Below, piece by piece: positions 1 to 64,000 of a stretch of 64,000 bases of DNA (within the stretch, counting starts at the first letter, position 1; every line of letters starts with the position of its first letter). A model generated the notes under the pieces. That model saw only the letters and a program-made list of their open reading frames with translations. It made no database searches and had not been told where the DNA came from. The position numbers and the translations under genes were made by a program. This stretch comes from Asaia bogorensis (GTDB taxonomy: Bacteria > Pseudomonadota > Alphaproteobacteria > Acetobacterales > Acetobacteraceae), in NCBI GenBank assembly GCA_945868845.1, contig CAMBMS010000001.1, forward strand, positions 1 through 64,000, written 5' to 3'.

Positions 1-1
1 C

Positions 2-85
2 TGGCGCGTGCTGCGCGAATTCCAACGCCGCATGCAACAACAATTCAGCACCCACGCCATCGCCTACCCGCCACCCGGGCGATGA
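2..85 (+). CDS. C-terminal end of an MscS-type mechanosensitive channel (partial)
   Basis: Only the last 27 codons lie in the window, running off the left edge in frame 2 and ending at the TGA at 83-85. The residues read WRVLREFQRRM near the edge and then a short tail with AIAYPPP. Many MscS-family channels end this way: an amphipathic LREFxRRM helix followed by a short 'GIxIPYP' strand that forms the mouth of the cytoplasmic vestibule. Assignment rests on this short tail only, so another protein with a similar end cannot be excluded. Confidence 0.45.
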   Translation, partial: WRVLREFQRRMQQQFSTHAIAYPPPGR

Positions 86-170
86 CGCAGCGTCTCAGCC
101 GAAGTTGGGGAACAGACAGAAAATAAGATCGGGGCCCTGTCCCGAACCCAGCCAAGAGCGTAACGCCCTT

Positions 171-190
171 GGAACCAATTACTTGGTTCC
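171..190. terminator. small stem-loop downstream of the mscS-like gene
   Basis: GGAACCAA (171-178) and TTGGTTCC (183-190) form a perfect 8-bp stem with a TTAC loop. It lies between the end of the MscS-like gene (+) and the end of the broken binding-protein gene (-), so it could serve either. There is no clear U-run after it on either strand, so a terminator role is only plausible. Confidence 0.25.
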
Positions 191-228
191 TTGCCTATCC
201 GATTTATTGCCAAACCAGTGCCCCGATT

Positions 229-884
229 CTAAATCGGTGGCATGGCGCTGCGAGTGAATGCCGTGCGGACATTGGCCTCGAACGCTTTAACTTTGTACGG
301 GCCGGTGCCGATTAATTTGAATATCGCACTATAGGCGCCTGCCGGTTGTGCGGCAAGATTGGCCATCATGCCGGCCACACCCCCGGGATAATACAGCATC
401 TGTCCGTTCGGGGCTTTTAATGTCAGCTTGATCTCATAGGGGCCGAGCACGTCGATACCAGCGATGCAGCTTCTATCAACGTGCCGCTGGCGCGCGCACC
501 CAGCCCGATGAAGCGTTCGAAATTCTGTTTCACCATCTCCGCGTTGAAGGAAGCGCCATCGTAGAAGCTAACGCCCGGGCGCAATTCCAGTGTCAGCGTC
601 GTAAGATCGGCGCTGGTAATCCAGAATTCCGCGAGGCCCTGGTCCGGATCACCGGAGTTTTGCAGGCGGATCAGCGGTTCATATGCCGCCAGCATGGCTT
701 CCTGAAAAAACCTGCCGGCTGCCTGGGCGTCAGCGGGGTCCAGGTTCTCATTCCCCGGGGCGTCATAGAAGATGATCGAAGTATTGGTATCGAATGGCTG
801 CGCGCACGCGGTCGGGCTGAGCCAACCCAACGCCAGCGCGGCGAAGCTCGCGATGAATCTCGCCTGAAACCGTGTCTCGCGCAT
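229..884 (-). pseudogene. ABC transporter substrate-binding protein (family 5) pseudogene
   Basis: The protein starts at 884 (MRETRF) with a signal peptide ending near LSPTACAQP, followed by typical family-5 peptide/opine-binding features: a YEPLIRLQ segment, LTLELRPGVSFYDGASFNAEMV, and then a break. Around 455-475 the reading frame shifts by one base, because the homologous continuation (IDVLGPYEIKLTLK ... IGTGPYKV) is in another frame. The sequence then loses similarity and stops at 229, so only about 220 of the usual ~500 residues remain. A one-base indel plus C-terminal loss makes this a dead gene. No permease or ATPase genes of the transporter are nearby. Confidence 0.75.
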
Positions 885-1188
885 AGACCCCACCATCGTC
901 GACCCCGGGGCGGGCCCGTTCATAATGGTGGCAAAGATGACCAGAAGCCAGAGGTCCGTCCACTGTCGGCATCTCGTAGTCCTCCATCAGGCCGTAAAGC
1001 CATACTTCAGGGAGAATAACTTTTCAGAGGGCAGGCCAGCCGGCGAACTCACCGATGAAGCACTCGAGGCCGTAGCAGGGTGTATGGGCGGGCTGCCAAT
1101 TTCTGGCTGGTTTCCGTGCCGCAGGTGAGTCATAACCCAGTCGGCATAGAAAGCGTCGTAGGGAGACCGGCGACGCTTTTTGTGGCGA
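885..1188. other. 304-nt gap, possible worn gene fragment
   Basis: No intact gene. On the minus strand, two frames can be stitched near 1021-1065 (GLECFIGEFAG in one frame, GLPSEKLFSLKYG in the next), which faintly resembles the end of an amidohydrolase in which 'GLP-E-K' precedes the last helix. This is too short and too broken to name with any confidence. Confidence 0.2.
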
Positions 1189-1938
1189 TCAGCTACTGGG
1201 GCGATTAGCCCGCAGGAAACGTCGCACTCTATCAATCGTCCTAGCTTTGAGTTCCGGTGGATCACGCCAGGGGAATACGGTTATTTCCGCATTAGGGCAG
1301 AGCGACGCGACATCGAGCGACACGACATATGGGTGGGCGGTTATGTCGTCGGGTAAAACCAGGATCGGTGTTTGGCAGCTGCGCGCGAATTCCTTGGTGA
1401 CACTGTAGACGAATTCAGGCTGCGCACGATACAGTTCGTGTAGGTATCGCTCGACCTGAGCCATGTTTAGGTCAGGTCGCGTGGGTAGCAACTGGGGTGC
1501 CCAGACATCCCGTCCCGAGTTGAACATGTAATCGGGGTGGGCCGGGTGGTGTCCGACGGTTTGGATCACGACAGCAGCAGCAACACGCTCAGGTGCGCGC
1601 TGAGTCAGCTTCATGGCAAAACAGCCGCCAATGCAGTTTCCCATGAAGAGGAACTGCTTGATGCCGAGATGGTCCATCAATCCCAACTGGTCATCGGCAA
1701 ACGCGTCCCAGGGATTAGCGTCTGGGATTGGACCAGTAGATTCGCCGCCATTGGCATTGCGCTGATCCATCGTGATGCAGCGGAATTCGTCCTTGAAGAT
1801 CTCCATTGAGTTGAACACGGCGGTCGGCCAATTGCTCATCCGCGAGTTCAGCCCGCCCCCCGGTACGAGCAGGAGAGGAAAACCGTTACCGGCTTCCTCG
1901 TATCGGATGCGGAGATTTCCTCTTTCGTAAAACGGCAT
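1189..1938 (-). CDS. alpha/beta-fold hydrolase with Cys at the nucleophile elbow
   Basis: A 249-residue single-domain alpha/beta hydrolase. Visible features are the oxyanion segment LLLVPGGGLNSR (about residues 22-33), the strand FRCITMDQRNANGGES, and the elbow FLFMGNCIGGCFAM (about 96-109). The elbow is G-N-C-I-G, so the usual nucleophilic Ser is replaced by Cys, as in dienelactone hydrolases. A candidate acid and His sit close together in LPDDITAHP (about 196-204), while the usual His near the C-terminus is not evident. The substrate is unknown. The gene stands alone between decayed genes and faces away from the PrpD-like gene. Confidence 0.7.
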   Translation of the reverse strand: MPFYERGNLRIRYEEAGNGFPLLLVPGGGLNSRMSNWPTAVFNSMEIFKDEFRCITMDQRNANGGESTGPIPDANPWDAFADDQLGLMDHLGIKQFLFMGNCIGGCFAMKLTQRAPERVAAAVVIQTVGHHPAHPDYMFNSGRDVWAPQLLPTRPDLNMAQVERYLHELYRAQPEFVYSVTKEFARSCQTPILVLPDDITAHPYVVSLDVASLCPNAEITVFPWRDPPELKARTIDRVRRFLRANRPSS

Positions 1939-2365
1939 AGCACTTCCTTATCGCCAACCCATTCAGTTGGCACAGTGTCACCCAGGACGCCTCATATGGG
2001 AAGATGCTCCGGGGTCTTGCCGAGAGGGTCTGATCTGCCGTGCTGCACCAGCGCAAACAGACCTGATAGTAATAGGAAATCTCGCAGTCGGATAAATAGC
2101 TACATGAAAACCATCACCAGCCCAGCCAGCACTGCTAGGGATCAGCGCGATGTCCTGATTGCCCGCGTTATCCGCCACCGTGCTCGCATCCAGCGCAAGG
2201 TCGAACGCATGCAAGCCGCTGACGAACCAGGCAAGGGCCAGCAGGCTACACCCGCATCGGGAAGGGCTGCAGGTGCCGGGCCGAATGCGATCCACCGCCG
2301 GCGCTTGTCAGCGGGGTTGCGCGCGGGCAGGGTCGCGGCGGCGGCGTGGAATGGGGGAAGGAACG
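1939..2365. other. 427-nt intergenic region
   Basis: This lies between two divergent genes and should hold promoters for both. Small open frames on each strand (for example minus 1978-2295) show no recognisable protein and mutually overlap, so I do not call a gene. A GGGGGAAGG ribosome-binding site at about 2353-2361 belongs to the downstream MmgE/PrpD gene and decides its start at 2366. Confidence 0.4.
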
Positions 2366-3715
2366 ATGAATGCAGGACCGAATGCAACGGCGCTGAGTGA
2401 ATTCATCGCCGGTAGCCAAATGCGGAAACTACCGGCCGAGATTGCCAACGCAGCGAAACTCTGCCTTGCCGATTGGGTGTCCGTGGCGCTCGGCGCCGCG
2501 GTGGAGCCTGCCGGAAAAATCGTGCGCGAGGTGGTCGGCGATTGGCGCAGCGACGGACCTGCGGCGTTGCTGCTTGGCGGGCGAGCGGCGGCGCCGATGG
2601 CGGCGCTGGTGAATGGTACACTCGCGCATTGCCTGGATTTTGACGACACCTATGTGGACAGCATCACGCACACCTCGGCACCGGTCTGGGCGGCAACATT
2701 GGCACTTGGTGCAGAAACCGGGGCGAGTGAGACCGCATTACTGTCGGCCTTCGTCACCGGGTTCGAGGTGGTGGCGCGCGTGGGCCATGGGCTGGGCCAG
2801 GCGATTACCTCACGAGGCTGGCACGGCACCGGCGTGTTCGGGCGCATCGGCGCAGCAGCGGCCGGCGCAGCGGTACTGGGGCTGGATGCGGAACGCGCAA
2901 TACACGCTATCGCGCTGGGGGCGACGCAGGCGGGGGGGCTGGTCGGATCCTTCGGGACGATGGCAAAGCCGTTTCACGCCGGCAAGGCAGCGATGGATGG
3001 CGTGTTGGCGGCACAACTCGCGGCGGCGGGATTTACCGGCGCACCAGGGTTGTTTGAACCCGGCGGCGGGCTGGACAACGCGTTGATTCAGGATGGGAAG
3101 GCGGGCCTTGCTCCGGTGGAATTTTCCGAATGGCGCATCCTGCGCAACAGCTTCAAGCCCTATGCGGCATGCCATCTGATCCATCCGGCAATCGATGCCG
3201 CGCGTGCCTTGTGGGCGGAGGGCGGCACGCCAGCGCCACACGAACGAATCGCAGCGGAGGTAAGTGCCCTGGCAAAGCAGGTGACCGGAGAAACGAATGG
3301 CCATCCGGCGGGCGCCCTGGCCGGAAAATTCGATCTGCGCTACTGCGTGGCGCTGGCGCTGCATGGGCATGATCTTTCCGCCGCCAATTTCCGCGAGCCA
3401 TGGCACGTGGAGCCCGATATCGCGCGTATGGCGGAACAAGTCAGCGTAACGGCGACAACGGAGATGGGATTTGCCTCGGCGGCCGTGAGGGTTGGGCGCA
3501 AGCGGGAGTATGTGCCAGTGGCCAAAGGTCACCCGGGCAATCCGATGGGCTGGGATGACATGCGGTTCAAATTCGATGGGTTAGTGGGTGATCACCTGGG
3601 CAATCGTGCGGCGATTTTATTTTCGGCATTACGCGATTTCAGCAATGGCGGCTCGCTATCGGTGATCCACGATATCGTCACCGCTGGACCTAAGGGGCCT
3701 GAACGAACGGAGTGA
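2366..3715 (+). CDS. MmgE/PrpD family protein
   Basis: A 449-residue member of the MmgE/PrpD family, which includes 2-methylcitrate dehydratase and cis-aconitate decarboxylase. Characteristic segments are LADWVSVALG near the N-terminus, HCLDFDDTYVDSITH (about residues 89-103), GRIGAAAAGAAVLGLD and GTMAKPFHAGKAAMDG in the helical domain, and NSFKPYAACHLIHPAIDAA at the start of the C-terminal part. The start at 2366 is chosen for the good ribosome-binding site 5-8 bases upstream; an in-frame extension to 2159 lacks family similarity. It is followed after 4 nt by a luciferase-like oxidoreductase, so the two probably form an operon. The substrate cannot be told from sequence; family members usually dehydrate or decarboxylate tricarboxylates. 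Confidence 0.85.
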   Translation: MNAGPNATALSEFIAGSQMRKLPAEIANAAKLCLADWVSVALGAAVEPAGKIVREVVGDWRSDGPAALLLGGRAAAPMAALVNGTLAHCLDFDDTYVDSITHTSAPVWAATLALGAETGASETALLSAFVTGFEVVARVGHGLGQAITSRGWHGTGVFGRIGAAAAGAAVLGLDAERAIHAIALGATQAGGLVGSFGTMAKPFHAGKAAMDGVLAAQLAAAGFTGAPGLFEPGGGLDNALIQDGKAGLAPVEFSEWRILRNSFKPYAACHLIHPAIDAARALWAEGGTPAPHERIAAEVSALAKQVTGETNGHPAGALAGKFDLRYCVALALHGHDLSAANFREPWHVEPDIARMAEQVSVTATTEMGFASAAVRVGRKREYVPVAKGHPGNPMGWDDMRFKFDGLVGDHLGNRAAILFSALRDFSNGGSLSVIHDIVTAGPKGPERTE

Positions 3716-3719
3716 AGCG

Positions 3720-4658
3720 ATGCCGCTGGCCATTGGTTATTTACTGCCCACCCGCGAACAGGTGATGCAGGGCCACCCAGAAGCGGCGCCTTTACTGCGC
3801 CTGGCGGAGCAAGCGGAGGCGTTGGGCTATGATTCCATCTGGGTAGGTGACTCATTGCTCGCACGGCCGCGCCATGAACCGCTGACCTTGCTCGGCGGTG
3901 TCGCCGGGCGAACGCGGCGGGTGAAGCTGGGAACAGCCGTACTGCTGCCGGCTTTACGCAATCCAGTGGTGCTGGCGCACCAGATTTCGACCCTGGATCA
4001 AATCAGCGAGGGCCGGCTTATCCTCGGCGTTGGCATCGCATCCGACAATCCGCCGATCCATAAGGAATTCATGGCCGCCGGCGTGCCCTTCGCGGGGCGC
4101 GTCGGACGGATGATGGAGGGGCTGCGCTTGTGCCGCGCCCTGTGGACGGGCGAGAAAGTGGATTGGGACGGCCGCTGGCGCGTGCAGGGTGCCGTGCTCG
4201 GGCCGGTGCCGTATCAGAAAAATGGTCCACCTTTATGGTATGGCGGCACGGCACAGGCGGCGATAGCGCGAACAGCAAAATTCTTTGATGGATGGTTCCC
4301 CAACCATGCCGAACCGGAGCGCTTCGCCACCGAATTCGCAGCGTTGCGCGCAATGGCGGCAGAGGCCGGGCGCGATCCAGCGGCGCTGGACGGCGCGACC
4401 TACCTGACCCTGGCAATCGACGATAACGCGGCACGCGCGGAAGAGCGCATGAACACCTATATGGAAAGTTATTATAACCAACCTGCCGCGGCGATACGAG
4501 GACGCCAGGTTAACTATGCCGGACCGACCGAAGGCGTGGCGGCGTTGTTACGCGCCTATGCGGATACCGGGGCATCGCACCTGGTGTTACGCTTCGCCGG
4601 CGATCACGACCGGCAGATGCAGGCAGTGGCGAAAATCCGCCGCAATCTTGGCTGGTAG
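3720..4658 (+). CDS. LLM-class flavin-dependent oxidoreductase
   Basis: A 312-residue luciferase-like (bacterial luciferase/F420 reductase superfamily) TIM-barrel protein. Family marks are LAEQAEALGYDSIWVGDS (about 29-46), the RVKLGTAVLLPALRNPVVLAHQ stretch (about 68-89), TLDQISEGRLILGVG (about 91-105) and PPLWYGGTAQAAIARTA in the second half. Such enzymes use reduced FMN or F420 to oxidise or monooxygenate small molecules. It follows the MmgE/PrpD gene by 4 nt and is presumably co-transcribed, suggesting joint action on an organic acid or a xenobiotic. The cofactor is not decidable here. Confidence 0.85.
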   Translation: MPLAIGYLLPTREQVMQGHPEAAPLLRLAEQAEALGYDSIWVGDSLLARPRHEPLTLLGGVAGRTRRVKLGTAVLLPALRNPVVLAHQISTLDQISEGRLILGVGIASDNPPIHKEFMAAGVPFAGRVGRMMEGLRLCRALWTGEKVDWDGRWRVQGAVLGPVPYQKNGPPLWYGGTAQAAIARTAKFFDGWFPNHAEPERFATEFAALRAMAAEAGRDPAALDGATYLTLAIDDNAARAEERMNTYMESYYNQPAAAIRGRQVNYAGPTEGVAALLRAYADTGASHLVLRFAGDHDRQMQAVAKIRRNLGW

Positions 4659-4706
4659 GCGGATTTTCACGCGCGCAGCGCGGGGGGAATTTGAATACTT
4701 GAATCG

Positions 4707-5230
4707 GTGGGAAAACTGAAAACTGATTTCGTTGTTGTCGGCGCTGGCTTCGCTAACAGTGTGATCGCGGTACGGCTGAGCGAGGATCCTGCGACAAGCG
4801 TGGTGATGCTGAAAGCGGGCGGGCTGGACACCAATCGTTGGATTCATATTCCACTGAGTTTCGGCAAGGCCTTCGCTGATCCTTCCGTCAAGTAGTGTTA
4901 CAAAACCGAACCCGCATCACGTCCAAATTCGCGCTAGGCGACGGCGTGCGGTCCGATGGGGAATTTCTGGGTTATACACACAACAACGGTGGCACCGCGT
5001 TTCATCCCACCAGCACCTGCAAGATAGGCATCGACCCGATGGCGTTAGTGGACCCACAATTGCGCGTCTCTAAGCTGCCATCGCTGCGCGTCGCCGATGC
5101 CTCCGTCATGCCAGCAATGACATCGGGAAATACCAACGCGACATCGACCATGACCCGCGAGAAATGCGCCGACATGGTTGCGCGGCATAGGTCGCCAGGA
5201 GGCGAGAGCCACCTTCGGTCGACTGCATAG
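4707..5230 (+). pseudogene. GMC oxidoreductase pseudogene (nonsense mutation plus internal deletion)
   Basis: The first part carries a GMC-type FAD-binding start: FVVVGAGFANSVIAVRLSED, then a degenerate LKAGG (normally LEAGG) and WIHIPLSFGKAF. Family members continue DPxVNW-CYxTEP; here TAG at 4893-4895 replaces the Trp codon and CYKTEP follows in the same frame. After that the central ~350 residues are missing, and the typical C-terminal end resumes in another frame: FHPTSTCKIG, VDPQLRV, LRVADASVMP and SGNTNA. That end carries the conserved His and the Asn of the active-site region. The gene cannot make a working choline/alcohol dehydrogenase-type enzyme. It abuts the 3' end of carD. Confidence 0.85.
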
Positions 5231-6382
5231 TCAGATTGCTTTCAGAAATTCGGCCAGTTTGATGGCGGCGGTGGCCTTATCGGTTTTGTCGAGCGCGGCG
5301 AGTTCGGCGGCCAGACGGTCCATCGCGGCTTCATAGATCTGGCGTTCGGAGAAGCTCTGGTCGGGCTGGCCGACATTGCGATGCAAATCACGCACCACTT
5401 CTGCGATAGTCTGCGGATCGCCGGAGTTAATTTTTGCCTCGTATTCCTGCGCCCGGCGCGACCACATGGTACGCTTGATGCGCGCGCGGCCTTTCAGCAC
5501 AGCCATGGCATCGTCGAACATTTTGCGCGAGGCCAGTTTGCGCAACCCAGCGGTACGGGCCTTGGTGACCGGCACGCGCAAGGTCATGCGGTTTTCCTCG
5601 AACGTGATGTGAATGAGTTCCAGCCGATGGCCGGCTATGTCCTCCACGGCGATCCGCTCGACCTTGCCCACGCCATGGGTGGGATAGACCACGTAATCGC
5701 CCGCAACGAAAGTTTCCTGCTTGGAAGGCACACGCACGGGGCGTTCGGGGATGATCGGCTTGCGAATTTCCTGCGACACGGCCTGCTGGGCGCGCGGCGC
5801 GGGCGGCACCAGGTTGGGCCGCGCGGCGGCTAAGGCCGATTGGGGTGTGGGCATGGCACGAGGGGGAGGTGGCGGGGAGGCCCGAGCAGGGGCAGCCGGC
5901 TTGGCGGCAACCACTCGAGCGGCAGGCGACCGGGTGGCGGGCGGCTTGAACAAAGTAGGCTTTGGCGTGGCCAACTTTGCCCCAAGGGGTTTCGCCGCGA
6001 CAGGTTTGACAGCGGCCGACTTCGGCGATGCTGGCTTGGTCGCCGGTTTCGCTGTTGCGGCTTGTTTCGTTGGCTTGGGATGCGGCTTCATCGGTACCGC
6101 CGTGACTGTCTTCACCTTGATATCGGTGTTCCGTGGCTGCGCGGCGCTCGCCCGTCCCGGGGTCGGTTTCGTGGCGGGCTTCCCGGTGACGGGGGTTTTC
6201 GCGACACTTTTGGCGGGCGCAATCTTCTTGGCATCGCCTTTGGGGGCCGGGCGCTTCGCAGTGATCGCCTTCGCCGGCGGCGTCTTGCCGGTTGGTTGCT
6301 TTGCCGTGCGCACAACCGGCATACTCGGCTTGCCACTGGCTTGTCCGCGACGCGGGCTTGGGGACACAGCCGCTCCTTTCAT
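5231..6382 (-). CDS. carD: CarD-family transcriptional regulator with long basic N-terminal tail
   Basis: Residues ~222-383 form a complete CarD module: FVAGDYVVYPTHGVGKVERI (Tudor-like RNA-polymerase-interacting domain) followed by the helical DNA-binding part with KARIKRTMWSRRAQEYEAKINSG (read in pieces) and LAxxLAALDKTD. CarD binds the RNA polymerase beta subunit and stabilises open promoter complexes, notably at stable-RNA promoters. Usual CarD proteins are about 160-170 residues. Here residues 1-220 are almost wholly Lys, Ala, Pro and Thr with AKP/KPA-type repeats, like histone-H1 or AlgP tails. The start ATG at 6382 is taken because the tail is continuously in frame. It lies downstream of fdxA in the same direction, with 258 nt between. 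Confidence 0.88.
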   Translation of the reverse strand: MKGAAVSPSPRRGQASGKPSMPVVRTAKQPTGKTPPAKAITAKRPAPKGDAKKIAPAKSVAKTPVTGKPATKPTPGRASAAQPRNTDIKVKTVTAVPMKPHPKPTKQAATAKPATKPASPKSAAVKPVAAKPLGAKLATPKPTLFKPPATRSPAARVVAAKPAAPARASPPPPPRAMPTPQSALAAARPNLVPPAPRAQQAVSQEIRKPIIPERPVRVPSKQETFVAGDYVVYPTHGVGKVERIAVEDIAGHRLELIHITFEENRMTLRVPVTKARTAGLRKLASRKMFDDAMAVLKGRARIKRTMWSRRAQEYEAKINSGDPQTIAEVVRDLHRNVGQPDQSFSERQIYEAAMDRLAAELAALDKTDKATAAIKLAEFLKAI

Positions 6383-6640
6383 CGCGCTAAACCTTTCCTG
6401 GGTTCGATGGATGGTCTGGGTATCAATTCAGGCAGCCTCTGTCCGCGAGCACCCTGCCATGCGGGCAGGGCTGTATTGGGGCGGGTGCCGCCAAGGTTTC
6501 CAGGATTGGTCCAACGGGTTCCGTTGACCATTTGCTATCTTGATAAGCATAACACGATTTCAACTAAAAGTCAGCCTTGCCCGGCGTTCCGACAAGCTAA
6601 TCTAGCAAAAAACCAAAAACTGCCTCATTTTTCCACTGCC

Positions 6641-6976
6641 TCATGGCTTGCCAGGTTGGTCGGAGAACAGCTTCGCCTTGTCCGGCTTGCCTTGCCATTC
6701 TTCCGCATCGGCAGGTGGCTCACCCTTTCGAGTGATATTGGGCCATCGCTGCGCATAGGTGCGGTTCAGCTCCAGCCATTCCCCAGCGGCGCGATCGTCA
6801 CTGTCGGGCAGGATCGCCTCGGCCGGACATTCCGGCTCGCACACCCCGCAATCGATGCATTCATCGGGGTGAATCACCAGCATGTTTTCCCCCACATAGA
6901 AGCAGTCCACCGGACAAACCTCCACGCAGTCCATGAATTTGCAGCGGATACAGTTTTCGGTGACCACGTAGGTCAT
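6641..6976 (-). CDS. fdxA: ferredoxin FdxA, seven-iron type
   Basis: A 111-residue ferredoxin. The N-terminus has [18 protein letters not shown], giving the 3Fe-4S cluster ligands, and [12 protein letters not shown] gives the 4Fe-4S ligands; the Cys pattern matches the conserved alphaproteobacterial FdxA/ferredoxin II group. The C-terminal half is the usual extended region with WPNIT. It carries electrons in the cytosol; the partner is not known from context. The order helicase, S4 protein, fdxA, carD is common in alphaproteobacteria. It begins 70 nt after the S4 gene and could be in the same transcript. Confidence 0.93.
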
Positions 6977-7046
6977 GCGGTACTCCAGGGCTCTGTCAAC
7001 GGAGGCGATATGCTCAGTCTGGCACCTTGGCGCAAGGGAACCCCGC

Positions 7047-7334
7047 CTAAGGCTCCACGATTTCTTCGTAGAGCAACCGTGCCTCCACCGCCGGGCCGCG
7101 CCGCGTCGCTAAGGCGACAACGCGAATCACCCGAACCCCGGCGGCTTGGTTGATGGGCAAGGTTAGCACATCGCCAATCCGTAGCCGGGCATGCGCCTTC
7201 TCCGTCGGCTGGCAGTTGATCCGCACCAGGCCACCGGCGATAAAGTGGGCGCAATCAGCGCGAGCCTTCATGAAACGAGCGCACCAGAACCATTTGTCCA
7301 GCCGTTGCCAGTCGCGGTCCTCCAGCTCTGCCAT
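7047..7334 (-). CDS. S4-domain RNA-binding protein (HslR/Hsp15-like)
   Basis: 95 residues from the ATG at 7334, which shares one base with the helicase stop codon (TGATG), a translational-coupling arrangement. The S4 motif is plain: [22 protein letters not shown] near the N-terminus and [23 protein letters not shown]. Hsp15 (HslR) binds stalled 50S subunits carrying nascent chains. An upstream in-frame extension to 7418 is possible but would overlap the helicase and has no family support. Confidence 0.85.
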
Positions 7335-9862
7335 CAGGAGCGCAGGGCGGCCAGGGCCGCGAAGGCGCCATTGGCTGGGACAGAAGCCAGACTCGATGTC
7401 GCGGACTCGGCGCGCCATTGGCGAACAGCCACTAGCATCGGCGGCGGCGGCGGGCCATGAAAACCAACCGCAAGGTCTTGCGGCACGATGAGACGAAACC
7501 CGAGCACGCGCAGCACGTCCGGCAGCGTCGTCGCCGCAATACCGAACCGGCCTGCCAGATTCGCCGGCAGGATGGCCGGCCCGCGCCGCGTGGCATGCGC
7601 CAACTCAGCCGCCACCTGCTCGGCGATGTCCAGACGAAGCAGTACGGATCCCGCGGCAACCCAGCCCATGGCAGCGGCAAAATCCGCTGTCCAGCCCGCC
7701 GGGTAGGCCATGCTGACCCGCCCGGGCGGGGCCAGCCGGGGCAAGGCGGCGGCATGCTGGATCGCCCAAAGCCGCGCCCGCAGTGCCATCGCACGCGGTT
7801 TCAGTAAGGCCGGGATAAACAGCGCGAACCGCCCGGCACGCACGCCCAGCGGCTTCAGCTTCATGCGTAATGGCGGCGTGATATCGACCTCAGTCGCGCC
7901 GTGAACCAGGCCCGCAGCTTCGCGGAGGCGATGCAGAATGCCGCGCAGCACGCCATCGGATGCAACGCGATCGCTGGCAGTAAAGAGCGGTAAGAGTTCC
8001 GCACGGATCAAGCCGTCGACATGGGTTTGCAAGCGCGCACGCACACGTTCGCGTAGCGAACCATCCAAGAATTCGCTGTCCAGGACGACCACCCGCGGCG
8101 CTAGTGATCCATGCCCGGCAATCAGCCGGGCGACGGGTTCAGCATCCCAGATAATTTCGTGCGTGTCAGTTAAAGTAAACGCTTCGCCACTGGCTGCTTC
8201 CAACATGGCGACACGCGAGAGAATCGTTTCGCGCAAGACCCGACGCGCGGCCCGCAGTACGAGTTTGCGGCTCTCACCCTCGCTCGTGGGATCTGGACGG
8301 AAGCGGAATCCGCCGATATGTCCGACCGGATGGCCTTCCACCACCACCTCGCCCTTGCGCGTCACGGCGGAGAGCAAGGCCTCGCCATCGCCCTCCTCCA
8401 ACTTGCGCATCAGATGCGCGGCACGGCGATCGACAAAGCGGCTCATTAGGCGTTCATGCAGCGCATCCGACAGCCGGTCTTCCACCTCGCGCGCCTGCGC
8501 CTGCCAGTACCCTGCCTCGCGCACCCAATCGGATCGCGCGGCGATATAGGTCCAGACGCGCACGCCAGCGAGGCGCTGCATCAAGGTATCGATATCGCCT
8601 TCGGATTTGTTCAGCAATGCAATATTACCGGCCAGCCAATCGGTCGGCACGAATTTATCGCGCGCGCTGTGGGCAAAGACGCGGGCGCAAAGCCGATTAT
8701 GCGTCTCATCAGCAAGCTTGCGGAAATCGGGGATCTGGCAGGCTTCCCAGAGTTTGCGCACCCGACGCATGGAATTCGCGTCACGCCTGATCTCCGGCTC
8801 GCGAATCAGCGCGACCAACGTCAGCAAATCCGATGCATCGTTGCCTTTGGCCAGGCCGGGCCTCTTCGACGCCGCGATCAAACTCTCAAACAGCGCATCC
8901 ACATGCGTGTAATCGAGATCGGAATTGCGCCAGCAGATTTGTTCCAGCCGCTCGAAACTATGCGTCTCCACAGCATCGACGATATCGGCCGGGATGGGCG
9001 GGCAATCGCCCGTCGTGCCGAACGTGCCGTCACGCATGCCGCGCCCGGCGCGCCCGGCAATCTGCGCCACCTCCGGCGCGGTGAGGCGACGCGGCCTGTG
9101 GCCGTCATGCTTACCAAGGCCGGCGAAGGCCACATGATCGACATCCATGTTCAGCCCCATCCCGATGGCATCCGTCGCCACCAGGAAATCCACCTCCTTC
9201 GCTTGATAGAGCGCCACCTGCGCGTTGCGCGTGCGTGGCGAAAGTCGGCCCATTACCACCGCGCAGCCACCGCGTCGACGGCGGATCAGCTCCGCGATCG
9301 CATAGACCTCGGCGGCCGAGAAGGCAACGATGGCACTGCGCGGCGGTAATTTGGTCAGCTTCGCCGCGCCGGCATGTTCCAGTTGCGACAGACGCGGTCG
9401 CGTCTCGATCTCCACTCCCGGCACCAGCCGGGACAGCAGCGAACGAATCGTCTCCGCGCCCAAAAACATTGTCTCCGATAGTCCCCGAGCATGCAGAAGG
9501 CGTTCCGTAAACACATGCCCGCGGTCGGGATCGGCACAGAGTTGAATTTCGTCCACCGCGATGAATTCGACCTCGCGATCCAGCGGCATCGCCTCCGCCG
9601 TGCAAGAGAACCAGCGCGCCTCCGCCGGCACGATTTTCTCCTCCCCCGTGATCAGGGCGACATGGCGCGCGCCCTTGCGCGCCACCATGCGGTCGTAATT
9701 CTCCCTCGCCAGCAGGCGGAGCGGAAAGCCAATAATCCCGGAACTGTGCGCCAGAAGGCGCTCAATCGCCAAATGCGTCTTGCCGGTATTGGTCGGCCCC
9801 AAGACCGCTTTCACCCGCGGCAAGAACCCGAATACCGACCTGGAACCCCCGACTACGGACAT
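7334..9862 (-). CDS. Suv3/MgpS-like superfamily 2 helicase
   Basis: 842 residues. Motif I is GPTNTGKTH (about residues 22-30), motif II DEIQ (104-107), and the C-terminal RecA-like half has LVATDAIGMGLNMD and QIAGRAGRG (motifs V and VI). DEIQ with GPTNTGKT is typical of the Suv3-type RNA helicase family, whose alphaproteobacterial members run 800-1100 residues. The likely role is RNA unwinding in decay or ribosome-related processing, by analogy with mitochondrial Suv3. The remaining C-terminal ~500 residues include the Suv3 C-terminal parts and a poorly conserved tail. The gene is translationally coupled to the downstream S4 protein, which fits a joint role on RNA. Confidence 0.88.
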   Translation of the reverse strand: MSVVGGSRSVFGFLPRVKAVLGPTNTGKTHLAIERLLAHSSGIIGFPLRLLARENYDRMVARKGARHVALITGEEKIVPAEARWFSCTAEAMPLDREVEFIAVDEIQLCADPDRGHVFTERLLHARGLSETMFLGAETIRSLLSRLVPGVEIETRPRLSQLEHAGAAKLTKLPPRSAIVAFSAAEVYAIAELIRRRRGGCAVVMGRLSPRTRNAQVALYQAKEVDFLVATDAIGMGLNMDVDHVAFAGLGKHDGHRPRRLTAPEVAQIAGRAGRGMRDGTFGTTGDCPPIPADIVDAVETHSFERLEQICWRNSDLDYTHVDALFESLIAASKRPGLAKGNDASDLLTLVALIREPEIRRDANSMRRVRKLWEACQIPDFRKLADETHNRLCARVFAHSARDKFVPTDWLAGNIALLNKSEGDIDTLMQRLAGVRVWTYIAARSDWVREAGYWQAQAREVEDRLSDALHERLMSRFVDRRAAHLMRKLEEGDGEALLSAVTRKGEVVVEGHPVGHIGGFRFRPDPTSEGESRKLVLRAARRVLRETILSRVAMLEAASGEAFTLTDTHEIIWDAEPVARLIAGHGSLAPRVVVLDSEFLDGSLRERVRARLQTHVDGLIRAELLPLFTASDRVASDGVLRGILHRLREAAGLVHGATEVDITPPLRMKLKPLGVRAGRFALFIPALLKPRAMALRARLWAIQHAAALPRLAPPGRVSMAYPAGWTADFAAAMGWVAAGSVLLRLDIAEQVAAELAHATRRGPAILPANLAGRFGIAATTLPDVLRVLGFRLIVPQDLAVGFHGPPPPPMLVAVRQWRAESATSSLASVPANGAFAALAALRS

Positions 9863-9921
9863 AACCCTATGCTCCTAGCCACCAATCCCAAATGCACGCC
9901 CAAGCCCGCGGTGGTAGTGGA

Positions 9922-11760
9922 TCAGGTCGCGAATTCCTGCACTAGGGCGGTAATCCGTTCGGAATCAATTTCTGCCATCACACGGTGGGCCAACTGGTCG
10001 CAGGCGACGATGTCCACGCCGCGAATACATTGCTTCACCCGCGGCACCGCGGAAGCATGCATGGAGAAGCTGCGCAGGCCGAGGCCCATCAGCAAGGGTA
10101 CTAATTTTGGATCGGCGGCGATTTCACCGCAGATGGAAACCGGGATATGCGCGCGCAGCGCAGCCTGGGTGGCGAACTGAACCAGGCGCAGCACCGCCGG
10201 ATGCAGCGGGTCGTATAACGCCGCCACATCGGCATCGCCACGATCCACGGCGAGCGTGTAGGCCGTCAGGTCATTGGTCCCCAGCGCGAAGAAATCTGCC
10301 GTCGCCGCCAGCACATCAGCCCCCAGCGCCGCACCAGGCGTCTCGATCATCACGCCGAGCGGGGGAAGCCGCTCGGGCAACCGTTCACCGCGCCGGCGCA
10401 GGCGCCGGGCGACGCGTTCATAAATATCACGCGCGGCGCGCAGCTCGGATGCGTTGGTCACCATCGGCAGCATCACGCGCACCGGGCCATGAGTAGCGGC
10501 GCGCAGAATGGCGGCGAACTGCGCTTCCAACAATTCCGGCGCGCGCAGCAACATGCGAATACCACGCAGGCCCATCGCCGGGTTGGTATCGGCGATTTCC
10601 GGCACCAACCCCTCGGCAGAGAGCGAGTCGATATCCTTCTCCCCACCCCAGTCCAGCACGCGGATGGTAACAGAATCGCCAGCCATCGCGTCTACTATCT
10701 GGCAGTAGGCTTCGGTCTGGGTGTCCTCGTCGGGCACGGTTTCGCGGTTCATGAACAAGAACTCGGTACGCAGCAGGCCAATACCTTGGGCGCCGGACTG
10801 GGCGATCAGCGGCAGTTCCATCGGCAATTCCAGATTGGCCTGCAATTCCACCATCGTGCCGTCCGTGGTTTCGGCGGCCAACCGACGCAGCTTGCCCAGC
10901 CGTTGGCGATCGCGCGCAAACGCGGTGGCGGCGCGGCGCGCGGCGGCCAGTCGGGCCGGCGAGGGATTGAGCACCACAACGCCCTCACTGCCATCCACCA
11001 CCACCAGATCGCCTGGCTGAATGGCCTGCGACAGACCCTGCACGCCAAGCACGGCTGGCACGCCGAGCGCGCGCAGCATGACCGAGGTGTGGCCCTCCAG
11101 CCCGCCCTCCTCGGTGGCGACACCGGCCAGCCGCGCCGGGTTCAGCAACGCGGCATCGGCGGGGCGCAAATATTCGCTGACCAGTACCGCACCCGCAGGC
11201 AGGGCGGAGAAACTGCGGAAAGGGGTGCGCGTCAGGTTGCGGATCAGGCGGCGACCGATCTCGCGCACTTCCTCGGCGCTGCGGCGCTGGCGGGCGCGTT
11301 CCTCGGCGCGCGCCGCGGGCATGGCGAGGATATTGCCCGCGATATCCTCGGCCTCCGCCAGCACGGCGCTTTCTGCGGATAGCAGAGTCTCGCCGATACG
11401 CCTGCGTGCCCCGCGCACCAGCCGCGAGGGGCCGAGCATGGCCAAGTAGGCATCCATCAGCGGCGCGATTTCCGCCTGGCTTTCCTCCGGCAGCACGGCT
11501 AGGCGAGCGCGCAGTTTCGTAAGCTGCTTGCGCGACTGCGCAATAGCGGCGTCCAGCCGTGCGCCTTCCGATCCCGACTCGGCAGCATGGATTTTCTGCC
11601 GCGTGATCACCGCCTCCGGCTCGACAGCGCTGAAAACCGCCCCGATACCGACGCCGGCGAAAACCGCGATGCCTTGGAACTGCCGTTCCGGCCGCGCCAC
11701 CGATCGCCCGTGCGGCCGCAATCTCAGGTGCTGCGGCGGTGGGGGATTAAGCCTGCTCAT
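9922..11760 (-). CDS. ptsI: phosphoenolpyruvate-protein phosphotransferase (PTS enzyme I)
   Basis: 612 residues. It transfers phosphate from PEP to HPr. The phospho-accepting His is in GGLEGHTSVMLRALGVPAVLG (H224; most enzymes I have GGRTSHTAI). The PEP-binding barrel shows GIGLLRTEFLFM, VRVMLPMVTN and the active-site CGEIAAD (usually CGEMAGD). There is no GAF domain, so it is not PtsP. The start overlaps the HPr stop by 14 nt. An N-terminal ~25 residues rich in Pro and Arg precede the first conserved strand. With the neighbouring HPr, EIIA and HprK it forms a regulatory phosphorelay. Confidence 0.92.
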   Translation of the reverse strand: MSRLNPPPPQHLRLRPHGRSVARPERQFQGIAVFAGVGIGAVFSAVEPEAVITRQKIHAAESGSEGARLDAAIAQSRKQLTKLRARLAVLPEESQAEIAPLMDAYLAMLGPSRLVRGARRRIGETLLSAESAVLAEAEDIAGNILAMPAARAEERARQRRSAEEVREIGRRLIRNLTRTPFRSFSALPAGAVLVSEYLRPADAALLNPARLAGVATEEGGLEGHTSVMLRALGVPAVLGVQGLSQAIQPGDLVVVDGSEGVVVLNPSPARLAAARRAATAFARDRQRLGKLRRLAAETTDGTMVELQANLELPMELPLIAQSGAQGIGLLRTEFLFMNRETVPDEDTQTEAYCQIVDAMAGDSVTIRVLDWGGEKDIDSLSAEGLVPEIADTNPAMGLRGIRMLLRAPELLEAQFAAILRAATHGPVRVMLPMVTNASELRAARDIYERVARRLRRRGERLPERLPPLGVMIETPGAALGADVLAATADFFALGTNDLTAYTLAVDRGDADVAALYDPLHPAVLRLVQFATQAALRAHIPVSICGEIAADPKLVPLLMGLGLRSFSMHASAVPRVKQCIRGVDIVACDQLAHRVMAEIDSERITALVQEFAT

Positions 11761-12049
11761 CGAACCCCGCTTCTACGAGCCCGACCAGGGCATCCAGCGC
11801 CTCCTTGGCGTCCCAGCCTTCCACGCGGATCTCGATCTGCGTGCCTTGCCCGGCGCCCAGCATCATCAGCCCCATGATGGAGCGCGCGGAGACGTCCTGG
11901 CCGTCGCGGATGACATCGACCGAAGCGCCAAAGCGTTCTGCCATGGTGACAAACTTAGCAGCGGCGCGGGCATGCAGGCCACGGCGATTGGGAATGGTCA
12001 CGATCCGACTGAGCGCCGGGCCGGCATAGTCGCCGGCGGGCGGCGTCAC
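11747..12049 (-). CDS. ptsH: phosphocarrier protein HPr
   Basis: 100 residues. The catalytic His is in NRRGLHARAAAKFV (H26, equivalent to His15 of E. coli HPr). The regulatory Ser, target of HPr kinase, is in ARSIMGLMML (S57, equivalent to Ser46). About 11 residues precede the usual HPr start. The ATG at 12049 overlaps the EIIA stop by 4 nt (ATGA). With hprK in the same cluster, the conserved Ser suggests that HPr is phosphorylated at two sites, integrating PEP and ATP signals. Confidence 0.94.
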   Translation of the reverse strand: MTPPAGDYAGPALSRIVTIPNRRGLHARAAAKFVTMAERFGASVDVIRDGQDVSARSIMGLMMLGAGQGTQIEIRVEGWDAKEALDALVGLVEAGFDEQA

Positions 12050-12468
12050 TTATAGGATCCGTTGGTTTTATTGGGGCTCAGCACATGCGACGCGGCGGCG
12101 ATATATTTCCGTCCCGCATCCTGCGCGCACGCCACCGCCTCGCCGAGTGGCTGGTTTGACCGCACCTTGGCGAGTTTCACCAACATGGGCAGATTGACCC
12201 CGGCTATGACTTCCACGCCCGCGCGATCCATCAGTGAAATGGCAAGGTTCGACGGCGTGCCGCCAAACATGTCGGTCAGCAGCACCACGCCATCCCCGGT
12301 ATCGCAGCTTTTGATGCAGGCTTCGATTTCGGCGCGCCGGCTGTCCATATTGTCATCGGGGCCGATGCAGACCGTGCCGACGTTACGCTGCACACCCACA
12401 ACATGTTCCATCGCCAGGCGCAGCTCCTCCGCCAGGCGGCCATGGGTAACCAGGACCATACCGATCAT
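12046..12468 (-). CDS. PTS EIIA component, mannose family
   Basis: 140 residues with the EIIA-Man fold: MIGMVLVTHGRLAEEL carries the phosphorylated His9, and LLTDMFGGTPSNLA is the conserved second motif. In alphaproteobacteria this protein (often called PtsM or ManX-like) accepts phosphate from HPr but has no EIIB/EIIC partner, acting as a sensor of PTS flux. No EIIB or EIIC gene occurs anywhere in this window. It overlaps ptsH by 4 nt and lies 80 nt downstream of rapZ. Confidence 0.92.
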   Translation of the reverse strand: MIGMVLVTHGRLAEELRLAMEHVVGVQRNVGTVCIGPDDNMDSRRAEIEACIKSCDTGDGVVLLTDMFGGTPSNLAISLMDRAGVEVIAGVNLPMLVKLAKVRSNQPLGEAVACAQDAGRKYIAAASHVLSPNKTNGSYK

Positions 12469-12548
12469 GATGTGGTGTGGCTCATGCGGGACGCACGGGT
12501 CCGGGCGGACAAACGGTGATGGGGGGGGGAACCGGTCATGATGTGGTC

Positions 12549-13523
12549 TCAGGCCTCCTGTGCCTGATGCGGCGGCGACAGCGGAGCGTTAAGATCGTGT
12601 TCCTGCCGTGAGTCGGCGCGAGAGTCCATGCCCCTTGCTGTACCCCCAGACATTCCCTCCCGGTCGAGTTCACGGTGGGTGGCGAGCACATTCCAGTTAG
12701 CCCCGCGAAGACGTCGGGTCAGTTCGTCCACCAGATGCACCGAGCGATGCCGCCCGCCAGTGCAGCCAATGGCTATGGTGGCGTATTTTTTACCCTCTTG
12801 AAGGAAACGCGGCAAGAGCAGGGCGAGCAATCCATCCATGCGAACCAGGAAGGCCTCGTAATCCGGGTCTGCTCGGACATAAGCCGCCACCGCCGGATCC
12901 AGCCCGGTGCGGGGGCGTAATACACGGTCATAGTGAGGATTTCGTAAAAATCGCACATCGAACACCATATCCGCCTCGCGCGGCAGACCCGCGGGAAAGG
13001 CGAAGGAGATCATTGTCAGCGCCAGGCCCGCCTGGCCGGCGACTTCGGCCGTGGGGCCAAAATGCGCCTCCACGGTGCGGCGTAGCCCCGCCAAGGATAG
13101 GTCGGAGGTATCGATTAGAAGATCCGCCGCCGCCCGCAACGGCGCGACCAGGGCGCGCTCCGCCGCGACCCCGTCGCCAACCCGACCTTGCGGAGCCAGC
13201 GGGTGGCGGCGGCGAGTTTCGGTAAAGCGACGCAGCAGGATTTCGTCGCGTGCCTCGGCGAACACCAGCTCCAGCCGGGGGCCCACTTGCGCACGCAGCC
13301 GGCTCAACAAGGCCAACATATGCGCAGCATCGAAGCCACGAGTGCGGCAATCCACGCCAATGGCCAGACCACCCTCCGGGCGCCCGGCCAAGGTTTCGAT
13401 CAGATTGAGCGGCGGATTATCCACCGCCTCGAACCCTAGATCCTCCAGCGCACGCAAAACCGACGCCTTGCCGCCACCGGACAGGCCCGTGACCAGCACA
13501 ACAGGGCGCGGATCAGCGTTCAT
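12549..13523 (-). CDS. rapZ: RNase adapter protein RapZ
   Basis: 324 residues from the ATG at 13523, which overlaps the hprK stop by 4 nt (ATGA). An N-terminal P-loop reads GLSGGGKAS (residues 13-21; usually GLSGAGKS), followed by [14 protein letters not shown]. The C-terminal domain has FVIxxGCTGGxHRSV-type sequence ([19 protein letters not shown]), the glucosamine-6-phosphate-sensing part in E. coli RapZ. RapZ family members bind small RNAs and RNase E or work with regulators of cell-envelope precursor synthesis. Position beside hprK/ptsH is conserved in proteobacteria. The last ~35 residues after VLATHRELD are not conserved. Confidence 0.93.
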
Positions 13524-13942
13524 GCGGCGAAAGCCCCGGCGAGCTGCTCGGTACGGCCGAGGATACAATCCAGTGCCAGCGCCACCCGCTCCGGAGCCGA
13601 GATCAGGTTGGGGTCCAGGCGCAACAGGGGAATATCCAGCAGCTGATGGCGTGCCGGCTCCGGCAGTCGCGTGGTGGCCGCCGTGAGTTCTACCGCCAGA
13701 ACCAGCCGCGCTTCCGGCATATAAGGCAGACGCACAATACCCAGCTCGCGCACTTCCAACAGCCCGGCCAGCGCCGGAACGGGACGCGCCAACAGTCCGA
13801 AAATCTCCACCCGATCATCGGCCACCAACGCAAACCCGCGCGACAGCAGGCGGAGCAACAGGTCGGACTTGCCCGAACCCGCCGGCCCGGTCAGCAGCAC
13901 GCCCATGCCCTCGCGGGCGACACAGCTTGCATGAATGTTCAT
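13520..13942 (-). CDS. hprK: HPr kinase/phosphorylase, short alphaproteobacterial type
   Basis: 140 residues from the ATG at 13942; the long in-frame upstream extension would run into the divergent dehydratase and is not family-like. Motifs are MNIHASCVA (the catalytic His), the P-loop GPAGSGKSD (residues 19-27), LVADDRVEI with the acidic catalytic site, and a C-terminal PLLRLDP end. The protein lacks the ~130-residue N-terminal domain of Firmicute HprK, as is normal for alphaproteobacteria. It phosphorylates and dephosphorylates the Ser of HPr. It is first in the operon hprK-rapZ-EIIA-ptsH-ptsI; the promoter should be in the 78-nt gap to 14021. Confidence 0.92.
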
Positions 13943-14020
13943 GTTGTCCCGACTTTGCGTCCGCGTTGGTGAAAAAGGAAGATGGTTGTCGCGTGTCGCC
14001 GCGCGTGCCAGCGTCCACGC

Positions 14021-14950
14021 ATGATCGAACGCGTCACCATCGAAAAGGCCGCCGCCCGTATCATGGGCCGTGTGCGCCATACGCCTGTAATGCGTTTGAA
14101 CGCGGAGGAATTCGGGCTCTCCTGCCACGTCGTGCTGAAACTAGAGTTGTTGCAGCACACCGGCAGTTTCAAGCCGCGCGGCGCCTTTAATCGCATGCTC
14201 TCCACCGACCTTCCCCCAGCCGGCGTGATCGCGGCCTCCGGCGGCAATCACGGCGCGGCGGTGGCCTACGCGGCGCGCGCTTTGGGCGTGCGGGCGGAAA
14301 TCTTCGTCCCCGACGCCACGCCGCAAACCAAGCTCGACCGCATCGCTGGCTACGGTGCAAGCGTGATGCGTAGCGGCGCGATGTATAGCGAGGCGCTGGA
14401 GGCCTCCCGCATCCGCCAGCGCGCAACCGGCGCGCTGGAAATCCATGCCTACGATCATGACGACATTCTCGCCGGCCAGGGTACGATCGGGCGAGAGCTG
14501 GAAGCGGACACACCCGAAATTTCCCACCTCCTCGTCGCCACCGGCGGTGGCGGCCTAATCGGTGGCATCGCCGCCTGGTTTTCTTCGCGGATCCAGGTGA
14601 TCAGCGTCGAACCCGAGGGTTGCCCAGGTTTGCACAACGCTCTGGCAGCCGGAAAACCCGTCCCCGCCCCTGTCGGTGGCCTCGCCGCCGACGCGCTGGG
14701 TGCGCGACAGGTGGGCGAGCGTATGTTCCCCATCGCTCGTCAACATGTCGCGCGCGCGGTGTTGGTCTCCGACGACGCTATCCGCGTCGCCCAGCGCACG
14801 CTGTGGGAACAGTACCGCCTTATCGCCGAACCTGGCGGTGCCACCGCCCTGGCCGCACTGCTATCCGGTGCCTTGGTCGCCCCCGTAGGCGCCACTGTCG
14901 GCGTGCTTGTCTGCGGCGCTAACACCGATCCCTCGAAGGCCCTGTCATGA
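14021..14950 (+). CDS. PLP-dependent threonine/serine dehydratase
   Basis: 309 residues, fold type II. The PLP Lys is in [15 protein letters not shown] (K51), the substrate loop is [15 protein letters not shown], and the phosphate-binding glycine loop is [11 protein letters not shown]. No ACT regulatory domain follows, so it resembles the catabolic (TdcB-type) or serine/threonine dehydratases. It would make 2-oxobutyrate or pyruvate plus ammonia; serine racemase activity is an alternative. The start is chosen as [10 protein letters not shown] because the upstream extension is Arg-rich and unlike the family. The ATGA overlap with the following hydratase gene indicates an operon. Confidence 0.87.
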
Positions 14951-15750
14951 CCGAAGACCCACCTGTCAAACTCTCCATCAGCCGGCGTGGCGTCGCCACC
15001 GTCACCCTGAACCGCCCGCGCGTCGGCAACGCCTATAACGAGGCAATGCTGCACGTGCTGATTGGCAGCTTGTGCAAACTCGCCGCCAACCCCAGGGTCC
15101 GCGCTCTGGTGATCCGCGGCGCGGGAAAACATTTCCAGGCCGGGGCCGATATCAACTGGCTGAACGAAGTCACTGACTACCCGCCGCAACGCAATTACGA
15201 TGCCTCCGTGGCCACCACGCGCGCGATGCAGATGCTGAACGAATTTCCCAAACCCACCATCGCGATCATCCATGGCGGCTGCTTCGGCGGCGGCGTCGGC
15301 ATCGCCTGCTGCGTCGATGTCGCGTTCTGCACGCCCGACGCCATTTTCGGCGTTTCCGAAGTGCGCGTCGGCGTCGCCCCCACGCCCATCTCCACCTACA
15401 TGATCGGCGCCATCGGCCTGCGCCAAACCCGGCGATATGCCCTGACCGGCGAACGTTTCGACGCCACAGAAGCTTGCCGTATCGGCCTAGTGCATGAGGT
15501 GGTGGCGGCAGAAGCCATGGAACCCAAGCTCGCCGCCGTGTTGGACGCGATCTTCCTAAACGGCCCCGGCGCCATGGCCGTGACCAAGGACTCCTTCCTC
15601 GGTGCTAATAACCTGAAACTCACAGATCGCGAGATTGCGCTCCTCGCCCATGAAGGCTGGATGCAACGCCACTCCGCCGAAGGCCACGAAGGCACCGCCG
15701 CCTTCCGCGAAAAGCGCATACCGTCCTGGTATATGGCACCAAGAAAATAG
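14947..15750 (+). CDS. enoyl-CoA hydratase/isomerase family protein
   Basis: 267 residues of crotonase fold. The CoA-binding oxyanion parts are FQAGADINWL (about 61-70) and HGGCFGGGVGIACCVDVAFC (about 105-124). A conserved active-site Glu lies in FGVSEVRVGVAPTPIS. The sequence is closest in style to enoyl-CoA or methylglutaconyl-CoA hydratases, but the exact substrate is not readable. It overlaps the dehydratase by 4 nt, suggesting that the 2-oxo acid product and a CoA-dependent step belong to one amino-acid breakdown route. Confidence 0.85.
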   Translation: MTEDPPVKLSISRRGVATVTLNRPRVGNAYNEAMLHVLIGSLCKLAANPRVRALVIRGAGKHFQAGADINWLNEVTDYPPQRNYDASVATTRAMQMLNEFPKPTIAIIHGGCFGGGVGIACCVDVAFCTPDAIFGVSEVRVGVAPTPISTYMIGAIGLRQTRRYALTGERFDATEACRIGLVHEVVAAEAMEPKLAAVLDAIFLNGPGAMAVTKDSFLGANNLKLTDREIALLAHEGWMQRHSAEGHEGTAAFREKRIPSWYMAPRK

Positions 15751-15756
15751 CTGTCC

Positions 15757-17259
15757 CTACTCGTGGAAGGCTTCCTCACGCTTCTTGCGCACCGAGGGGG
15801 CGATGACCAGGATCAGCAGCGCCACCGAGGCGATTAGTAAGCCAAGGCTGATCGGGCGGGTAACGAACGTCATCGGATCGCCACGCGACATCACCATGGC
15901 ACGGCGGAGATTTTCTTCCATCATTGGCCCCAGCACGAAGCCCAGCAGCAGCGGCGCCGCCTCGAACCCCAGCTTGACGAACAGGTAGCCGATGACCCCG
16001 AAAAATGCAGTGAAATACACATCCACTACGGCATTGTTCAGACTGTAGATACCGATAGCGCAGAACACCACCACCGCCGGGAACAGATAGTCGTATGGCA
16101 CGCGCAGCAGCCTGATCCAGATACCGACCAGCGGCAGATTAATGATGAGCAGCATCAAATTGCCGATCCACATGCTGACGATGATGCCCCAAAACAGACT
16201 TGGCTGCTTTTCCATCACCTGCGGGCCGGGCGTGATGCCTTGGATCATCATCGCGCCGATCATCAGCGCCATCACCGCATTGGAGGGGATGCCGAGGGTC
16301 AACATGGGAATGAAGGAGGCCTGCGCGGCGGCATTGTTCGCCGCTTCCGGCGCCGCCACCCCCTCGATCGCGCCCGTGCCAAAGCGGCTGGGGTCCTTGG
16401 CGATCTTTTTTTCCAAGGTATAGGCGCTGAACGAAGCCAGCACCGCGCCACCACCCGGCAAAATGCCCAGGAACGTACCGACGGCGGTGCCGCGCAGTAC
16501 CGCGCGCCATGATGCGGCGATGTCGGCACGGGACGGAATGAGGCTGTCCACCTTGGCGATCTCGTCACGCCCATGCCGGGCGGTCCGTTCCAGATTGGAC
16601 ATGATCTCAGCGATACCGAACAGGCCGAGCGAGACGGTGACGAAGCCGATGCCGTCGGACAAGGCCTGCACCCCGAAAGTAAAGCGGCCATGGCCTGAGG
16701 TGACGTCCAGCCCGATCAGCCCCATCAGTAGGCCGAGAATGATCATCGCCACCGCCTTTAGGATGGAACCGGAGGCGAGCACCACCGCTCCCACAAGGCC
16801 GAATAGCATCAACGAAAAATATTCCGCCGCGCCGAATTGCTGCGCTACCTTGGCCAGCGGCGGGCCGGCCAGCACGATCGTCACGGTGGCGACGCAGCCG
16901 GCGAAGAACGAACCCAGTGCGGCGATAGCCAGCGCCGAGCCCGCGCGGCCCTGCTTCGCCATCTGATGCCCATCGAGCGCCGTGACGACGGAGGAGGACT
17001 CGCCGGGTACGTTGATCAGAATGGCAGTCGTGGAGCCGCCATATTGCGCGCCATAGAAAATGCCGGCGAGCATGATCAGCGCGCCTTCCGGCGGTAGGGT
17101 GAAGGTAATGGGCAGCAACATCGCCACCGTGGCGAGCGGACCGATGCCCGGCAGCACGCCAACCAAAGTGCCGAACAGCGCGCCCAGGAAGCAATAGAAC
17201 AGGTTGTTCAGCGTGCCCGCGACTGAGAAGCCAAGGGCAAGATTAGCGAAGAGCTCCAT
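15757..17259 (-). CDS. tctA: tripartite tricarboxylate transporter, large membrane subunit TctA
   Basis: 500 residues, highly hydrophobic with about 11-12 membrane segments. Family signatures are GTLVGVLPGIGPLATVAML, FYGAQYGGSTTAILINVPGE, and the second-half counterpart LGILPGGGAVLASFSAYTLEKK. It is the sodium/proton-driven carboxylate permease channel. The start MELFANL at 17259 overlaps the tctB stop by one base, which fits the family length better than an ATG 21 nt upstream. The last ~20 residues are charged and cytoplasmic. Genes run tctC-tctB-tctA. Confidence 0.93.
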   Translation of the reverse strand: MELFANLALGFSVAGTLNNLFYCFLGALFGTLVGVLPGIGPLATVAMLLPITFTLPPEGALIMLAGIFYGAQYGGSTTAILINVPGESSSVVTALDGHQMAKQGRAGSALAIAALGSFFAGCVATVTIVLAGPPLAKVAQQFGAAEYFSLMLFGLVGAVVLASGSILKAVAMIILGLLMGLIGLDVTSGHGRFTFGVQALSDGIGFVTVSLGLFGIAEIMSNLERTARHGRDEIAKVDSLIPSRADIAASWRAVLRGTAVGTFLGILPGGGAVLASFSAYTLEKKIAKDPSRFGTGAIEGVAAPEAANNAAAQASFIPMLTLGIPSNAVMALMIGAMMIQGITPGPQVMEKQPSLFWGIIVSMWIGNLMLLIINLPLVGIWIRLLRVPYDYLFPAVVVFCAIGIYSLNNAVVDVYFTAFFGVIGYLFVKLGFEAAPLLLGFVLGPMMEENLRRAMVMSRGDPMTFVTRPISLGLLIASVALLILVIAPSVRKKREEAFHE

Positions 17260-17714
17260 CAGCCCAGGAATTCCGGCCAAGGGCGTAACGACAACCCGAG
17301 CGTATGGACGAACAACAGCACCGAGCCGACCGCAAGCACGGTGGCGAGGAATAGCACCGGCATTACCCGCCAGCCCGGCGCCGCGGCGCGCGCGACCGCC
17401 ACCCCGGCATAGATGGCGACGACCAGTCCGCCCGGTTCCAGCAAGATGGCAAAGGCCAGCACTGCCAAGCTCAGCAACACCAGCGGCCGCATATGCCAGG
17501 ATTCCAGCCGCGGACCGCTGATGACAAAGGCGCGTCCGGACAGGATCACTCCGATGCCCATCAACACCCAGGCCAGCAACCGGGGTACATAACCGGGCCC
17601 CATGGAAACCGCCCGACCGATCGGAAGATTGCCCGAAAACACCAAGGCCAGCACGGCGACCAGGATCAGAAACAGGCCGCCGACCAGGTCCTGCGGACTA
17701 CGCACGCGGATCAT
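17259..17714 (-). CDS. tctB: tripartite tricarboxylate transporter, small membrane subunit TctB
   Basis: 151 residues with four predicted membrane segments: LVGGLFLILVAVLALVFSG, an amphipathic YVPRLLAWVLMGIGVIL, LVLLSLAVLAFAILL plus LVVAIYAGVAVA, and LFLATVLAVGSVLLFVHTLGL. TctB has little sequence conservation, so the call rests on topology, MGPGYVPR (a recurring family motif) and its position between tctC and tctA. Confidence 0.88.
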   Translation of the reverse strand: MIRVRSPQDLVGGLFLILVAVLALVFSGNLPIGRAVSMGPGYVPRLLAWVLMGIGVILSGRAFVISGPRLESWHMRPLVLLSLAVLAFAILLEPGGLVVAIYAGVAVARAAAPGWRVMPVLFLATVLAVGSVLLFVHTLGLSLRPWPEFLG

Positions 17715-17749
17715 CTATCTTTTTCCCTGGTCCCCAACCGAGCCTTACG

Positions 17750-18724
17750 CTAATCGAGCGACACGCCGGACGCCTTGGCGATCGGCGTCCATTTCGCCAG
17801 TTCCGCCTTCACGAAGGCAGCCAGCATCGCAGGCGTCTGCTGCGATGTCGGGTCAATCCCAACTTCCTGCAGACGCTTGAAGGTGGTCGGATCGTCAACA
17901 GCGCGCTGAAGAGCGGCGTTCAGCTTCTGGACGATAGCATCCGGCGTCTTCGGCGGTGCAAACACGGCATTCCAGGTATAACAATCGAAGCTGGGATAGC
18001 CGAGTTCGGCCATGGTCGGCACATCCGGCAACTGCCGCGCGCGCTTTTGTGTGCCGGTGGCAAGCACGCGGATCGCCTTCGCCTCAACCTGCGGCATGGC
18101 CGACGGCGTGCCATCCCAGGCCAGCGGGATCTGGTTGGCAACCAGATCGTTCATCATCGGCGCGGAACCACGATAGGGCACATGCACCCAGTCCACCCCC
18201 GCCACGCCCTTGAAGAACTCGCCGCAGAGATGAAGGATGGAGCCAAGGCCCGAGGAACCGTAGCTATATTTACCCGGGTTGGCTTTCAGCAGCGCAACCA
18301 GGCTCTTGAGGTCGGTCGCCGGGACGGACGGGTGCGCGACCAGGATGATCGGCGTGATACCCACCTGGCCCACGGGTTCAAAGCCGGTCACCGGATCATA
18401 GGGGATGTTCTTATAAAGCAGCGGATTACTCGCATGGGTGGACACTGTCGCCATCAGCACGATGTAGCCATCCGGCGCCGCCTTGGAGACGAAGTCGGCG
18501 CCGATATTGCCGCCCGCGCCGGGCTTGTTTTCCACGACGACCTGCTGACCGAGATATTCGGTCAGCTTCGCCGCGATCACACGCGCCACTAGATCGGTCG
18601 GGCCGCCAACGGCGAAGGACACCACCATGCGTATCGGCTTGGTGGGATAGGCCGCCTGGGAAAAAGCCTGGGCCGGCAGCAGCAGCGCCGTCAGTGCGAG
18701 GGAGAGCAACCTACATCGCAACAT
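17750..18724 (-). CDS. tctC: tripartite tricarboxylate transporter substrate-binding protein (Bug family)
   Basis: 324 residues from the ATG at 18724, preceded by GGAG at 7-nt spacing. The signal peptide is LLSLALTALLLPAQAFSQA. Bug-family marks are YPTKPIRMVVSFAVGGPTDLVAR, VVVENKPGAGGNIGADFVSKAAPDGY and VPTMAELGYPSFDCYTW. These proteins bind carboxylates (citrate, nicotinate, sugar acids and others) in the periplasm. The ligand is unknown; the neighbouring threonate-type dehydrogenase suggests a C4 sugar acid. The gap to tctB is 35 nt. Confidence 0.92.
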   Translation of the reverse strand: MLRCRLLSLALTALLLPAQAFSQAAYPTKPIRMVVSFAVGGPTDLVARVIAAKLTEYLGQQVVVENKPGAGGNIGADFVSKAAPDGYIVLMATVSTHASNPLLYKNIPYDPVTGFEPVGQVGITPIILVAHPSVPATDLKSLVALLKANPGKYSYGSSGLGSILHLCGEFFKGVAGVDWVHVPYRGSAPMMNDLVANQIPLAWDGTPSAMPQVEAKAIRVLATGTQKRARQLPDVPTMAELGYPSFDCYTWNAVFAPPKTPDAIVQKLNAALQRAVDDPTTFKRLQEVGIDPTSQQTPAMLAAFVKAELAKWTPIAKASGVSLD

Positions 18725-18828
18725 CCAAAAGCTCCATATTCCTTTGTGTTCCGTTGATTCGGGTTGGACAGTTCTTAGCATCGTGACCCCGATCTCGCTA
18801 GCGCGCATTCGCCACGCGGAACAATCCG

Positions 18829-19722
18829 CTAATCCCGCCCGGGCAACGCGATCCCCGCCAGCGCCTGCCAGACGCGGATGACAAAGGCGTCGTCCTTAGC
18901 CCCTTGACCGTTGGCGGCGGCTGCGAGGAATAGCTGATGCGCCGCGGAGGCCATCGGCAGCGGAAAGGTTAAGACCCGCGCCTGATCCAGCACGATGCCC
19001 AGATCCTTGACGAAAATATTTACCGCCGACAATGGCGTATCATCTCCGGCCAGGATGTGCGGCACCCGGTTTTGGAACATCCAGGACGAACCGGCGGAGG
19101 TTGAAATCACGTCGAACAAGGTTTGCGGATCGGCGCCGGCACGAATGCCCAGCGCCATCGCCTCCGCCGCCGTGGCGATATGCACGCCGGCCAGAAGCTG
19201 GTTCACCATCTTCACCGTGCTGCCAATGCCCGGCACATCGCCCAGCCGCCAGACCTTGGTCGAGATTGCATTCAACACCGGATCGGCCTTGGCGAAGGCA
19301 TCCGCCGAGCCCGACGCCATCACCGTCATGGTTCCCGTCTCCGCCCCCGCCTTGCCGCCGGAAACCGGGGCATCCAGGGCCAGTAGCCCCAGGCCGGTCA
19401 ACCGCTCGGCGAGCGCGCGCGCCACTTCCGGCGCCACGGTCAGGCAGTTCAGCACCACCATGCCCTTGACTAGATGCGCGGCACAGCCGGTAGGGCCAAA
19501 CAACACGTCCTCGGCCTGTTGCGCATTGACGACAAAGACGATCAGCGCGTCCAGATCACTGGGCAATTCTGCGGGTGTTGCCACCGGATGGCCCCCGGCA
19601 GCGAAAAACGCCTCACGCGCGGGCGCGCGCAGATCGCAGCCAAATACGCGGAACTGCTGCTTCACCAGGTTAAGGGCCACGCCCATGCCCATGGTGCCCA
19701 GACCGATCACGCCAACATTCAT
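18829..19722 (-). CDS. ltnD: 3-hydroxyisobutyrate-dehydrogenase family oxidoreductase, L-threonate dehydrogenase-like
   Basis: 297 residues. The Rossmann start is VGVIGLGTMGMGVALNLV; the substrate motif is DAPVSGGKAGAETGTM; the catalytic Lys is in GSTVKMVNQLLAG. The stretch SSWMFQNRVPHIL with PLSAVNIFVKDLGIVLDQA is typical of the LtnD subgroup, which oxidises L-threonate or D-erythronate at C2. Genes for the next steps (LtnK/OtnK kinase, OtnC aldolase) are not in the window, so the symbol is a likely subgroup match, not proof. It precedes tctCBA in the same direction with a 104-nt gap. Confidence 0.75.
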   Translation of the reverse strand: MNVGVIGLGTMGMGVALNLVKQQFRVFGCDLRAPAREAFFAAGGHPVATPAELPSDLDALIVFVVNAQQAEDVLFGPTGCAAHLVKGMVVLNCLTVAPEVARALAERLTGLGLLALDAPVSGGKAGAETGTMTVMASGSADAFAKADPVLNAISTKVWRLGDVPGIGSTVKMVNQLLAGVHIATAAEAMALGIRAGADPQTLFDVISTSAGSSWMFQNRVPHILAGDDTPLSAVNIFVKDLGIVLDQARVLTFPLPMASAAHQLFLAAAANGQGAKDDAFVIRVWQALAGIALPGRD

Positions 19723-19743
19723 GCGAGAAATTCCTTCATTTCA

Positions 19744-19798
19744 GTCCGGCACCGTAGCCAAAGGGAAGACGAGGTAAGCGAGCGGGCCGGTGCCGGAC
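19744..19798 (-). terminator. inverted repeat between pip and ltnD
   Basis: GTCCGGCACCG (19744-19754) and CGGTGCCGGAC (19788-19798) are perfect 11-bp inverted arms with a 33-nt loop. They lie between the stop of pip and the start of ltnD. Arm length suggests a hairpin in the transcript, but no U-run follows, so it may be a weak or factor-dependent terminator. Confidence 0.35.
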
Positions 19799-19805
19799 CT
19801 TCGAA

Positions 19806-20786
19806 TCAGCTTTCACCGCGAAACCGCTCCACCGCCGCGATCAGGTTGCGCCTGATAGACGGTTCCAGCGCCGAATGCCCGGCGTCGGGCTGCACGGTGA
19901 GCTTTGCCGCCGGCCATTGCGCCGCCAGCTCAAACGCCGAGGTCGGCGGGCAGATCATATCATAGCGACCCTGCACGATCTCCCCCGGCAAATGCGCGAT
20001 CCGTCCCATCCGCCCCAGCAGCCCCTCCGGCGGCAGGAACAGTTCATGGGCAAAATAATACGCCTCGATCCGCGCCAAGCCGAGCGCCGTCCGGTCCTGA
20101 GCAAACGACGCAACGGTCTTCGGGCTGGGCAGCAGGGTGGAGCAGGAGCCTTCATAGGTGCTCCAGGCGCGCGCCGCCGGCAGATGGATGGCGGGATCGG
20201 GATCGGTTAGCCGGCGCAAATAATTGCCGAGCAGCTCGCCACGCTCGCATACAGGCAGAAATTCGCGAAAGGCGGCATGGGCATCGGGAAACATCAGGCG
20301 CATTCCGTGCAGGAACCATTCCACCTCGCTGCCCCGCCCTAGGAACACGCCGCGCAGCACGAGACCGACCACCTGTTGCGGATAGGCCTGGGCATAGGCC
20401 AGGGCCAAGGTGGAGCCCCACGAGCCGCCGAACAGCAGCCAGCGCTCGATCCCCAAATGACGCCGGAGTTTCTCGATATCCTCCACAAGATCTGGAGTAG
20501 TGTTGTTGGTCAGCTCTCCAAATGGGCTCGAGCGTCCGGCGCCGCGCTGGTCGAAGATCACCACGCGCCAGAATTGCGGATCGAAGAACCGCCGGTGCAC
20601 CGCCCCCGCCCCGGCTCCCGGCCCGCCATGCAGGAACAGCACTGGGCGGCCATTCGGCTGGCCCACCTGTTCCCAATACATGACATGGCCCGCAGAAGGG
20701 CTTGCGGAAGGGCCCAATGCCGATTCGAGCGGCAGATAGCCGGTCTGAAAGGGGCCGATTTCGGGAAACAGATCACCGCTGGGCAT
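19806..20786 (-). CDS. pip: proline iminopeptidase
   Basis: 326 residues from the ATG at 20786 (MPSGDLFPEI). Prolyl-aminopeptidase features are FLHGGPGAGAG (HGGPG oxyanion motif, residues 53-57), VVIFDQRGAGRSSP, the nucleophile elbow GGSWGSTLALAYA (S122), the acid in VQGRYDMICP and the His in DAGHSA. It removes N-terminal proline from peptides in the cytosol. The long upstream in-frame extension to 20996 is His/Arg-rich and antisense to the DUF423 gene, so it is not used. A 63-nt gap to the divergent DUF423 gene should contain both promoters. Confidence 0.92.
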   Translation of the reverse strand: MPSGDLFPEIGPFQTGYLPLESALGPSASPSAGHVMYWEQVGQPNGRPVLFLHGGPGAGAGAVHRRFFDPQFWRVVIFDQRGAGRSSPFGELTNNTTPDLVEDIEKLRRHLGIERWLLFGGSWGSTLALAYAQAYPQQVVGLVLRGVFLGRGSEVEWFLHGMRLMFPDAHAAFREFLPVCERGELLGNYLRRLTDPDPAIHLPAARAWSTYEGSCSTLLPSPKTVASFAQDRTALGLARIEAYYFAHELFLPPEGLLGRMGRIAHLPGEIVQGRYDMICPPTSAFELAAQWPAAKLTVQPDAGHSALEPSIRRNLIAAVERFRGES

Positions 20787-20849
20787 GCGCGGATTGTATC
20801 GTGGCGCGGCGGCTGGCGAAACCAGGTGCGCGGGGTTTAGTTTAGGGGC

Positions 20850-21212
20850 ATGCACAGGATCTGGATCGCACTCGGAGCATTGGCCGGCATTTTCGGGGTT
20901 GGTATGATGGCGGTGGCCACGCATGAGTTTGGCCTGCGTCTGGCGCCGGCGGCGTCGGGGCTGGTGCATACGGCGGTGCAAATGCAGATGTGGCACGCAC
21001 TGGCCCTGTTACTCTGCGGCATCCGCACCGAGCGTGGCGGACGGGGGCATTGGGCGGCGGCTTGCTTTGCTCTCGGGATATTGGGGTTTTGCGGCGGGCT
21101 TTACCTGCGTGCGTTGGGCTTGCCGCGTCTGCCGGGGCTCGTGCCCCTGGGCGGCATTTTGTTGATGCTGGGCTGGCTGTTGCTGGCGCTTTCGGCCCTG
21201 AATAGGCGATAA
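20850..21212 (+). CDS. DUF423-type small membrane protein
   Basis: 120 residues with four hydrophobic segments: IWIALGALAGIFGVGMMAVA, a second around VQMQMWHALALLLCGI, AACFALGILGFCGGLYL, and GLVPLGGILLMLGWLLLALSAL. The N-terminus with a following HEFGL, and the M-WHALALL segment, match the DUF423 (YgdD-like) family of inner-membrane proteins of unknown function. It is single, diverging from pip and converging on the 49-residue gene. Confidence 0.75.
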   Translation: MHRIWIALGALAGIFGVGMMAVATHEFGLRLAPAASGLVHTAVQMQMWHALALLLCGIRTERGGRGHWAAACFALGILGFCGGLYLRALGLPRLPGLVPLGGILLMLGWLLLALSALNRR

Positions 21213-21237
21213 GGGGGGAACCGACAAAGTGCCGGCT

Positions 21238-21387
21238 TCAGGCTGCTGCCTGCGCCGTCTGCGCCATATCCTGCTGGGAAATTTCGGCCAGTAAATCCCA
21301 TACATCGGCGGGGCGCATGGGCACCTCCGGGTCGTTGAGCAGCCTGTCCAACTCCGCCAGCTTGTGTGCATATTCTATTTTGGTCAT
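21238..21387 (-). CDS. conserved small protein (49 aa)
   Basis: The start MTKIEYAHKL at 21387 is preceded by a GAAAGGGGCGAG ribosome-binding region. The protein is acidic and helical with LAELDRLLNDPEVPMRPADVWDLLAEIS. Short proteins of this form occur across alphaproteobacteria and are sometimes mislabelled as peptide chain release factor 1; they have no release-factor domain. The function is unknown. An in-frame extension to 21531 lacks family-like sequence. Confidence 0.65.
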   Translation of the reverse strand: MTKIEYAHKLAELDRLLNDPEVPMRPADVWDLLAEISQQDMAQTAQAAA

Positions 21388-21689
21388 CGCACTCGCCCCT
21401 TTCGATGCTGGGCGGATAGCGGGCGAAGATGGCAAAGTTCGGGCAGGTTTGTGACTTTTGGAACATTCGTCGTTAACGCTCAGTCGGTACCGTCCCGATC
21501 CAAGAGCGTTCCGCCGCGCGGGCCGGAGCATCGCTTAGGCGCAGCTCCGCCGTGAGTACTGGCGGCTCGTCGAGGGGCACGATCGGCGCCAGGTGCGGCT
21601 TGCGGGCGGGGGCGGTAGGCATGCAGAGCGCGCGCCCCGATTATTTTTTACCTCCAACGCAGCCTGCCGTGCCCGAAATTTGGGCAACA

Positions 21690-21816
21690 CATAGGCAGAG
21701 GAATACGAATACGCTTCTAGGAAATGATGCTCGACCTCCCAGACATAATCGATGCCCGGCTGATCGGAGCGTTCCACCTGCTCTAGCGCCTCGTCACAAA
21801 CAAGCTGTTCGAAACC
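21690..21816 (-). pseudogene. fragment of an LLM-class flavin oxidoreductase gene
   Basis: About 40 codons read EQVERSDQPGIDYVWEVEHH and then FLEAYSYSSA. This is close to the N-terminal segment of a luciferase-like monooxygenase group (GIDYVWEVEHHFLEEYSHSSAPE). A stop codon lies just upstream in frame, near 21817-21822, and the similarity ends at about 21690, so only a relic survives. The window holds three other luciferase-like genes that are intact or cut only by the edge. Confidence 0.6.
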
Positions 21817-21872
21817 TCAACCAGGGTTGCGGGTGCTGAGGTTCACAGAAGATGCCAAATCTCATGCCCCTG

Positions 21873-22294
21873 CCCTACCCCGCCCTACCATTCTCCAGCT
21901 TGCAATTTGGTATCTTTACAAGCCTGGTCTTGGACGCAGCCTCTACTTTCGCCGCAGACAAAGCTTTCTTTTGCGTGCGGGTAAATTTCCGGCTCTCCTC
22001 TATCAAGATCGGCACGCTTTCGGTCATGGTGTGGATGCCGAACATAGAGGCGATCATCAGAACCTCCATGACCTAATCGCAGCTGACGCTGTGGCGCAGC
22101 ACATTGGCGATATGGATACGCGTGCTGGTGTTGTGCAGATGCGTAGTCGCCGTATCGACGGCGATATAAACAAGTTTGGTCACCTTAAGCGGCAAGCTGC
22201 CGGTGCGCCAGAGTAAGAAGGAAAGATCAGTATTAGGGCCACGAAGTAATCGGGAGAGAGAGTCAGAATACCATCCCGTAGCGAGGACCTTTAA
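21873..22294 (-). pseudogene. decayed reading frame, possibly a serine-recombinase relic
   Basis: One minus-strand frame is open from 22294 to 21873 apart from a single TAG at 22073-22075. The 3' part reads ILIEESRKFTRTQKKALSAA and then KVEA with LVKIPN. This resembles the long-helix segment of resolvase/invertase recombinases (E-ER-xIS-RTKAALAAAKARG-x-LGNPN). The upstream part (KLVYIAVDTATTHLHNTSTR) is not recognised. No catalytic N-terminal domain is visible. Composition is poorer in G+C than the flanks. The call is tentative. Confidence 0.3.
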
Positions 22295-22356
22295 TCACGC
22301 GCTTGGATGAAATTATTTCTTAAATTTTTCTGAAGGACATCAAGTTTCCTAGCCAT
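22291..22356 (-). CDS. 21-codon ORF with a strong ribosome-binding site
   Basis: ATG at 22356 follows GGAGG (plus-strand CCTCC, about 22365-22369) at a good distance and encodes MARKLDVLQKNLRNNFIQARD before TAA at 22291. It could be the true beginning of the decayed gene downstream, truncated by a frameshift, or a leader peptide; I cannot tell. The region is AT-rich compared with its surroundings. Confidence 0.25.
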   Translation of the reverse strand: MARKLDVLQKNLRNNFIQARD

Positions 22357-22386
22357 AGCACGATCCTCCGTGTTGTATAGAATAAT

Positions 22387-23280
22387 TTATTTTTGCGAAT
22401 GCCGAGCCGTAATTGCATCGTGGCGCGCCAGCACATTGCGCGCACGTTCGACGATCGGAATGTCGATCATCTTACCCTCGAAATTCACCGCACCCAATCC
22501 TTTGGCAAGCGTTTCGCCCCAGCATTGCAGCATCCGTCGCGCGTAATCTACATCCTCCAAGGTCGGCGAAAATTCCTCGTTCAGTATGGAAATTTGCGAA
22601 GGATGCACACAGGATGCCCCAGAAAACCCGAGCCGGCGGGAACGGCGGATGGTCGCACGGAAGGCGTCAAGGTCTGAGATATCGGCTATGGAGCCGACGA
22701 AGCCCAGCGGCAGGATACCGGCAGCGCGCGCGGCGATGACGGATTGCTGCTTTGGATAAAACAGGCCCTCGGCCTCCGGCACCATGTCAACGGAAAGAGT
22801 AAAATCCTCACTGCCCAGGCCCAGCGAAACGATGCGCGGATGTGCCGCCGCGATGTCGTGCATGCGAAAAAATGCCGCGGCGGTTTCCACCATCACCATG
22901 ATACCCATGCCACCTAACGTTAGGCCGCGCTCAATTTCCAGCTCCTCGATCATTTCCGCGATCAGGCAGACATGCTGCGCGCTATCGATTTTCGGCAATG
23001 CCAACGCCCGCACACCAGGTACCATCGCGGCTTCGAGATCCTTGACCAGCTCGCGGATCGGGCGATTGCAGCGTACCACCACATCGGCACCGTTGCGCGC
23101 GACCTTGCGAATGGCCTCCGGCAAGGCGGCGCGTCCGCGCGGCTTCTCGGGCAACGGGACAGAATCTTCAAGGTCCAAAATAATCGCATCCGCACCACGA
23201 TCCGCCGCGCGCTCGATGAAGCGCGGTTGAATAGACGGCACGTAGAGCATAGAACGCCAGACTGGCAGGTTTTTCGACAT
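22387..23280 (-). CDS. HpcH/HpaI aldolase / citrate-lyase-beta family CoA ester lyase
   Basis: 297 residues from the ATG at 23280. CitE-like features are SMLYVPSIQPRFIERA at the N-terminus, ADAIILDLEDSVP (metal-binding acidic residues) and VVVRCNR. GIMVMVETAAAFF carries the metal-binding Glu, SLGLGSEDFTLSVD follows, and GFSGASCVHPSQI is the C-terminal family motif. Members cleave or form malyl-CoA, citramalyl-CoA or related 3-hydroxydicarboxyl-CoA. It follows a CaiB-type CoA-transferase by 4 nt, so a free acid is probably activated by CoA transfer and then split. The exact acid is unknown. Confidence 0.87.
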   Translation of the reverse strand: MSKNLPVWRSMLYVPSIQPRFIERAADRGADAIILDLEDSVPLPEKPRGRAALPEAIRKVARNGADVVVRCNRPIRELVKDLEAAMVPGVRALALPKIDSAQHVCLIAEMIEELEIERGLTLGGMGIMVMVETAAAFFRMHDIAAAHPRIVSLGLGSEDFTLSVDMVPEAEGLFYPKQQSVIAARAAGILPLGFVGSIADISDLDAFRATIRRSRRLGFSGASCVHPSQISILNEEFSPTLEDVDYARRMLQCWGETLAKGLGAVNFEGKMIDIPIVERARNVLARHDAITARHSQK

Positions 23281-23284
23281 CGCT

Positions 23285-24505
23285 TCAGTCTTCCTTGATT
23301 GCTCCTGCCGCCAGTAAGGCCGCACGTTGTTCATCACTGACCCCAAGACGGGTCAGAATTTCTTTCGTATGTTCACCCAACCGCGCCGCTGGTGTACGCA
23401 ACTTTCCGGGCGTGCCAGACAGGCGCGGAATGATATTGTGCATCAGCACGGAGCCCGCTTCCGTGTCCGGCACTTCTACCACCACGCCGCGCGCCTGCAC
23501 ATGCGGATCGTCGAGGAACTGGTCGATGTCATAGACCGCCGCCGCGGTGACTTCCGCCGCGGTGAATATTTTCATGTTTTCGTCGAGCGTGCGCGCGGCG
23601 ATAAAATCGGCAATCGGTTGCTCGCATTCATCGACGTGGCGCAGGCGATCGGTGTTGGTGCGGAAACGCGCATCGGTGATCATGTCCTCCCGCCCGATGG
23701 CACGGAACAATCTTTCAGCCATAGCCTGAATGGAAGCCGATATGGCGATGTAGCGTCCATTCTTCGTACGAAACGTATTTCGTGGCGACGTGGTGGCAGA
23801 TCGATTGCCGGAACGTGGTGTCACTTCACCTAACGTTCGATAAATTGCCGCATCCGGCCCCAGGATGGAGACGATCGGATCGAGCAGCGGCAGATCGATC
23901 ACTTGCCCACGCCCGCCACCCTCAACCTCGCGCAGCGCTATCATCACCGCGTACGCGCCATATAGCCCCGCCACCATATCCGCAAGCGCTAGCGGCGGCA
24001 GCACCGGCGGGCGATCGCCATACCCGTTCTTGGCCGCAAAGCCCGACATAGCTTCCACCAGCGTCCCGAACCCGGGCCGGTCCTTATACGGCCCATCCTG
24101 GCCAAAGCCGGAGACGCGCACGATGATCAATTTCGGATTGAGCGCATGCAGCACATCCGGTCCGATTCCCATGGCTTCCAAGGTGCCAGGACGAAAATTC
24201 TCGATCAGTATATCGGACTGCGTCAGCAGATGTTTCAGGATATCCAGGCAGCTCGGACCGCGCAAATTCATCGCTAGCGATTTCTTGTTGCGCGCATAGA
24301 CTTTCCAATGGAGGGAAAGGCCCTTCACACGCCAGGCGCGCAGCGGATCGCCCTTCTCGGGGTCCTCCAGCTTGATAACCTCCGCGCCCTGGTCGGCCAG
24401 TTGCAGGCTGACCATATTGCCAGCCACCAGGCGCGAGAGATCAACGACTCTGATACCGTCCAGCGGAGCCTTTGCACCTTGTTCAAAATTGACGCGCGGA
24501 ATCAT
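23285..24505 (-). CDS. CaiB/BaiF family CoA-transferase
   Basis: 406 residues from MIPRVNFEQG (ATG at 24505). Family III CoA-transferase marks are LDGIRVVDLSRLVAGNMVS, LADQGAEVIKLEDPEKGD, NKKSLAMNLRG, SDILIENFRPGTLEAMGIG and LALADMVAGLYGAYAV, whose Asp is the likely catalytic nucleophile forming the acyl anhydride. DDPHVQARGVVVEV near the end is also conserved. The in-frame 115-residue extension upstream lies antisense to the cobalamin riboswitch and is not coding. The gene pairs with the CitE-like lyase. Its promoter lies between 24506 and the riboswitch. Confidence 0.9.
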   Translation of the reverse strand: MIPRVNFEQGAKAPLDGIRVVDLSRLVAGNMVSLQLADQGAEVIKLEDPEKGDPLRAWRVKGLSLHWKVYARNKKSLAMNLRGPSCLDILKHLLTQSDILIENFRPGTLEAMGIGPDVLHALNPKLIIVRVSGFGQDGPYKDRPGFGTLVEAMSGFAAKNGYGDRPPVLPPLALADMVAGLYGAYAVMIALREVEGGGRGQVIDLPLLDPIVSILGPDAAIYRTLGEVTPRSGNRSATTSPRNTFRTKNGRYIAISASIQAMAERLFRAIGREDMITDARFRTNTDRLRHVDECEQPIADFIAARTLDENMKIFTAAEVTAAAVYDIDQFLDDPHVQARGVVVEVPDTEAGSVLMHNIIPRLSGTPGKLRTPAARLGEHTKEILTRLGVSDEQRAALLAAGAIKED

Positions 24506-24554
24506 GCCGGCCTTCTCACTCCTTATTGCCCGGAAAGAACACAGAGGGTAGTGT

Positions 24555-24760
24555 CGGACCAGATGCAGGTGGCCCGCAAGGGCTGAAACGGGAATGCGGA
24601 ATGTTGGCGCAGCCAGCCAGTCCGCAGCTGCCCCCGCAACTGTAGGCGGTGATGCCAGATCCAACGGCCATTGTTCGCGCAAGCGGGCGAGAAGGCGGAT
24701 CCGGAACGCGATGCAAATCGCAAAACCGCGAGCCAGGAGACCGGCCGGCATCGAGACTGT
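24555..24760 (+). promoter_or_regulatory. cobalamin (B12) riboswitch
   Basis: The plus strand holds the hallmark elements in order: GCAGGTGGCCCGCAAGGGCTG with GAAACGGGAATGCGG (about 24565-24599), CAGCTGCCCCCGCAACTGTA (about 24631-24650) with GGCGGTGA after it, and the B12 box AGCCAGGAGACCGGCC at 24731-24746. This is the adenosyl/aquocobalamin-binding aptamer. It lies about 100 nt upstream of a BtuB-like receptor gene, the classic regulated target. Exact ends are approximate. Confidence 0.95.
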
Positions 24761-24840
24761 TTGCGCGCGTCGGGCGGGGTGCACCGGGGCAACGGCGAGG
24801 AACCGCATGCGGCTGTCGTTGATGCAACCGGGGGCCAGTG

Positions 24841-24856
24841 CCTCCGACAACGGAGG
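24841..24856 (+). promoter_or_regulatory. Shine-Dalgarno-sequestering hairpin of the riboswitch
   Basis: CCTCCG (24841-24846) and CGGAGG (24851-24856) form a perfect 6-bp stem with an ACAA loop. The 3' arm contains the GGAGG ribosome-binding site of the BtuB-like gene, five bases before its ATG at 24862. This is the expected expression platform for translational repression when B12 is bound. Confidence 0.7.
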
Positions 24857-24861
24857 TCGCT

Positions 24862-26823
24862 ATGCGTCTTGTTTTTATACGTGCCTTACTGCTGACAGCG
24901 CTTGGCCTACCTGCCCTGGCGCAACCCACCCCAGACATGGTGGTCACCGCCACCCGCGTACCCACGCGGGTGCTGGATATTCCCGCCGGCGTCACGGTGA
25001 TCGACCGCGCCGATATCGAGACCTTCGGCGCCGGGGACCTAGTACAGGCATTATCCGCCGTGCCGGGCCTGCGTGTTGCGCAATCGGGTGGCGCGGGGGG
25101 CCAGGCCTCAGTCTTCGTGCGCGGCCTGAATTCCAACCATGTCCTGGTGCTGCGGGATGGCATGCCGATCAACGATGCGGCGGATTCATCGGGAGCGTTT
25201 AACTTTGGCGTCGATACCCTCGCGGACGTGGAACGGATCGAGGTGATTCGCGGCCCAATGGCGGCTTTGTACGGTTCCGGTGCGATCGGCGGCGTGATCA
25301 ACCTGATCACGCGCCGGGGTGGCGAAGGCGGCCCGCATCTCGAGGTCGATCTGGGTGGCGGATATCCTCGTCAGCTGCACGGCCGTACGGTACTCTCGGG
25401 CACCAGCGGGGCATGGGATTACGCGACGGTGGCGGAAACACGATCGCAGCGCGGATTCGATACCGTCCCTCAACGCATGAACGTCTATCGCGACAAACCG
25501 CAAGGCTATCGCGCCCAGACCGGAACCCTGAATCTTGGCTTCACGCCGGAGGAAGGCACGCGGTTGTCCTTGCTGCTGCGCGCGCGCACTGCGACCTTTG
25601 GCTTCAACGCGCTGGGCTCTCCGATATTCGACAACGCCAATTCCACTGGCACCACGGACAGCCTGCTTGGGCGCGTCGGCGCGACGCAGAAATTCTGGAA
25701 TGGGACATGGGAAAGCGGCATCTTCATCGGCCGATTGCAGGAGGATCGGAGCTACCGTCAATTGCTGCATCCACGCGATCCCAACCAGGCGACCAATGAT
25801 TCGCGGTATCATGCCTATAGCACCGATATGCAATGGACCAATACGCTGCGTCTCGGCGATCACATCGATATTCCCGCCTTGTCGGCGACAGATCTGATCT
25901 TCGGCTACCAGCATATCGCCGACACGGCGAATGTACGCTCCGCTGCAACCTATTCTGGCTATCCTTATGCGCAAGCCGCGCGTGCACGGATGAACACGGA
26001 TGCCGGATATGCGGGCCTGCAAACCACCTTGTGGGAGCGGATGACTCTTACCGGACAAATGCGCCAGGATTCCGTGCTGGGCCAGTTTCCATTTACCTGG
26101 CGGACGGGTGCGGTGCTAGCGCTGCCAGAAATCGCCACCCGGCTGAAAACTGCCTATGGCACGGCGTTTCGGGCGCCTTCGCTGTTCGATCGCTTTGGCG
26201 TGGATAATTTCGGCTATGTCGGCAATGCCAATCTACGTCCCGAATCCGCGAGTGGCTGGGAAGTAGGGTTCAGCACCGGCCTACAGCTGTTCGCGCGCGA
26301 AGACGGAATCCGGCTGGGTGCCACTTACTTCAATAACCGCGTGCGAAATCTCATCGTCCTGCAATTCGTACCGGACTATACTTCGGTGAATATCGGTAAC
26401 GCGCGAACGCAGGGGGTGGAGACCGAACTGACTATGCGCCCCGCGCATTGGCTAACTGCGAACCTGTCTTGGACCTATACTGAGGCCCGGAATGGAACGA
26501 CCGGCGAGGCCCTGCTGCGTCGGCCGCAGAACATGCTCTCGGCGCGAGCCGTACTGACGCCACTGCCCGGTCTCTCCATTGCGCCGGAGCTGCGCTATGT
26601 CGGGCCGACGCGCGATTACCTGATCGACAATGCCGGGTTTGGCGTCGGGATCGGCCGCAACGCACCGGGGCTGCTTCTCGATCTGAGCGCCGGCTATGAC
26701 GTGGCCCCCAATGTCACGCTGTTCGCGATCGGCTGGAACTTGACCCATTCCCGCTTCGAGCCGGTCAACGGCTATCAAACCCCAGGTGCCACACTGCTGG
26801 CCGGGTTGAGGCTACGGTTGTGA
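24862..26823 (+). CDS. btuB: TonB-dependent vitamin B12 receptor, BtuB-like
   Basis: 653 residues from the ATG at 24862. The signal peptide is LVFIRALLLTALGLPALAQ, followed by a TonB box DMVVTATR. The plug domain has VTVIDRADIETFGAGDLVQAL, VFVRGLNSNHVLVLRDGMPI, VERIEVIRGPMAALYGSGAI and GGVINLITRRG. The 22-strand barrel ends with an aromatic/hydrophobic last strand LLAGLRLRL, lacking the commonest terminal Phe. It imports corrinoids across the outer membrane using TonB energy. The upstream cobalamin riboswitch fixes the substrate class better than sequence alone. No btuCDF genes are in the window. Confidence 0.92.
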   Translation: MRLVFIRALLLTALGLPALAQPTPDMVVTATRVPTRVLDIPAGVTVIDRADIETFGAGDLVQALSAVPGLRVAQSGGAGGQASVFVRGLNSNHVLVLRDGMPINDAADSSGAFNFGVDTLADVERIEVIRGPMAALYGSGAIGGVINLITRRGGEGGPHLEVDLGGGYPRQLHGRTVLSGTSGAWDYATVAETRSQRGFDTVPQRMNVYRDKPQGYRAQTGTLNLGFTPEEGTRLSLLLRARTATFGFNALGSPIFDNANSTGTTDSLLGRVGATQKFWNGTWESGIFIGRLQEDRSYRQLLHPRDPNQATNDSRYHAYSTDMQWTNTLRLGDHIDIPALSATDLIFGYQHIADTANVRSAATYSGYPYAQAARARMNTDAGYAGLQTTLWERMTLTGQMRQDSVLGQFPFTWRTGAVLALPEIATRLKTAYGTAFRAPSLFDRFGVDNFGYVGNANLRPESASGWEVGFSTGLQLFAREDGIRLGATYFNNRVRNLIVLQFVPDYTSVNIGNARTQGVETELTMRPAHWLTANLSWTYTEARNGTTGEALLRRPQNMLSARAVLTPLPGLSIAPELRYVGPTRDYLIDNAGFGVGIGRNAPGLLLDLSAGYDVAPNVTLFAIGWNLTHSRFEPVNGYQTPGATLLAGLRLRL

Positions 26824-26870
26824 GCGGAGAAAAGCTTGTCAGCCTGCACTGATCGCGGCATGGATGGGGC

Positions 26871-27830
26871 ATGTTCTCCCTCATCGACCTCGAAGACGCT
26901 GCCGCCCTGGTCTACCAGGCCTTTCCCGGCACGCCGCAATACGCCTGGCCACTGCTAGCCGAGCGGCTAGGGACGGAACTTTGGGTCAAGCACGAGAACC
27001 ACACACCGACCGGCGCGTTCAAGGTCCGCGGCGGGTTGGTCTATACGACGATGCTAAAGCGCGAACAGCCCGGCGTGGTTGGTATCATTTCCGCCACGCG
27101 CGGCAATCATGGGCAATCACTCGCCTATGCCGGGGCGCGAGGGAAAATTCCTGTTACCATCGTCATGCCGCGCGGCAATTCGGCAGAGAAGAACACCGCC
27201 ATGCGCGCCTTTGGCGCCCGGCTGGTAGAGCACGGCGAGGATTTCGAAGCCGCGGTCGCGGAGGCGCGCCGCCTAGCGGCGATTGAGGGGTTTGTATTCG
27301 TGCCCTCCTTTCATCCCGATCTGGTGCGCGGCGTGGCCACCTATGCACTGGAACTGTTTCGCGCTGTGCAGGACCTTGACGTGCTGTATGCGCCGATCGG
27401 GCTGGGGTCCGGCATTTGCGGGGCGATCCGCGCGCGCGACGTGATGGGGCTGCCGACCGAGATCGTCGGCGTGCAGAGCGTTGGCGCCGATAGTTATGCT
27501 CGGTCCCTCGCGGCGGGGCATGTCGTGCGCTTGAACCGCGCCGTCACCAACGCCGATGGCATGGCAACGCGCGCGCCGGACCCGGACGCCTTCGCCATGA
27601 TCCGCGCGGGTGTGGCGCGCATCGTCACCGTGGACGACAACGAGATCGCAACCGCCATTCGCGCCTATTGGACGGACACGCATAACCTAGCCGAGGGCGC
27701 CGGCGCGGCTCCGCTGGCTGCGGCGTTGCAGGAAAAATCCCGTCTCGCGGGCAAGCGCGTCGGCGTGGTGCTGTCGGGCGGCAATATCGATCTGGATTTA
27801 TTCCGCTCCTGGGTGCTGGACCAGACCTGA
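26871..27830 (+). CDS. PLP-dependent threonine dehydratase-like protein
   Basis: 319 residues, fold type II. The PLP Lys is in NHTPTGAFKVRGG (K51), the substrate loop is ATRGNHGQSLAYA, and the phosphate loop is IGLGSGICG (more usually GGGG). NLAEGAGAAPLAAAL and VVLSGGNIDL are typical C-terminal motifs. It has no ACT domain. It is a distant paralogue of the dehydratase at 14021. The start follows the btuB stop by 47 nt on the same strand, so it may partly share the riboswitch-controlled transcript. Confidence 0.85.
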   Translation: MFSLIDLEDAAALVYQAFPGTPQYAWPLLAERLGTELWVKHENHTPTGAFKVRGGLVYTTMLKREQPGVVGIISATRGNHGQSLAYAGARGKIPVTIVMPRGNSAEKNTAMRAFGARLVEHGEDFEAAVAEARRLAAIEGFVFVPSFHPDLVRGVATYALELFRAVQDLDVLYAPIGLGSGICGAIRARDVMGLPTEIVGVQSVGADSYARSLAAGHVVRLNRAVTNADGMATRAPDPDAFAMIRAGVARIVTVDDNEIATAIRAYWTDTHNLAEGAGAAPLAAALQEKSRLAGKRVGVVLSGGNIDLDLFRSWVLDQT

Positions 27831-27997
27831 ACGAGCGCGATTACCGGCTAGATTTTCCCCGCGGTCTGGCGCTGTTCTTTATTTTCGTCGCCTCCGTCGC
27901 CGTGGTCACGGGCATGAACGCCATGACCTGTGGTGCCGGCTTTCTGGGTGGCGGGTCCGCCATCTACGCCCTTCTGGTGGCACGGCATGTGGTGTGA
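27827..27997 (+). CDS. possible small membrane protein
   Basis: An open frame overlaps the end of the dehydratase gene and runs to TGA at 27995. It encodes LNERDYRLDFPRGLALFF and then a hydrophobic stretch FVASVAVVTGMNAMTCGAGF with YALLVARHVV. No ATG or GTG begins the frame; CTG at 27827 (CTGA overlap) is the only well-placed start. The charged front plus membrane segment looks protein-like, but the non-standard start keeps this doubtful. It ends just before a strong terminator. Confidence 0.3.
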   Translation: MNERDYRLDFPRGLALFFIFVASVAVVTGMNAMTCGAGFLGGGSAIYALLVARHVV

Positions 27998-28016
27998 GGT
28001 ACGATTAGAGCGTGGT

Positions 28017-28063
28017 CGTTAAGAAAGGCCAGGGGGCTTTTTGCCCTCTGGCCTTTCTTAACG
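28017..28063. terminator. strong bidirectional hairpin terminator
   Basis: Arms 28017-28037 and 28043-28063 pair over 21 bp with one mismatch, closing on a TTTTT loop. The outer end of the stem is CGTTAAGAAAGG / CCTTTCTTAACG, so transcripts in both directions see a long GC-rich core flanked by an A/U-rich base. It separates the btuB/dehydratase transcript (+) from lpxC (-), where both should end. Confidence 0.75.
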
Positions 28064-28089
28064 AACCATCCAGCACCGCCTTAAACCAA

Positions 28090-29091
28090 TTACGCGGCGA
28101 CCGCGTGCTCGATAGCGGATTGGCTGATGGCGGTTTGCGTGACGAGTTGCCAGGCAGTTTTGTCAGCCATCAGGTTGCGCAGCAAGGTGTTGTTCAAGGC
28201 GTGGCCCATGCGATGGCCGATGAAGCGACCCTGGATGGGAGCACCGGCCAAGGCAAGATCGCCGATGACGTCCAGTAATTTGTGGCGCACGAATTCGTCG
28301 GTGCCACGCAGCCCACCGGGATTAAGCACGCGCGCGCCATCAACGATAATGGCGTTTTCTAGGCTCCCACCCTGGGCGAAGCCGGCGCGGCGCAGCGCGT
28401 CCACCTCCGCCAGTTGCGCGAAGGTACGAGCGGGGGCGATATCGGCGCGGAAGATTTCCGGGATCAGGCGTAGCGACACCGCTTGACGGCCAATCGCGGC
28501 GGCAGGGAAATCGATGGCGACCGAGAGTTCGAAACCGCTGCTGGCAGGGCGGAGTTCTGCAAAGCCATCGCCTTCGCTCACACGCACGGGGCGCAGAATT
28601 TCGATGACCTGGCGCGGCGCAGCCTGCGCCATCCGGCCGGCGCAATCGAGCAAGAAGACCAGAGGCTGAGCGGAGCCATCCAGGATCGGCAGTTCCGGGC
28701 CATCAATTTCGACCAGCGCATTGTCGATACCTATGCCAAAAAACGCCGCCATCAGATGCTCCACCGTGCCGATACGCGCCGTTTCGTTGGCGAGCACAGT
28801 GCAGAGACGGGTATCGGCGACATAATCGAACCGGGCCGGCAGATCCACACTCAGATCGGTGCGGCGGAAGACGATGCCGTGATCGATCGCGGCGGGACGG
28901 ATCGTCATCGCGACTTTCCGTCCGGAATGCAGGCCAACACCGACGCAGGAAATCGCCGCCTTCAGCGTCTGCTGGCGTGTATCCGGGAGGGGGGGTAGAC
29001 GGGTCACGCTAATACCGGGCCTTTGATGGAGCGCAGCGGAAAATGCCGCTAGAGACAGGCTAAGGGCTTGCCCCCGGCTTTGGCGATTCAA
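28090..29091 (-). CDS. lpxC: UDP-3-O-acyl-N-acetylglucosamine deacetylase LpxC
   Basis: 333 residues from ATG at 29091; a GTG at 29007 would give a 305-residue protein closer to the family norm. Motifs are GVGLHSGRKV, VEHLMAAFFGIGIDNALVEIDGPE (the EHLMAA zinc His), GLRGTDEFVRHKLLDVIGDLAL (zinc His and Asp in HKLLDxxGD), and GHRMGHALNN near the end. The zinc enzyme carries out the first committed step of lipid A synthesis. It ends the dcw cluster, 74 nt after ftsZ, as in many alphaproteobacteria. Confidence 0.95.
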   Translation of the reverse strand: MNRQSRGQALSLSLAAFSAALHQRPGISVTRLPPLPDTRQQTLKAAISCVGVGLHSGRKVAMTIRPAAIDHGIVFRRTDLSVDLPARFDYVADTRLCTVLANETARIGTVEHLMAAFFGIGIDNALVEIDGPELPILDGSAQPLVFLLDCAGRMAQAAPRQVIEILRPVRVSEGDGFAELRPASSGFELSVAIDFPAAAIGRQAVSLRLIPEIFRADIAPARTFAQLAEVDALRRAGFAQGGSLENAIIVDGARVLNPGGLRGTDEFVRHKLLDVIGDLALAGAPIQGRFIGHRMGHALNNTLLRNLMADKTAWQLVTQTAISQSAIEHAVAA

Positions 29092-29165
29092 TCATTGTTT
29101 CTAAGTGTTACCCCACAAGACATTGAATGAATGCATTTATTGCGTTGCAGCGTATTAAGCCTAGT

Positions 29166-30686
29166 TTACGAATTCTGCCGCCGCAAGAAACTCGGAATTT
29201 CGAACATTTCCTCCGTACCACTGGCTATCGGACGGGCTTGCGGACGCGGTTCCACCCGGATCTCGGTGTGCAGCCGCTCGACTTCCGCGACTATGGGGCG
29301 CCGCGGCGGCTCGTCGACATTTTCAAGAGTCCCACGTACCGATGCGCTGCGTTCTGGAGCGGCATCCTGGCCGCGCAGCCGCCGCGTGACGCGCATGAAC
29401 AGCGAATTGGGATTGCGCGGCGTCGGGATAGGCCGGTTGGCAGCAGTCGGGGCCACGGGTTGCGCGGTCGGCAAAAGTTCCGCCGCCGGCCCGAGCCCAC
29501 GAGCAATCGGAGCGGTGATGACCGGCGATGCCATCGGCTCCGGGTGCAGCAGCACGGGTTGCGGTGCCGCCACGGCCTCGGGCTGCATCACACTGATCGA
29601 CGCGCCCTCGGTCCGAGCCTGATCCATCCGGAATTGCGCCGTGGCACCGCCCACTTCCATCGCGCGTCCGCCGGCCACCACGAACAGCGGAGGGGTATGC
29701 ATCTCAGACGCCTGCTGGGAACCGAGGCCGGTGGCGACGATGGAGACACGGATACGTCCTTCCAATGCCGGATCGACAGCGGAGCCGAAGAGGATAACGG
29801 CGTCCGGGTCCACTTCGTTGCTAATACGGTTGCCGGCCTGGGTAACCTCATGCAATGTAAGGTCATCGCCGCCGGAAATATTGATCAGCAGCCCGCGCGC
29901 GCCTTGCATCGAACACGATTCCAGCAGCGGATTGCTGATCGCGGCCTCGGCTGCGCGCAGCGCACGGTCCTCGCCCTCGGCCTCGCCGGTACCCATCATG
30001 GCCTTGCCATTGGCCTGCATCACCGCGCGCACATCGTTGAAGTCGAGATTGATCAGCCCCTTGCTCGTCATCAGGTCGGTAATGCCGCGCACGCCCATGT
30101 AGAGGACGTTGTCGGCCATTTTGAAGGCTTCCTGCCAGCCGGTCTTCTCATTGGCGAGTCGGAAGAGATTCTGGTTCGGGATCACCAGCAAGGTGTCCAC
30201 ATGGTGCTGCAGCTTGGCGACGCCGCGTTCGGCGGCTTCGGCGCGGCGGCGCCCTTCGAAATCGAACGGGCGGGTCACCACGCCGACCACCAAGATGTTC
30301 TTTTCGCGGGCCATGCGCGCGATCACGGGGGCCGCGCCGGTGCCGGTGCCGCCACCCATGCCGGCGGTGATGAAGACCATCTGCACGCCCTCCAGATGGC
30401 GGTAAATTTCATCAGCTGCTTCTTCCGCCGCCGCCTCGCCAATCTCCGGCTTCGCCCCGGCGCCCAGGCCCTGTGTCAGATGCGGCCCCAGTTGGATGCG
30501 CGTGCCGGCACGCGAATGCGACAGCTGCTGCGCGTCGGTGTTGGCAGCGATGAACTCCACCCCTTGCAAGTTGAGATCGATCATATTGTCCACCGCGTTA
30601 GTACCGGCGCCACCCACGCCGATGACCGTTATGCGCGGCGTCAAGCCCGGATAGCTGGGCTTTTCGGCGGTCAGGTTCAGGGTCAT
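29166..30686 (-). CDS. ftsZ: cell division protein FtsZ
   Basis: 506 residues from ATG at 30686 ([10 protein letters not shown]). GTPase motifs are [18 protein letters not shown], the tubulin signature GGGTGTG (111-117), and the T7 loop [11 protein letters not shown] that completes the neighbour's site. The core ends near residue 320; a long linker of about 170 residues rich in Pro, Ala and Arg follows. The conserved tail [13 protein letters not shown] binds FtsA and other partners. Such long linkers are normal for alphaproteobacterial FtsZ. An in-frame extension (MPMPMP...) to 30767 comes from short DNA repeats and is not family-like. FtsZ polymerises into the division ring. Confidence 0.96.
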
Positions 30687-30701
30687 GTGGTCGGTTCCCC
30701 C

Positions 30702-30776
30702 TTCAGGAGCGCCCCTTTCAGGAGCGATGATCGGCGATGCGGATGCGTCCGGCATGGGCATGGGCATGGGCGGGTC
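30702..30776 (-). repeat. short direct repeats upstream of ftsZ
   Basis: TTCAGGAGCG occurs at 30702-30711 and 30717-30726 (15-bp spacing), and GGCATG is repeated three times at 30751-30768. They fill most of the 106-nt gap between ftsA and ftsZ. They could be replication slippage or part of a promoter or leader for ftsZ; there is no direct evidence of function. Confidence 0.4.
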
Positions 30777-30792
30777 GAAGCAACGAAGCGCA

Positions 30793-32100
30793 TCACACCC
30801 TCTCTTTCAGGAAGTTGACGATTCGGCGGAAGAGGCCTTTTGGGTGTTCGGTAATTAAATCCAGCTCATGCAGCACACGCCCATGCCCGGCCGACCAGAG
30901 CAACAGCCCTGCGGCGGTGGCGAAAGCGGGGGTGGAGGCCGAGTCGGGCAGCCCGCGCAGGCCTTGCGGGCGGCCGATACGTACCTGCCGGCCAAGTATC
31001 TGCCCCGCCAGCTCGCGCACCCCCGGCATCTGGCTGGCCCCGCCCGTCAGCACCACGCGCGTGCCGGCCGCGCGCTCCAGTCCGGATTGCTCCAGCTTCT
31101 GCTTCACCAGTTCCAGCGTTTCTTCCAGCCGCGGGCGAATATAGGAGATGACCATGGAGCGCGGCACCTTGGTGATCTGATGCTCGTCCTCGCCGACCTG
31201 CGGCACCGGCAGCAATTCGCGCTCATCGTCCGGGCTGGTCTGGATATTGCCGTAGAGTGTTTTTAACCGTTCCGCGTGCGCGACAGTGGTGGTGAGCATG
31301 CGGGCCAGATCGGTGGTCACGTGGTTACCGCCCATCAGCACCTGCGCGATGTGTTGCAACTGGCCTTCCACATAGACCGCCATACCGGTCGTACCACCGC
31401 CCATGTCGATCACCAGCGCACCAAGATCGCGTTCATCGGGCACCAGGGTGGCCAGGGCAGCGGCATAGGGCGCGGCGACCATCTCGCCGATATCGAGATC
31501 GCAGCGCCCTACGCAAAGGCGCAGATTCTGCACGGCGGTGGCTAACACATCCACTACATGCATGCGCGCGGTCAACATCTGGCAATGCAGGCCGCGCGGG
31601 TCCGGCACGCCTTGCATGTCATCAACGCCGAAGCCAAGCGTGAGCGTGTGCACGATATCGCGCCCCTCCGCCGCCCCGCGCAGCTGGCCTTCGAGGAGCA
31701 GCTTGCGTAGATCGGCTTCCTCGATGGCGCGCCCGTCGATCGGGTACTGCACGTTTACCAACGTGCTGGTCGGGCTGCCGCAGGAGAGATTTACCGTGAC
31801 TTTCGAAAGCCGCGTATCGGCCATGTCCTCGGCTTGCGCGACACAGGCGCGGATGGCGCGCTCGGCTTCATCCAGATCGACGATGGCGCCGCCGCGCACG
31901 CCCCTCCCACGATGCGAGCCGAAACCCAGCACCCGCAGGCTGCCATCGCTTTCCGTGCGCCCGATCAGGCAGGCAATCTTAGTCGAACCGATATCGAGCA
32001 CGCCGAACGGCCCGGTGCGATTGCCGCGCGGGCGGGGCGGTTCGTCCTCGGGTTCCATCGGCGGCGTCAGAATGCGGCGCGAAAGATCGTTCATGCGCAC
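30793..32100 (-). CDS. ftsA: cell division protein FtsA
   Basis: 435 residues, actin fold. Visible features are [18 protein letters not shown] (phosphate 1 loop), VTVNLSCG in the 1C subdomain, [20 protein letters not shown] (phosphate 2) and [17 protein letters not shown] (adenosine motif). The last residues [13 protein letters not shown] form the amphipathic membrane-targeting helix that tethers FtsZ to the membrane. The gene follows ftsQ by 5 nt. About 28 residues of Pro/Arg-rich sequence precede the core, as in several alphaproteobacteria. Confidence 0.96.
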
Positions 32101-32105
32101 GCCTT

Positions 32106-32966
32106 TCAGGTGGGCCGACGCGGCGTAGCGCCGCGGGGCTGGTTGGGGTCGCCAGGCTTCGCGTCTATTTGCGGACGTACGATCAGCCGATCCGGCAGGC
32201 GCAGATCGATCGATTTCAGCGGCCGATCCAGCAAGCCTTGATCCTCATGCAGGCCCACCAGCCGCGCGATGGCGGCATCTTCATGGCCTTCAGGCAGCAT
32301 GATGTCGGCGCCGGTGGCGAGACGCAGGTTCCAGCGCCGCTCACCCACGCGCACGGCGGCGACCATGCGACTAAGCAGGGCTGGATACCGGTTCAGCGTG
32401 TCGAGCAACACGGCAGCCACCCGTGGCGCGCCAGCGCCGACGATCAGTGGCAAGCCCTGCGATTCGGAGAGGTCGCGTTCCATCACCCGCCCGGCGCGGT
32501 CGATCAACATAAATTTACTTTGATACTGCCAGATGGCGAAGGGTTGGCGCTCGGTCAGGCGGATCACCAGCCGATCGGGTAGATGGCGCTCGATGATCAC
32601 CGATTGCACTGAGGCCAGAGATTCGATGCGAGCCTGCATCGCCATCAGGGAAACTGACAAGATAGGCTCGTCGTGCTTTACGCCGATGGCGGCATACAGA
32701 AGCGATTCCGGTGTGTTTACCCGGCCTTCGATATCAACATGGCGCAGGCGCAGTCCGGCATTAGCGATAGTCGCAGTGAGGCGGATTTGCAGTCCCGCTA
32801 GCAGGCTGCCCGGTTCCGCCGTGCGCACGCTGAGCCAGCCGAGTAGCAGCACACTGGCACAGGAGCCGAGGCCGAAAATAAGGCGGGCATGGCAGCGAAT
32901 GCGACGGACCAGAAATTTGAGCCGCCCGGGGCGGTCCTGCACACTCAGCCTCTGGACGGATTTCAT
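32106..32966 (-). CDS. ftsQ: cell division protein FtsQ
   Basis: 286 residues from ATG at 32966, which makes an ATGA overlap with the ddl stop. A basic cytoplasmic start is followed by a single membrane segment ([19 protein letters not shown]), then the POTRA domain ([25 protein letters not shown]) and the FtsQ beta domain ([38 protein letters not shown]). It links FtsB/FtsL to the rest of the divisome. Two further in-frame ATGs upstream would overlap ddl more. Confidence 0.93.
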
Positions 32967-33883
32967 GCGCGGCATGCGGCGTGCTCCACCATCCAGATGC
33001 AGAGCGCGGGGAAATCCATGCCGCAATGCGCCGCCTGTTCGGGCAGCAGCGAGGTGGGTGTCAGGCCCGGCTGCGTGTTGACTTCCAGCAGCACGAGACG
33101 GCCCGGCTCGCCTGCCGTGTCGTCATAACGAAAATCGGCGCGCGAAGCGCCACGGCACCCCAGCGCATGATGTGCGGCGACGGCGACATCCAGCGCGTGG
33201 GTATAGGCATCGGGAGGTACGCGCGCGGGAATAATATGGCGGGAGCCGCCATCGGCGTATTTCGAATCGTAATCGTAGAAGGCGCCAGCCTCGGCGATGA
33301 TTTCGGTGACCGCAAGCGCACGATCGCCCATGACGGCAACGGTAAGCTCGCGGCCGGGGATGTATTCCTCCGCCATGGCATACCGCCCGAAACGCCAGCC
33401 GCGCGCCACGGCGACGCGGCGGTTATCACCGGCGCGGATGATTTCGACGCCGACCGAGGAGCCCTCGTTCACCGGCTTCACCACATACGGCAGCGGCAGC
33501 GGATCGGCGGCTTCGAGATCGGACACATCAACCAGCCTGCCCTTAGCGATCGGCAGGCCCGCAGCGCCGAACACGGCCTTCGCGGCGACCTTGTCCATCG
33601 CGAGGGCTGACGCACGCACTCCAGAATGGGTGTAGGGAATGCCCATCCAATCGAGTACGCCCTGGATGGCACCATCCTCACCGAAGCGGCCATGCAACGC
33701 GTTGAACACGACGTCGGGCCGCGGTGTCAGCGCGCTGATTATGGCACAGAGATCCTCGGTCGCATCAATCGGCAGCACCTCGAACCCGGCCTGACGCAGG
33801 GCAGCGATGACCTGCAGGCCCGATGAGACGGATACGTCGCGTTCGGCGGAGATGCCACCATAGAGAACGGCCACACGGGTCAT
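32963..33883 (-). CDS. ddl: D-alanine--D-alanine ligase
   Basis: 306 residues, ATP-grasp fold. Markers are [46 protein letters not shown] (read in pieces), [35 protein letters not shown] and the C-terminal [20 protein letters not shown] carrying the Mg-binding Glu and Asn. The 'Y' in GIPYTHSGV with no Phe switch fits a D-Ala-D-Ala (not D-Lac) ligase. The length is that of DdlB. It overlaps murB and ftsQ by 4 nt each. Confidence 0.95.
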
Positions 33884-34818
33884 GCCACGACCTCAGGCCT
33901 GCTACCGGGGGTGCCAATGCGGCGTATTTCCCACTCAAGGGACATACCGGTTGCCGCGTGCACGCGGCGACGAACTTCCTCGCCGAGGCCTTCGATATCG
34001 GCGGCGGTGGCGCCGCCCATGTTAATCAGAAAATTGCAGTGCTTTTCGGATACCCGCGCGCCGCCGCGTTGGAGACCCCGGCAACCAGCGGCATCGATCA
34101 GCTCCCACGCTTTCATATTGTCGGGATTGCGGAAAGTGGAACCACCGGTGCGGGCGCGAATCGGTTGGCTGGCCTCGCGCGCGGCGCGGATCTCCACCAT
34201 CCGCGCCGCGATGACGCTGGGCGCGCCCGGCCGGGCGCGCAGCCGGGCGCGCGTGACGATGCAACCCGCAGATAGATGCGCGTGACGATAGGAAAAGGCC
34301 AGATCGGCGGCGGACGCACGCACGCTTTCACCCGATCGCGTTACGATCTCCGCCCAATCCAGAACGGACGCGATATCGCCGCCATAGGCGCCCGCATTCA
34401 TCACGACCGCACCGCCAATGCTGCCCGGAACACCCGACAGGAATTCCAGGCTCGCGAGACCGGCCGCGGCGGCATGTTCCGACACGGTACTATCGAGCGC
34501 GCCGGCGCCGGCGATGATCGCATCAGCCTCCACTACGATGGCGGTGAAGCCACGCGCAAGGCGAATAGTGACACCTTGCAGGCCGCCATCCCGGATGATG
34601 AGGTTCGAGCAGGCGCCGATCACCTCCACCGGAATTTCATGCGGCAGGGCGCGCAGGAATGCGGCCAGATCGCGCACATCGGCAGGCCGCACCAGCACCT
34701 CCGCCGGACCACCGGTGCGGAACCAGGTGAAAGGCGCGAGCGGCGCGTTCGCCTGCGCTCGCCCGCGTAAGGGCGGCAGGCGGTCGATCAGGGCGGCAAT
34801 GCGCGGCGCGGTCATCAT
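33880..34818 (-). CDS. murB: UDP-N-acetylenolpyruvoylglucosamine reductase MurB
   Basis: 312 residues, FAD enzyme of the type II (no Tyr-loop) group. Motifs are [35 protein letters not shown] (FAD binding), [23 protein letters not shown], and [22 protein letters not shown] with the proton-donating Ser; a Glu near EWEIRRIG closes the site. It reduces UDP-GlcNAc-enolpyruvate to UDP-MurNAc. ATG at 34818 overlaps the murC stop by 4 nt; a second ATG directly follows. Confidence 0.95.
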
Positions 34819-36242
34819 GCAACCCGTCCATTGCCGGCTTGCAGCACGGCCAATTCGCCGGGCAACGCAGCCGCCCAGTGGGTGACCGAGCCGGCGCCGA
34901 GGCAGACAACGAAATCGCCCGGCTTGGCGATGGCATGCACCATCTCAGCCAGATGTTCCGGCCCGGCCAACGGCACCACCGAACGATGGCCGCGCGCGCG
35001 CAAGCCATCGACCAGCGCATCGCGATTGACGCCAGATAGGGGGGGTTCGCCAGCAGCGTAGACGTTAGCGACAATCACCGTACCGGCGTCGTTCATACAG
35101 GCGCAGAACTCACTGAACAGCGATTGCAGGCGCGAATAGCGATGCGGTTGCACCACGGCCACCACATCGCGCGCGCCCGCCTGCCGCGCCGCCTTCAGCA
35201 CGGCGGCGATTTCCACCGGATGGTGGCCGTAATCGTCGATGACGGTGATGCCGCCGGCTTCGCCAGTTTTCGTAAAACGGCGCTTGATGCCACGGAAGCC
35301 GGCGAAGGCGCTCTGGATGGTGGGTTCATTGATCTCCATCTCGATCGCCACTGCCACGGCGGCGAGTGCGTTTTGGACATTGTGATTTCCGAGCATCGGC
35401 AGGCGGAACGGGCCCATACGGCGCTCGCGGCCGCGCGCACGATCGGTAACGACGACACGGAACGTCGCGCCCATGCGATCGGTAATCAGATTTTCGACGC
35501 GCACATCCGCCTGAGGGGAAAACCCGTACGTCACAATGCGGTGATCCGATAAGCGTGGAATCATCTGCTGCACTGCCGGATGGTCGATGCAGAGCACGGC
35601 GAAGCCATAGAAGGGAATATTACCGACGAACTGGTCGTAGCCGGCGAGCATCGCTTCCAGCGTCCCCCAATGGTCCAGATGCTCCGGATCCATGTTGGTG
35701 ACGACGGCGATGACGGCAGGTAGGCGCAGGAACGAACCATCGCTCTCATCGGCCTCCACCACCATCCATTCACCGGCACCGAGGCGGGTGTTGGTACCAT
35801 AGGCATTAATAATGCCGCCATTGATGACAGTAGGATCAAGCTGCGCTGCCTCCATTACGGCGGCGATCAGGCTGGTGGTAGTGGTCTTACCATGCGTACC
35901 GCCCACTGCGACGGACCATTTCAGCCGCATTAATTCGGCCAGCATTTCGGCACGGCGGACTACGGGGATCAGCCGCGCGCGCGCCGCCATTACTTCCGGA
36001 TTATCTGTTTTGACAGCGGTAGAGACGATAACAACCTGCGCGTCACCCAGATTTTCTGCCGCGTGGCCGATGGCGACGGCGATGCCGGCGTCATGCAGGC
36101 GACGTACATTAGTGCTATCGGCGATGTCGCTGCCCTGCACCGTGTAGCCGAGATTATGCAGCACCTCGGCGATGCCGGACATGCCAATGCCGCCGATGCC
36201 GACAAAATGCAATGTGCCGATGGAAAGTGGCAGTGCCCTCAT
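34815..36242 (-). CDS. murC: UDP-N-acetylmuramate--L-alanine ligase MurC
   Basis: 475 residues. The Mur ligase pattern is complete: [18 protein letters not shown] (UDP-binding), [15 protein letters not shown] (ATP loop), [45 protein letters not shown], and [20 protein letters not shown] (the DDYAHHP motif, here DDYGHHP). It adds L-Ala to UDP-MurNAc, the first peptide-stem step. ATGA overlap with murG. Confidence 0.96.
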
Positions 36243-37384
36243 CGCCTGCGCGCATCCTGGGGTCGGACATCCTGGGGCCGAGCATCGGGGATCAGTTTTT
36301 CCACTGTATCGGCGAGCCGGGCGGCGGCATTTTCATGAGCCCCGCCACGCGCCGCGCGGGCGGCGAGGATGAGGGAAGCGGGGTCGGTGATTAATTTTTC
36401 TAGCCGGGCGCACAGCGCCTCCGCGGTGAACTGAGACTGCGCCATGACCCAGGCGCCGCCTAGGGCTTCCAGGGTGCGCGCATTGGCAGCCTGGTGGTCA
36501 TCGATGGCATTCGGCAGCGGCACCAAGATGGACGGCCGACCCGCGCTGGCAAGCTCAGCGACGGAAGAAGCACCAGCACGGGCGATGACGAAATGTGCGG
36601 CGCCCAGGCGTTCGGCAATGTCGGTAAAAAACGGTGCCAGATCGGCGACGATGCCACTTGCGTCATAGGCCGCGCGCACGCGCTCCAGATCCTCGGCGCG
36701 GCATTGCTGCGTAACGTGCAGGCGCGCGCGCAGCGCGGGCGGCAGGGCGGCAAGGGCAGGCGGCACGATATCGGAAAACACCCGCGCACCGAGCGAACCG
36801 CCGAGGACAAGCAGGGCAAAACTCTCCCCCGGCGGCGTATAGGCGCGCGTGGCGAGGGCGCCGATGGCGGCGCGGACAGGCAGGCCCGTGACCTCGGCGC
36901 GGACACCCGGTGGCAGGCGCGCGGTGTCGGGGAAATTCAGCGCCAGAATATCGGCGTGGCGTGCCAAAAACCTGTTAGCACGGCCGAGGACAGCATTTTG
37001 TTCATGCAGGACCACCACCGCGCGGCGACGCAGCAGGCGTGTGGCGAGGACGGGGGCGACGGAAGGATAGCCGCCAAAGCCGATCACCGCGCTGGCGTTG
37101 ATCAGCGCCAGAATGCGCCGCGCCTGCAAGGTACCCGCGACCAACGCGGCGGCAGCCTTAGCGGCTTGCACCGGGCCACGCCCAGCGATGCCCGCCCCCT
37201 TGATGATGAAACGCTCGGCATGGCTGAAGACGGCGAAGTTTTCCTGGGCGGTGCGCGAGTCCGTCATCAACGCCACGCGCTGGCCGCGCGCGAGCAATTC
37301 GCTGGCCAGCGCCTCAGCAGGAAAGAAATGCCCGCCCGTGCCACCGGCAGCGATTACGATCGGATTCACGATTGGAGCTCTCAT
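36239..37384 (-). CDS. murG: UDP-GlcNAc transferase MurG
   Basis: 381 residues, GT-B fold, membrane-associated on the cytoplasmic side. Motifs are [71 protein letters not shown] and the donor-binding [22 protein letters not shown] with DDHQAANA. It converts lipid I to lipid II. Overlaps ftsW and murC by 4 nt. Confidence 0.95.
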
Positions 37385-38532
37385 GGCATGCTATCTGAGC
37401 GGCGGCCCCAGGCAATCCCCGCGCCATGGCGGCGCCGCGTGAGGGCCAGAAACATCCCCATGCCACAAGCCACCGCGAGCACAGACGAACCGCCATAGGA
37501 AATAAACGGCAGGGTCATGCCCTTGGTTGGCAACAGGCCCATGGTGGAGCCCATATTGATGAACGCCTGCAGGCCGAAGCCGGTGACAAGGCCGCCAGCG
37601 GCGAGGATGACGAATAGATCTTGTTCCTTCAGCAGCCGGATCAGACCACGAAGCACGATGAAGGCGAACAGTGCGACGATGACGCCGCAGACGATCAGAC
37701 CGAATTCCTCCCCTGTCACGGCAAACACGAAATCGGCATGCGCGTCGGGCAGCACGTCCTTCACCCGGCCTTCGCCAGGACCGCGGCCCGCGAGGCCGCC
37801 GGCGCCAAAAGCCTGTTTGGCGCGGATGACCTGATAATGCTCGGCGCTGCTCCAGCTAAGGAACGGGTCGATGCGGTCACGCACATGCTTGAAGATAAAA
37901 TAAGCGGCGACCCCGGCCGCCGCGATCAGCGCGCCGAGCGCGCCGACGATGAACAGATTGACCCCCGCGATAAAGACCTGGGCAAAAAAAACCATGGCGA
38001 TCACCGCGAGCATACCGATATCGGGTTGCAGTTTCAGCACGCCAACGATCAGTCCGACGAGGATAATGGCGATCGGCCAGCCATAAAATCCCGGCTGGCG
38101 GCGCTGTTCGCTGATCAGCCAGGCGGCGGTGACGGCAAAGAACGGCTTCAGAAACTCACTGGGCTGCAACGACAGACCCGGCAGGGAAATCCAGCGGCTG
38201 GCGCCCTTGATCTGCACACCCACCACCAGAGTTGCGATGGTGAGCAGCAGCGCGCCGGCACAGCCGAGCACGGCCAGGCGACGCACGCCGCGCAGGCTCA
38301 GCAGGGAGATGGCGATGGTCAGCACCCCTGCGGCGGCGAGGAAGATCACCTGCTTGAAGATGAAGATGTCCCTCGACTGGCCAATATGCTCCGCCACCGC
38401 GGGGCTGGCGGCGAGCATCATGACATAGCCGAAGCAGATCAGGGTGAAGATGGCGAACAGCGTCCAGCGGTCGACGGTCCAGAACCAGCGACCAAGGGCG
38501 GAGGTGTCGGCACGGCTGCGCAGCGTGCTCAT
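37381..38532 (-). CDS. ftsW: SEDS glycosyltransferase FtsW
   Basis: 383 residues with about ten membrane segments. SEDS signatures are SLQPSEFLKPFFAVTAAWL, KLQPDIGMLAVIAMVFFAQ, the large periplasmic loop with DAHADFVFAVTGEEFGLI (the catalytic Asp region is in WSSAEHYQVIRAKQAFG and KDVLPDAHADF), INMGSTMGLLPTKGMTLPFISYGGSS (read in pieces). It polymerises septal peptidoglycan from lipid II with FtsI. Overlaps murD by 4 nt. Confidence 0.95.
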   Translation of the reverse strand: MSTLRSRADTSALGRWFWTVDRWTLFAIFTLICFGYVMMLAASPAVAEHIGQSRDIFIFKQVIFLAAAGVLTIAISLLSLRGVRRLAVLGCAGALLLTIATLVVGVQIKGASRWISLPGLSLQPSEFLKPFFAVTAAWLISEQRRQPGFYGWPIAIILVGLIVGVLKLQPDIGMLAVIAMVFFAQVFIAGVNLFIVGALGALIAAAGVAAYFIFKHVRDRIDPFLSWSSAEHYQVIRAKQAFGAGGLAGRGPGEGRVKDVLPDAHADFVFAVTGEEFGLIVCGVIVALFAFIVLRGLIRLLKEQDLFVILAAGGLVTGFGLQAFINMGSTMGLLPTKGMTLPFISYGGSSVLAVACGMGMFLALTRRRHGAGIAWGRRSDSMP

Positions 38533-39902
38533 ACCGCTTGCCCCAATCGGGCGGCAAGGGCGGCAAAGCGGTCGCCACGGGCATCGAAGCCGGTGAACTG
38601 GTCGAAGCTGGCGCAGGCGGGGGAGAGCAAGACCACGCGCACACCAGCCGCGCGGGCAGCGGCAGCGGCAGCGGGTACGGCCGCATCCAGGCTTCCGGCG
38701 ATCGTGTGTGGCACACCATGCGCGGCCAGGGTGGCCGCCAGCACGGGCGCATCCTGGCCGATCAGGAACGCGTGGGCGATACGTGCGAAATAGGAAGCGA
38801 GGGCGTCGATACCACCCTCCTTCGACATGCCGCCGGCAATCCAGATCAACCGTCCATAGCAGCCCAGGGCACGGCCAGCAGCATCGGCGTTGGTGGCCTT
38901 GCTGTCATTGACAAACACCACGCCATCGCGTTCCGCCACCAGCTGCTGGCGATGCGGCAGGCCCGGATACGTGGGTATGTGGCGGACGATGTCGGCGCGC
39001 GCGAGGCCGAGCGAACGGGCCAGGGCCATGACGGCGGCAGTGTTTTGCGCATTGTGCGCGCCCGGCAGGGTTGGGCAGGTGACAAGATCGATGCTCGGTC
39101 CATCCACGTCGCGCAGAATGGCGCCGTCGGCCCAGATTTGCGCTGGCTGGAAGCCCGAAATGGTGATGGCAGTGCCCGGCTGAGTGGCCCGCCAGGCCGC
39201 CATCTCGCGCGCGAGCGGATCGTCGATGCCTACAACGGCGGTGTCCGCTTCGGTCTGGCGGGTAAAAATCTCACGTTTAGCCAGGGCATAGAACGCCATG
39301 TTGCCATGCCGATCAAGATGATCGGGGCTCAGATTCAACAACGCCGCACTATCGAATCGCACTGTGATCAGCCGCTCCAGCATGTAGGAGGACATTTCCA
39401 GCACATACACACCGTGGTCGGGCAAGAGCGGTAATGCGAGGGCGGCTGTTCCCAGGTTTCCGCCGGCCGCGCTGGGCACACCGGATGCCGCCAGGATATG
39501 GGCCAGAAGGGCGGTGGTGGTGGATTTACCGTTGGTGCCGGTGATGCCAACGAAACGAGCTTTCGAACCCGCGCAGCGGACCGCGGTGAACAAGATCTCA
39601 ACGTCGGAGACGATAGGGACATCGTTGGCGCGCGCCCAGGCCGCGGCGGGGTGGATGCGCGGGCGGAGATGCGGAATGCCGGGTGAGAGGATCATGGCGC
39701 GGGGCCGGCGCGTCATTTCCGTCGGGTTGGTAATAGTTATTTTTTCCCGCATGGCGGCCGCGCGGGCGGTTTCCGCATCGTCCCAGGCCATGACATCGGC
39801 GCCCATGGCCGCCAGTGCACGCGCGACGGGAAGTCCATTGCGGCCGAGACCGACAACGGCAAAAGAGTCTCCGGCAAAAAGGCTGGCGGGAAATGCCCTC
39901 AT
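38529..39902 (-). CDS. murD: UDP-N-acetylmuramoylalanine--D-glutamate ligase MurD
   Basis: 457 residues. FAVVGLGRNGLPVARALAAM is the UDP-binding start, FVGITGTNGKSTTTALLAHIL the ATP loop, EMSSYMLERL and LNLSPDHLDRHGNMAFYALAK the central motifs, and VNDSKATNADAAGRALGCY the C-terminal one. It adds D-Glu. Overlaps mraY and ftsW by 4 nt. Confidence 0.95.
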   Translation of the reverse strand: MRAFPASLFAGDSFAVVGLGRNGLPVARALAAMGADVMAWDDAETARAAAMREKITITNPTEMTRRPRAMILSPGIPHLRPRIHPAAAWARANDVPIVSDVEILFTAVRCAGSKARFVGITGTNGKSTTTALLAHILAASGVPSAAGGNLGTAALALPLLPDHGVYVLEMSSYMLERLITVRFDSAALLNLSPDHLDRHGNMAFYALAKREIFTRQTEADTAVVGIDDPLAREMAAWRATQPGTAITISGFQPAQIWADGAILRDVDGPSIDLVTCPTLPGAHNAQNTAAVMALARSLGLARADIVRHIPTYPGLPHRQQLVAERDGVVFVNDSKATNADAAGRALGCYGRLIWIAGGMSKEGGIDALASYFARIAHAFLIGQDAPVLAATLAAHGVPHTIAGSLDAAVPAAAAAARAAGVRVVLLSPACASFDQFTGFDARGDRFAALAARLGQAV

Positions 39903-40987
39903 CGGATTTTCAGGGTGGCGAGGCCAGCAAGCGCCAGGATCATCGAAATGATCCAGAAACGGATCACGATGGTGGGTTCGGCCCAGCCTTTCTTCTCAAA
40001 ATGATGGTGCAGCGGCGCCATCAGCAACACGCGTCGGCCGGTGCGCTTAAACCAAAACACCTGGATGATGACAGAGATGGTTTCCACCACGAACAGCCCG
40101 CCCACGATCATCAGGACAATCTCGTGCTTTGTCGCCACCGCCACCGCGCCGAGGGCACCGCCCAGGGCGAGCGATCCGGTATCGCCCATGAACACCGCCG
40201 CCGGCGGCGCGTTGAACCAGAGAAAACCCAGCCCCGCGCCGATCAGGGCGGAGGCAAAGACACACAATTCCCCGACGCCGGGAACAGCGTGTAGCTGCAG
40301 ATAATCGGAAAAAATGCGGTTGCCGACGAGGTAGGCTATGAAAGCGAACACGCCTGCGGCGATGATAGTGGGAACAATGGCGAGGCCGTCCAGCCCATCC
40401 GTCAAGTTAACGCCATTGGAGCTGCCCATCAGTACGATCAGGGCGAAGAACGGAAATGCAAAGCCGAGCGGGATTAGAATTTCCTTGAACACTGGCACGG
40501 CGAGGCCCGTGGCGATGGGAGCAGGCATCAGGCGCATCAACCAGAAGGCGCCGACTAGGCCAACCGCAGTCTGGCCAAGCAATTTCCAACGCCACGACAG
40601 ACCTTTCGAATTACGCCTCGTCAGTTTTAGAAAATCATCGACGAAGCCCAGAGCGCCGTAGCCGAAAGTAATGAACAAAGCCGCCCAGACAAAGCCATTG
40701 CGTAGATCCGCCCAAAGCAAAGTCGAAACGCCGAGAGCCAGGAGAATCATGACACCGCCCATAGTGGGCGTGCCCTTCTTCTCGATCAAATGGCGTTCCG
40801 GCCCGTCATCGCGGATCGGTTGCCCCTCGCCCTGCATCGATTTCAGTTTGCGGATGATTATCGGGCCGAACACGAAGGCAACTAGCAAGGCCGTCAGGCA
40901 GGCTGCCCCCGATCGGAAGGTGATGTAGCGGAACAAGTTGAACAGGGCGAACTGGTCCGCGAAGGAGCGAAAAGTCGTGAGCAGCAT
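39899..40987 (-). CDS. mraY: phospho-MurNAc-pentapeptide transferase MraY
   Basis: 362 residues, ten membrane segments. Motifs are KKGTPTMGGVMILLAL, FGYGALGFVDDFLKLTRRNSKGL (catalytic Asp-Asp), SSNGVNLTDGLDGLAI (catalytic Asp and Mg binding), FMGDTGSLALGGALGAVAV, and PLHHHFEKKGWAEP (the HHH loop). It makes lipid I from UDP-MurNAc-pentapeptide and undecaprenyl phosphate. The start overlaps the murF stop by one base (TAATG). Confidence 0.97.
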   Translation of the reverse strand: MLLTTFRSFADQFALFNLFRYITFRSGAACLTALLVAFVFGPIIIRKLKSMQGEGQPIRDDGPERHLIEKKGTPTMGGVMILLALGVSTLLWADLRNGFVWAALFITFGYGALGFVDDFLKLTRRNSKGLSWRWKLLGQTAVGLVGAFWLMRLMPAPIATGLAVPVFKEILIPLGFAFPFFALIVLMGSSNGVNLTDGLDGLAIVPTIIAAGVFAFIAYLVGNRIFSDYLQLHAVPGVGELCVFASALIGAGLGFLWFNAPPAAVFMGDTGSLALGGALGAVAVATKHEIVLMIVGGLFVVETISVIIQVFWFKRTGRRVLLMAPLHHHFEKKGWAEPTIVIRFWIISMILALAGLATLKIR

Positions 40988-42369
40988 TACGGTTTCTCCG
41001 GCCCAGCTTGGTCCAACGCGGCGACAATACGCTGCATGCGGTTGCCGAGGCTGCCTTTGACGAGGACGACATCGCCCGGCCCGACGGTGCGTACGACAAT
41101 AAGGGCGAGGGACGCAGATTCGTCAGCATGCGCCCCGCGCTGGGGGGCGGGAATGGCGTTATGCAGCAGGCCCATCAAAGGACCGCAGGTGAAGACCAGA
41201 TCCGCGCTGGCCGCCAGATCGGCAGCAAGTGCGAGATGCTCTGCAGGGCCCGCCTCGCCCAGTTCCAGCATGTCGCCCAGCACGGCAATGCGCTTCTTCC
41301 CGGGTTGCAGACGCAACACAGCGAAGGCGGCGCGCACGGACGGCGCTGAGGCGTTGTAGCTTTCATCGATTAGCAGGGCCTCTCCGCCCTGCACCGCAAT
41401 AATCCGCCGTGTGCCGCGCCCACTGACCGGGGCGAAGCCCACCAGCGCCTGTGCGCCCCGGACCGGATCAACGCCGAGCGCGGTCGCGGCGGTCAGCGCG
41501 GCCAGTGCGTTCATCGCCATGTGCCGTCCGGGTGCGGCGAGACGGGTGGACACTTCGATGCCGCCAATATCGGCGGTGAGAATCGTTGCCTCAGCCTCCG
41601 TGACGACATCGCACAAGCGGGTATCGGCATCGCGCGTGGCGCCGAATGTGATGACGGGATGGCCGGCCGCGGCTACGCGCAGTTGCGGAAACTGAACGGA
41701 ATCCGCCGGCAGAACGATCGGCCCGTCCGGTTCCAGACCGCACGCAATGGTTGCTTTTTCCTCGGCGATCGCTTCGATACTGCCAAGATGGCCGATATGG
41801 GTTTTCTCCACATTGGTGATCAACGCCACATGCGGGCGCGCCAGCTTCGTGAGTGGCGCAATTTCCCCGGCATGGTTCATGCCGATCTCGATAACGCACC
41901 AAGCAGTATCTTCGGGCAGGCGCGCGAGTGTGAGCGGCACGCCCCAATGATTGTTGAACGAGGCTTCCGCCGCATGCGTCCGGCCCTGCGCGCCAAGGAT
42001 AGCACGCAGCATTTCCTTCGTCGTGGTCTTGCCAACGCTGCCAGTGATGGCGACGAGCTTCCCTGCGAAACGTTGCCGCGCAAAGGCAGCAAGGCGATTC
42101 AGCGCGGCTAACGTATTATCGACCGCCAGCACCGGGGCGGCGCGCGAGAGACCGACAATATGGTGATGGAGCATCACACCTGCCGCGCCGCGCGTCAGGG
42201 CTTCAACGGCGAAATCATGCCCATCACGATTTTCACCAATCAAGGCGATAAAAAGGTCGCCTGGCCTGATCTGGCGTGTGTCAATGCAGAGCCCGGTGGC
42301 GCTAAATGGGGTCGGCATGATGCCGCCCGTAGCGTCGGTGAGTTCGTCAGCGGTCCAGAGCGCGGTCAT
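40987..42369 (-). CDS. murF: UDP-MurNAc-tripeptide--D-Ala-D-Ala ligase MurF
   Basis: 460 residues. FSATGLCIDTRQIRPGDLFIAL is the N-terminal substrate domain, VAITGSVGKTTTKEMLRAIL the ATP loop, SFNNHWGVPLTLARLP and VIEIGMNHAGEIAPLTKLARP family motifs (read in pieces), and LIDESYNASAPSVRAAFAVL the C-terminal domain. It adds D-Ala-D-Ala, the product of the ddl gene in this cluster. Overlaps murE by 4 nt. Confidence 0.96.
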   Translation of the reverse strand: MTALWTADELTDATGGIMPTPFSATGLCIDTRQIRPGDLFIALIGENRDGHDFAVEALTRGAAGVMLHHHIVGLSRAAPVLAVDNTLAALNRLAAFARQRFAGKLVAITGSVGKTTTKEMLRAILGAQGRTHAAEASFNNHWGVPLTLARLPEDTAWCVIEIGMNHAGEIAPLTKLARPHVALITNVEKTHIGHLGSIEAIAEEKATIACGLEPDGPIVLPADSVQFPQLRVAAAGHPVITFGATRDADTRLCDVVTEAEATILTADIGGIEVSTRLAAPGRHMAMNALAALTAATALGVDPVRGAQALVGFAPVSGRGTRRIIAVQGGEALLIDESYNASAPSVRAAFAVLRLQPGKKRIAVLGDMLELGEAGPAEHLALAADLAASADLVFTCGPLMGLLHNAIPAPQRGAHADESASLALIVVRTVGPGDVVLVKGSLGNRMQRIVAALDQAGPEKP

Positions 42370-43829
42370 AGCGCGCGGTCCGTTAATCGGCCGGCAAGAC
42401 GGCGGACGATATCAATATCGTCGAATGGCAGGATGTCGAGGCCGATGATCTGGCCCTGTTCATGGCCTTTTCCTGCGACAGCCAGAATGTCGCCGGGCCC
42501 GAGCAAGTTAAGACCAGCGGCGATGGCGTTCGCGCGGTCGGCGATTTCGGTGGCATCGGGACAGGCGGAACGGATGGCGGAGCGGATGGTGGCAGGGTTT
42601 TCGGTGCGCGGGTTGTCATCGGTGATGATGACATGATCGGCACCGCGGGCTGCACTGGCGCCCATTAGAGGCCTCTTGCCGTGATCGCGATCGCCCCCGG
42701 CGCCAAAGACGATAATTAATTTACCCCGCACGTGCGGACGTAGCGCCGCGAGCAGGCGATCCAGCGCATCGGGCGTATGCGCGTAATCCACATAGACAGC
42801 GGCGTCGTTGGACAGGATCGCCGCACGTTCCATCCGACCCCGTACGCCCACGAGGTGCGGCAGAAAATTAAGAGCATGGGTAGTACCGGTGGCCTCCGCC
42901 AATGCGGCGGCGACCAACGCGTTGTCGGTCTGGAAACGGCCAAGCAAGGGCAGGTCGATGGTATGTACCCGGCCATGGGCGAAGACGCGCAGGCTCTGCC
43001 CGCCGGGATGGGGCGTGGCGCGCATCAGACCGATGGTCTCCCCGGCCATGCCGACGCTGCGCAGATCGAGCCGGCGGGCCTGGGCGATGGTGCGCAGCGC
43101 ACGCAGGGTTTCGCCATCCATGTCGGCATTCACCACCACCGGGGCGCCAGCGGGCAGCAGGTCGGTAAACAGGCGCAATTTGGCGGCGCGATAGGCCGGC
43201 AAGGTGCGGTGATAATCCAGATGGTCACGCGTGAGATTGGTGAAACCACCGGCTTTCAACTGGACACCGTCCAGGCGGAACTGGTCCAGGCCATGCGACG
43301 ACGCCTCCAGCGCCACATGGCCAATTTTCGCCTTTACCAGGGCGGCAAGGGTGCCGGCCAGAGCCACCGGATCGGGCGTAGTGAGTCCGGGACTAGAGGC
43401 GAAGCCCGGCGCGTCGAGGCCCAAAGTCCCAAGACTGGCGCTTTTTATCCCCGATAAAGCCCAAAGTTGGCGCAGGAAGCTGACCGTGCTGGTCTTGCCG
43501 TTGGTGCCGGTGACGGCGACGGTCATCGCTGGCTGGGGTCCTGCCATGGCGGTGGCGAGCTGGGCCAGGCAGCGGCGCGGCTCCACGGCAGTCAGCAATA
43601 GGCGGCGGGGCGTCGCGGGGGGCCAGGAGGTACCGAGCGGAGCCAGGATAGCGCTGGCGCCTCTGGCAACGGCTTCAGCGATGAAGGTGCGGCCATCGTG
43701 ATGCGCGCCGGGCAGGGCGGCGAACAGGAAACCGGGCGCGACGGCGCGGCTGTCGGCGGTGATGCCGGTGATGCCAGTATCCTCACCATCTCGCCACGCC
43801 ACATCCGGGGCGGGATGCAGATGGCCCAT
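42366..43829 (-). CDS. murE: UDP-MurNAc-L-Ala-D-Glu--meso-DAP ligase MurE
   Basis: 487 residues from MGHLHPAPDV (ATG at 43829), 4 nt after the ftsI stop; the in-frame extension to 44015 runs inside ftsI and is not family-like. Motifs are TADSRAVAPGFLFAALPG, AVTGTNGKTSTVSFLRQL, TTPDPVALAGTLAAL, FTNLTRDHLDYH, and IITDDNPRTENP. The DNPR motif indicates meso-diaminopimelate rather than lysine as the third residue. This predicts DAP-type peptidoglycan. Confidence 0.95.
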   Translation of the reverse strand: MGHLHPAPDVAWRDGEDTGITGITADSRAVAPGFLFAALPGAHHDGRTFIAEAVARGASAILAPLGTSWPPATPRRLLLTAVEPRRCLAQLATAMAGPQPAMTVAVTGTNGKTSTVSFLRQLWALSGIKSASLGTLGLDAPGFASSPGLTTPDPVALAGTLAALVKAKIGHVALEASSHGLDQFRLDGVQLKAGGFTNLTRDHLDYHRTLPAYRAAKLRLFTDLLPAGAPVVVNADMDGETLRALRTIAQARRLDLRSVGMAGETIGLMRATPHPGGQSLRVFAHGRVHTIDLPLLGRFQTDNALVAAALAEATGTTHALNFLPHLVGVRGRMERAAILSNDAAVYVDYAHTPDALDRLLAALRPHVRGKLIIVFGAGGDRDHGKRPLMGASAARGADHVIITDDNPRTENPATIRSAIRSACPDATEIADRANAIAAGLNLLGPGDILAVAGKGHEQGQIIGLDILPFDDIDIVRRLAGRLTDRAL

Positions 43830-43833
43830 CAGC

Positions 43834-46083
43834 TCATCGATCCGTGTTGAGTGCGGGCACAAAGGACGGAGCGGTATATTGGGCGGCGAGCAGCGCGGAA
43901 GAAGATGGCCCGCTGGCTTCATGGCGTGGATCGCGCGCGGGAGCCCGCCCCGGCGAATTAGCCAGCGGTAGCGCCGGGGCGAGCGCGGGCACGGACGGGG
44001 CGACGTTGCGCGCATCCGCCGGACGGGGATTGGCCAAGCGGGAATCAGCCGATCGGGAATCGGCAGGTCGGGAATCGGCAGGTCGGGCCATCTGCGCCGG
44101 CGGGGTGGGACGGGCAGCAGTGGCGGGCGGCGGGCGGGTGGGCTTCACCGGCGCCGGCGCGACGGCGACAGGGGGGGAGCGCAGGGCGTTGGGCGGGCGC
44201 GCCGGTTGCAAGGGAATGGCGAGCGCCGTGTTGATCTGCGCCGTGTTGGCGAGTTCCGGCAGCATACCCAGCATCGGACCGATGCGCGCGATGGTGCGCC
44301 CCGCCGCCGGCGCGATCACCCAGCCGGCAGTGGCATAGCCATAGGTGGACGCATTCGCCTTCGGCTCATCAAGCATCATGTATACGGTGTAGCGCGGCGC
44401 ATGCATCGGAAACACAGAGGTAAATACCGCGACATTAGCCTTTTTCTGGTAGCCGCCTCGGCCGGTTTTTTCCGCCGTTCCGGTCTTACCGCCGGGATAA
44501 TAGCCGGCGACTTCCGCGGTCTTGCCGAAGCCATCAGTGACGATCAGGCGCATCAACTTGCGCATCGTGTCCGATGTTGCTTGCTGCATGACACGCTCGG
44601 AATCTGGCGGGCTGGTGCCAGGATCCATCGCCAGCAAGGTTGGACGCACCTTAATACCGTTATTGGCGATTGCGGCGGTGCCGCGCGCGACATGCAAGGG
44701 CGAGACCGAAATACCATGGCCGAAGGCAACCGTCAGGGTAACGATCTCCTTCCAGGCCTGCGCGCTTTGGACGATGGGCAGCGCCGCTTCGGGCAGTTCC
44801 ACGGCGATGCGATTGAGCATACCCATATTGCGCATCCATGCCCGCTGGCGCTCCGCACCAACCGTCTGCGCCACATGCGCGGCACCAATATTGGACGAAT
44901 AGGCGAGCACTTCCGGCAAGTAAAGCCAGCGCTTCTTCCCCTCGAAATCAGAGATGGTGAAACGACCAATCTTGATCGGAGCGGAGGCATTAAATTCATT
45001 CCAGAGCTGCGTGGTGCCATAATCCAGCGCCATCGAGGCTGTTTGCAGCTTGAAGGTAGAACCCGGTTCATACATACCGGTGACGGCACGGTTAAAGCGT
45101 TCCTCATTGGTGGCCCGTCCGACCTGATTGGCATCGTAATCGGGCAGACTTACCATGGCGATGATCTCACCGGTCCGCACATCCATCACGATGCCGCAGC
45201 CGCCAATGGCACGAAAGGTTTCCATCGCCTTCGTCAGTTCATCACGCACCACGGCCTGTACGCGCACATCGATGGAAAGCCGCATCGGTGTGTTGTCGTC
45301 GGCCAGACGACGGTCGAAGAAACGTTCGATGCCCGCTACGCCACGGCCATCGACATCCACGCCGCCCAACACTTGCGCGGCGGCGCGGCCCATCGGATAG
45401 CGGCGGCGTTCGGTATGTTCGAAGTTAACTCCAGGAATACCCAGCGCGTTAACCTGCAGTACCTCGCGCGGGGTTATCTGGCGGGCCAGATAGACAAATT
45501 GCTTGTCCGATTCTGATAGCTTGGCGCGGATCTGCGCTTCGTCAAAGCGGGGCAGCGCCGCCTTGAGCCGGCGCGCGGCCTCCCGCGCATCCGTCAGCTC
45601 CTGCGGATTAGCGTAGAGCGCGGCGGTGGGCAGAGAAATGGCGAGGATTTCGTTATTGCGATCGGTGATCATGGCGCGCGGCCCGCGAGGCACGACGGCC
45701 GGCAATTCGGGATCGCGTGGTTCCGGCAGATTAAAGATCGCCGTGGTCGGGCGATCCCCAGGCGCGGGGATGCGCGGGGCGATCACGGTGACCCAGGACA
45801 GCCGCCCGACCACCACCAGGAACAATAGGGCGAAGACGCTGGAGGCAACGACCAGCCTTCCATGCGTCCGGTTCAGCGCATGGCGCCGATCAAGATCTGG
45901 GCGGGTGAGGCGCACCGTCTCCACAAGCGGCACCGCATCGGCGGCAGACGCGCCGAGGCGTCGGGCCGGCGCGTTCGACGGACGACTATCGGGCGAGGGC
46001 GGCGAGCGCGGGATATCGGCCCATCCGTGCGGGTCGTCTCCTGCTGTGTTCCGTGATGGCGGGTCCGACGGGGGGGCGGACAT
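43834..46083 (-). CDS. ftsI: septal peptidoglycan transpeptidase FtsI (PBP3) with long Pro/Ala-rich tail
   Basis: 749 residues against a usual 550-620. Residues 1-75 are a Pro/Ser/Arg-rich cytoplasmic part, and a membrane anchor follows (about 76-98). The PBP dimer domain reads AMITDRNNEILAIS onward. The transpeptidase has the SxxK motif in EPGSTFK (S342-K345), the SxN motif in YSSN (396-398) and KTG in GGKTGTAEK (533-535). From about 625 to 749 the protein is almost all Pro, Ala, Arg and Ser, including ADSR repeats. It cross-links septal peptidoglycan with FtsW. A 3-nt gap separates it from ftsL. Confidence 0.95.
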   Translation of the reverse strand: MSAPPSDPPSRNTAGDDPHGWADIPRSPPSPDSRPSNAPARRLGASAADAVPLVETVRLTRPDLDRRHALNRTHGRLVVASSVFALLFLVVVGRLSWVTVIAPRIPAPGDRPTTAIFNLPEPRDPELPAVVPRGPRAMITDRNNEILAISLPTAALYANPQELTDAREAARRLKAALPRFDEAQIRAKLSESDKQFVYLARQITPREVLQVNALGIPGVNFEHTERRRYPMGRAAAQVLGGVDVDGRGVAGIERFFDRRLADDNTPMRLSIDVRVQAVVRDELTKAMETFRAIGGCGIVMDVRTGEIIAMVSLPDYDANQVGRATNEERFNRAVTGMYEPGSTFKLQTASMALDYGTTQLWNEFNASAPIKIGRFTISDFEGKKRWLYLPEVLAYSSNIGAAHVAQTVGAERQRAWMRNMGMLNRIAVELPEAALPIVQSAQAWKEIVTLTVAFGHGISVSPLHVARGTAAIANNGIKVRPTLLAMDPGTSPPDSERVMQQATSDTMRKLMRLIVTDGFGKTAEVAGYYPGGKTGTAEKTGRGGYQKKANVAVFTSVFPMHAPRYTVYMMLDEPKANASTYGYATAGWVIAPAAGRTIARIGPMLGMLPELANTAQINTALAIPLQPARPPNALRSPPVAVAPAPVKPTRPPPATAARPTPPAQMARPADSRPADSRSADSRLANPRPADARNVAPSVPALAPALPLANSPGRAPARDPRHEASGPSSSALLAAQYTAPSFVPALNTDR
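44040..44084 (-). repeat. 15-bp tandem repeat inside ftsI
   Basis: Three 15-bp units of the type GGGAATCGGCAGGTC (plus strand): 44040-44054 (two or three changes), 44055-44069 and 44070-44084 (identical). They encode the RPADS / RSADS units of the FtsI tail. The unit is a multiple of three, so slippage changes tail length without a frameshift. Confidence 0.8.
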
Positions 46084-46086
46084 GGC

Positions 46087-46755
46087 TCAATTGCCCCGAA
46101 TGAATTGGATGTCTCCGCGCCCAACAGCCTGGCCCGAGACCGAGATCGGCGGCGGCGCGAGACCGCGCGCCATGCCAAGCGCTGAGGCAGTGATCACCGG
46201 GGCCAGCGGGATGGGTTGGGATACAGGGGAAGGGGAAACGGGTTGTGGCGCGACCGGCGGCGTGGACGGGCGGATGTCGGACGTCCTCGTCCGGATTACT
46301 GGCGGTGATTGCGGCGCGGACTGGCGCGTCATCTGTGCGGGCGGCGGTTGTGGGCGCGCGGGCCCGAGGGGCGGGGCCAGCGGCACGGGGATCTCGGCCA
46401 CGGGCTCCCCTGCGTCGCTGGCGGGTTCCTCGGTGATGGCATCCGGCGGTGGCAACGCGGGTAGGGCGCGCGCGGCGGGCAGGCGCGCGGACAGGTCTGC
46501 CAGGGTGGTAAATTGCTTCGGTGTGACCGTGTTCAGCTGCAAGAACTGCCCGGCGAGTTCGGCCAGCCGCTCTGGGTCGTTCATCAAGGTCCATTCGGCG
46601 CGCAACACACCGGTACGCTCACGCGTTGCGTCAATGGCGCGACTGGTCTGACTGATGGCGCGGTCCAGCAGCCGCGTCTGGTATTTCACGTGGTAGAGAT
46701 ACAAACCAGCCACAGCGGCGACACCAGCGCAGATCACGGTGCTGAGGCGGATCAT
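46087..46755 (-). CDS. ftsL: FtsL-like cell division protein with extended tail
   Basis: 222 residues from ATG at 46755 (ATGA overlap with rsmH); usual FtsL proteins are 90-130. The N-terminal part fits FtsL: one membrane segment [20 protein letters not shown], then a coiled-coil-like periplasmic region [20 protein letters not shown] and [18 protein letters not shown], ending in [12 protein letters not shown]. Residues ~90-222 are Pro/Ala/Val-rich and unordered-looking. The call rests on this core plus position between rsmH and ftsI. It scaffolds FtsQ/FtsB and activates FtsWI. Confidence 0.85.
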
Positions 46756-47702
46756 GCCGCGCCCCCCGCATCGCCAATGCACTCCAAGGCGCGCAGCCGG
46801 GCGCTGCGGGCACGCGGATTAACGTGGGTTTCCGCTGTCGTGGGACGCAGGGCCTTTGCGGTCAGCAAATGAAAGCGCGCCGCTTGGCGGGGGGCCAGGC
46901 CGCGCGGATCGTGGCGCGAAGGCGCCGGGCTGCGTCCGGAAGCATGCGACATGAAACGTTTGACGATGCGGTCTTCCAGCGAATGAAAGCAGACCACAAC
47001 GAGGCGACCGCCCGGCTTGAGTAATCGCGCCGCCTGTTCGAGCCCGCGGGTGATTTCCTCCAGTTCGTCGTTCACATAGATGCGCAACGCCTGGAAGCTG
47101 CGCGTGGCGGGGTCGATGCCGGAACCGTCTTTCGGCACCACGGCGCGAACGATTTCTGCCAGCTGCAACGTGGTAACGATCGGTGTCTCGATGCGCGCGG
47201 TGACGATGGCGCGGGCGATACGGCGCGAGAGGCGTTCCTCGCCGAATTCGTATAGGATATTAGCCAGCTCGCGTTCGCCAAGCGCGTTGACGATATCGGC
47301 GGCGGAAGAGCCTATCCGTTCCATACGCATGTCCAGCGGGCCATCGGCGCGGAAAGAAAAGCCGCGCTCGGCCTCGTCTAGTTGAAAGGACGACACGCCG
47401 AGATCGAGCACCACGCCATCCAACGCATGGATGCCGGCCTGTGCCAGCAGGTTCAACATGTCACCGAAGCGACCATGGACGAGATAGAGTTTTTCGGGAT
47501 AACGCGCAGCCAGGGCGGCGCCACGCGCGATGGCGGCGGAATCGCGATCGATGGCGTAAAGCGTGCAGGGTGCCGCGGTTAGAATCGCCTGCGCGTAACC
47601 ACCCCCACCAAATGTGCCGTCCAGATAGGTTGTACCCGCCTGTGGCGCGAGTTGCGCCAGTACTTCGGCGAGCATGACGGGGATGTGGCCCTGGCTATTC
47701 AC
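46752..47702 (-). CDS. rsmH: 16S rRNA (cytosine-1402-N4) methyltransferase RsmH
   Basis: 316 residues. [13 protein letters not shown] opens the protein; [17 protein letters not shown] is SAM motif [24 protein letters not shown] (read in pieces) and PLDMRM are family signatures, followed by [15 protein letters not shown] and [17 protein letters not shown] (catalytic region). It methylates C1402 of 16S rRNA. Overlaps mraZ by 4 nt. Confidence 0.96.
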
Positions 47703-48133
47703 GCGCGCGTCCGGACCGGTTGGGCGTAAACATCCGCCAGACGGCGTTCGGCAGCGTCGGGTTCCCAGATCTGGAAGTAAGTACCCCGCCCGGTGAGCGT
47801 GAGCGCGTCCTTGATGGCGGCATGGTGCAAATAACGCGACGGAACAGTGATGCGGCCTTCCTTATCCGGTTCTGCCGGTTGCGAATCACCGAACAGGCGC
47901 ACGGCGATAGCATCGTAATCGGGGTCTAGAATGTCCATCTGCGCGAGGCGGGCCTTGCTCGCCTCCAGCATCGCCATCGGCCAGACATCGATGCAGGGAA
48001 GGAGATGGGAGCGACGGAGCACCAGGGCGGCGCTGGCCTGGGTGGTTTGCAGCACGGCGCGGAAGGACGCAGGGATGGAAATTCTTCCCTTTGCGTCCAG
48101 CCGATTCACATGGCTGCCGAGAAACTGATCCAT
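47699..48133 (-). CDS. mraZ: transcriptional regulator MraZ
   Basis: 144 residues, two AbrB-like MraZ repeats: [22 protein letters not shown] at the start and [18 protein letters not shown] in the second half. MraZ is a DNA-binding repressor of the dcw cluster in E. coli and an activator in some mollicutes. It is the first gene of the cluster here. The TGGGA repeat array 126-160 nt upstream is its probable operator, implying autoregulation. Confidence 0.95.
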
Positions 48134-48258
48134 GCGCGGTGCTGTTGGCCTTTCGCGTCCCCGGTTGCCACCCGGTCAGCGGGTGGGAGTTCGTCCGGCC
48201 GGGAGTGCGGAAAAGCGCGGGATGGAGGCGTCAGAATGGAGGCGCCGCCGCTCCTGTA

Positions 48259-48293
48259 TGGGACAATATGGGATAACATGGGATAACATGGGA
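48259..48293 (-). promoter_or_regulatory. MraZ-box operator array at the dcw promoter
   Basis: Four TGGGA direct repeats on the plus strand at 48259, 48269, 48279 and 48289, each separated by five bases (CAATA, TAACA, TAACA), give an exact 10-bp period. E. coli MraZ is known to bind TGGGN repeats with 5-nt spacers upstream of mraZ. Here a TTGACC -35-like hexamer (minus strand, 48299-48294) and a TGTTAT -10-like hexamer (48278-48273) flank or overlap the boxes with 15-bp spacing, so binding should occlude the promoter. The promoter part is weaker than the repeat array. Confidence 0.75.
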
Positions 48294-48552
48294 GGTCAAA
48301 GAGAATCGCTGGGAACAAAACGAGATTCGACAACATTTTTTGGTCGCGGATCAATGGATTGTTGACGTTTTTCCTGTTGCGGTGGGGGCCCTGCGTGATT
48401 CTACGTTAATAACAGCATGAAGATACAAGAGAAAACGGTTTGCTCCGAAGCTTGGCACCCGTCCGCGCTCCCACCTGACCATGCACAGCATTGTAAGCTC
48501 GTTGGGTGATCGGGTGGGGGCGCGGGCTGGTGCAGGACTTCGCACAAAAAAA

Positions 48553-48979
48553 TACCAGACGGCCTGTAAGCCGGGTTCTGTCCCTGTCCTTTCGGGCAGG
48601 GGACGACCATTCCTCTGGGACGCGCCTTACGGCGCGCCTCACGCGACCTACCCGGGCGGCGGGGCGGAAATGCCCCTGCGGCACCCTCCCGGCTTGCGCC
48701 GGGTTGGCCCGCCGGCCACCCCTATTCGGTCTTGCTCCCGGTGGGGTTTGCCCTGCCGCCCCTGTTGCCAGGGGCGCGGTGCGCTCTTGCCGCACCGTTT
48801 CGCCCTTGCCGGCGGGGAACTGGGGTCCTTGCACCGGCGGTTTGTTTTCTGTGGCACTATCCCTGGGGTCGCCCCCGCCGGCCGTTAGCCGGCACCGCAT
48901 CTCCGTGGAGCCCGGACTTTCCTCCAGCAGTGTGGGGAAACCCCGCGCCGCCAGCGGTCGTCCGGCCGTCTGGCTCTCG
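48553..48979 (-). ncRNA. rnpB: RNase P RNA, bacterial type A
   Basis: Read on the minus strand, the 5' end GAGAGCCAGACGGCCGG pairs with the 3' end GGCCGTCTGGTA to form helix P1. The conserved core AGGAAAGTCCGGGCTCC lies at 48923-48907, and the 3' conserved region ends AACCCGGCTTACAGGCC. The overall length of about 427 nt is right for an alphaproteobacterial type A molecule. A run of seven T follows the 3' end on the minus strand (about 48552-48546), likely a terminator. RNase P matures the 5' ends of tRNAs. Open frames across this region are not genes. Confidence 0.95.
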
Positions 48980-49043
48980 GGGAGATGCGCGTGACGGGCG
49001 AGAGTGTCAAGGTGAGAGCAACCCTGGACCCCGCACCGCCCAC

Positions 49044-49964
49044 TTACGGCCAACGCACCTCTGGCGGCATAGACATCAGAATCGCCTCCACATCCCCCCC
49101 GGTTTTCAGGCCAAACAATGTGCCGCGATCGTGGATCAGGTTGAATTCGACGTAACGACCGCGCCGAACCAATTGGTGATCGCGGTCCGCTTGCGTCCAC
49201 TCGTGCCCCATGCGGCGGCGGATGATCCTTGGATAGGCATCGAGGAACGCCAATCCGACATCGCAGGTAAAGGCGAAATCCTTCCCGGCGTCGCCGGAGA
49301 ACAAATGATCGTAAAAAATACCGCCCGCACCGCGCGGTTCATTACGATGGGGCAGAAAAAAGTAGCGGTCACACCACGCCTTGTAGTCTGGGTAGTAGTC
49401 GGGGTCGTGCCTGTCGCAGGCGGCCTTGAAGCTGGCATGGAAATCCGCCGCATCCACGATCGCCTCGGGCGTTTCCAGACGCATGGGCGTCAGATCACCG
49501 CCGCCGCCGAACCAGCCTTTTGTCGTCACGATCATCCGCGTATTGAAATGCGCCGCCGGCACCAGCGGGCTTTGCATATGCGCGACCAGGCTGACGCCGC
49601 TGGCCCAGAAGCGCGGATCTTCCTCAGCGCCTGGGATCTGTTTGCGGAAGTCGGGCGAAAACTCGCCCAAGACGGTAGAGACATTCACCCCCACCTTCTC
49701 GAACACGCGCCCGCGCATGACGCTCATAACCCCGCCACCCTGCAAAGGTGGGTTGGCACCATTAGGCTCGCCAGCACCGGATTGGGGGGAGCGGGACCAT
49801 GGGGTGCGAGCAAATCGGCCGGCAAGGCGATCGGCGAGGGGGCCGATTTGCTCGTCCTCGATCGCCTCGAAGGCAGCGCAAAGCTGATCGCGCAGGGTCT
49901 CGAACCAGGCACTGGCAGCATTTTTCAGGGCTGTGTGCGGCGGTTGGTTGGGAGCGTGTGTCAT
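49044..49964 (-). CDS. hemF: oxygen-dependent coproporphyrinogen III oxidase
   Basis: 306 residues. Signatures are [42 protein letters not shown] (read in pieces), [12 protein letters not shown], and [23 protein letters not shown] near the end. It makes protoporphyrinogen IX using O2, showing aerobic haem synthesis. Between TPWSR (about 54-58) and [10 protein letters not shown] lies an extra 17-residue stretch [17 protein letters not shown] not usual in the family. It diverges from petA, with a 218-nt gap that should hold both promoters. Confidence 0.95.
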
Positions 49965-50182
49965 TTTGTCCTCTCCGATGGCTTTTCCAGCCTACTCCTG
50001 TGCGTGGGTGTGTTGCAGGGGCGCCGGCACGCTTCTAGTATTCTCCCCATCCGCGGCCGGGATTTCCCGGCCGCGTCGTTGAATCCGTCCATAGGTGGCC
50101 GTCCGGCCGAGTGGCAGTTGGGCCCTGGGCTTGGCTGGAATACGTGCAACCCTCCCGGAAGTCGGGGGGACCGAGGGGTAAG

Positions 50183-50746
50183 ATGGCCGAGTCGACTGCC
50201 GCGAACACAGCCCATCTTGGCGTCGCCGATGGGACCAAGCGTGATTTCCTAAAGCTCATCGCCGTCACGGGCGCAGCAATCGGCACCGGTGCCATCGCTT
50301 GGCCGATGATCCATTCCATGAACCCGGCCAAGGACGTGCTGGCGCTATCGGCAGTGGAACTGGACATCACATCGATCGACGCCGGGCAGGGTATTGTCTT
50401 GATGTGGCGCGGTAAGCCGATCTTCGTGCGCCACCGCACCCCAGCCGAAATCCAGGAGGCGCTGGCGGCCAAGCCGGCCGAGCTGAAGGAACCGCAGGCG
50501 GACGCCACACGGGTGAAGGCCGGGCACGCAGAATGGCTGGTGCTGGTCGGCATCTGCACGCACCTGGGCTGCATTCCAAGCGGCAGCAAGTCGACCGAGA
50601 TGCGCGGCGAATATGGCGGCTGGTTCTGTCCCTGTCATGGCAGCCACTACGATACCTCCGGGCGCATTCGGAAAGGGCCGGCGCCCACCAACCTTGAGGT
50701 GCCACCCTACGAATTTCTCTCGCCCACCCAAATTAAGATCGGCTGA
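50183..50746 (+). CDS. petA: Rieske iron-sulfur subunit of cytochrome bc1
   Basis: 187 residues from ATG at 50183, with GAGGGGTAAG upstream. TKRDFLKLIAVTGAAIGTGA is a twin-arginine-like (KR) signal anchor that stays as the membrane helix. The 2Fe-2S cluster motifs are CTHLGC and CPCHGSHYD, the soluble domain ending PTNLEVPPYEFL. It accepts electrons from ubiquinol at the Qo site. First gene of petABC; 69 nt before petB. Confidence 0.96.
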   Translation: MAESTAANTAHLGVADGTKRDFLKLIAVTGAAIGTGAIAWPMIHSMNPAKDVLALSAVELDITSIDAGQGIVLMWRGKPIFVRHRTPAEIQEALAAKPAELKEPQADATRVKAGHAEWLVLVGICTHLGCIPSGSKSTEMRGEYGGWFCPCHGSHYDTSGRIRKGPAPTNLEVPPYEFLSPTQIKIG

Positions 50747-50815
50747 TCATATGCAGCCATCTAATTCGCTCACCTGATTCGCCCCGCTTGATCCGCGTAG
50801 TCCGAGGTTTCCAAA

Positions 50816-52081
50816 ATGACCGGTCTCCATAAGAGCGAGTTTCCCAATCCAGTCGTGAACTGGATCGACTCGCGTCTGCCCATCTTCACGATGATACAGA
50901 AGGAATACGGGACCTTCCCCACACCCCGAAATTTCAATTATTTCTGGAATTTTGGGGCGCTAGCGATGATTACCCTGGTAATCATGATCGTCACCGGAGT
51001 TTTCCTGGCGATGCATTACCAGCCGAATGTCAATCTGGCGTTTGATAGCGTGCAGCGCATCCGCCGCGATGTGAATTATGGCTGGCTAATCCAGTATGTG
51101 CACATGAACGGCGCCTCGATGTTCTTTATCGTGATGTATATCCACGTGTTCCGCGGCATGTACTACGGTTCCTACAAGGGGCCGCGCGAATTACTGTGGA
51201 TCCTGGGCGTGATCCTCCTGCTGCTCCTGATGGCCACAGCGTTCATGGGCTATGTGCTGCCCTGGGGGCAGATGTCCTATTGGGGCGCCACCGTCATCAC
51301 CAATCTATTCTCCGCCTTTCCGGTAGTGGGCGAGTATATCGTAACGCTCCTATGGGGCGGCTTTAGCGTTGATCAGCCCACGTTGAACCGATTCTTCAGC
51401 CTACATTATCTGCTGCCCTTCGTGGTGGTCGGCGTAGTGTTCCTGCATGTCGCGGCGCTGCATATCGTGGGGTCCAACAACCCGCTGGGCATCGATGTAA
51501 AGGGACCGCAGGATACGCTGCCGTTCCATCCCTACTACACGATCAAGGACAGCGTCGGCGTGTGCGTCTACATGATCGTGTTTGCCGTCCTGGTTTTCTT
51601 CGCGCCCGATTTTCTGGGCGATCCGGAGAACTACGTGCCGGCGAATCCTTTGCAGACACCGCCCAACATTGTCCCAGAATGGTATTTCCTACCCTATTAC
51701 GCCATCCTGCGTTCGGTGCCAGACAAGCTGACGGGCGTGCTGCTGATGTTCGGCTCCATCCTGGTGCTGTTCGTGCTTCCCTGGCTGGATAGCTCCCCGG
51801 TGCGCTCCGCGCGGTTCCGTCCAATCTACCGGGTGCTATTCTGGGTGTTCGTAATCGTCTGCGTGGTGCTGGGCATGGCGGGCGCGAACAAGCCAGAAGG
51901 CGTATGGGTTATCATCGGGCGGATCTGCACCGCCTATTACTTCCTGCATTTCCTGATCATCCTGCCGGTCCTCGGCAAGCTAGAGCGGCCATTGCCGTTG
52001 CCGGAGAGTATCAGCAAGGCCGTGCTGGGGGGTGGTCAGCTTTCCTCGGGTGCCGCAACGAATCCGATGGAGAAAGCCTGA
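50816..52081 (+). CDS. petB: cytochrome b subunit of cytochrome bc1
   Basis: 421 residues, eight membrane helices. [20 protein letters not shown] and [20 protein letters not shown] carry haem b ligands; the Qo-site motif PEWYF lies in [40 protein letters not shown] is another signature. Length and the single-chain form indicate a bc1, not b6f, complex. The stop overlaps the petC start by one base (TGATG). Confidence 0.97.
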
Positions 52082-52863
52082 TGCGCGCGCTGCGTTCCCT
52101 TCTGGCCGGTGCCGCGATGTGCGGACTTGCCTGCGTGACCCCGCTCGGCGTGACGCCGGCCCGGGCTGCGGAAAATGTAGTGCATCCCCCGCAGCAGCGT
52201 TGGGATTCCGCCGGCGTATTCGGCACCGTAGACTTGGCCTCCGCCAAGCGAGGCTTTCAGGTCTACCAGGAAGTCTGCGCGATGTGCCATGGCATGAAGC
52301 AGATGTCCTATCGCCATCTTACAGGCCTTGGCCTGACGGAGGAGGACGTGAAGGCCATCGCCGCCACCGTCACCGTACCACTGGGCACGAACGATGCGGG
52401 CGAACCGGTTGAAGGACCGGCGTTACCGTCCTCATATTTCCGCGAACCCTATGCCAACGACAAGGTGGCGCGCATGGCGAATAATGGCTCACTGCCGCCG
52501 GATCTGTCGGTGATGGTGCTCGCACGCGAAGCCGGGGCGGATTATGTCTATGCGCTGCTGGTCGGATATGCAGACCCACCGGTCGGAATTCAGATGGGCA
52601 CGGGCATGTACTACAATAAATATTTCCCTGGCCACCAGATTGCCATGCCGCAGCCGCTGATGGACGATCGGGTGGAATATTCCGACGGCACCAAGGCCAC
52701 CGTCGAACAAATGGCGCGGGACGTGACAGAGTTCATGATCTGGTCCGCCAGCCCGGAAATGACCGAGCGCAAGCAGATCGGCGTGTGGGTGATCCTATTC
52801 CTGGTCTTCATGACTGGCATCACCTATGCGCTGAAGCGCAAAGTCTGGGCCGACGTGCACTGA
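52081..52863 (+). CDS. petC: cytochrome c1
   Basis: 260 residues. The signal peptide ends near TPARAAEN. The haem c site is CAMCH (66-70), the sixth ligand Met is in AMPQPLMDDRVEYSDGT, and the C-terminal anchor is IGVWVILFLVFMTGITYAL. It passes electrons from the Rieske protein to soluble cytochrome c. Last gene of the operon, followed by a clear terminator. Confidence 0.96.
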   Translation: MRALRSLLAGAAMCGLACVTPLGVTPARAAENVVHPPQQRWDSAGVFGTVDLASAKRGFQVYQEVCAMCHGMKQMSYRHLTGLGLTEEDVKAIAATVTVPLGTNDAGEPVEGPALPSSYFREPYANDKVARMANNGSLPPDLSVMVLAREAGADYVYALLVGYADPPVGIQMGTGMYYNKYFPGHQIAMPQPLMDDRVEYSDGTKATVEQMARDVTEFMIWSASPEMTERKQIGVWVILFLVFMTGITYALKRKVWADVH

Positions 52864-52887
52864 AGTAGATTCTTGATCCATGAATCA

Positions 52888-52922
52888 CCGCCGCGCGACA
52901 CTTCGCGCGGCGGTTTGCGTTT
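52888..52922 (+). terminator. rho-independent terminator of petABC
   Basis: CCGCCGCGCG (52888-52897) and CGCGCGGCGG (52904-52913) pair perfectly over 10 bp with an ACACTT loop and are followed by TTTGCGTTT. It sits 24 nt after the petC stop. mtnP begins 24 nt after the stem, so it separates the two transcripts at least in part. Confidence 0.8.
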
Positions 52923-52936
52923 GAGGGGATGTTGAC

Positions 52937-53824
52937 ATGAACGCACAGGTTGAACCCATCATCGGCATCATCGGCGGTTCCGGCCTCTATGATATCGAGG
53001 GGCTGGAGGAGAAACAATGGCGGCAGGTCCCCACGCCCTGGGGCCTGCCATCCGACGCATTGTTGTTCGGCCGTCTGGCCGGTGTGCGTTGCGTGTTCCT
53101 TCCGCGCCACGGGCGGGGACACCCCAAATCCCCGACACATGTGAACTATCGCGCCAATATCGACGCGCTGAAGCGATCCGGCGTCACCGATATTCTTTCC
53201 CTCTCCGCCGTGGGGTCGCTGCGGGAGGATTTTCTTCCGGGGCATTTTGTCATTATCGATCAGTTCATCGACCGCAGCTTTGCCCGAGAGAAAAGCTTTT
53301 TCGGAGATGGCATCGTCGCGCATGTCTCCATGGCGCATCCGGTCTGCCCGCGGCTGGGCGACGCGCTAGAAGACGCGGCGCGGACCTTGGGTTTGCCGGT
53401 TTCGCGCGGTGGCACTTATCTGGTGATGGAAGGGCCGCAATTCTCCACCAAGGCGGAGAGCGAGCTGTATCGCGCCTGGGGGTGCAGCGTGATCGGCATG
53501 ACCAACATGCCGGAAGCGAAGCTCGCGCGGGAGGCGGAGATCGATTACGCTACCGTCGCCATGGTGACGGATTTCGATTGCTGGCATCCAGACCACGACC
53601 ATGTGACGGTGGAGGCCGTGGTGAAGGTGCTGCTAAGGAACGCGGACAAGGCGCGCGCCCTCGTGCGGGCGGTGGTGCCAGCGATCGGCGCGCCGCGCGG
53701 CCTATGCCCGGCTGGCTGCGACCGCGCGCTGGACAATGCCATCATCACCGCGCCGGCAATGCGCGATCCGCTGCTGGCCATGAAGCTCGACGCGGTGGCT
53801 GGGCGCGCAATACGACCCGCATGA
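52937..53824 (+). CDS. mtnP: S-methyl-5'-thioadenosine phosphorylase
   Basis: 295 residues, nucleoside phosphorylase fold type I. GIIGGSGLYDIEGLE is the phosphate-binding start, LPRHGRGHPKSPTHVNYRANI the ribose/phosphate loop (read in pieces), YLVMEGPQFSTKAESELYR and MTNMPEAKLAREAEIDYATV (read in pieces) the base-binding parts, and TDFDCW with the catalytic Asp region. It splits methylthioadenosine from polyamine synthesis. The stop overlaps birA by 4 nt (ATGA). Confidence 0.94.
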   Translation: MNAQVEPIIGIIGGSGLYDIEGLEEKQWRQVPTPWGLPSDALLFGRLAGVRCVFLPRHGRGHPKSPTHVNYRANIDALKRSGVTDILSLSAVGSLREDFLPGHFVIIDQFIDRSFAREKSFFGDGIVAHVSMAHPVCPRLGDALEDAARTLGLPVSRGGTYLVMEGPQFSTKAESELYRAWGCSVIGMTNMPEAKLAREAEIDYATVAMVTDFDCWHPDHDHVTVEAVVKVLLRNADKARALVRAVVPAIGAPRGLCPAGCDRALDNAIITAPAMRDPLLAMKLDAVAGRAIRPA

Positions 53825-54573
53825 TCGCCCAGGGCGGTGTGGCATGGCGGATAGAGGTGCATGCGACGCTGCCCTCCACCTCCGATATCGTCATGGGCGC
53901 CGCCGAGGCGGGCGCCGAGGAGGGCCTCGCGGTGCTGGCATATGTGCAGACGAAGGGGCGTGGTAGCCGGGGGCGAAACTGGGACTCGCCCAGCGGAAAT
54001 TGTTTCGTCTCCGTCCTGCTACGCCCTGGCGGCCAGATCACCGCGGCAGGCGCCTGGCCGCTGATCGCCGCCCTGGCAGTGGCGGACGCGGTGTTGCCAC
54101 TGCTGCCCGATCCGGCGCGACTGAGCCTGAAATGGCCCAACGACGTGCTGCTGGGTGACAAAAAGCTGGGTGGCATCCTGATCGATCTGGCGGCGGACTC
54201 GGCGGGGCGGTTGCGTTGGCTGGTGATCGGCTGCGGCGTCAACCTGGCGATCGCCCCGACCCTACCGGACCGCATGGCGGCGTGCCTGCGCGATGAGGGG
54301 GTCGATTCACCGCCGCCACAACTGTTCGCCCGGTCCCTGCTCGCCTCCTTGGGCAAGTGGTACATGAAATGGCAGGAAGGTGAACTGGCGTGGATCCATG
54401 CCAGCTGGCTGGCACGGGCCCATCCGATCGGCACGCGGTTGCATGTGCGCTACGCGGGCCACGATCTGCATGGCCACTTTGCCGGCCTCTCGCCCGATGG
54501 CCATCTGCTGCTGCGCATAACGGATGGCATACAGACCATCTCCTCCGGCGAGGTAATGTTGGCAGTGAGCTAG
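53821..54573 (+). CDS. birA: biotin--[acetyl-CoA carboxylase] ligase
   Basis: 250 residues, group I BirA with no N-terminal DNA-binding domain. HATLPSTSDIVMGAAEAGAE opens the catalytic domain; the biotinyl-AMP loop is TKGRGSRGRNWDSPSGN; LKWPNDVLLGDKKLGGILID binds biotin (Lys of KLGG). It biotinylates carrier proteins. The ATG at 53821 overlaps mtnP. It converges on the biotin carboxylase gene 60 nt away. Confidence 0.94.
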   Translation: MIAQGGVAWRIEVHATLPSTSDIVMGAAEAGAEEGLAVLAYVQTKGRGSRGRNWDSPSGNCFVSVLLRPGGQITAAGAWPLIAALAVADAVLPLLPDPARLSLKWPNDVLLGDKKLGGILIDLAADSAGRLRWLVIGCGVNLAIAPTLPDRMAACLRDEGVDSPPPQLFARSLLASLGKWYMKWQEGELAWIHASWLARAHPIGTRLHVRYAGHDLHGHFAGLSPDGHLLLRITDGIQTISSGEVMLAVS

Positions 54574-54633
54574 AGCATTCGACGCTGACGCTCCGTCGGG
54601 AGCGGGCCGGTACCAATTTGGATCACGAACGCA

Positions 54634-56001
54634 CTAACCCCCTTTGGCGATAAGCGGCGCGAGGCCGGTATGCACATGACCGGCGCGAAATCGGTCATCG
54701 GCCAGCGCGCGTAGGACAAAGGGAATATTTGTCTTAATTCCCGCCACCTCGAACGCGCCGAGGCCATCGGCGAGGCGGTCCATCGCCGCGGCGCGGGTTG
54801 GACCATGCGCAATCACCTTGGCGATCATCGGGTCGTAGAATGGAGTGACCATCACGCCTTCCGCATAGCCGGTTTCCACGCGCAAACCGGCCGTGGTGGC
54901 AGGTGGTCGAAAATGCGTGAGCAGGCCGGGCGACGGCAAGAAATTCTTCGGATCTTCCGCATAGACACGGGCCTCAACGGCATGGCCCTGCGGGAAAATG
55001 CTGGCGGACAGAACATCACGCAGATGCGCGCCGCCGGCGGTTAGTATCTGCGCGGCGACGAGGTCGATGCCGGTGATCATTTCCGTTACCGCGTGTTCCA
55101 CTTGCAGACGCGTGTTCATTTCCAAAAAACTAAATACGCCATCGGCACCGCGCAGCATCTCCACCGTACCGACGGTGTGATAGCCGATATCGCGCACTGC
55201 ACGCACGGCAACCTCCGCCATCGCATCCAGCTCGGAGATTGGGATATTGGGGGCGCGCGATTCTTCTATAACTTTCTGATGCCGCCGTTGCAGGGAACAA
55301 TCACGTTCGAACAGATGGCGCACCTGCCCGTACTGGTCGCCGATCAGTTGAAACTCAATATGGCGCGGCATTTCAATCAGTTTTTCCAAATAAACATCGG
55401 GATTTGCGAAACTGCGTCCGGCTAGGCCGCGCGCGCGCTCGACGGCGGCCAGAAGGCCGGCCTCGTCCTTCACCGCCAGCATGCCGATGCCGCCACCGCC
55501 ACCCGCCGGTTTAACCAGCACTGGAAAGCCGATATCGCGCGCCGCCGCCAGCACCGCGTCATTATCGGCCGGCAGGATGGCGGAGCCGCGCGCCAACGGA
55601 AGGCCCTTCTGGCCCATCAAGGCGCGGGCGGCGGTCTTTTCGCCCATCGCATCGATGACATCAGGCGCGGGGCCGATGAAGACGATGCCGGCGGCCGCGG
55701 CGGCACGCGCGAAGCTGGCGTTTTCCGAAAGGAACCCATAGCCGGGATGCACCGCCTCCGCGCGCCGTTCGCACGCGAGTTCTAGAATGCGATCCGCGAC
55801 GAGATAGCTTTCCCGTGCCGGGCCCGGACCGATGCAATGCGCTTCGTCGGCGTCGCGCAGATAGGGCAGATCGGCATCGGCCTCGGAATAGACGGCGATG
55901 GCGCGCACATGATGTTCGCGTAGGCAGCGGATGATACGTGCAGCGATGGCACCGCGATTGGCGACGAGGACGCTGCGAAACGGCAAGGATGGCATGCTCA
56001 A
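54634..56001 (-). CDS. biotin carboxylase subunit of an acyl-CoA carboxylase
   Basis: 455 residues, ATP-grasp. SVLVANRGAIAARIIRCLRE, AVHPGYGFLSENASFA, VLVKPAGGGGGIGMLAV (ATP loop), EKLIEMPRHIEFQLIGD and EMNTRLQVEHAVTEMITG (bicarbonate and biotin site) are all present. The protein ends right after the carboxylase C-terminal domain: there is no BT domain and no biotin-accepting MKM segment, unlike the ~650-670-residue alpha subunits of propionyl- and methylcrotonyl-CoA carboxylases. It diverges from a carboxyltransferase gene with 82 nt between. ATG at 56001 or 55995 are both possible. Confidence 0.9.
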   Translation of the reverse strand: MSMPSLPFRSVLVANRGAIAARIIRCLREHHVRAIAVYSEADADLPYLRDADEAHCIGPGPARESYLVADRILELACERRAEAVHPGYGFLSENASFARAAAAAGIVFIGPAPDVIDAMGEKTAARALMGQKGLPLARGSAILPADNDAVLAAARDIGFPVLVKPAGGGGGIGMLAVKDEAGLLAAVERARGLAGRSFANPDVYLEKLIEMPRHIEFQLIGDQYGQVRHLFERDCSLQRRHQKVIEESRAPNIPISELDAMAEVAVRAVRDIGYHTVGTVEMLRGADGVFSFLEMNTRLQVEHAVTEMITGIDLVAAQILTAGGAHLRDVLSASIFPQGHAVEARVYAEDPKNFLPSPGLLTHFRPPATTAGLRVETGYAEGVMVTPFYDPMIAKVIAHGPTRAAAMDRLADGLGAFEVAGIKTNIPFVLRALADDRFRAGHVHTGLAPLIAKGG

Positions 56002-56083
56002 CCCAGGGCTATTGTCGCTGCACGATGGCCGGAGCTAGGGTCACGGGCAAGAGCCATCACACGTCCATAACCGAGGATCCGAC

Positions 56084-57646
56084 ATGACCTGGCAACCTGA
56101 ACTGGACGAACTGCGCGCACGCGAAAAAATGGCGCAGGAAATGGGCGGCGCCGACAAGGTGAAGCGCCAGCGCGATGGCGGGCGGCTGACTATCCGTGAG
56201 CGCATCGACGGGCTGGTGGATACCGGAAGTTTCCACGAACTGGGCGCCATCGCAGGAAAAGCGGAATACAACCTGGATGGATCATTGCGCGAATTGATCG
56301 CCTCGAATTGCGTCATGGGCCGCGCGGACATTGACGGCCGCCCCGTGGTGGTGGTGGGCGACGATTTTACCGTGCGCGGCGGATCGGCGGATGCGACGAT
56401 CAAGATGAAACCGTTGCTCGCCGAGAAAATGGCCCAGGAATTGAGGTTGCCGATCGTGCGGATCATCGAGGGTTCCGGCGGCGGCGGATCGGTGAAAACC
56501 ATCGAGACCACGGGACGGGCGAATTTACCGGGCGGGCTGACGACTTCGACGTCACATTTTCAGTTGACCACTGAAAATATGGGCATTGTACCGATTGTCG
56601 GGCTGGGGCTTGGTTCGGTGGCCGGGCTCGGCTCAGCGCGGTTAGTGGCGAGCCATTACTGCCTGATGACGAAGGAAAGCTCGGCGATGTTCGTAGCTGG
56701 GCCGCCAGTCGTGGCGCGGACAGGGCAGAATCTTTCTAAGCAGGAACTGGGTGGATGGGAAATCCAGACGCGCTGCGGCGCGGTGGATGACGCGGTAGAC
56801 ACCGAAGAGGAGGCGTTTGCGCGGACACGACGGTTTCTCTCTTACCTGCCGTCCAACGTATACGAAATCGCCCCGCGCGGCCCGCGCACGGACGATCCGA
56901 ACCGGCGGGAAGAGTCTCTGTTCAACGCCATCCCGCGCGAAACCCGAAAAGTCTATCGCATGCGCCCGATTGTGGAAGCCGTCGTGGATAAGGGTTCGTT
57001 CTTCGAGATGGGTCGCAATTTCGGCCGCTCCATCATCACCGGGATGGCACGCATCGACGGCCTGCCGGTGGCGGTGATGGCAAGCGATCCTTATTTTTAT
57101 GCCGGCGCCTGGACGGCCGATGCCTGCATGAAGGTCATTCGGTTTATCGACCTGGCGGAGACGTTCCATATCCCGGTTGTTTACCTGGTGGATTGTCCAG
57201 GATTTTTGATTGGGCTGGAAGCAGAGAGGAGCGCCGTGATCCGCCATGGCACACGCGCGATGGCGGCGATGAACCAGGCCACCGTGCCCTGGTGCACCAT
57301 GATCATCCGTAACGTATTCGGCGTGGCTGGGGCGGTGCATCAGCCGGCGGGCCGATTCGCACAGCGTTACGCATGGCTGTCCGCGCGCTGGGGCTCCCTT
57401 CCGCTGGAGGGCGGCATCGAGGCGGCTTACCGGGCGGAGATTGCCGAGGCCGACGATCCGAAGGCGAAACTGGCGGAAATCGAACATCGATTGAATTTGT
57501 TGCGATCACCGTTCCGCACAGCGGAAACATTCTGGATCGAAGAGATCATCGATCCGCGCGATACGCGCAAAAATCTGGTTGAGTTCGCGCGTCTGGCGGA
57601 GCCGCTACGCACGCCGGGGCCACGTGCTTTCGCCCTCCGCCCGTAA
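56084..57646 (+). CDS. carboxyltransferase subunit of an acyl-CoA carboxylase (PccB/MccB-like)
   Basis: 520 residues with both crotonase-like halves. RLTIRERIDGLVDTGSFHEL and VVGDDFTVRGGSADATIKMK are in the N-half, and RIIEGSGGGGSVKTIE forms an oxyanion site. The C-half has FVAGPPVVARTG, YLPSNVYEIAPR, GRSIITGMARIDGLPVAVMA and VVYLVDCPGFLIGLEAE. It moves the carboxyl group from carboxybiotin to an acyl-CoA; the acceptor is not predictable. It starts a run of three same-direction genes spaced by 11 and 10 nt. Confidence 0.88.
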   Translation: MTWQPELDELRAREKMAQEMGGADKVKRQRDGGRLTIRERIDGLVDTGSFHELGAIAGKAEYNLDGSLRELIASNCVMGRADIDGRPVVVVGDDFTVRGGSADATIKMKPLLAEKMAQELRLPIVRIIEGSGGGGSVKTIETTGRANLPGGLTTSTSHFQLTTENMGIVPIVGLGLGSVAGLGSARLVASHYCLMTKESSAMFVAGPPVVARTGQNLSKQELGGWEIQTRCGAVDDAVDTEEEAFARTRRFLSYLPSNVYEIAPRGPRTDDPNRREESLFNAIPRETRKVYRMRPIVEAVVDKGSFFEMGRNFGRSIITGMARIDGLPVAVMASDPYFYAGAWTADACMKVIRFIDLAETFHIPVVYLVDCPGFLIGLEAERSAVIRHGTRAMAAMNQATVPWCTMIIRNVFGVAGAVHQPAGRFAQRYAWLSARWGSLPLEGGIEAAYRAEIAEADDPKAKLAEIEHRLNLLRSPFRTAETFWIEEIIDPRDTRKNLVEFARLAEPLRTPGPRAFALRP

Positions 57647-57657
57647 GGAGAAAAAAC

Positions 57658-58512
57658 ATGACCGAGCTGTTTGTCTGTCTGACATTCGATCACGACAATG
57701 TCTCGTCGTTTATTTCGCGTGACCTGACGACGCCAACGATGCTCTCGCGCGGCGATTTCGGTATTGTCGCCACGCAGAGAATATTAAAATTGATGGCGGA
57801 TGAGAAAATCCCCACCACCTGGTTCATCCCTGGTCATACGATCGAGAGTTATCCTTCCTGCGTGCGGGCGGTACATGAAGCGGGACATGAGATCGGCAAT
57901 CATGGCTGGACGCATCGTATTCCTTCCACCCTGGGACGGGAGGGGGAAGAGGAGGAGCTGGTGCGAGGCAATGATGCGATCCGTAAGTTAACGGGGAAGA
58001 ATCCGGTGGGATATCGTTCTCCGGCCTGGGATTTGTCGCTGTATTCGGTGGAACTGTTGCTGAAGCATGGGTTTGTCTATGACAGTTCCATGATGGGGCA
58101 CGACTACATTCCCTATCAGGCACGCGACAAGGACGCGGTGACATTGCTGGAACCGATGAAATTCGGCCGGGATACGTCTCTAGTGGAAATGCCGATTTCC
58201 TGGTCTCTGGACGATCACCCGCATTTTGAGTTCATGCGCATGCCGACCAGTATTATGCAGGGACTGCAGAACGCGGAGAATGTGTTCAATAACTTCATTA
58301 ACGAATTTCTCTACATGAAGCGGCATTATGACTGGGGAATTCTGACCTATACGTTCCATCCGCATGTGGTAGGACGCGGCCAGCGCATGTGGGAATTAGA
58401 GCGGTTGATCCGCACCTTGCGCGGCGAGGGCGCGACATTCATTACCATGAAAGATGGAGTAGCAAAGTACCAGGAGAAATTTTCGACGGGCGTGACATTG
58501 CGCGGACAGTAG
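57658..58512 (+). CDS. polysaccharide-deacetylase-family hydrolase (PuuE-like)
   Basis: 284 residues with the NodB fold: FVCLTFDHDNVS (metal and catalytic Asp), HEIGNHGWTHRIPS (the HxxxH metal site), VGYRSPAWDLS (the R-x-P motif). MKFGRDTSLVEMPISWSLDD and LTYTFHPHVVGRGQRM (His near the C-terminus) match the group of cytosolic deacylases such as PuuE allantoinase and peptidoglycan or chitooligosaccharide deacetylases. There is no signal peptide, so a cytosolic amide or small molecule is the likely substrate. Located between a carboxyltransferase and an SDR gene. Confidence 0.85.
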   Translation: MTELFVCLTFDHDNVSSFISRDLTTPTMLSRGDFGIVATQRILKLMADEKIPTTWFIPGHTIESYPSCVRAVHEAGHEIGNHGWTHRIPSTLGREGEEEELVRGNDAIRKLTGKNPVGYRSPAWDLSLYSVELLLKHGFVYDSSMMGHDYIPYQARDKDAVTLLEPMKFGRDTSLVEMPISWSLDDHPHFEFMRMPTSIMQGLQNAENVFNNFINEFLYMKRHYDWGILTYTFHPHVVGRGQRMWELERLIRTLRGEGATFITMKDGVAKYQEKFSTGVTLRGQ

Positions 58513-58522
58513 GACGATTGGG

Positions 58523-59284
58523 ATGCAAATAGCGGGGCATGCCGCCTTCGTCACCGGCGGTGGATCGGGGCTGGGTGCCGCGACGGCGGAGGCGCTGGTG
58601 AAGGCGGGCGCCAGGGTGGCACTGCTGGATATCGATATTTCCCGTGCCGAGGTAACCGCCGCGCGGATTGGCGCGTCTGCACATCACTGCGATGTCGCTG
58701 ATGCAGCTTTGGCTGAGGCTGCATTCGCACAGGCGATAGCCATGCTGGGCACGCCGCGCCTACTGGTGAATTGCGCGGGTATAGGCCCTGCGGCACGCAT
58801 TGTTGGGCGCGAGGGGCCGATGCCACTGGTATCCTTTGCCCGCGTCATCAATATCAACCTGATCGGTACGTTTAACCTGCTGCGGCTTGCCGCCGATACG
58901 ATGAGCAAGGTCGATGCCCTGGAAGAGGGTGAGCGCGGCGTGATCGTCAACACGGCCTCCATCGCCGCCTTTGAGGGCCAGATCGGGCAGGTGGCCTATG
59001 CGGCTTCCAAGGGTGGCGTGGCCAGCCTGACCTTGCCGGCGGCGCGGGAACTGGCGCGGTATGGCATTCGCGTGGTGACGATCGCGCCTGGGATTTTCCG
59101 CACGCCGATGCTGGAAGCATTGCCGGAGAATGTGAAGGCGAGCCTTGGTGCCTCCGTGCCTTTTCCGCAGCGCCTGGGAGAGCCGGGTGAATATGCGGCT
59201 TTGGTCCTGCATATCCTCGCCAATCGCATGCTGAATGGCGAGACCATCCGGCTGGACGGGGCGCTGCGGATGGCGCCGCGTTAA
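58523..59284 (+). CDS. SDR-family dehydrogenase, 3-hydroxyacyl-CoA dehydrogenase type 2-like
   Basis: 253 residues. FVTGGGSGLGAATAEALVKAG is the NAD-binding TGxxxGxG motif, LVNCAGIGPAARI the NAG motif, and NTASIAAFEGQIGQ with VAYAASKGG the Ser-Tyr-Lys catalytic set. APGIFRTPMLEALPE and an acidic residue at the end of strand 2 (LLDIDISR) indicate NAD rather than NADP. The pattern matches the HSD17B10-type 3-hydroxyacyl-CoA dehydrogenases. The C-terminus overlaps the convergent methyltransferase gene by 4 nt. Confidence 0.87.
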   Translation: MQIAGHAAFVTGGGSGLGAATAEALVKAGARVALLDIDISRAEVTAARIGASAHHCDVADAALAEAAFAQAIAMLGTPRLLVNCAGIGPAARIVGREGPMPLVSFARVININLIGTFNLLRLAADTMSKVDALEEGERGVIVNTASIAAFEGQIGQVAYAASKGGVASLTLPAARELARYGIRVVTIAPGIFRTPMLEALPENVKASLGASVPFPQRLGEPGEYAALVLHILANRMLNGETIRLDGALRMAPR

Positions 59285-60582
59285 GTTTTACGACCGACCA
59301 CGCAGTGCATAGCATGGGCCTGGAAGAGCATGCCTTTCGCGCGCGCCTGGCCGGTGGTGGCGCGCCACGTCACGATTTCCTCTTCGGTTAGCAAGGATAC
59401 CGCGTGGTCTTCCCGGTAGCGCCAGATCGGGCCATCGGGATTGTCCAAGGTGACCAGGGAGGGAAAGCTGATCAGACCGCGGAAACCGACTGCCGCCATC
59501 CGTCGGTAAAGGCTGGCATCCGCTACGCCACGCGCGCCGACGGATTGCGGTGGCACGGTGACCTTGCGCTGGATCGCCTCGGGTAAATCTAGATGCCACC
59601 ATTGCGGTATGTCGGTGGCACGCACGATGATGCCGGCGCGGCCACCAGGGCCGAGGACGCGGAAGATTTCCGCCAAAGCCTTATCCGCGTCGCACTCCTC
59701 CAGCACGGTCACGGAATAGGCACAGTCGAAGCTGGCATCGGAGAACGGCAAGGTTTCGGCATTAGCTTCGCGGAAGGTGACCCGTTCGGCCAGGCCATCG
59801 GCCTCCGCCAGCGCTGTTGCCTCGCGTAGCAGGAAGGGGTTGACGTCGGTGGCGGTGATCGGGTTGGCCGCATAACGCCGCGCCAGCAGACGGTCTAGCG
59901 CGCCGGAACCGCAGCCGATATCGAGGATGGCCTCGCCGGGCGTCGGGGCGATGAGGTCGAACAGACTGCGCAGCATGCCCCGATAACTGGGTGCCTGCGC
60001 GCGATCCTCCAGCGCGGCGACGCCGCCGATATGCGGGCCGCCGAGGACGATGGTGGTAAAGTTGCGCGCGAGTTCCTCCAGCGCCGGATCCCATTGCGAG
60101 GGGGCGAGGAAGAAGGGCAGCAGCACAAGTGCTGGACCGTTTCCCTGTATGCGATAGGTAATGCCTGCATGGTTGCCGGTGACGTGATGGATGCGGGGCG
60201 CATCCGCCGCGCGGGGCAGGCCGGCTAGAAATGCGTGCAGGCGGGGTAGGATTTCTGCCCCGCGTTCGGCCATCACGTCGGCCCAGCCGGAGGCGTTGTA
60301 TTCTGCCAGTACAAGCCGTTGGGAGCCGGGCAGGCGGGCGGCGGCGCGGGCTGTGACTTCCTCTGTCAGGCCCTGGTCACCGCTGATTAGCAGAGTGCGG
60401 GGCGCGAGCGTTGTGAAGGCATCGGGGTCCAGCCGTGTCGGCACGCAGAAGGTAGCACTGGCGATTCGGTGCGAATGGGTGGTGGCGAACTCCGCCACGT
60501 CCCCTGGCATCTGCGTCGCCACATGCCCCGCGCCGAGGCAGAGATGGTCCCACAGCAGGGCTAGCCGTTCGGCAAGCCTCAT
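59281..60582 (-). CDS. fusion of alpha/beta-hydrolase-like parts with a SAM methyltransferase
   Basis: 433 residues in two modules. Residues ~1-122 look like the second half of an alpha/beta hydrolase (LLWDHLCLGAGHVATQMPGD, TLLISGDQGLTEEV, GWADVMAERGAEIL), but with no Ser at the elbow. Residues ~133-195 look like the first half of another hydrolase (ITYRIQGNGPALVLLPFFLA, PSQWDPALEELARNFTTIV). Residues ~200-433 are a class I methyltransferase with LDIGCGSGALDRLL (motif I, 220-), ANAETLPFSDASFDCAYS and EIFRVLGPGGRAGI. The ATG overlaps the amidohydrolase stop (ATGA). The substrate is unknown; neither hydrolase part appears catalytic. Confidence 0.75.
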   Translation of the reverse strand: MRLAERLALLWDHLCLGAGHVATQMPGDVAEFATTHSHRIASATFCVPTRLDPDAFTTLAPRTLLISGDQGLTEEVTARAAARLPGSQRLVLAEYNASGWADVMAERGAEILPRLHAFLAGLPRAADAPRIHHVTGNHAGITYRIQGNGPALVLLPFFLAPSQWDPALEELARNFTTIVLGGPHIGGVAALEDRAQAPSYRGMLRSLFDLIAPTPGEAILDIGCGSGALDRLLARRYAANPITATDVNPFLLREATALAEADGLAERVTFREANAETLPFSDASFDCAYSVTVLEECDADKALAEIFRVLGPGGRAGIIVRATDIPQWWHLDLPEAIQRKVTVPPQSVGARGVADASLYRRMAAVGFRGLISFPSLVTLDNPDGPIWRYREDHAVSLLTEEEIVTWRATTGQARAKGMLFQAHAMHCVVGRKT

Positions 60583-62285
60583 GCAGCAGGCGCGGCGCCG
60601 CGCACCAGCCGGCCAGGCAGGGCGCCGGTCGCCTCGCCTTCGCGGTAAACGGGCACGCCGGCCACCAGGGTGGCGGTGTAGCCATCGGTGCGCTGCACCA
60701 GACGCCGTCCGCCCGCGGGCAGGTCGTAGCGCACTTCTGGCGCGTGCAGTTGTAGGCGGTCGTAGTCAATGACGTTGATATCCGCCTTGCGGCCGGCGGC
60801 GAGCAGGCCGCGATCGGTTAAGCCGATGGCGGCGGCGTTGTCCTGCGATAGACGCTTGATCACCCATTCCAGCGGCAGTTTAGGCCCTCGCGTGCGGTCC
60901 CGCGCCCAGTGGGTGAGCAGGTAGGTAATAGAGCTGGCGTCGGACAGGATGCCGACGTGTGCGCCGCCATCGCCCAGGCCGATCAGGGTGTTAGGATGGG
61001 TGATCATCTCCCGCACGCTTTCCAGATCGCCATAGGCGTAGTTGGAGAGCGGGCGATACAGCATCGCCTTGCCCTCCTTTTCCAGCAGCATGTCGTAGGC
61101 GACATCCTCCGGCCTGCGACCCGTGCGCGCGGCGATGGCGGCAACGCTTTGGTCGGGCGCGGGTTCGTAGTCGGGCTTCTCGCCGAGGGCGAAAATACGT
61201 TCCCAAGTGGCGCAGCGTTTTTGTAGGCCGGGATTAGTATTCGACTCCGCGATGAGTTTGGCACGGAAATCCGGCTGGCGCAGGATTTTAAGTTTCTCCG
61301 CGAATGGCAAATGATTGATCGCGTCGAAGCTGGGTCGGCCCAGGAACGGGTTCTGCGAAATCTCAAACCCCAGCATGATGCCGGTAGGCCGGCCGATCAC
61401 CTGGCCGGTAATGCGCAACCCATCCGCGTTAGCACGAGCGATATGGTCGAGGATGCGGCGCCATTCGTCGGGCTTGGCGTCGCGTTGCAGTATAGTCAGC
61501 GTCATCGGCCGGCCAGCGCGCTGCACTAGGCGGCGCAACATGGCAAATTCGGCGTCGGGGTCGTCGAAATCGGAAATCACCTGCAACCAGCCGCTATTGG
61601 TCGCGCCGACGGCGGTGACGATTTCCGCCAGCTCATCCTCCGGCGCACCGAGGGTGGGGATGGGCTCTCCTGCTTTTGTCTTGTGGTTAATGGTGCGCGA
61701 AGTGGAGAAGCCGAGCGCGCCGGCGCGAATGCCTTCGGCGGCCAGCGCGGCCATGCGGGCGCGGTCCTCGGCCGTGGCGGGTTCCCGTGCGGCGCCGCGG
61801 CTTCCCATGACGAAAACGCGCAGCGCGGCATGCGGCACCTGCGTGACCACGTCCAGATCATAGGGGCGGGCGGCGAGCGTATTCAGGTATTCGGAAAAAC
61901 TCTGCCAGCTCCAAGGGAGACCGGCGGTCAGCACCACTTCAGGGATGTCTTCCACCCCTTCCATCAGCTTCACCAGCATGTCGCGCTGGTGCGGCAGGCA
62001 GGGGGCGAAGCCGACGCCGCAATTGCCGATCATCGCCGTGGTGACGCCGTTCCACGATGACGGCGTGATATTGGACGACCAGGTGACCTGGGCGTCGTAA
62101 TGCGTGTGCACATCAATGAAGCCGGGGGTAACGATTTTACCCTTGGCGTCGATTTCCTCTACCCCACGCGGCAGTTGCTTGCCGATGGCGGTGATTTTGC
62201 CGTCTGCGACGGCAACATCGGCCTCATAGGGGGCGCCACCGCTGCCATCGACGATGGTGCCGCCACGGATCACGAGCGCGCTCAT
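60579..62285 (-). CDS. amidohydrolase, N-acyl-D-amino-acid deacylase family
   Basis: 568 residues from MSALVIRGGT (ATG at 62285). KIVTPGFIDVHTHYDAQVTW gives the metal-binding HxH, TAMIGNCGVGFAPCLP the second family motif, and LIGLGDGGAHVGILSDAS a C-terminal motif with the catalytic Asp. The overall pattern is that of D-aminoacylases and related imidase/deacylase enzymes. It diverges from a luciferase-like oxidoreductase and is the first gene of a two-gene unit with the fusion protein. Confidence 0.87.
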   Translation of the reverse strand: MSALVIRGGTIVDGSGGAPYEADVAVADGKITAIGKQLPRGVEEIDAKGKIVTPGFIDVHTHYDAQVTWSSNITPSSWNGVTTAMIGNCGVGFAPCLPHQRDMLVKLMEGVEDIPEVVLTAGLPWSWQSFSEYLNTLAARPYDLDVVTQVPHAALRVFVMGSRGAAREPATAEDRARMAALAAEGIRAGALGFSTSRTINHKTKAGEPIPTLGAPEDELAEIVTAVGATNSGWLQVISDFDDPDAEFAMLRRLVQRAGRPMTLTILQRDAKPDEWRRILDHIARANADGLRITGQVIGRPTGIMLGFEISQNPFLGRPSFDAINHLPFAEKLKILRQPDFRAKLIAESNTNPGLQKRCATWERIFALGEKPDYEPAPDQSVAAIAARTGRRPEDVAYDMLLEKEGKAMLYRPLSNYAYGDLESVREMITHPNTLIGLGDGGAHVGILSDASSITYLLTHWARDRTRGPKLPLEWVIKRLSQDNAAAIGLTDRGLLAAGRKADINVIDYDRLQLHAPEVRYDLPAGGRRLVQRTDGYTATLVAGVPVYREGEATGALPGRLVRGAAPAA

Positions 62286-62411
62286 GGTTTGATTTCCTCC
62301 TGCTTGCAGAGCGCATGATGGGTGCGTCCGACCCCGCCTGGCAAGGCCGGCCTCGACAAACGCCAAAAACCGCGATCCACTGGCCCCATAGAGACATTAA
62401 GGAAGACAACC

Positions 62412-63269
62412 ATGCTGAAGTTCGGCGCATCAATGTTTTTTACTGACTACTCCATGGCGCCTGGCGAGTTGGCCCAGGCGCTGGAAGCGCGCGGCTTCGA
62501 ATCCGTCTGGGCGCCGGAACATTCGCATATTCCGCTCTCACGCAAGACGCCGTTTCCCGCCGGCGGCGACCTACCGAAGAAATACTACGATGCCATGGAT
62601 CCATTCGTGACCCTGACCGCCGCCGCGGTGGCGACAAAAACGATCAAAATTGGCACCGGCGTGTGCCTGGTCAACCAGCGCGATCCGATTCAGTTGGCGA
62701 AGCTGGTGGCTTCCATCGATCAGGTTTCCGGCGGGCGGTTTCTGTTCGGCATCGGCAATGGGTGGAACCAGGATGAGATGGAAAATCACGGCACGGTGTT
62801 CGAACAGCGTCACAAGCTGGTACGCGAGCGCGTGGAAGCAATGAAGGAAATCTGGACCAAGCCGAACGCCGAGTATCACGGAGAGTATGTAAATTTCGAC
62901 CCCATGATGGCCTGGCCGAAGCCAGTCCAGAAGCCGCATGTGCCGGTGATCGTCGGGGGGGCATTCCCCTATTCGGCGCGGCGCGCCATCCGGTATGGCG
63001 AGGGCTGGATACCGCAAGCCTCGCGCGGCGCCTATACGGAAATCGCTGACATGATCCCGCGTTTCAAGCAGATGTGCGCGGAAGCGGGGCGCGAGCCGGA
63101 TTCGATCGAAATTTCATCCTGGTTTCCACGCCGAGAGGAGGATCTTATGAAGCGCTATGAAGAACTGGGCGTATCGCGTGTGGTATTCAATCTGGAATCT
63201 GAAAAGACAGACAAAATTCTTTCTGTCATCGATGAGTTGGCCGCGCTGATGCGTAAGGTTAACGGGTAA
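62412..63269 (+). CDS. LLM-class flavin-dependent oxidoreductase
   Basis: 285 residues from ATG at 62412. LEARGFESVWAPEHSHIPL, TIKIGTGVCLVNQRDPIQLA, VSGGRFLFGIGNGWNQDEME and KPHVPVIVGGAFPYSARRAI (each read separately) place it in the TIGR03619-type F420-related group, which includes enzymes acting on small organic substrates. The flavin may be F420 or FMN. An upstream in-frame extension to 62322 has no similarity. It is followed 57 nt later by a second luciferase-like gene. Confidence 0.87.
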   Translation: MLKFGASMFFTDYSMAPGELAQALEARGFESVWAPEHSHIPLSRKTPFPAGGDLPKKYYDAMDPFVTLTAAAVATKTIKIGTGVCLVNQRDPIQLAKLVASIDQVSGGRFLFGIGNGWNQDEMENHGTVFEQRHKLVRERVEAMKEIWTKPNAEYHGEYVNFDPMMAWPKPVQKPHVPVIVGGAFPYSARRAIRYGEGWIPQASRGAYTEIADMIPRFKQMCAEAGREPDSIEISSWFPRREEDLMKRYEELGVSRVVFNLESEKTDKILSVIDELAALMRKVNG

Positions 63270-63326
63270 CGAAATGGCAGCGGGGTTCCAGGCCCTGCCG
63301 CGCCTTGCAATACGGAGCTCACAAAC

Positions 63327-64000
63327 ATGAAGATTGGTATTCTGTACACGTCGCACCCAGATCCGGAGACGGAGCCGTTTCCCTATCAGGCCGTGCATGC
63401 GCGCACGACGCGGGAGGTGTTGGAGGCGGAGGAGCTGGGCTTCGATTCTATCTGGATCGCCGAGCATCATTTTTCCAACAAATACGGCATCTTGCCCGAT
63501 CCGTTCAGCTATCTGTGCTACCTCGCCGCGTTGACTAAACGGATAAAATTGTGCGCGGGGGTGATGGTGGTGCCGCTGCACCATCCGATACGGATCGTGG
63601 AGAACGCCGCCTTCATCGATATTCTTTCCAATGGGCGGTTTCAGTTAGGATTGGGATCGGGCTATCGGACCTACGAGTTCGAGGGAATGGGGGTGGATTA
63701 CGAGGCGCGGCGCGACATGCAGGAGGAGGCAATTCCACTAATCCTGGAGGGCTTTCATGAGAAAAAAATGTCCGCTCGTGGGACATATTATAACTTCGAT
63801 ATCAAGGATCCATATAAAATCTACCCGTTTCCGGTGCAGCAGCCGCATCCGCCGATCCTAATGGGCGCGGGGACCGATCGATCCATGATCTACGCGGCGC
63901 GCTGGGGGTTTGGGTTGATGCAATCTACTCTGCCGGATGTTGCCACCATCAAGGCGCATATCGATGTCTATCGTTCACACATGAAGGAAGCGGTAGCACC
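63327..64000 (+). CDS. LLM-class flavin-dependent oxidoreductase (cut by window edge)
   Basis: 224 codons are present, running off the right edge in frame. LEAEELGFDSIWIAEHHFSN, KLCAGVMVVPLHHPIRIVE, ILSNGRFQLGLGSGYRTYEF and PPILMGAGTDRSMIYAARWG are the standard luciferase-family segments. It has AEHHF and is distinct from the preceding gene, so the pair may form a two-enzyme set rather than a recent duplication. The ATG at 63327 is the first in-frame start. Confidence 0.87.
   Translation, partial: MKIGILYTSHPDPETEPFPYQAVHARTTREVLEAEELGFDSIWIAEHHFSNKYGILPDPFSYLCYLAALTKRIKLCAGVMVVPLHHPIRIVENAAFIDILSNGRFQLGLGSGYRTYEFEGMGVDYEARRDMQEEAIPLILEGFHEKKMSARGTYYNFDIKDPYKIYPFPVQQPHPPILMGAGTDRSMIYAARWGFGLMQSTLPDVATIKAHIDVYRSHMKEAVA

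Follow-up and report, generated by a model that had tools for sequence, protein, structure and literature searches.

Eraso et al. (2014) reportedly described an operator of Escherichia coli MraZ upstream of mraZ. This operator is cited in the available portions of PMC7761207 and PMC8475190. The E. coli K-12 sequence upstream of mraZ reads TGGGAaattgTGGGGcaaagTGGGA and holds three boxes on the mraZ strand, which are located after the -10 element according to the available portion of PMC7761207. The same portion reports that PmraBc, the mraZ promoter region of Burkholderia cenocepacia, carries four 7-nt repeats with 3-nt spacers and a 10-bp period, downstream of the -10 and over the start site, that MraZ shifts a fragment carrying these repeats, and that MraZ is ring-shaped. 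Mycoplasma genitalium MraZ is represented by entries with promoter DNA (PDB 9r4j, 9sz7 '4 box promoter', as far as the accessible records go), and the Mollicute box is given as AAAGTG[T/G] (PMC8475190, in part). For Staphylococcus aureus, the accessible part of PMC11796246 describes G tracts near the mraZ promoter and interprets them as a G-quadruplex (G4) situated downstream of that promoter rather than as boxes for MraZ.

Box array and genes at the Asaia bogorensis mraZ locus

In the window (the whole 64,000-nucleotide stretch of A. bogorensis DNA analyzed here), TGGGA occurs four times in exact 10-bp phase upstream of mraZ, with the 5-nt spacers CAATA, TAACA and TAACA (Table 1). The decamers of boxes 2 and 3 are identical (TGGGATAACA), and the distance from box 1 to the mraZ ATG is 125 nt. 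The sequence-only reading, which had placed four exactly spaced TGGGA copies about 126 nt upstream of mraZ and on the opposite strand, is thus borne out; the strand is the main point of the finding. The pair TGGGANNNNNTGGGA (TGGGAN5TGGGA) is expected 0.08 times in the window and occurs 3 times, each time within the array. For the looser pair TGGGN6TGGG, the window count does not exceed chance expectation (5 matches vs 3.1 expected; 19 of 100 shuffles reach 5), so the unusual feature is the phased row. Among 2000 dinucleotide shuffles of the 417-bp region between mraZ and rnpB, four TGGG at 10 bp never appeared, three appeared once, and no 4-mer of any kind appeared four times at this spacing. 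It is very unlikely that the row arose by chance. A fifth TGGGA is present at 48310-48314, 21 bp past box 4 and off the exact phase.

Table 1. Coordinates of the array, the predicted promoter and the surrounding genes in the window
Feature	Position	Strand	Placement or content	Basis
Putative MraZ box 1 (TGGGA)	48259..48263	+	at predicted transcription start	sequence
Putative MraZ box 2 (TGGGA)	48269..48273	+	overlaps -10 element	sequence
Putative MraZ box 3 (TGGGA)	48279..48283	+	within -35/-10 spacer	sequence
Putative MraZ box 4 (TGGGA)	48289..48293	+	abuts -35, downstream side	sequence
-35 element TTGACC of mraZ promoter (predicted)	48294..48299	-		conserved TTGAC-17/18 bp-TGnTATnCC
-10 element TATCCC (predicted)	48270..48275	-	TGT at 48276-48278 makes extended -10	
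mraZ, 144 aa	47699..48133	-		PF02381 E=2.4e-16, alignment, predicted fold
Rest of dcw cluster, presumed target unit	28090..47702	-	rsmH, ftsL-position ORF, ftsI, murE, murF, mraY, murD, ftsW, murG, murC, murB, ddl, ftsQ, ftsA, ftsZ, lpxC	
rnpB, RNase P RNA class A	48551..48973	-	next gene upstream of mraZ, same direction	RF00010, 274.7 bits

Two properties were taken as marks of an MraZ operator: upstream of mraZ, three or more TGGGN boxes separated by 5-nt spacers, and, in the same genome, a cognate MraZ that has both DxxxR motifs. The window has four such boxes, and its MraZ is intact and keeps both motifs in the alignment, as DAKGR and DKEGR. The predicted model of the protein (mean pLDDT 82, from a 5-sequence alignment) matches solved MraZ structures with a best E of 4e-11, and these include, according to the accessible record, M. 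genitalium MraZ with the 4-box promoter. From mraZ to lpxC there are 17 ORFs on the minus strand, 16 of them with a family match, and the 17-gene dcw unit claimed earlier stands as a gene count. The ftsI and ftsW matches fall below the NCBIfam equivalog cut-offs, murE is named from Mur-ligase domains plus position, and the ORF at the ftsL position (46087-46782, minus strand) has no Pfam match at E 0.01. Transcription reading in from rnpB could bypass the proposed MraZ control. The sole terminator-like site found on that strand is at the 3' end of rnpB, with 1.2 such sites expected by chance.

The array resembles the E. coli operator in its TGGGN boxes, its 5-nt spacers and its place upstream of an mraZ that heads the dcw cluster. 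However, the E. coli boxes are on the mraZ strand after the -10 (PMC7761207, available portion), whereas the window boxes are on the other strand, inside the predicted -35 to +1 interval. The E. coli arrangement was therefore not found in the window; we regard the mraZ strand and a place past the -10 as features of the E. coli form rather than as requirements for an MraZ operator. Four repeats with a 10-bp period at the mraZ promoter are shared with PmraBc, although there the repeats are reported downstream of the -10 and here they are inside the predicted promoter. The M. genitalium entries, as far as accessible, resemble the window in combining the MraZ fold with four boxes in one promoter, but the Mollicute box comes from a distant lineage and differs from TGGGA. 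G tracts near the mraZ promoter are common to the window and S. aureus.

With regard to a wider MraZ regulon, the only perfect matches to the 14-bp box pair in the A. bogorensis genome are two that overlap, both in the array. Allowing one mismatch adds two sites and allowing two adds 43, one of them inside the array, which gives 47 sites at up to 2 mismatches vs 20 for the reversed pattern. Contig 8 (L003) also carries three TGGG in phase, a count equal to that of the control.

Conservation in Acetobacteraceae and joint absence with mraZ

Relatives of A. bogorensis had been proposed as the place to look for the same phased repeats, and the outcome was strongly positive: 102 of the 136 family upstreams have an opposite-strand array, and a conserved promoter is interlocked with the array. 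Of the 150 Acetobacteraceae genomes, 136 have MraZ, and the upstream DNA of all 136 was examined, four upstreams shorter than 300 nt (G091, G012, G051 and G081) being counted as such. In these 102 upstreams, at least three of four slots are TGGG at 10 bp opposite mraZ (shuffle mean 0.1), and in 54 all four slots are. Phased TGGG arrays on the mraZ strand were found in 0 of 136 and other spacings from 6 to 15 in 0-2 of 136. The distance between the start codon and the start of the array is 13 to 208 nt, with a median of 99. Pairs at spacing 15 (74/136 upstreams with two slots) were rejected as a separate signal: they follow from the 10-bp row through its 30-bp harmonic, and there are 3 true 15-bp pairs. 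In four titled records (L004-L007), 4, 4, 4 and 3 phased TGG stand opposite mraZ, and the mraZ strand has no more than 2. Across genera, the box core and its phase are constant and the spacers diverge.

The remaining 34 upstreams have no array as scored. By a tally made without shuffle control, GGG is phased three or more times in 24 of them and at most twice in the other 10; in the 24, C or A replaces some of the T, and many are mixed CGGG/TGGG. Four genomes (G089, G119, G149 and G080; L172, L131, L141 and L122) carry a GTGGGG box on the mraZ strand beside opposite-strand TGGG boxes. It is possible that these mixed-polarity promoters are intermediates of a strand switch.

The motif TGGGATANCATGGG has 95 sites in 90 of the 150 family genomes, and 87 of these sites (85 genomes) lie no more than 500 bp upstream of mraZ; every one of the 87 is on the opposite strand. 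The other 8 are away from mraZ (for example, G006:C158:52174); they may be further MraZ targets or due to chance. Among the 14 family genomes with no mraZ match, TGGGATANCATGGG was found in none, although most of these are drafts in which the region itself may be missing.

The joint absence with mraZ was also checked through rsmH in 13 hand-picked genomes with no MraZ match. Two of them, G009 and G052, have no rsmH and were dropped, and in 9 of the 11 left MraZ is absent from both the cluster and the whole genome by profile search at E 1e-3; weak profile matches in this set are 0.009 in G318 and 0.6 in G312. Three phased boxes around rsmH, on either strand, were found in 0 of these 9 genomes, a raw count from hand-picked genomes that ignores shared descent. 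The other 2 of the 11 do have MraZ: G161, and G192, where the Pfam search had missed the protein and the inverted array is present. The array is thus conserved at mraZ (102/136) and absent where mraZ is absent (no array in 9/9). In one mraZ-less relative, G013, TGGG recurs at 10-bp intervals within a perfect 20-bp minisatellite (30.8 copies, 100% identical; L324 814-1429, that is G013:C1, ~2639313-2639928). The ORFs flanking it are presumably glyS-like and infC-like, as judged from their translations.

The array also co-varies with the type of MraZ loop. In 13 family genomes, the first DxxxR loop of MraZ is longer by one residue (for example, DAKKGR in G112, G024 and G063), and the TGGG array is present in 2 of these 13 genomes vs 100 of the 123 others (Fisher 3e-6, ignoring descent). 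In 11 of the 13, three or more GGG follow one another in phase, some preceded by C and others by T. Mixed CGGG/TGGG runs are also found in 12 of the 23 array-less family genomes with an ordinary MraZ loop. The co-variation of loop and box may represent a single clade.

Strand and promoter across Alphaproteobacteria and other Pseudomonadota

Among 142 alphaproteobacterial genomes, 117 have a Pfam MraZ match, 115 of them outside the family. The 110 class upstreams comprise the top 90 of the score list (two near contig ends were skipped), G299, and 19 of the remaining 25, which represent the lower end of the list; 6 class genomes are outside the sample, and one upstream (L253) of only 25 nt was counted as such. 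At least three of four phased TGG opposite mraZ are found in 83/91 and 13/19, that is 96 of 110 upstreams outside the family, and phased TGG on the mraZ strand in 0 of 110. The full TGGG is phased opposite mraZ in 68/91 and 10/19, and 14 of the 110 have no array as scored. One member of the class with a divergent MraZ, G161, has a GTG/TGG array with a 10-bp period on the mraZ strand, as in E. coli (L302, ~800-860).

The other Pseudomonadota are represented by 27 of 28 genomes with MraZ, in 13 families, one family accounting for 12 genomes. Here phased TGG is on the mraZ strand in 24/27 and opposite in 2/27, and the mraZ-strand array is found in 11 of the 13 families. The full TGGG passes in only 4/27 and GTGG in 18/27, so the box differs at its edges. 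In 21 of the 27 upstreams, the first box is 18 (6 upstreams), 28 (5) or 37-43 nt (10) past the start of TTGAC. These boxes therefore also keep a register to the -35, on the other strand. In L268, the array precedes the TTGAC and may itself be due to chance. An unguided scan of all 4-mers at spacings 5 to 15 ranks CCCA (TGGG on the opposite strand) at 10 bp first in the family, CCAT and then CCCA at 10 bp in the class, and mraZ-strand GTGG at 10 bp first elsewhere. Altogether, the boxes of the sampled alphaproteobacteria are nearly always on the strand opposite to that used in E. coli.

The same upstreams share a promoter-like pattern. TTGAC-17/18 bp-TGnTATnCC occurs in 66/136 family and 58/91 class upstreams and in 0 of the 27 upstreams of other Pseudomonadota, with a shuffle mean of 0. 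Of the 19 additional class upstreams, 9 have it. With TTGAC and TGnTATnCC required and the remaining positions free, the anchored mraZ-strand consensus of the 17-bp sets is (T/A)TTGACnCCCATnnnnnCCCATGnTATCCCAt. In the window, the predicted -35 and -10 are 18 bp apart, with TGT ahead of the -10. Of the 54 four-box family arrays, 45 carry TAT in the middle spacer, and each of the remaining two spacers has it in 5; in 35 four-box class arrays, where the row often starts ahead of the -35, it is in spacer 2 in 19, in spacer 3 in 13, and never in spacer 1. This spacer preference suggests that TAT is a promoter element rather than part of the repeat. A generic sigma-70 scan at its own threshold gives no promoter at the array, and the -10 TATCCC matches 3 of the 6 consensus bases. 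The -35/-10-like pair that had been seen to overlap the boxes thus holds on comparative grounds, with the generic scan negative.

The predicted promoter would place the mraZ transcription start near 48263, with a leader of ~130 nt. The available part of PMC5089854 reports mraZ 5' leaders of at most 70 nt in most non-Rhodobacteraceae, including Caulobacter, 170 nt in Sinorhizobium meliloti, and no separate start near mraZ in Rhodobacter sphaeroides. These published starts neither confirm nor refute the predicted leader.

A putative MraZ operator embedded in the promoter

We consider the four boxes to be an operator through which MraZ would act on its own promoter and hence on the dcw cluster as well; we put the probability of this reading at roughly 0.87. 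The sequence-only reading had called the array a likely MraZ operator, a view now largely supported by the conservation in family and class, by the interlocked promoter and by the joint absence with mraZ. Judged from sequence comparison, MraZ would bind the boxes and repress transcription. The boxes, on the strand opposite mraZ, and the predicted promoter share one 10-bp lattice: the -35 TTGAC abuts box 4, box 3 falls within the -35/-10 spacer, the extended -10 (TGnTAT) occupies a spacer with its final bases in box 2, and box 1 is at the expected start. At the boxes, the MraZ ring may contact a single face of the DNA, as the accessible record of PDB 9sz7 suggests, and bound MraZ would then keep RNA polymerase off, so that mraZ and the genes downstream of it would be under negative feedback.

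A different possibility is that the array is chiefly a DNA structure: its four GGG runs, which lie on the template strand and are separated by 7-nt loops, would fold into a G-quadruplex and in this way hinder mraZ transcription. The window sequence GGG-N7-GGG-N7-GGG-N7-GGG fits the usual G4 motif, and a G4 in the mraZ promoter region of S. aureus was reported and tested (PMC11796246, accessible part). The canonical motif spans 64/108 family and 45/96 class arrays, but it is missing from the other 44 and 51, and 68 of the 362 phased boxes in the class are TGG with no third G. Moreover, a G4 needs no exact 10-bp phase, no T ahead of the runs and no mraZ, whereas the array is absent where mraZ is absent. 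The G4 was therefore set aside as the conserved entity and main reading, and we regard this explanation as unlikely, although G4 formation may be a secondary property of the array.

The DnaA box contains TTATCC. The mraZ-strand repeat in the window, TGTTATCCCAT, has this core in common with it, and a CtrA motif is reported upstream of S. meliloti mraZ (PMC3616915, in the part available); the boxes might thus bind another regulator such as DnaA or CtrA, MraZ being incidental. However, the base before TAT varies (n in TGnTAT has <0.4 bit in three of four anchored sets and 0.6-0.8 in the fourth), so TTATCC is not conserved. The box core instead matches the TGGGN boxes of E. coli, and the array is missing together with mraZ, which makes such a regulator quite improbable. 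A recent, functionless duplication of the decamer, for which the identical decamers of boxes 2 and 3 and the TGGG period of the G013 minisatellite might speak, can practically be dismissed because core and phase are kept across genera despite spacer divergence and 87 of 95 sites are upstream of mraZ; a tandem-duplication artefact was likewise set aside on account of conservation.

Returning to the MraZ operator, a more specific scenario can be put forward tentatively, and we hold it to be somewhat short of an even chance. The alphaproteobacterial operator may have been flipped and moved into the core promoter early, so that one lattice would serve both the sigma factor and the MraZ ring; MraZ would then compete directly for the -35 and -10 rather than block just past the -10, and the box sequence would co-evolve with the N-terminal DxxxR loop. 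The mixed boxes in 12 of the 23 ordinary-loop, array-less genomes lower the odds of this scenario.

In the open-licence PMC literature, we found no description of alphaproteobacterial MraZ boxes or of the inverted strand, and no binding, footprint, start-site or expression report for an alphaproteobacterial MraZ box; the descriptions of MraZ operators found there come from E. coli, Burkholderia and Mollicutes only. The array probably represents a class-wide, strand-inverted, promoter-embedded form of the known autoregulatory MraZ operator. MraZ is a widespread regulator heading the division and cell-wall cluster, and a class-wide flipped form fused to the promoter would offer ready targets in tractable alphaproteobacteria. 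Such a form suggests that MraZ boxes can function in both orientations with respect to transcription, and comparing the two geometries makes the mode of repression by the MraZ ring testable.
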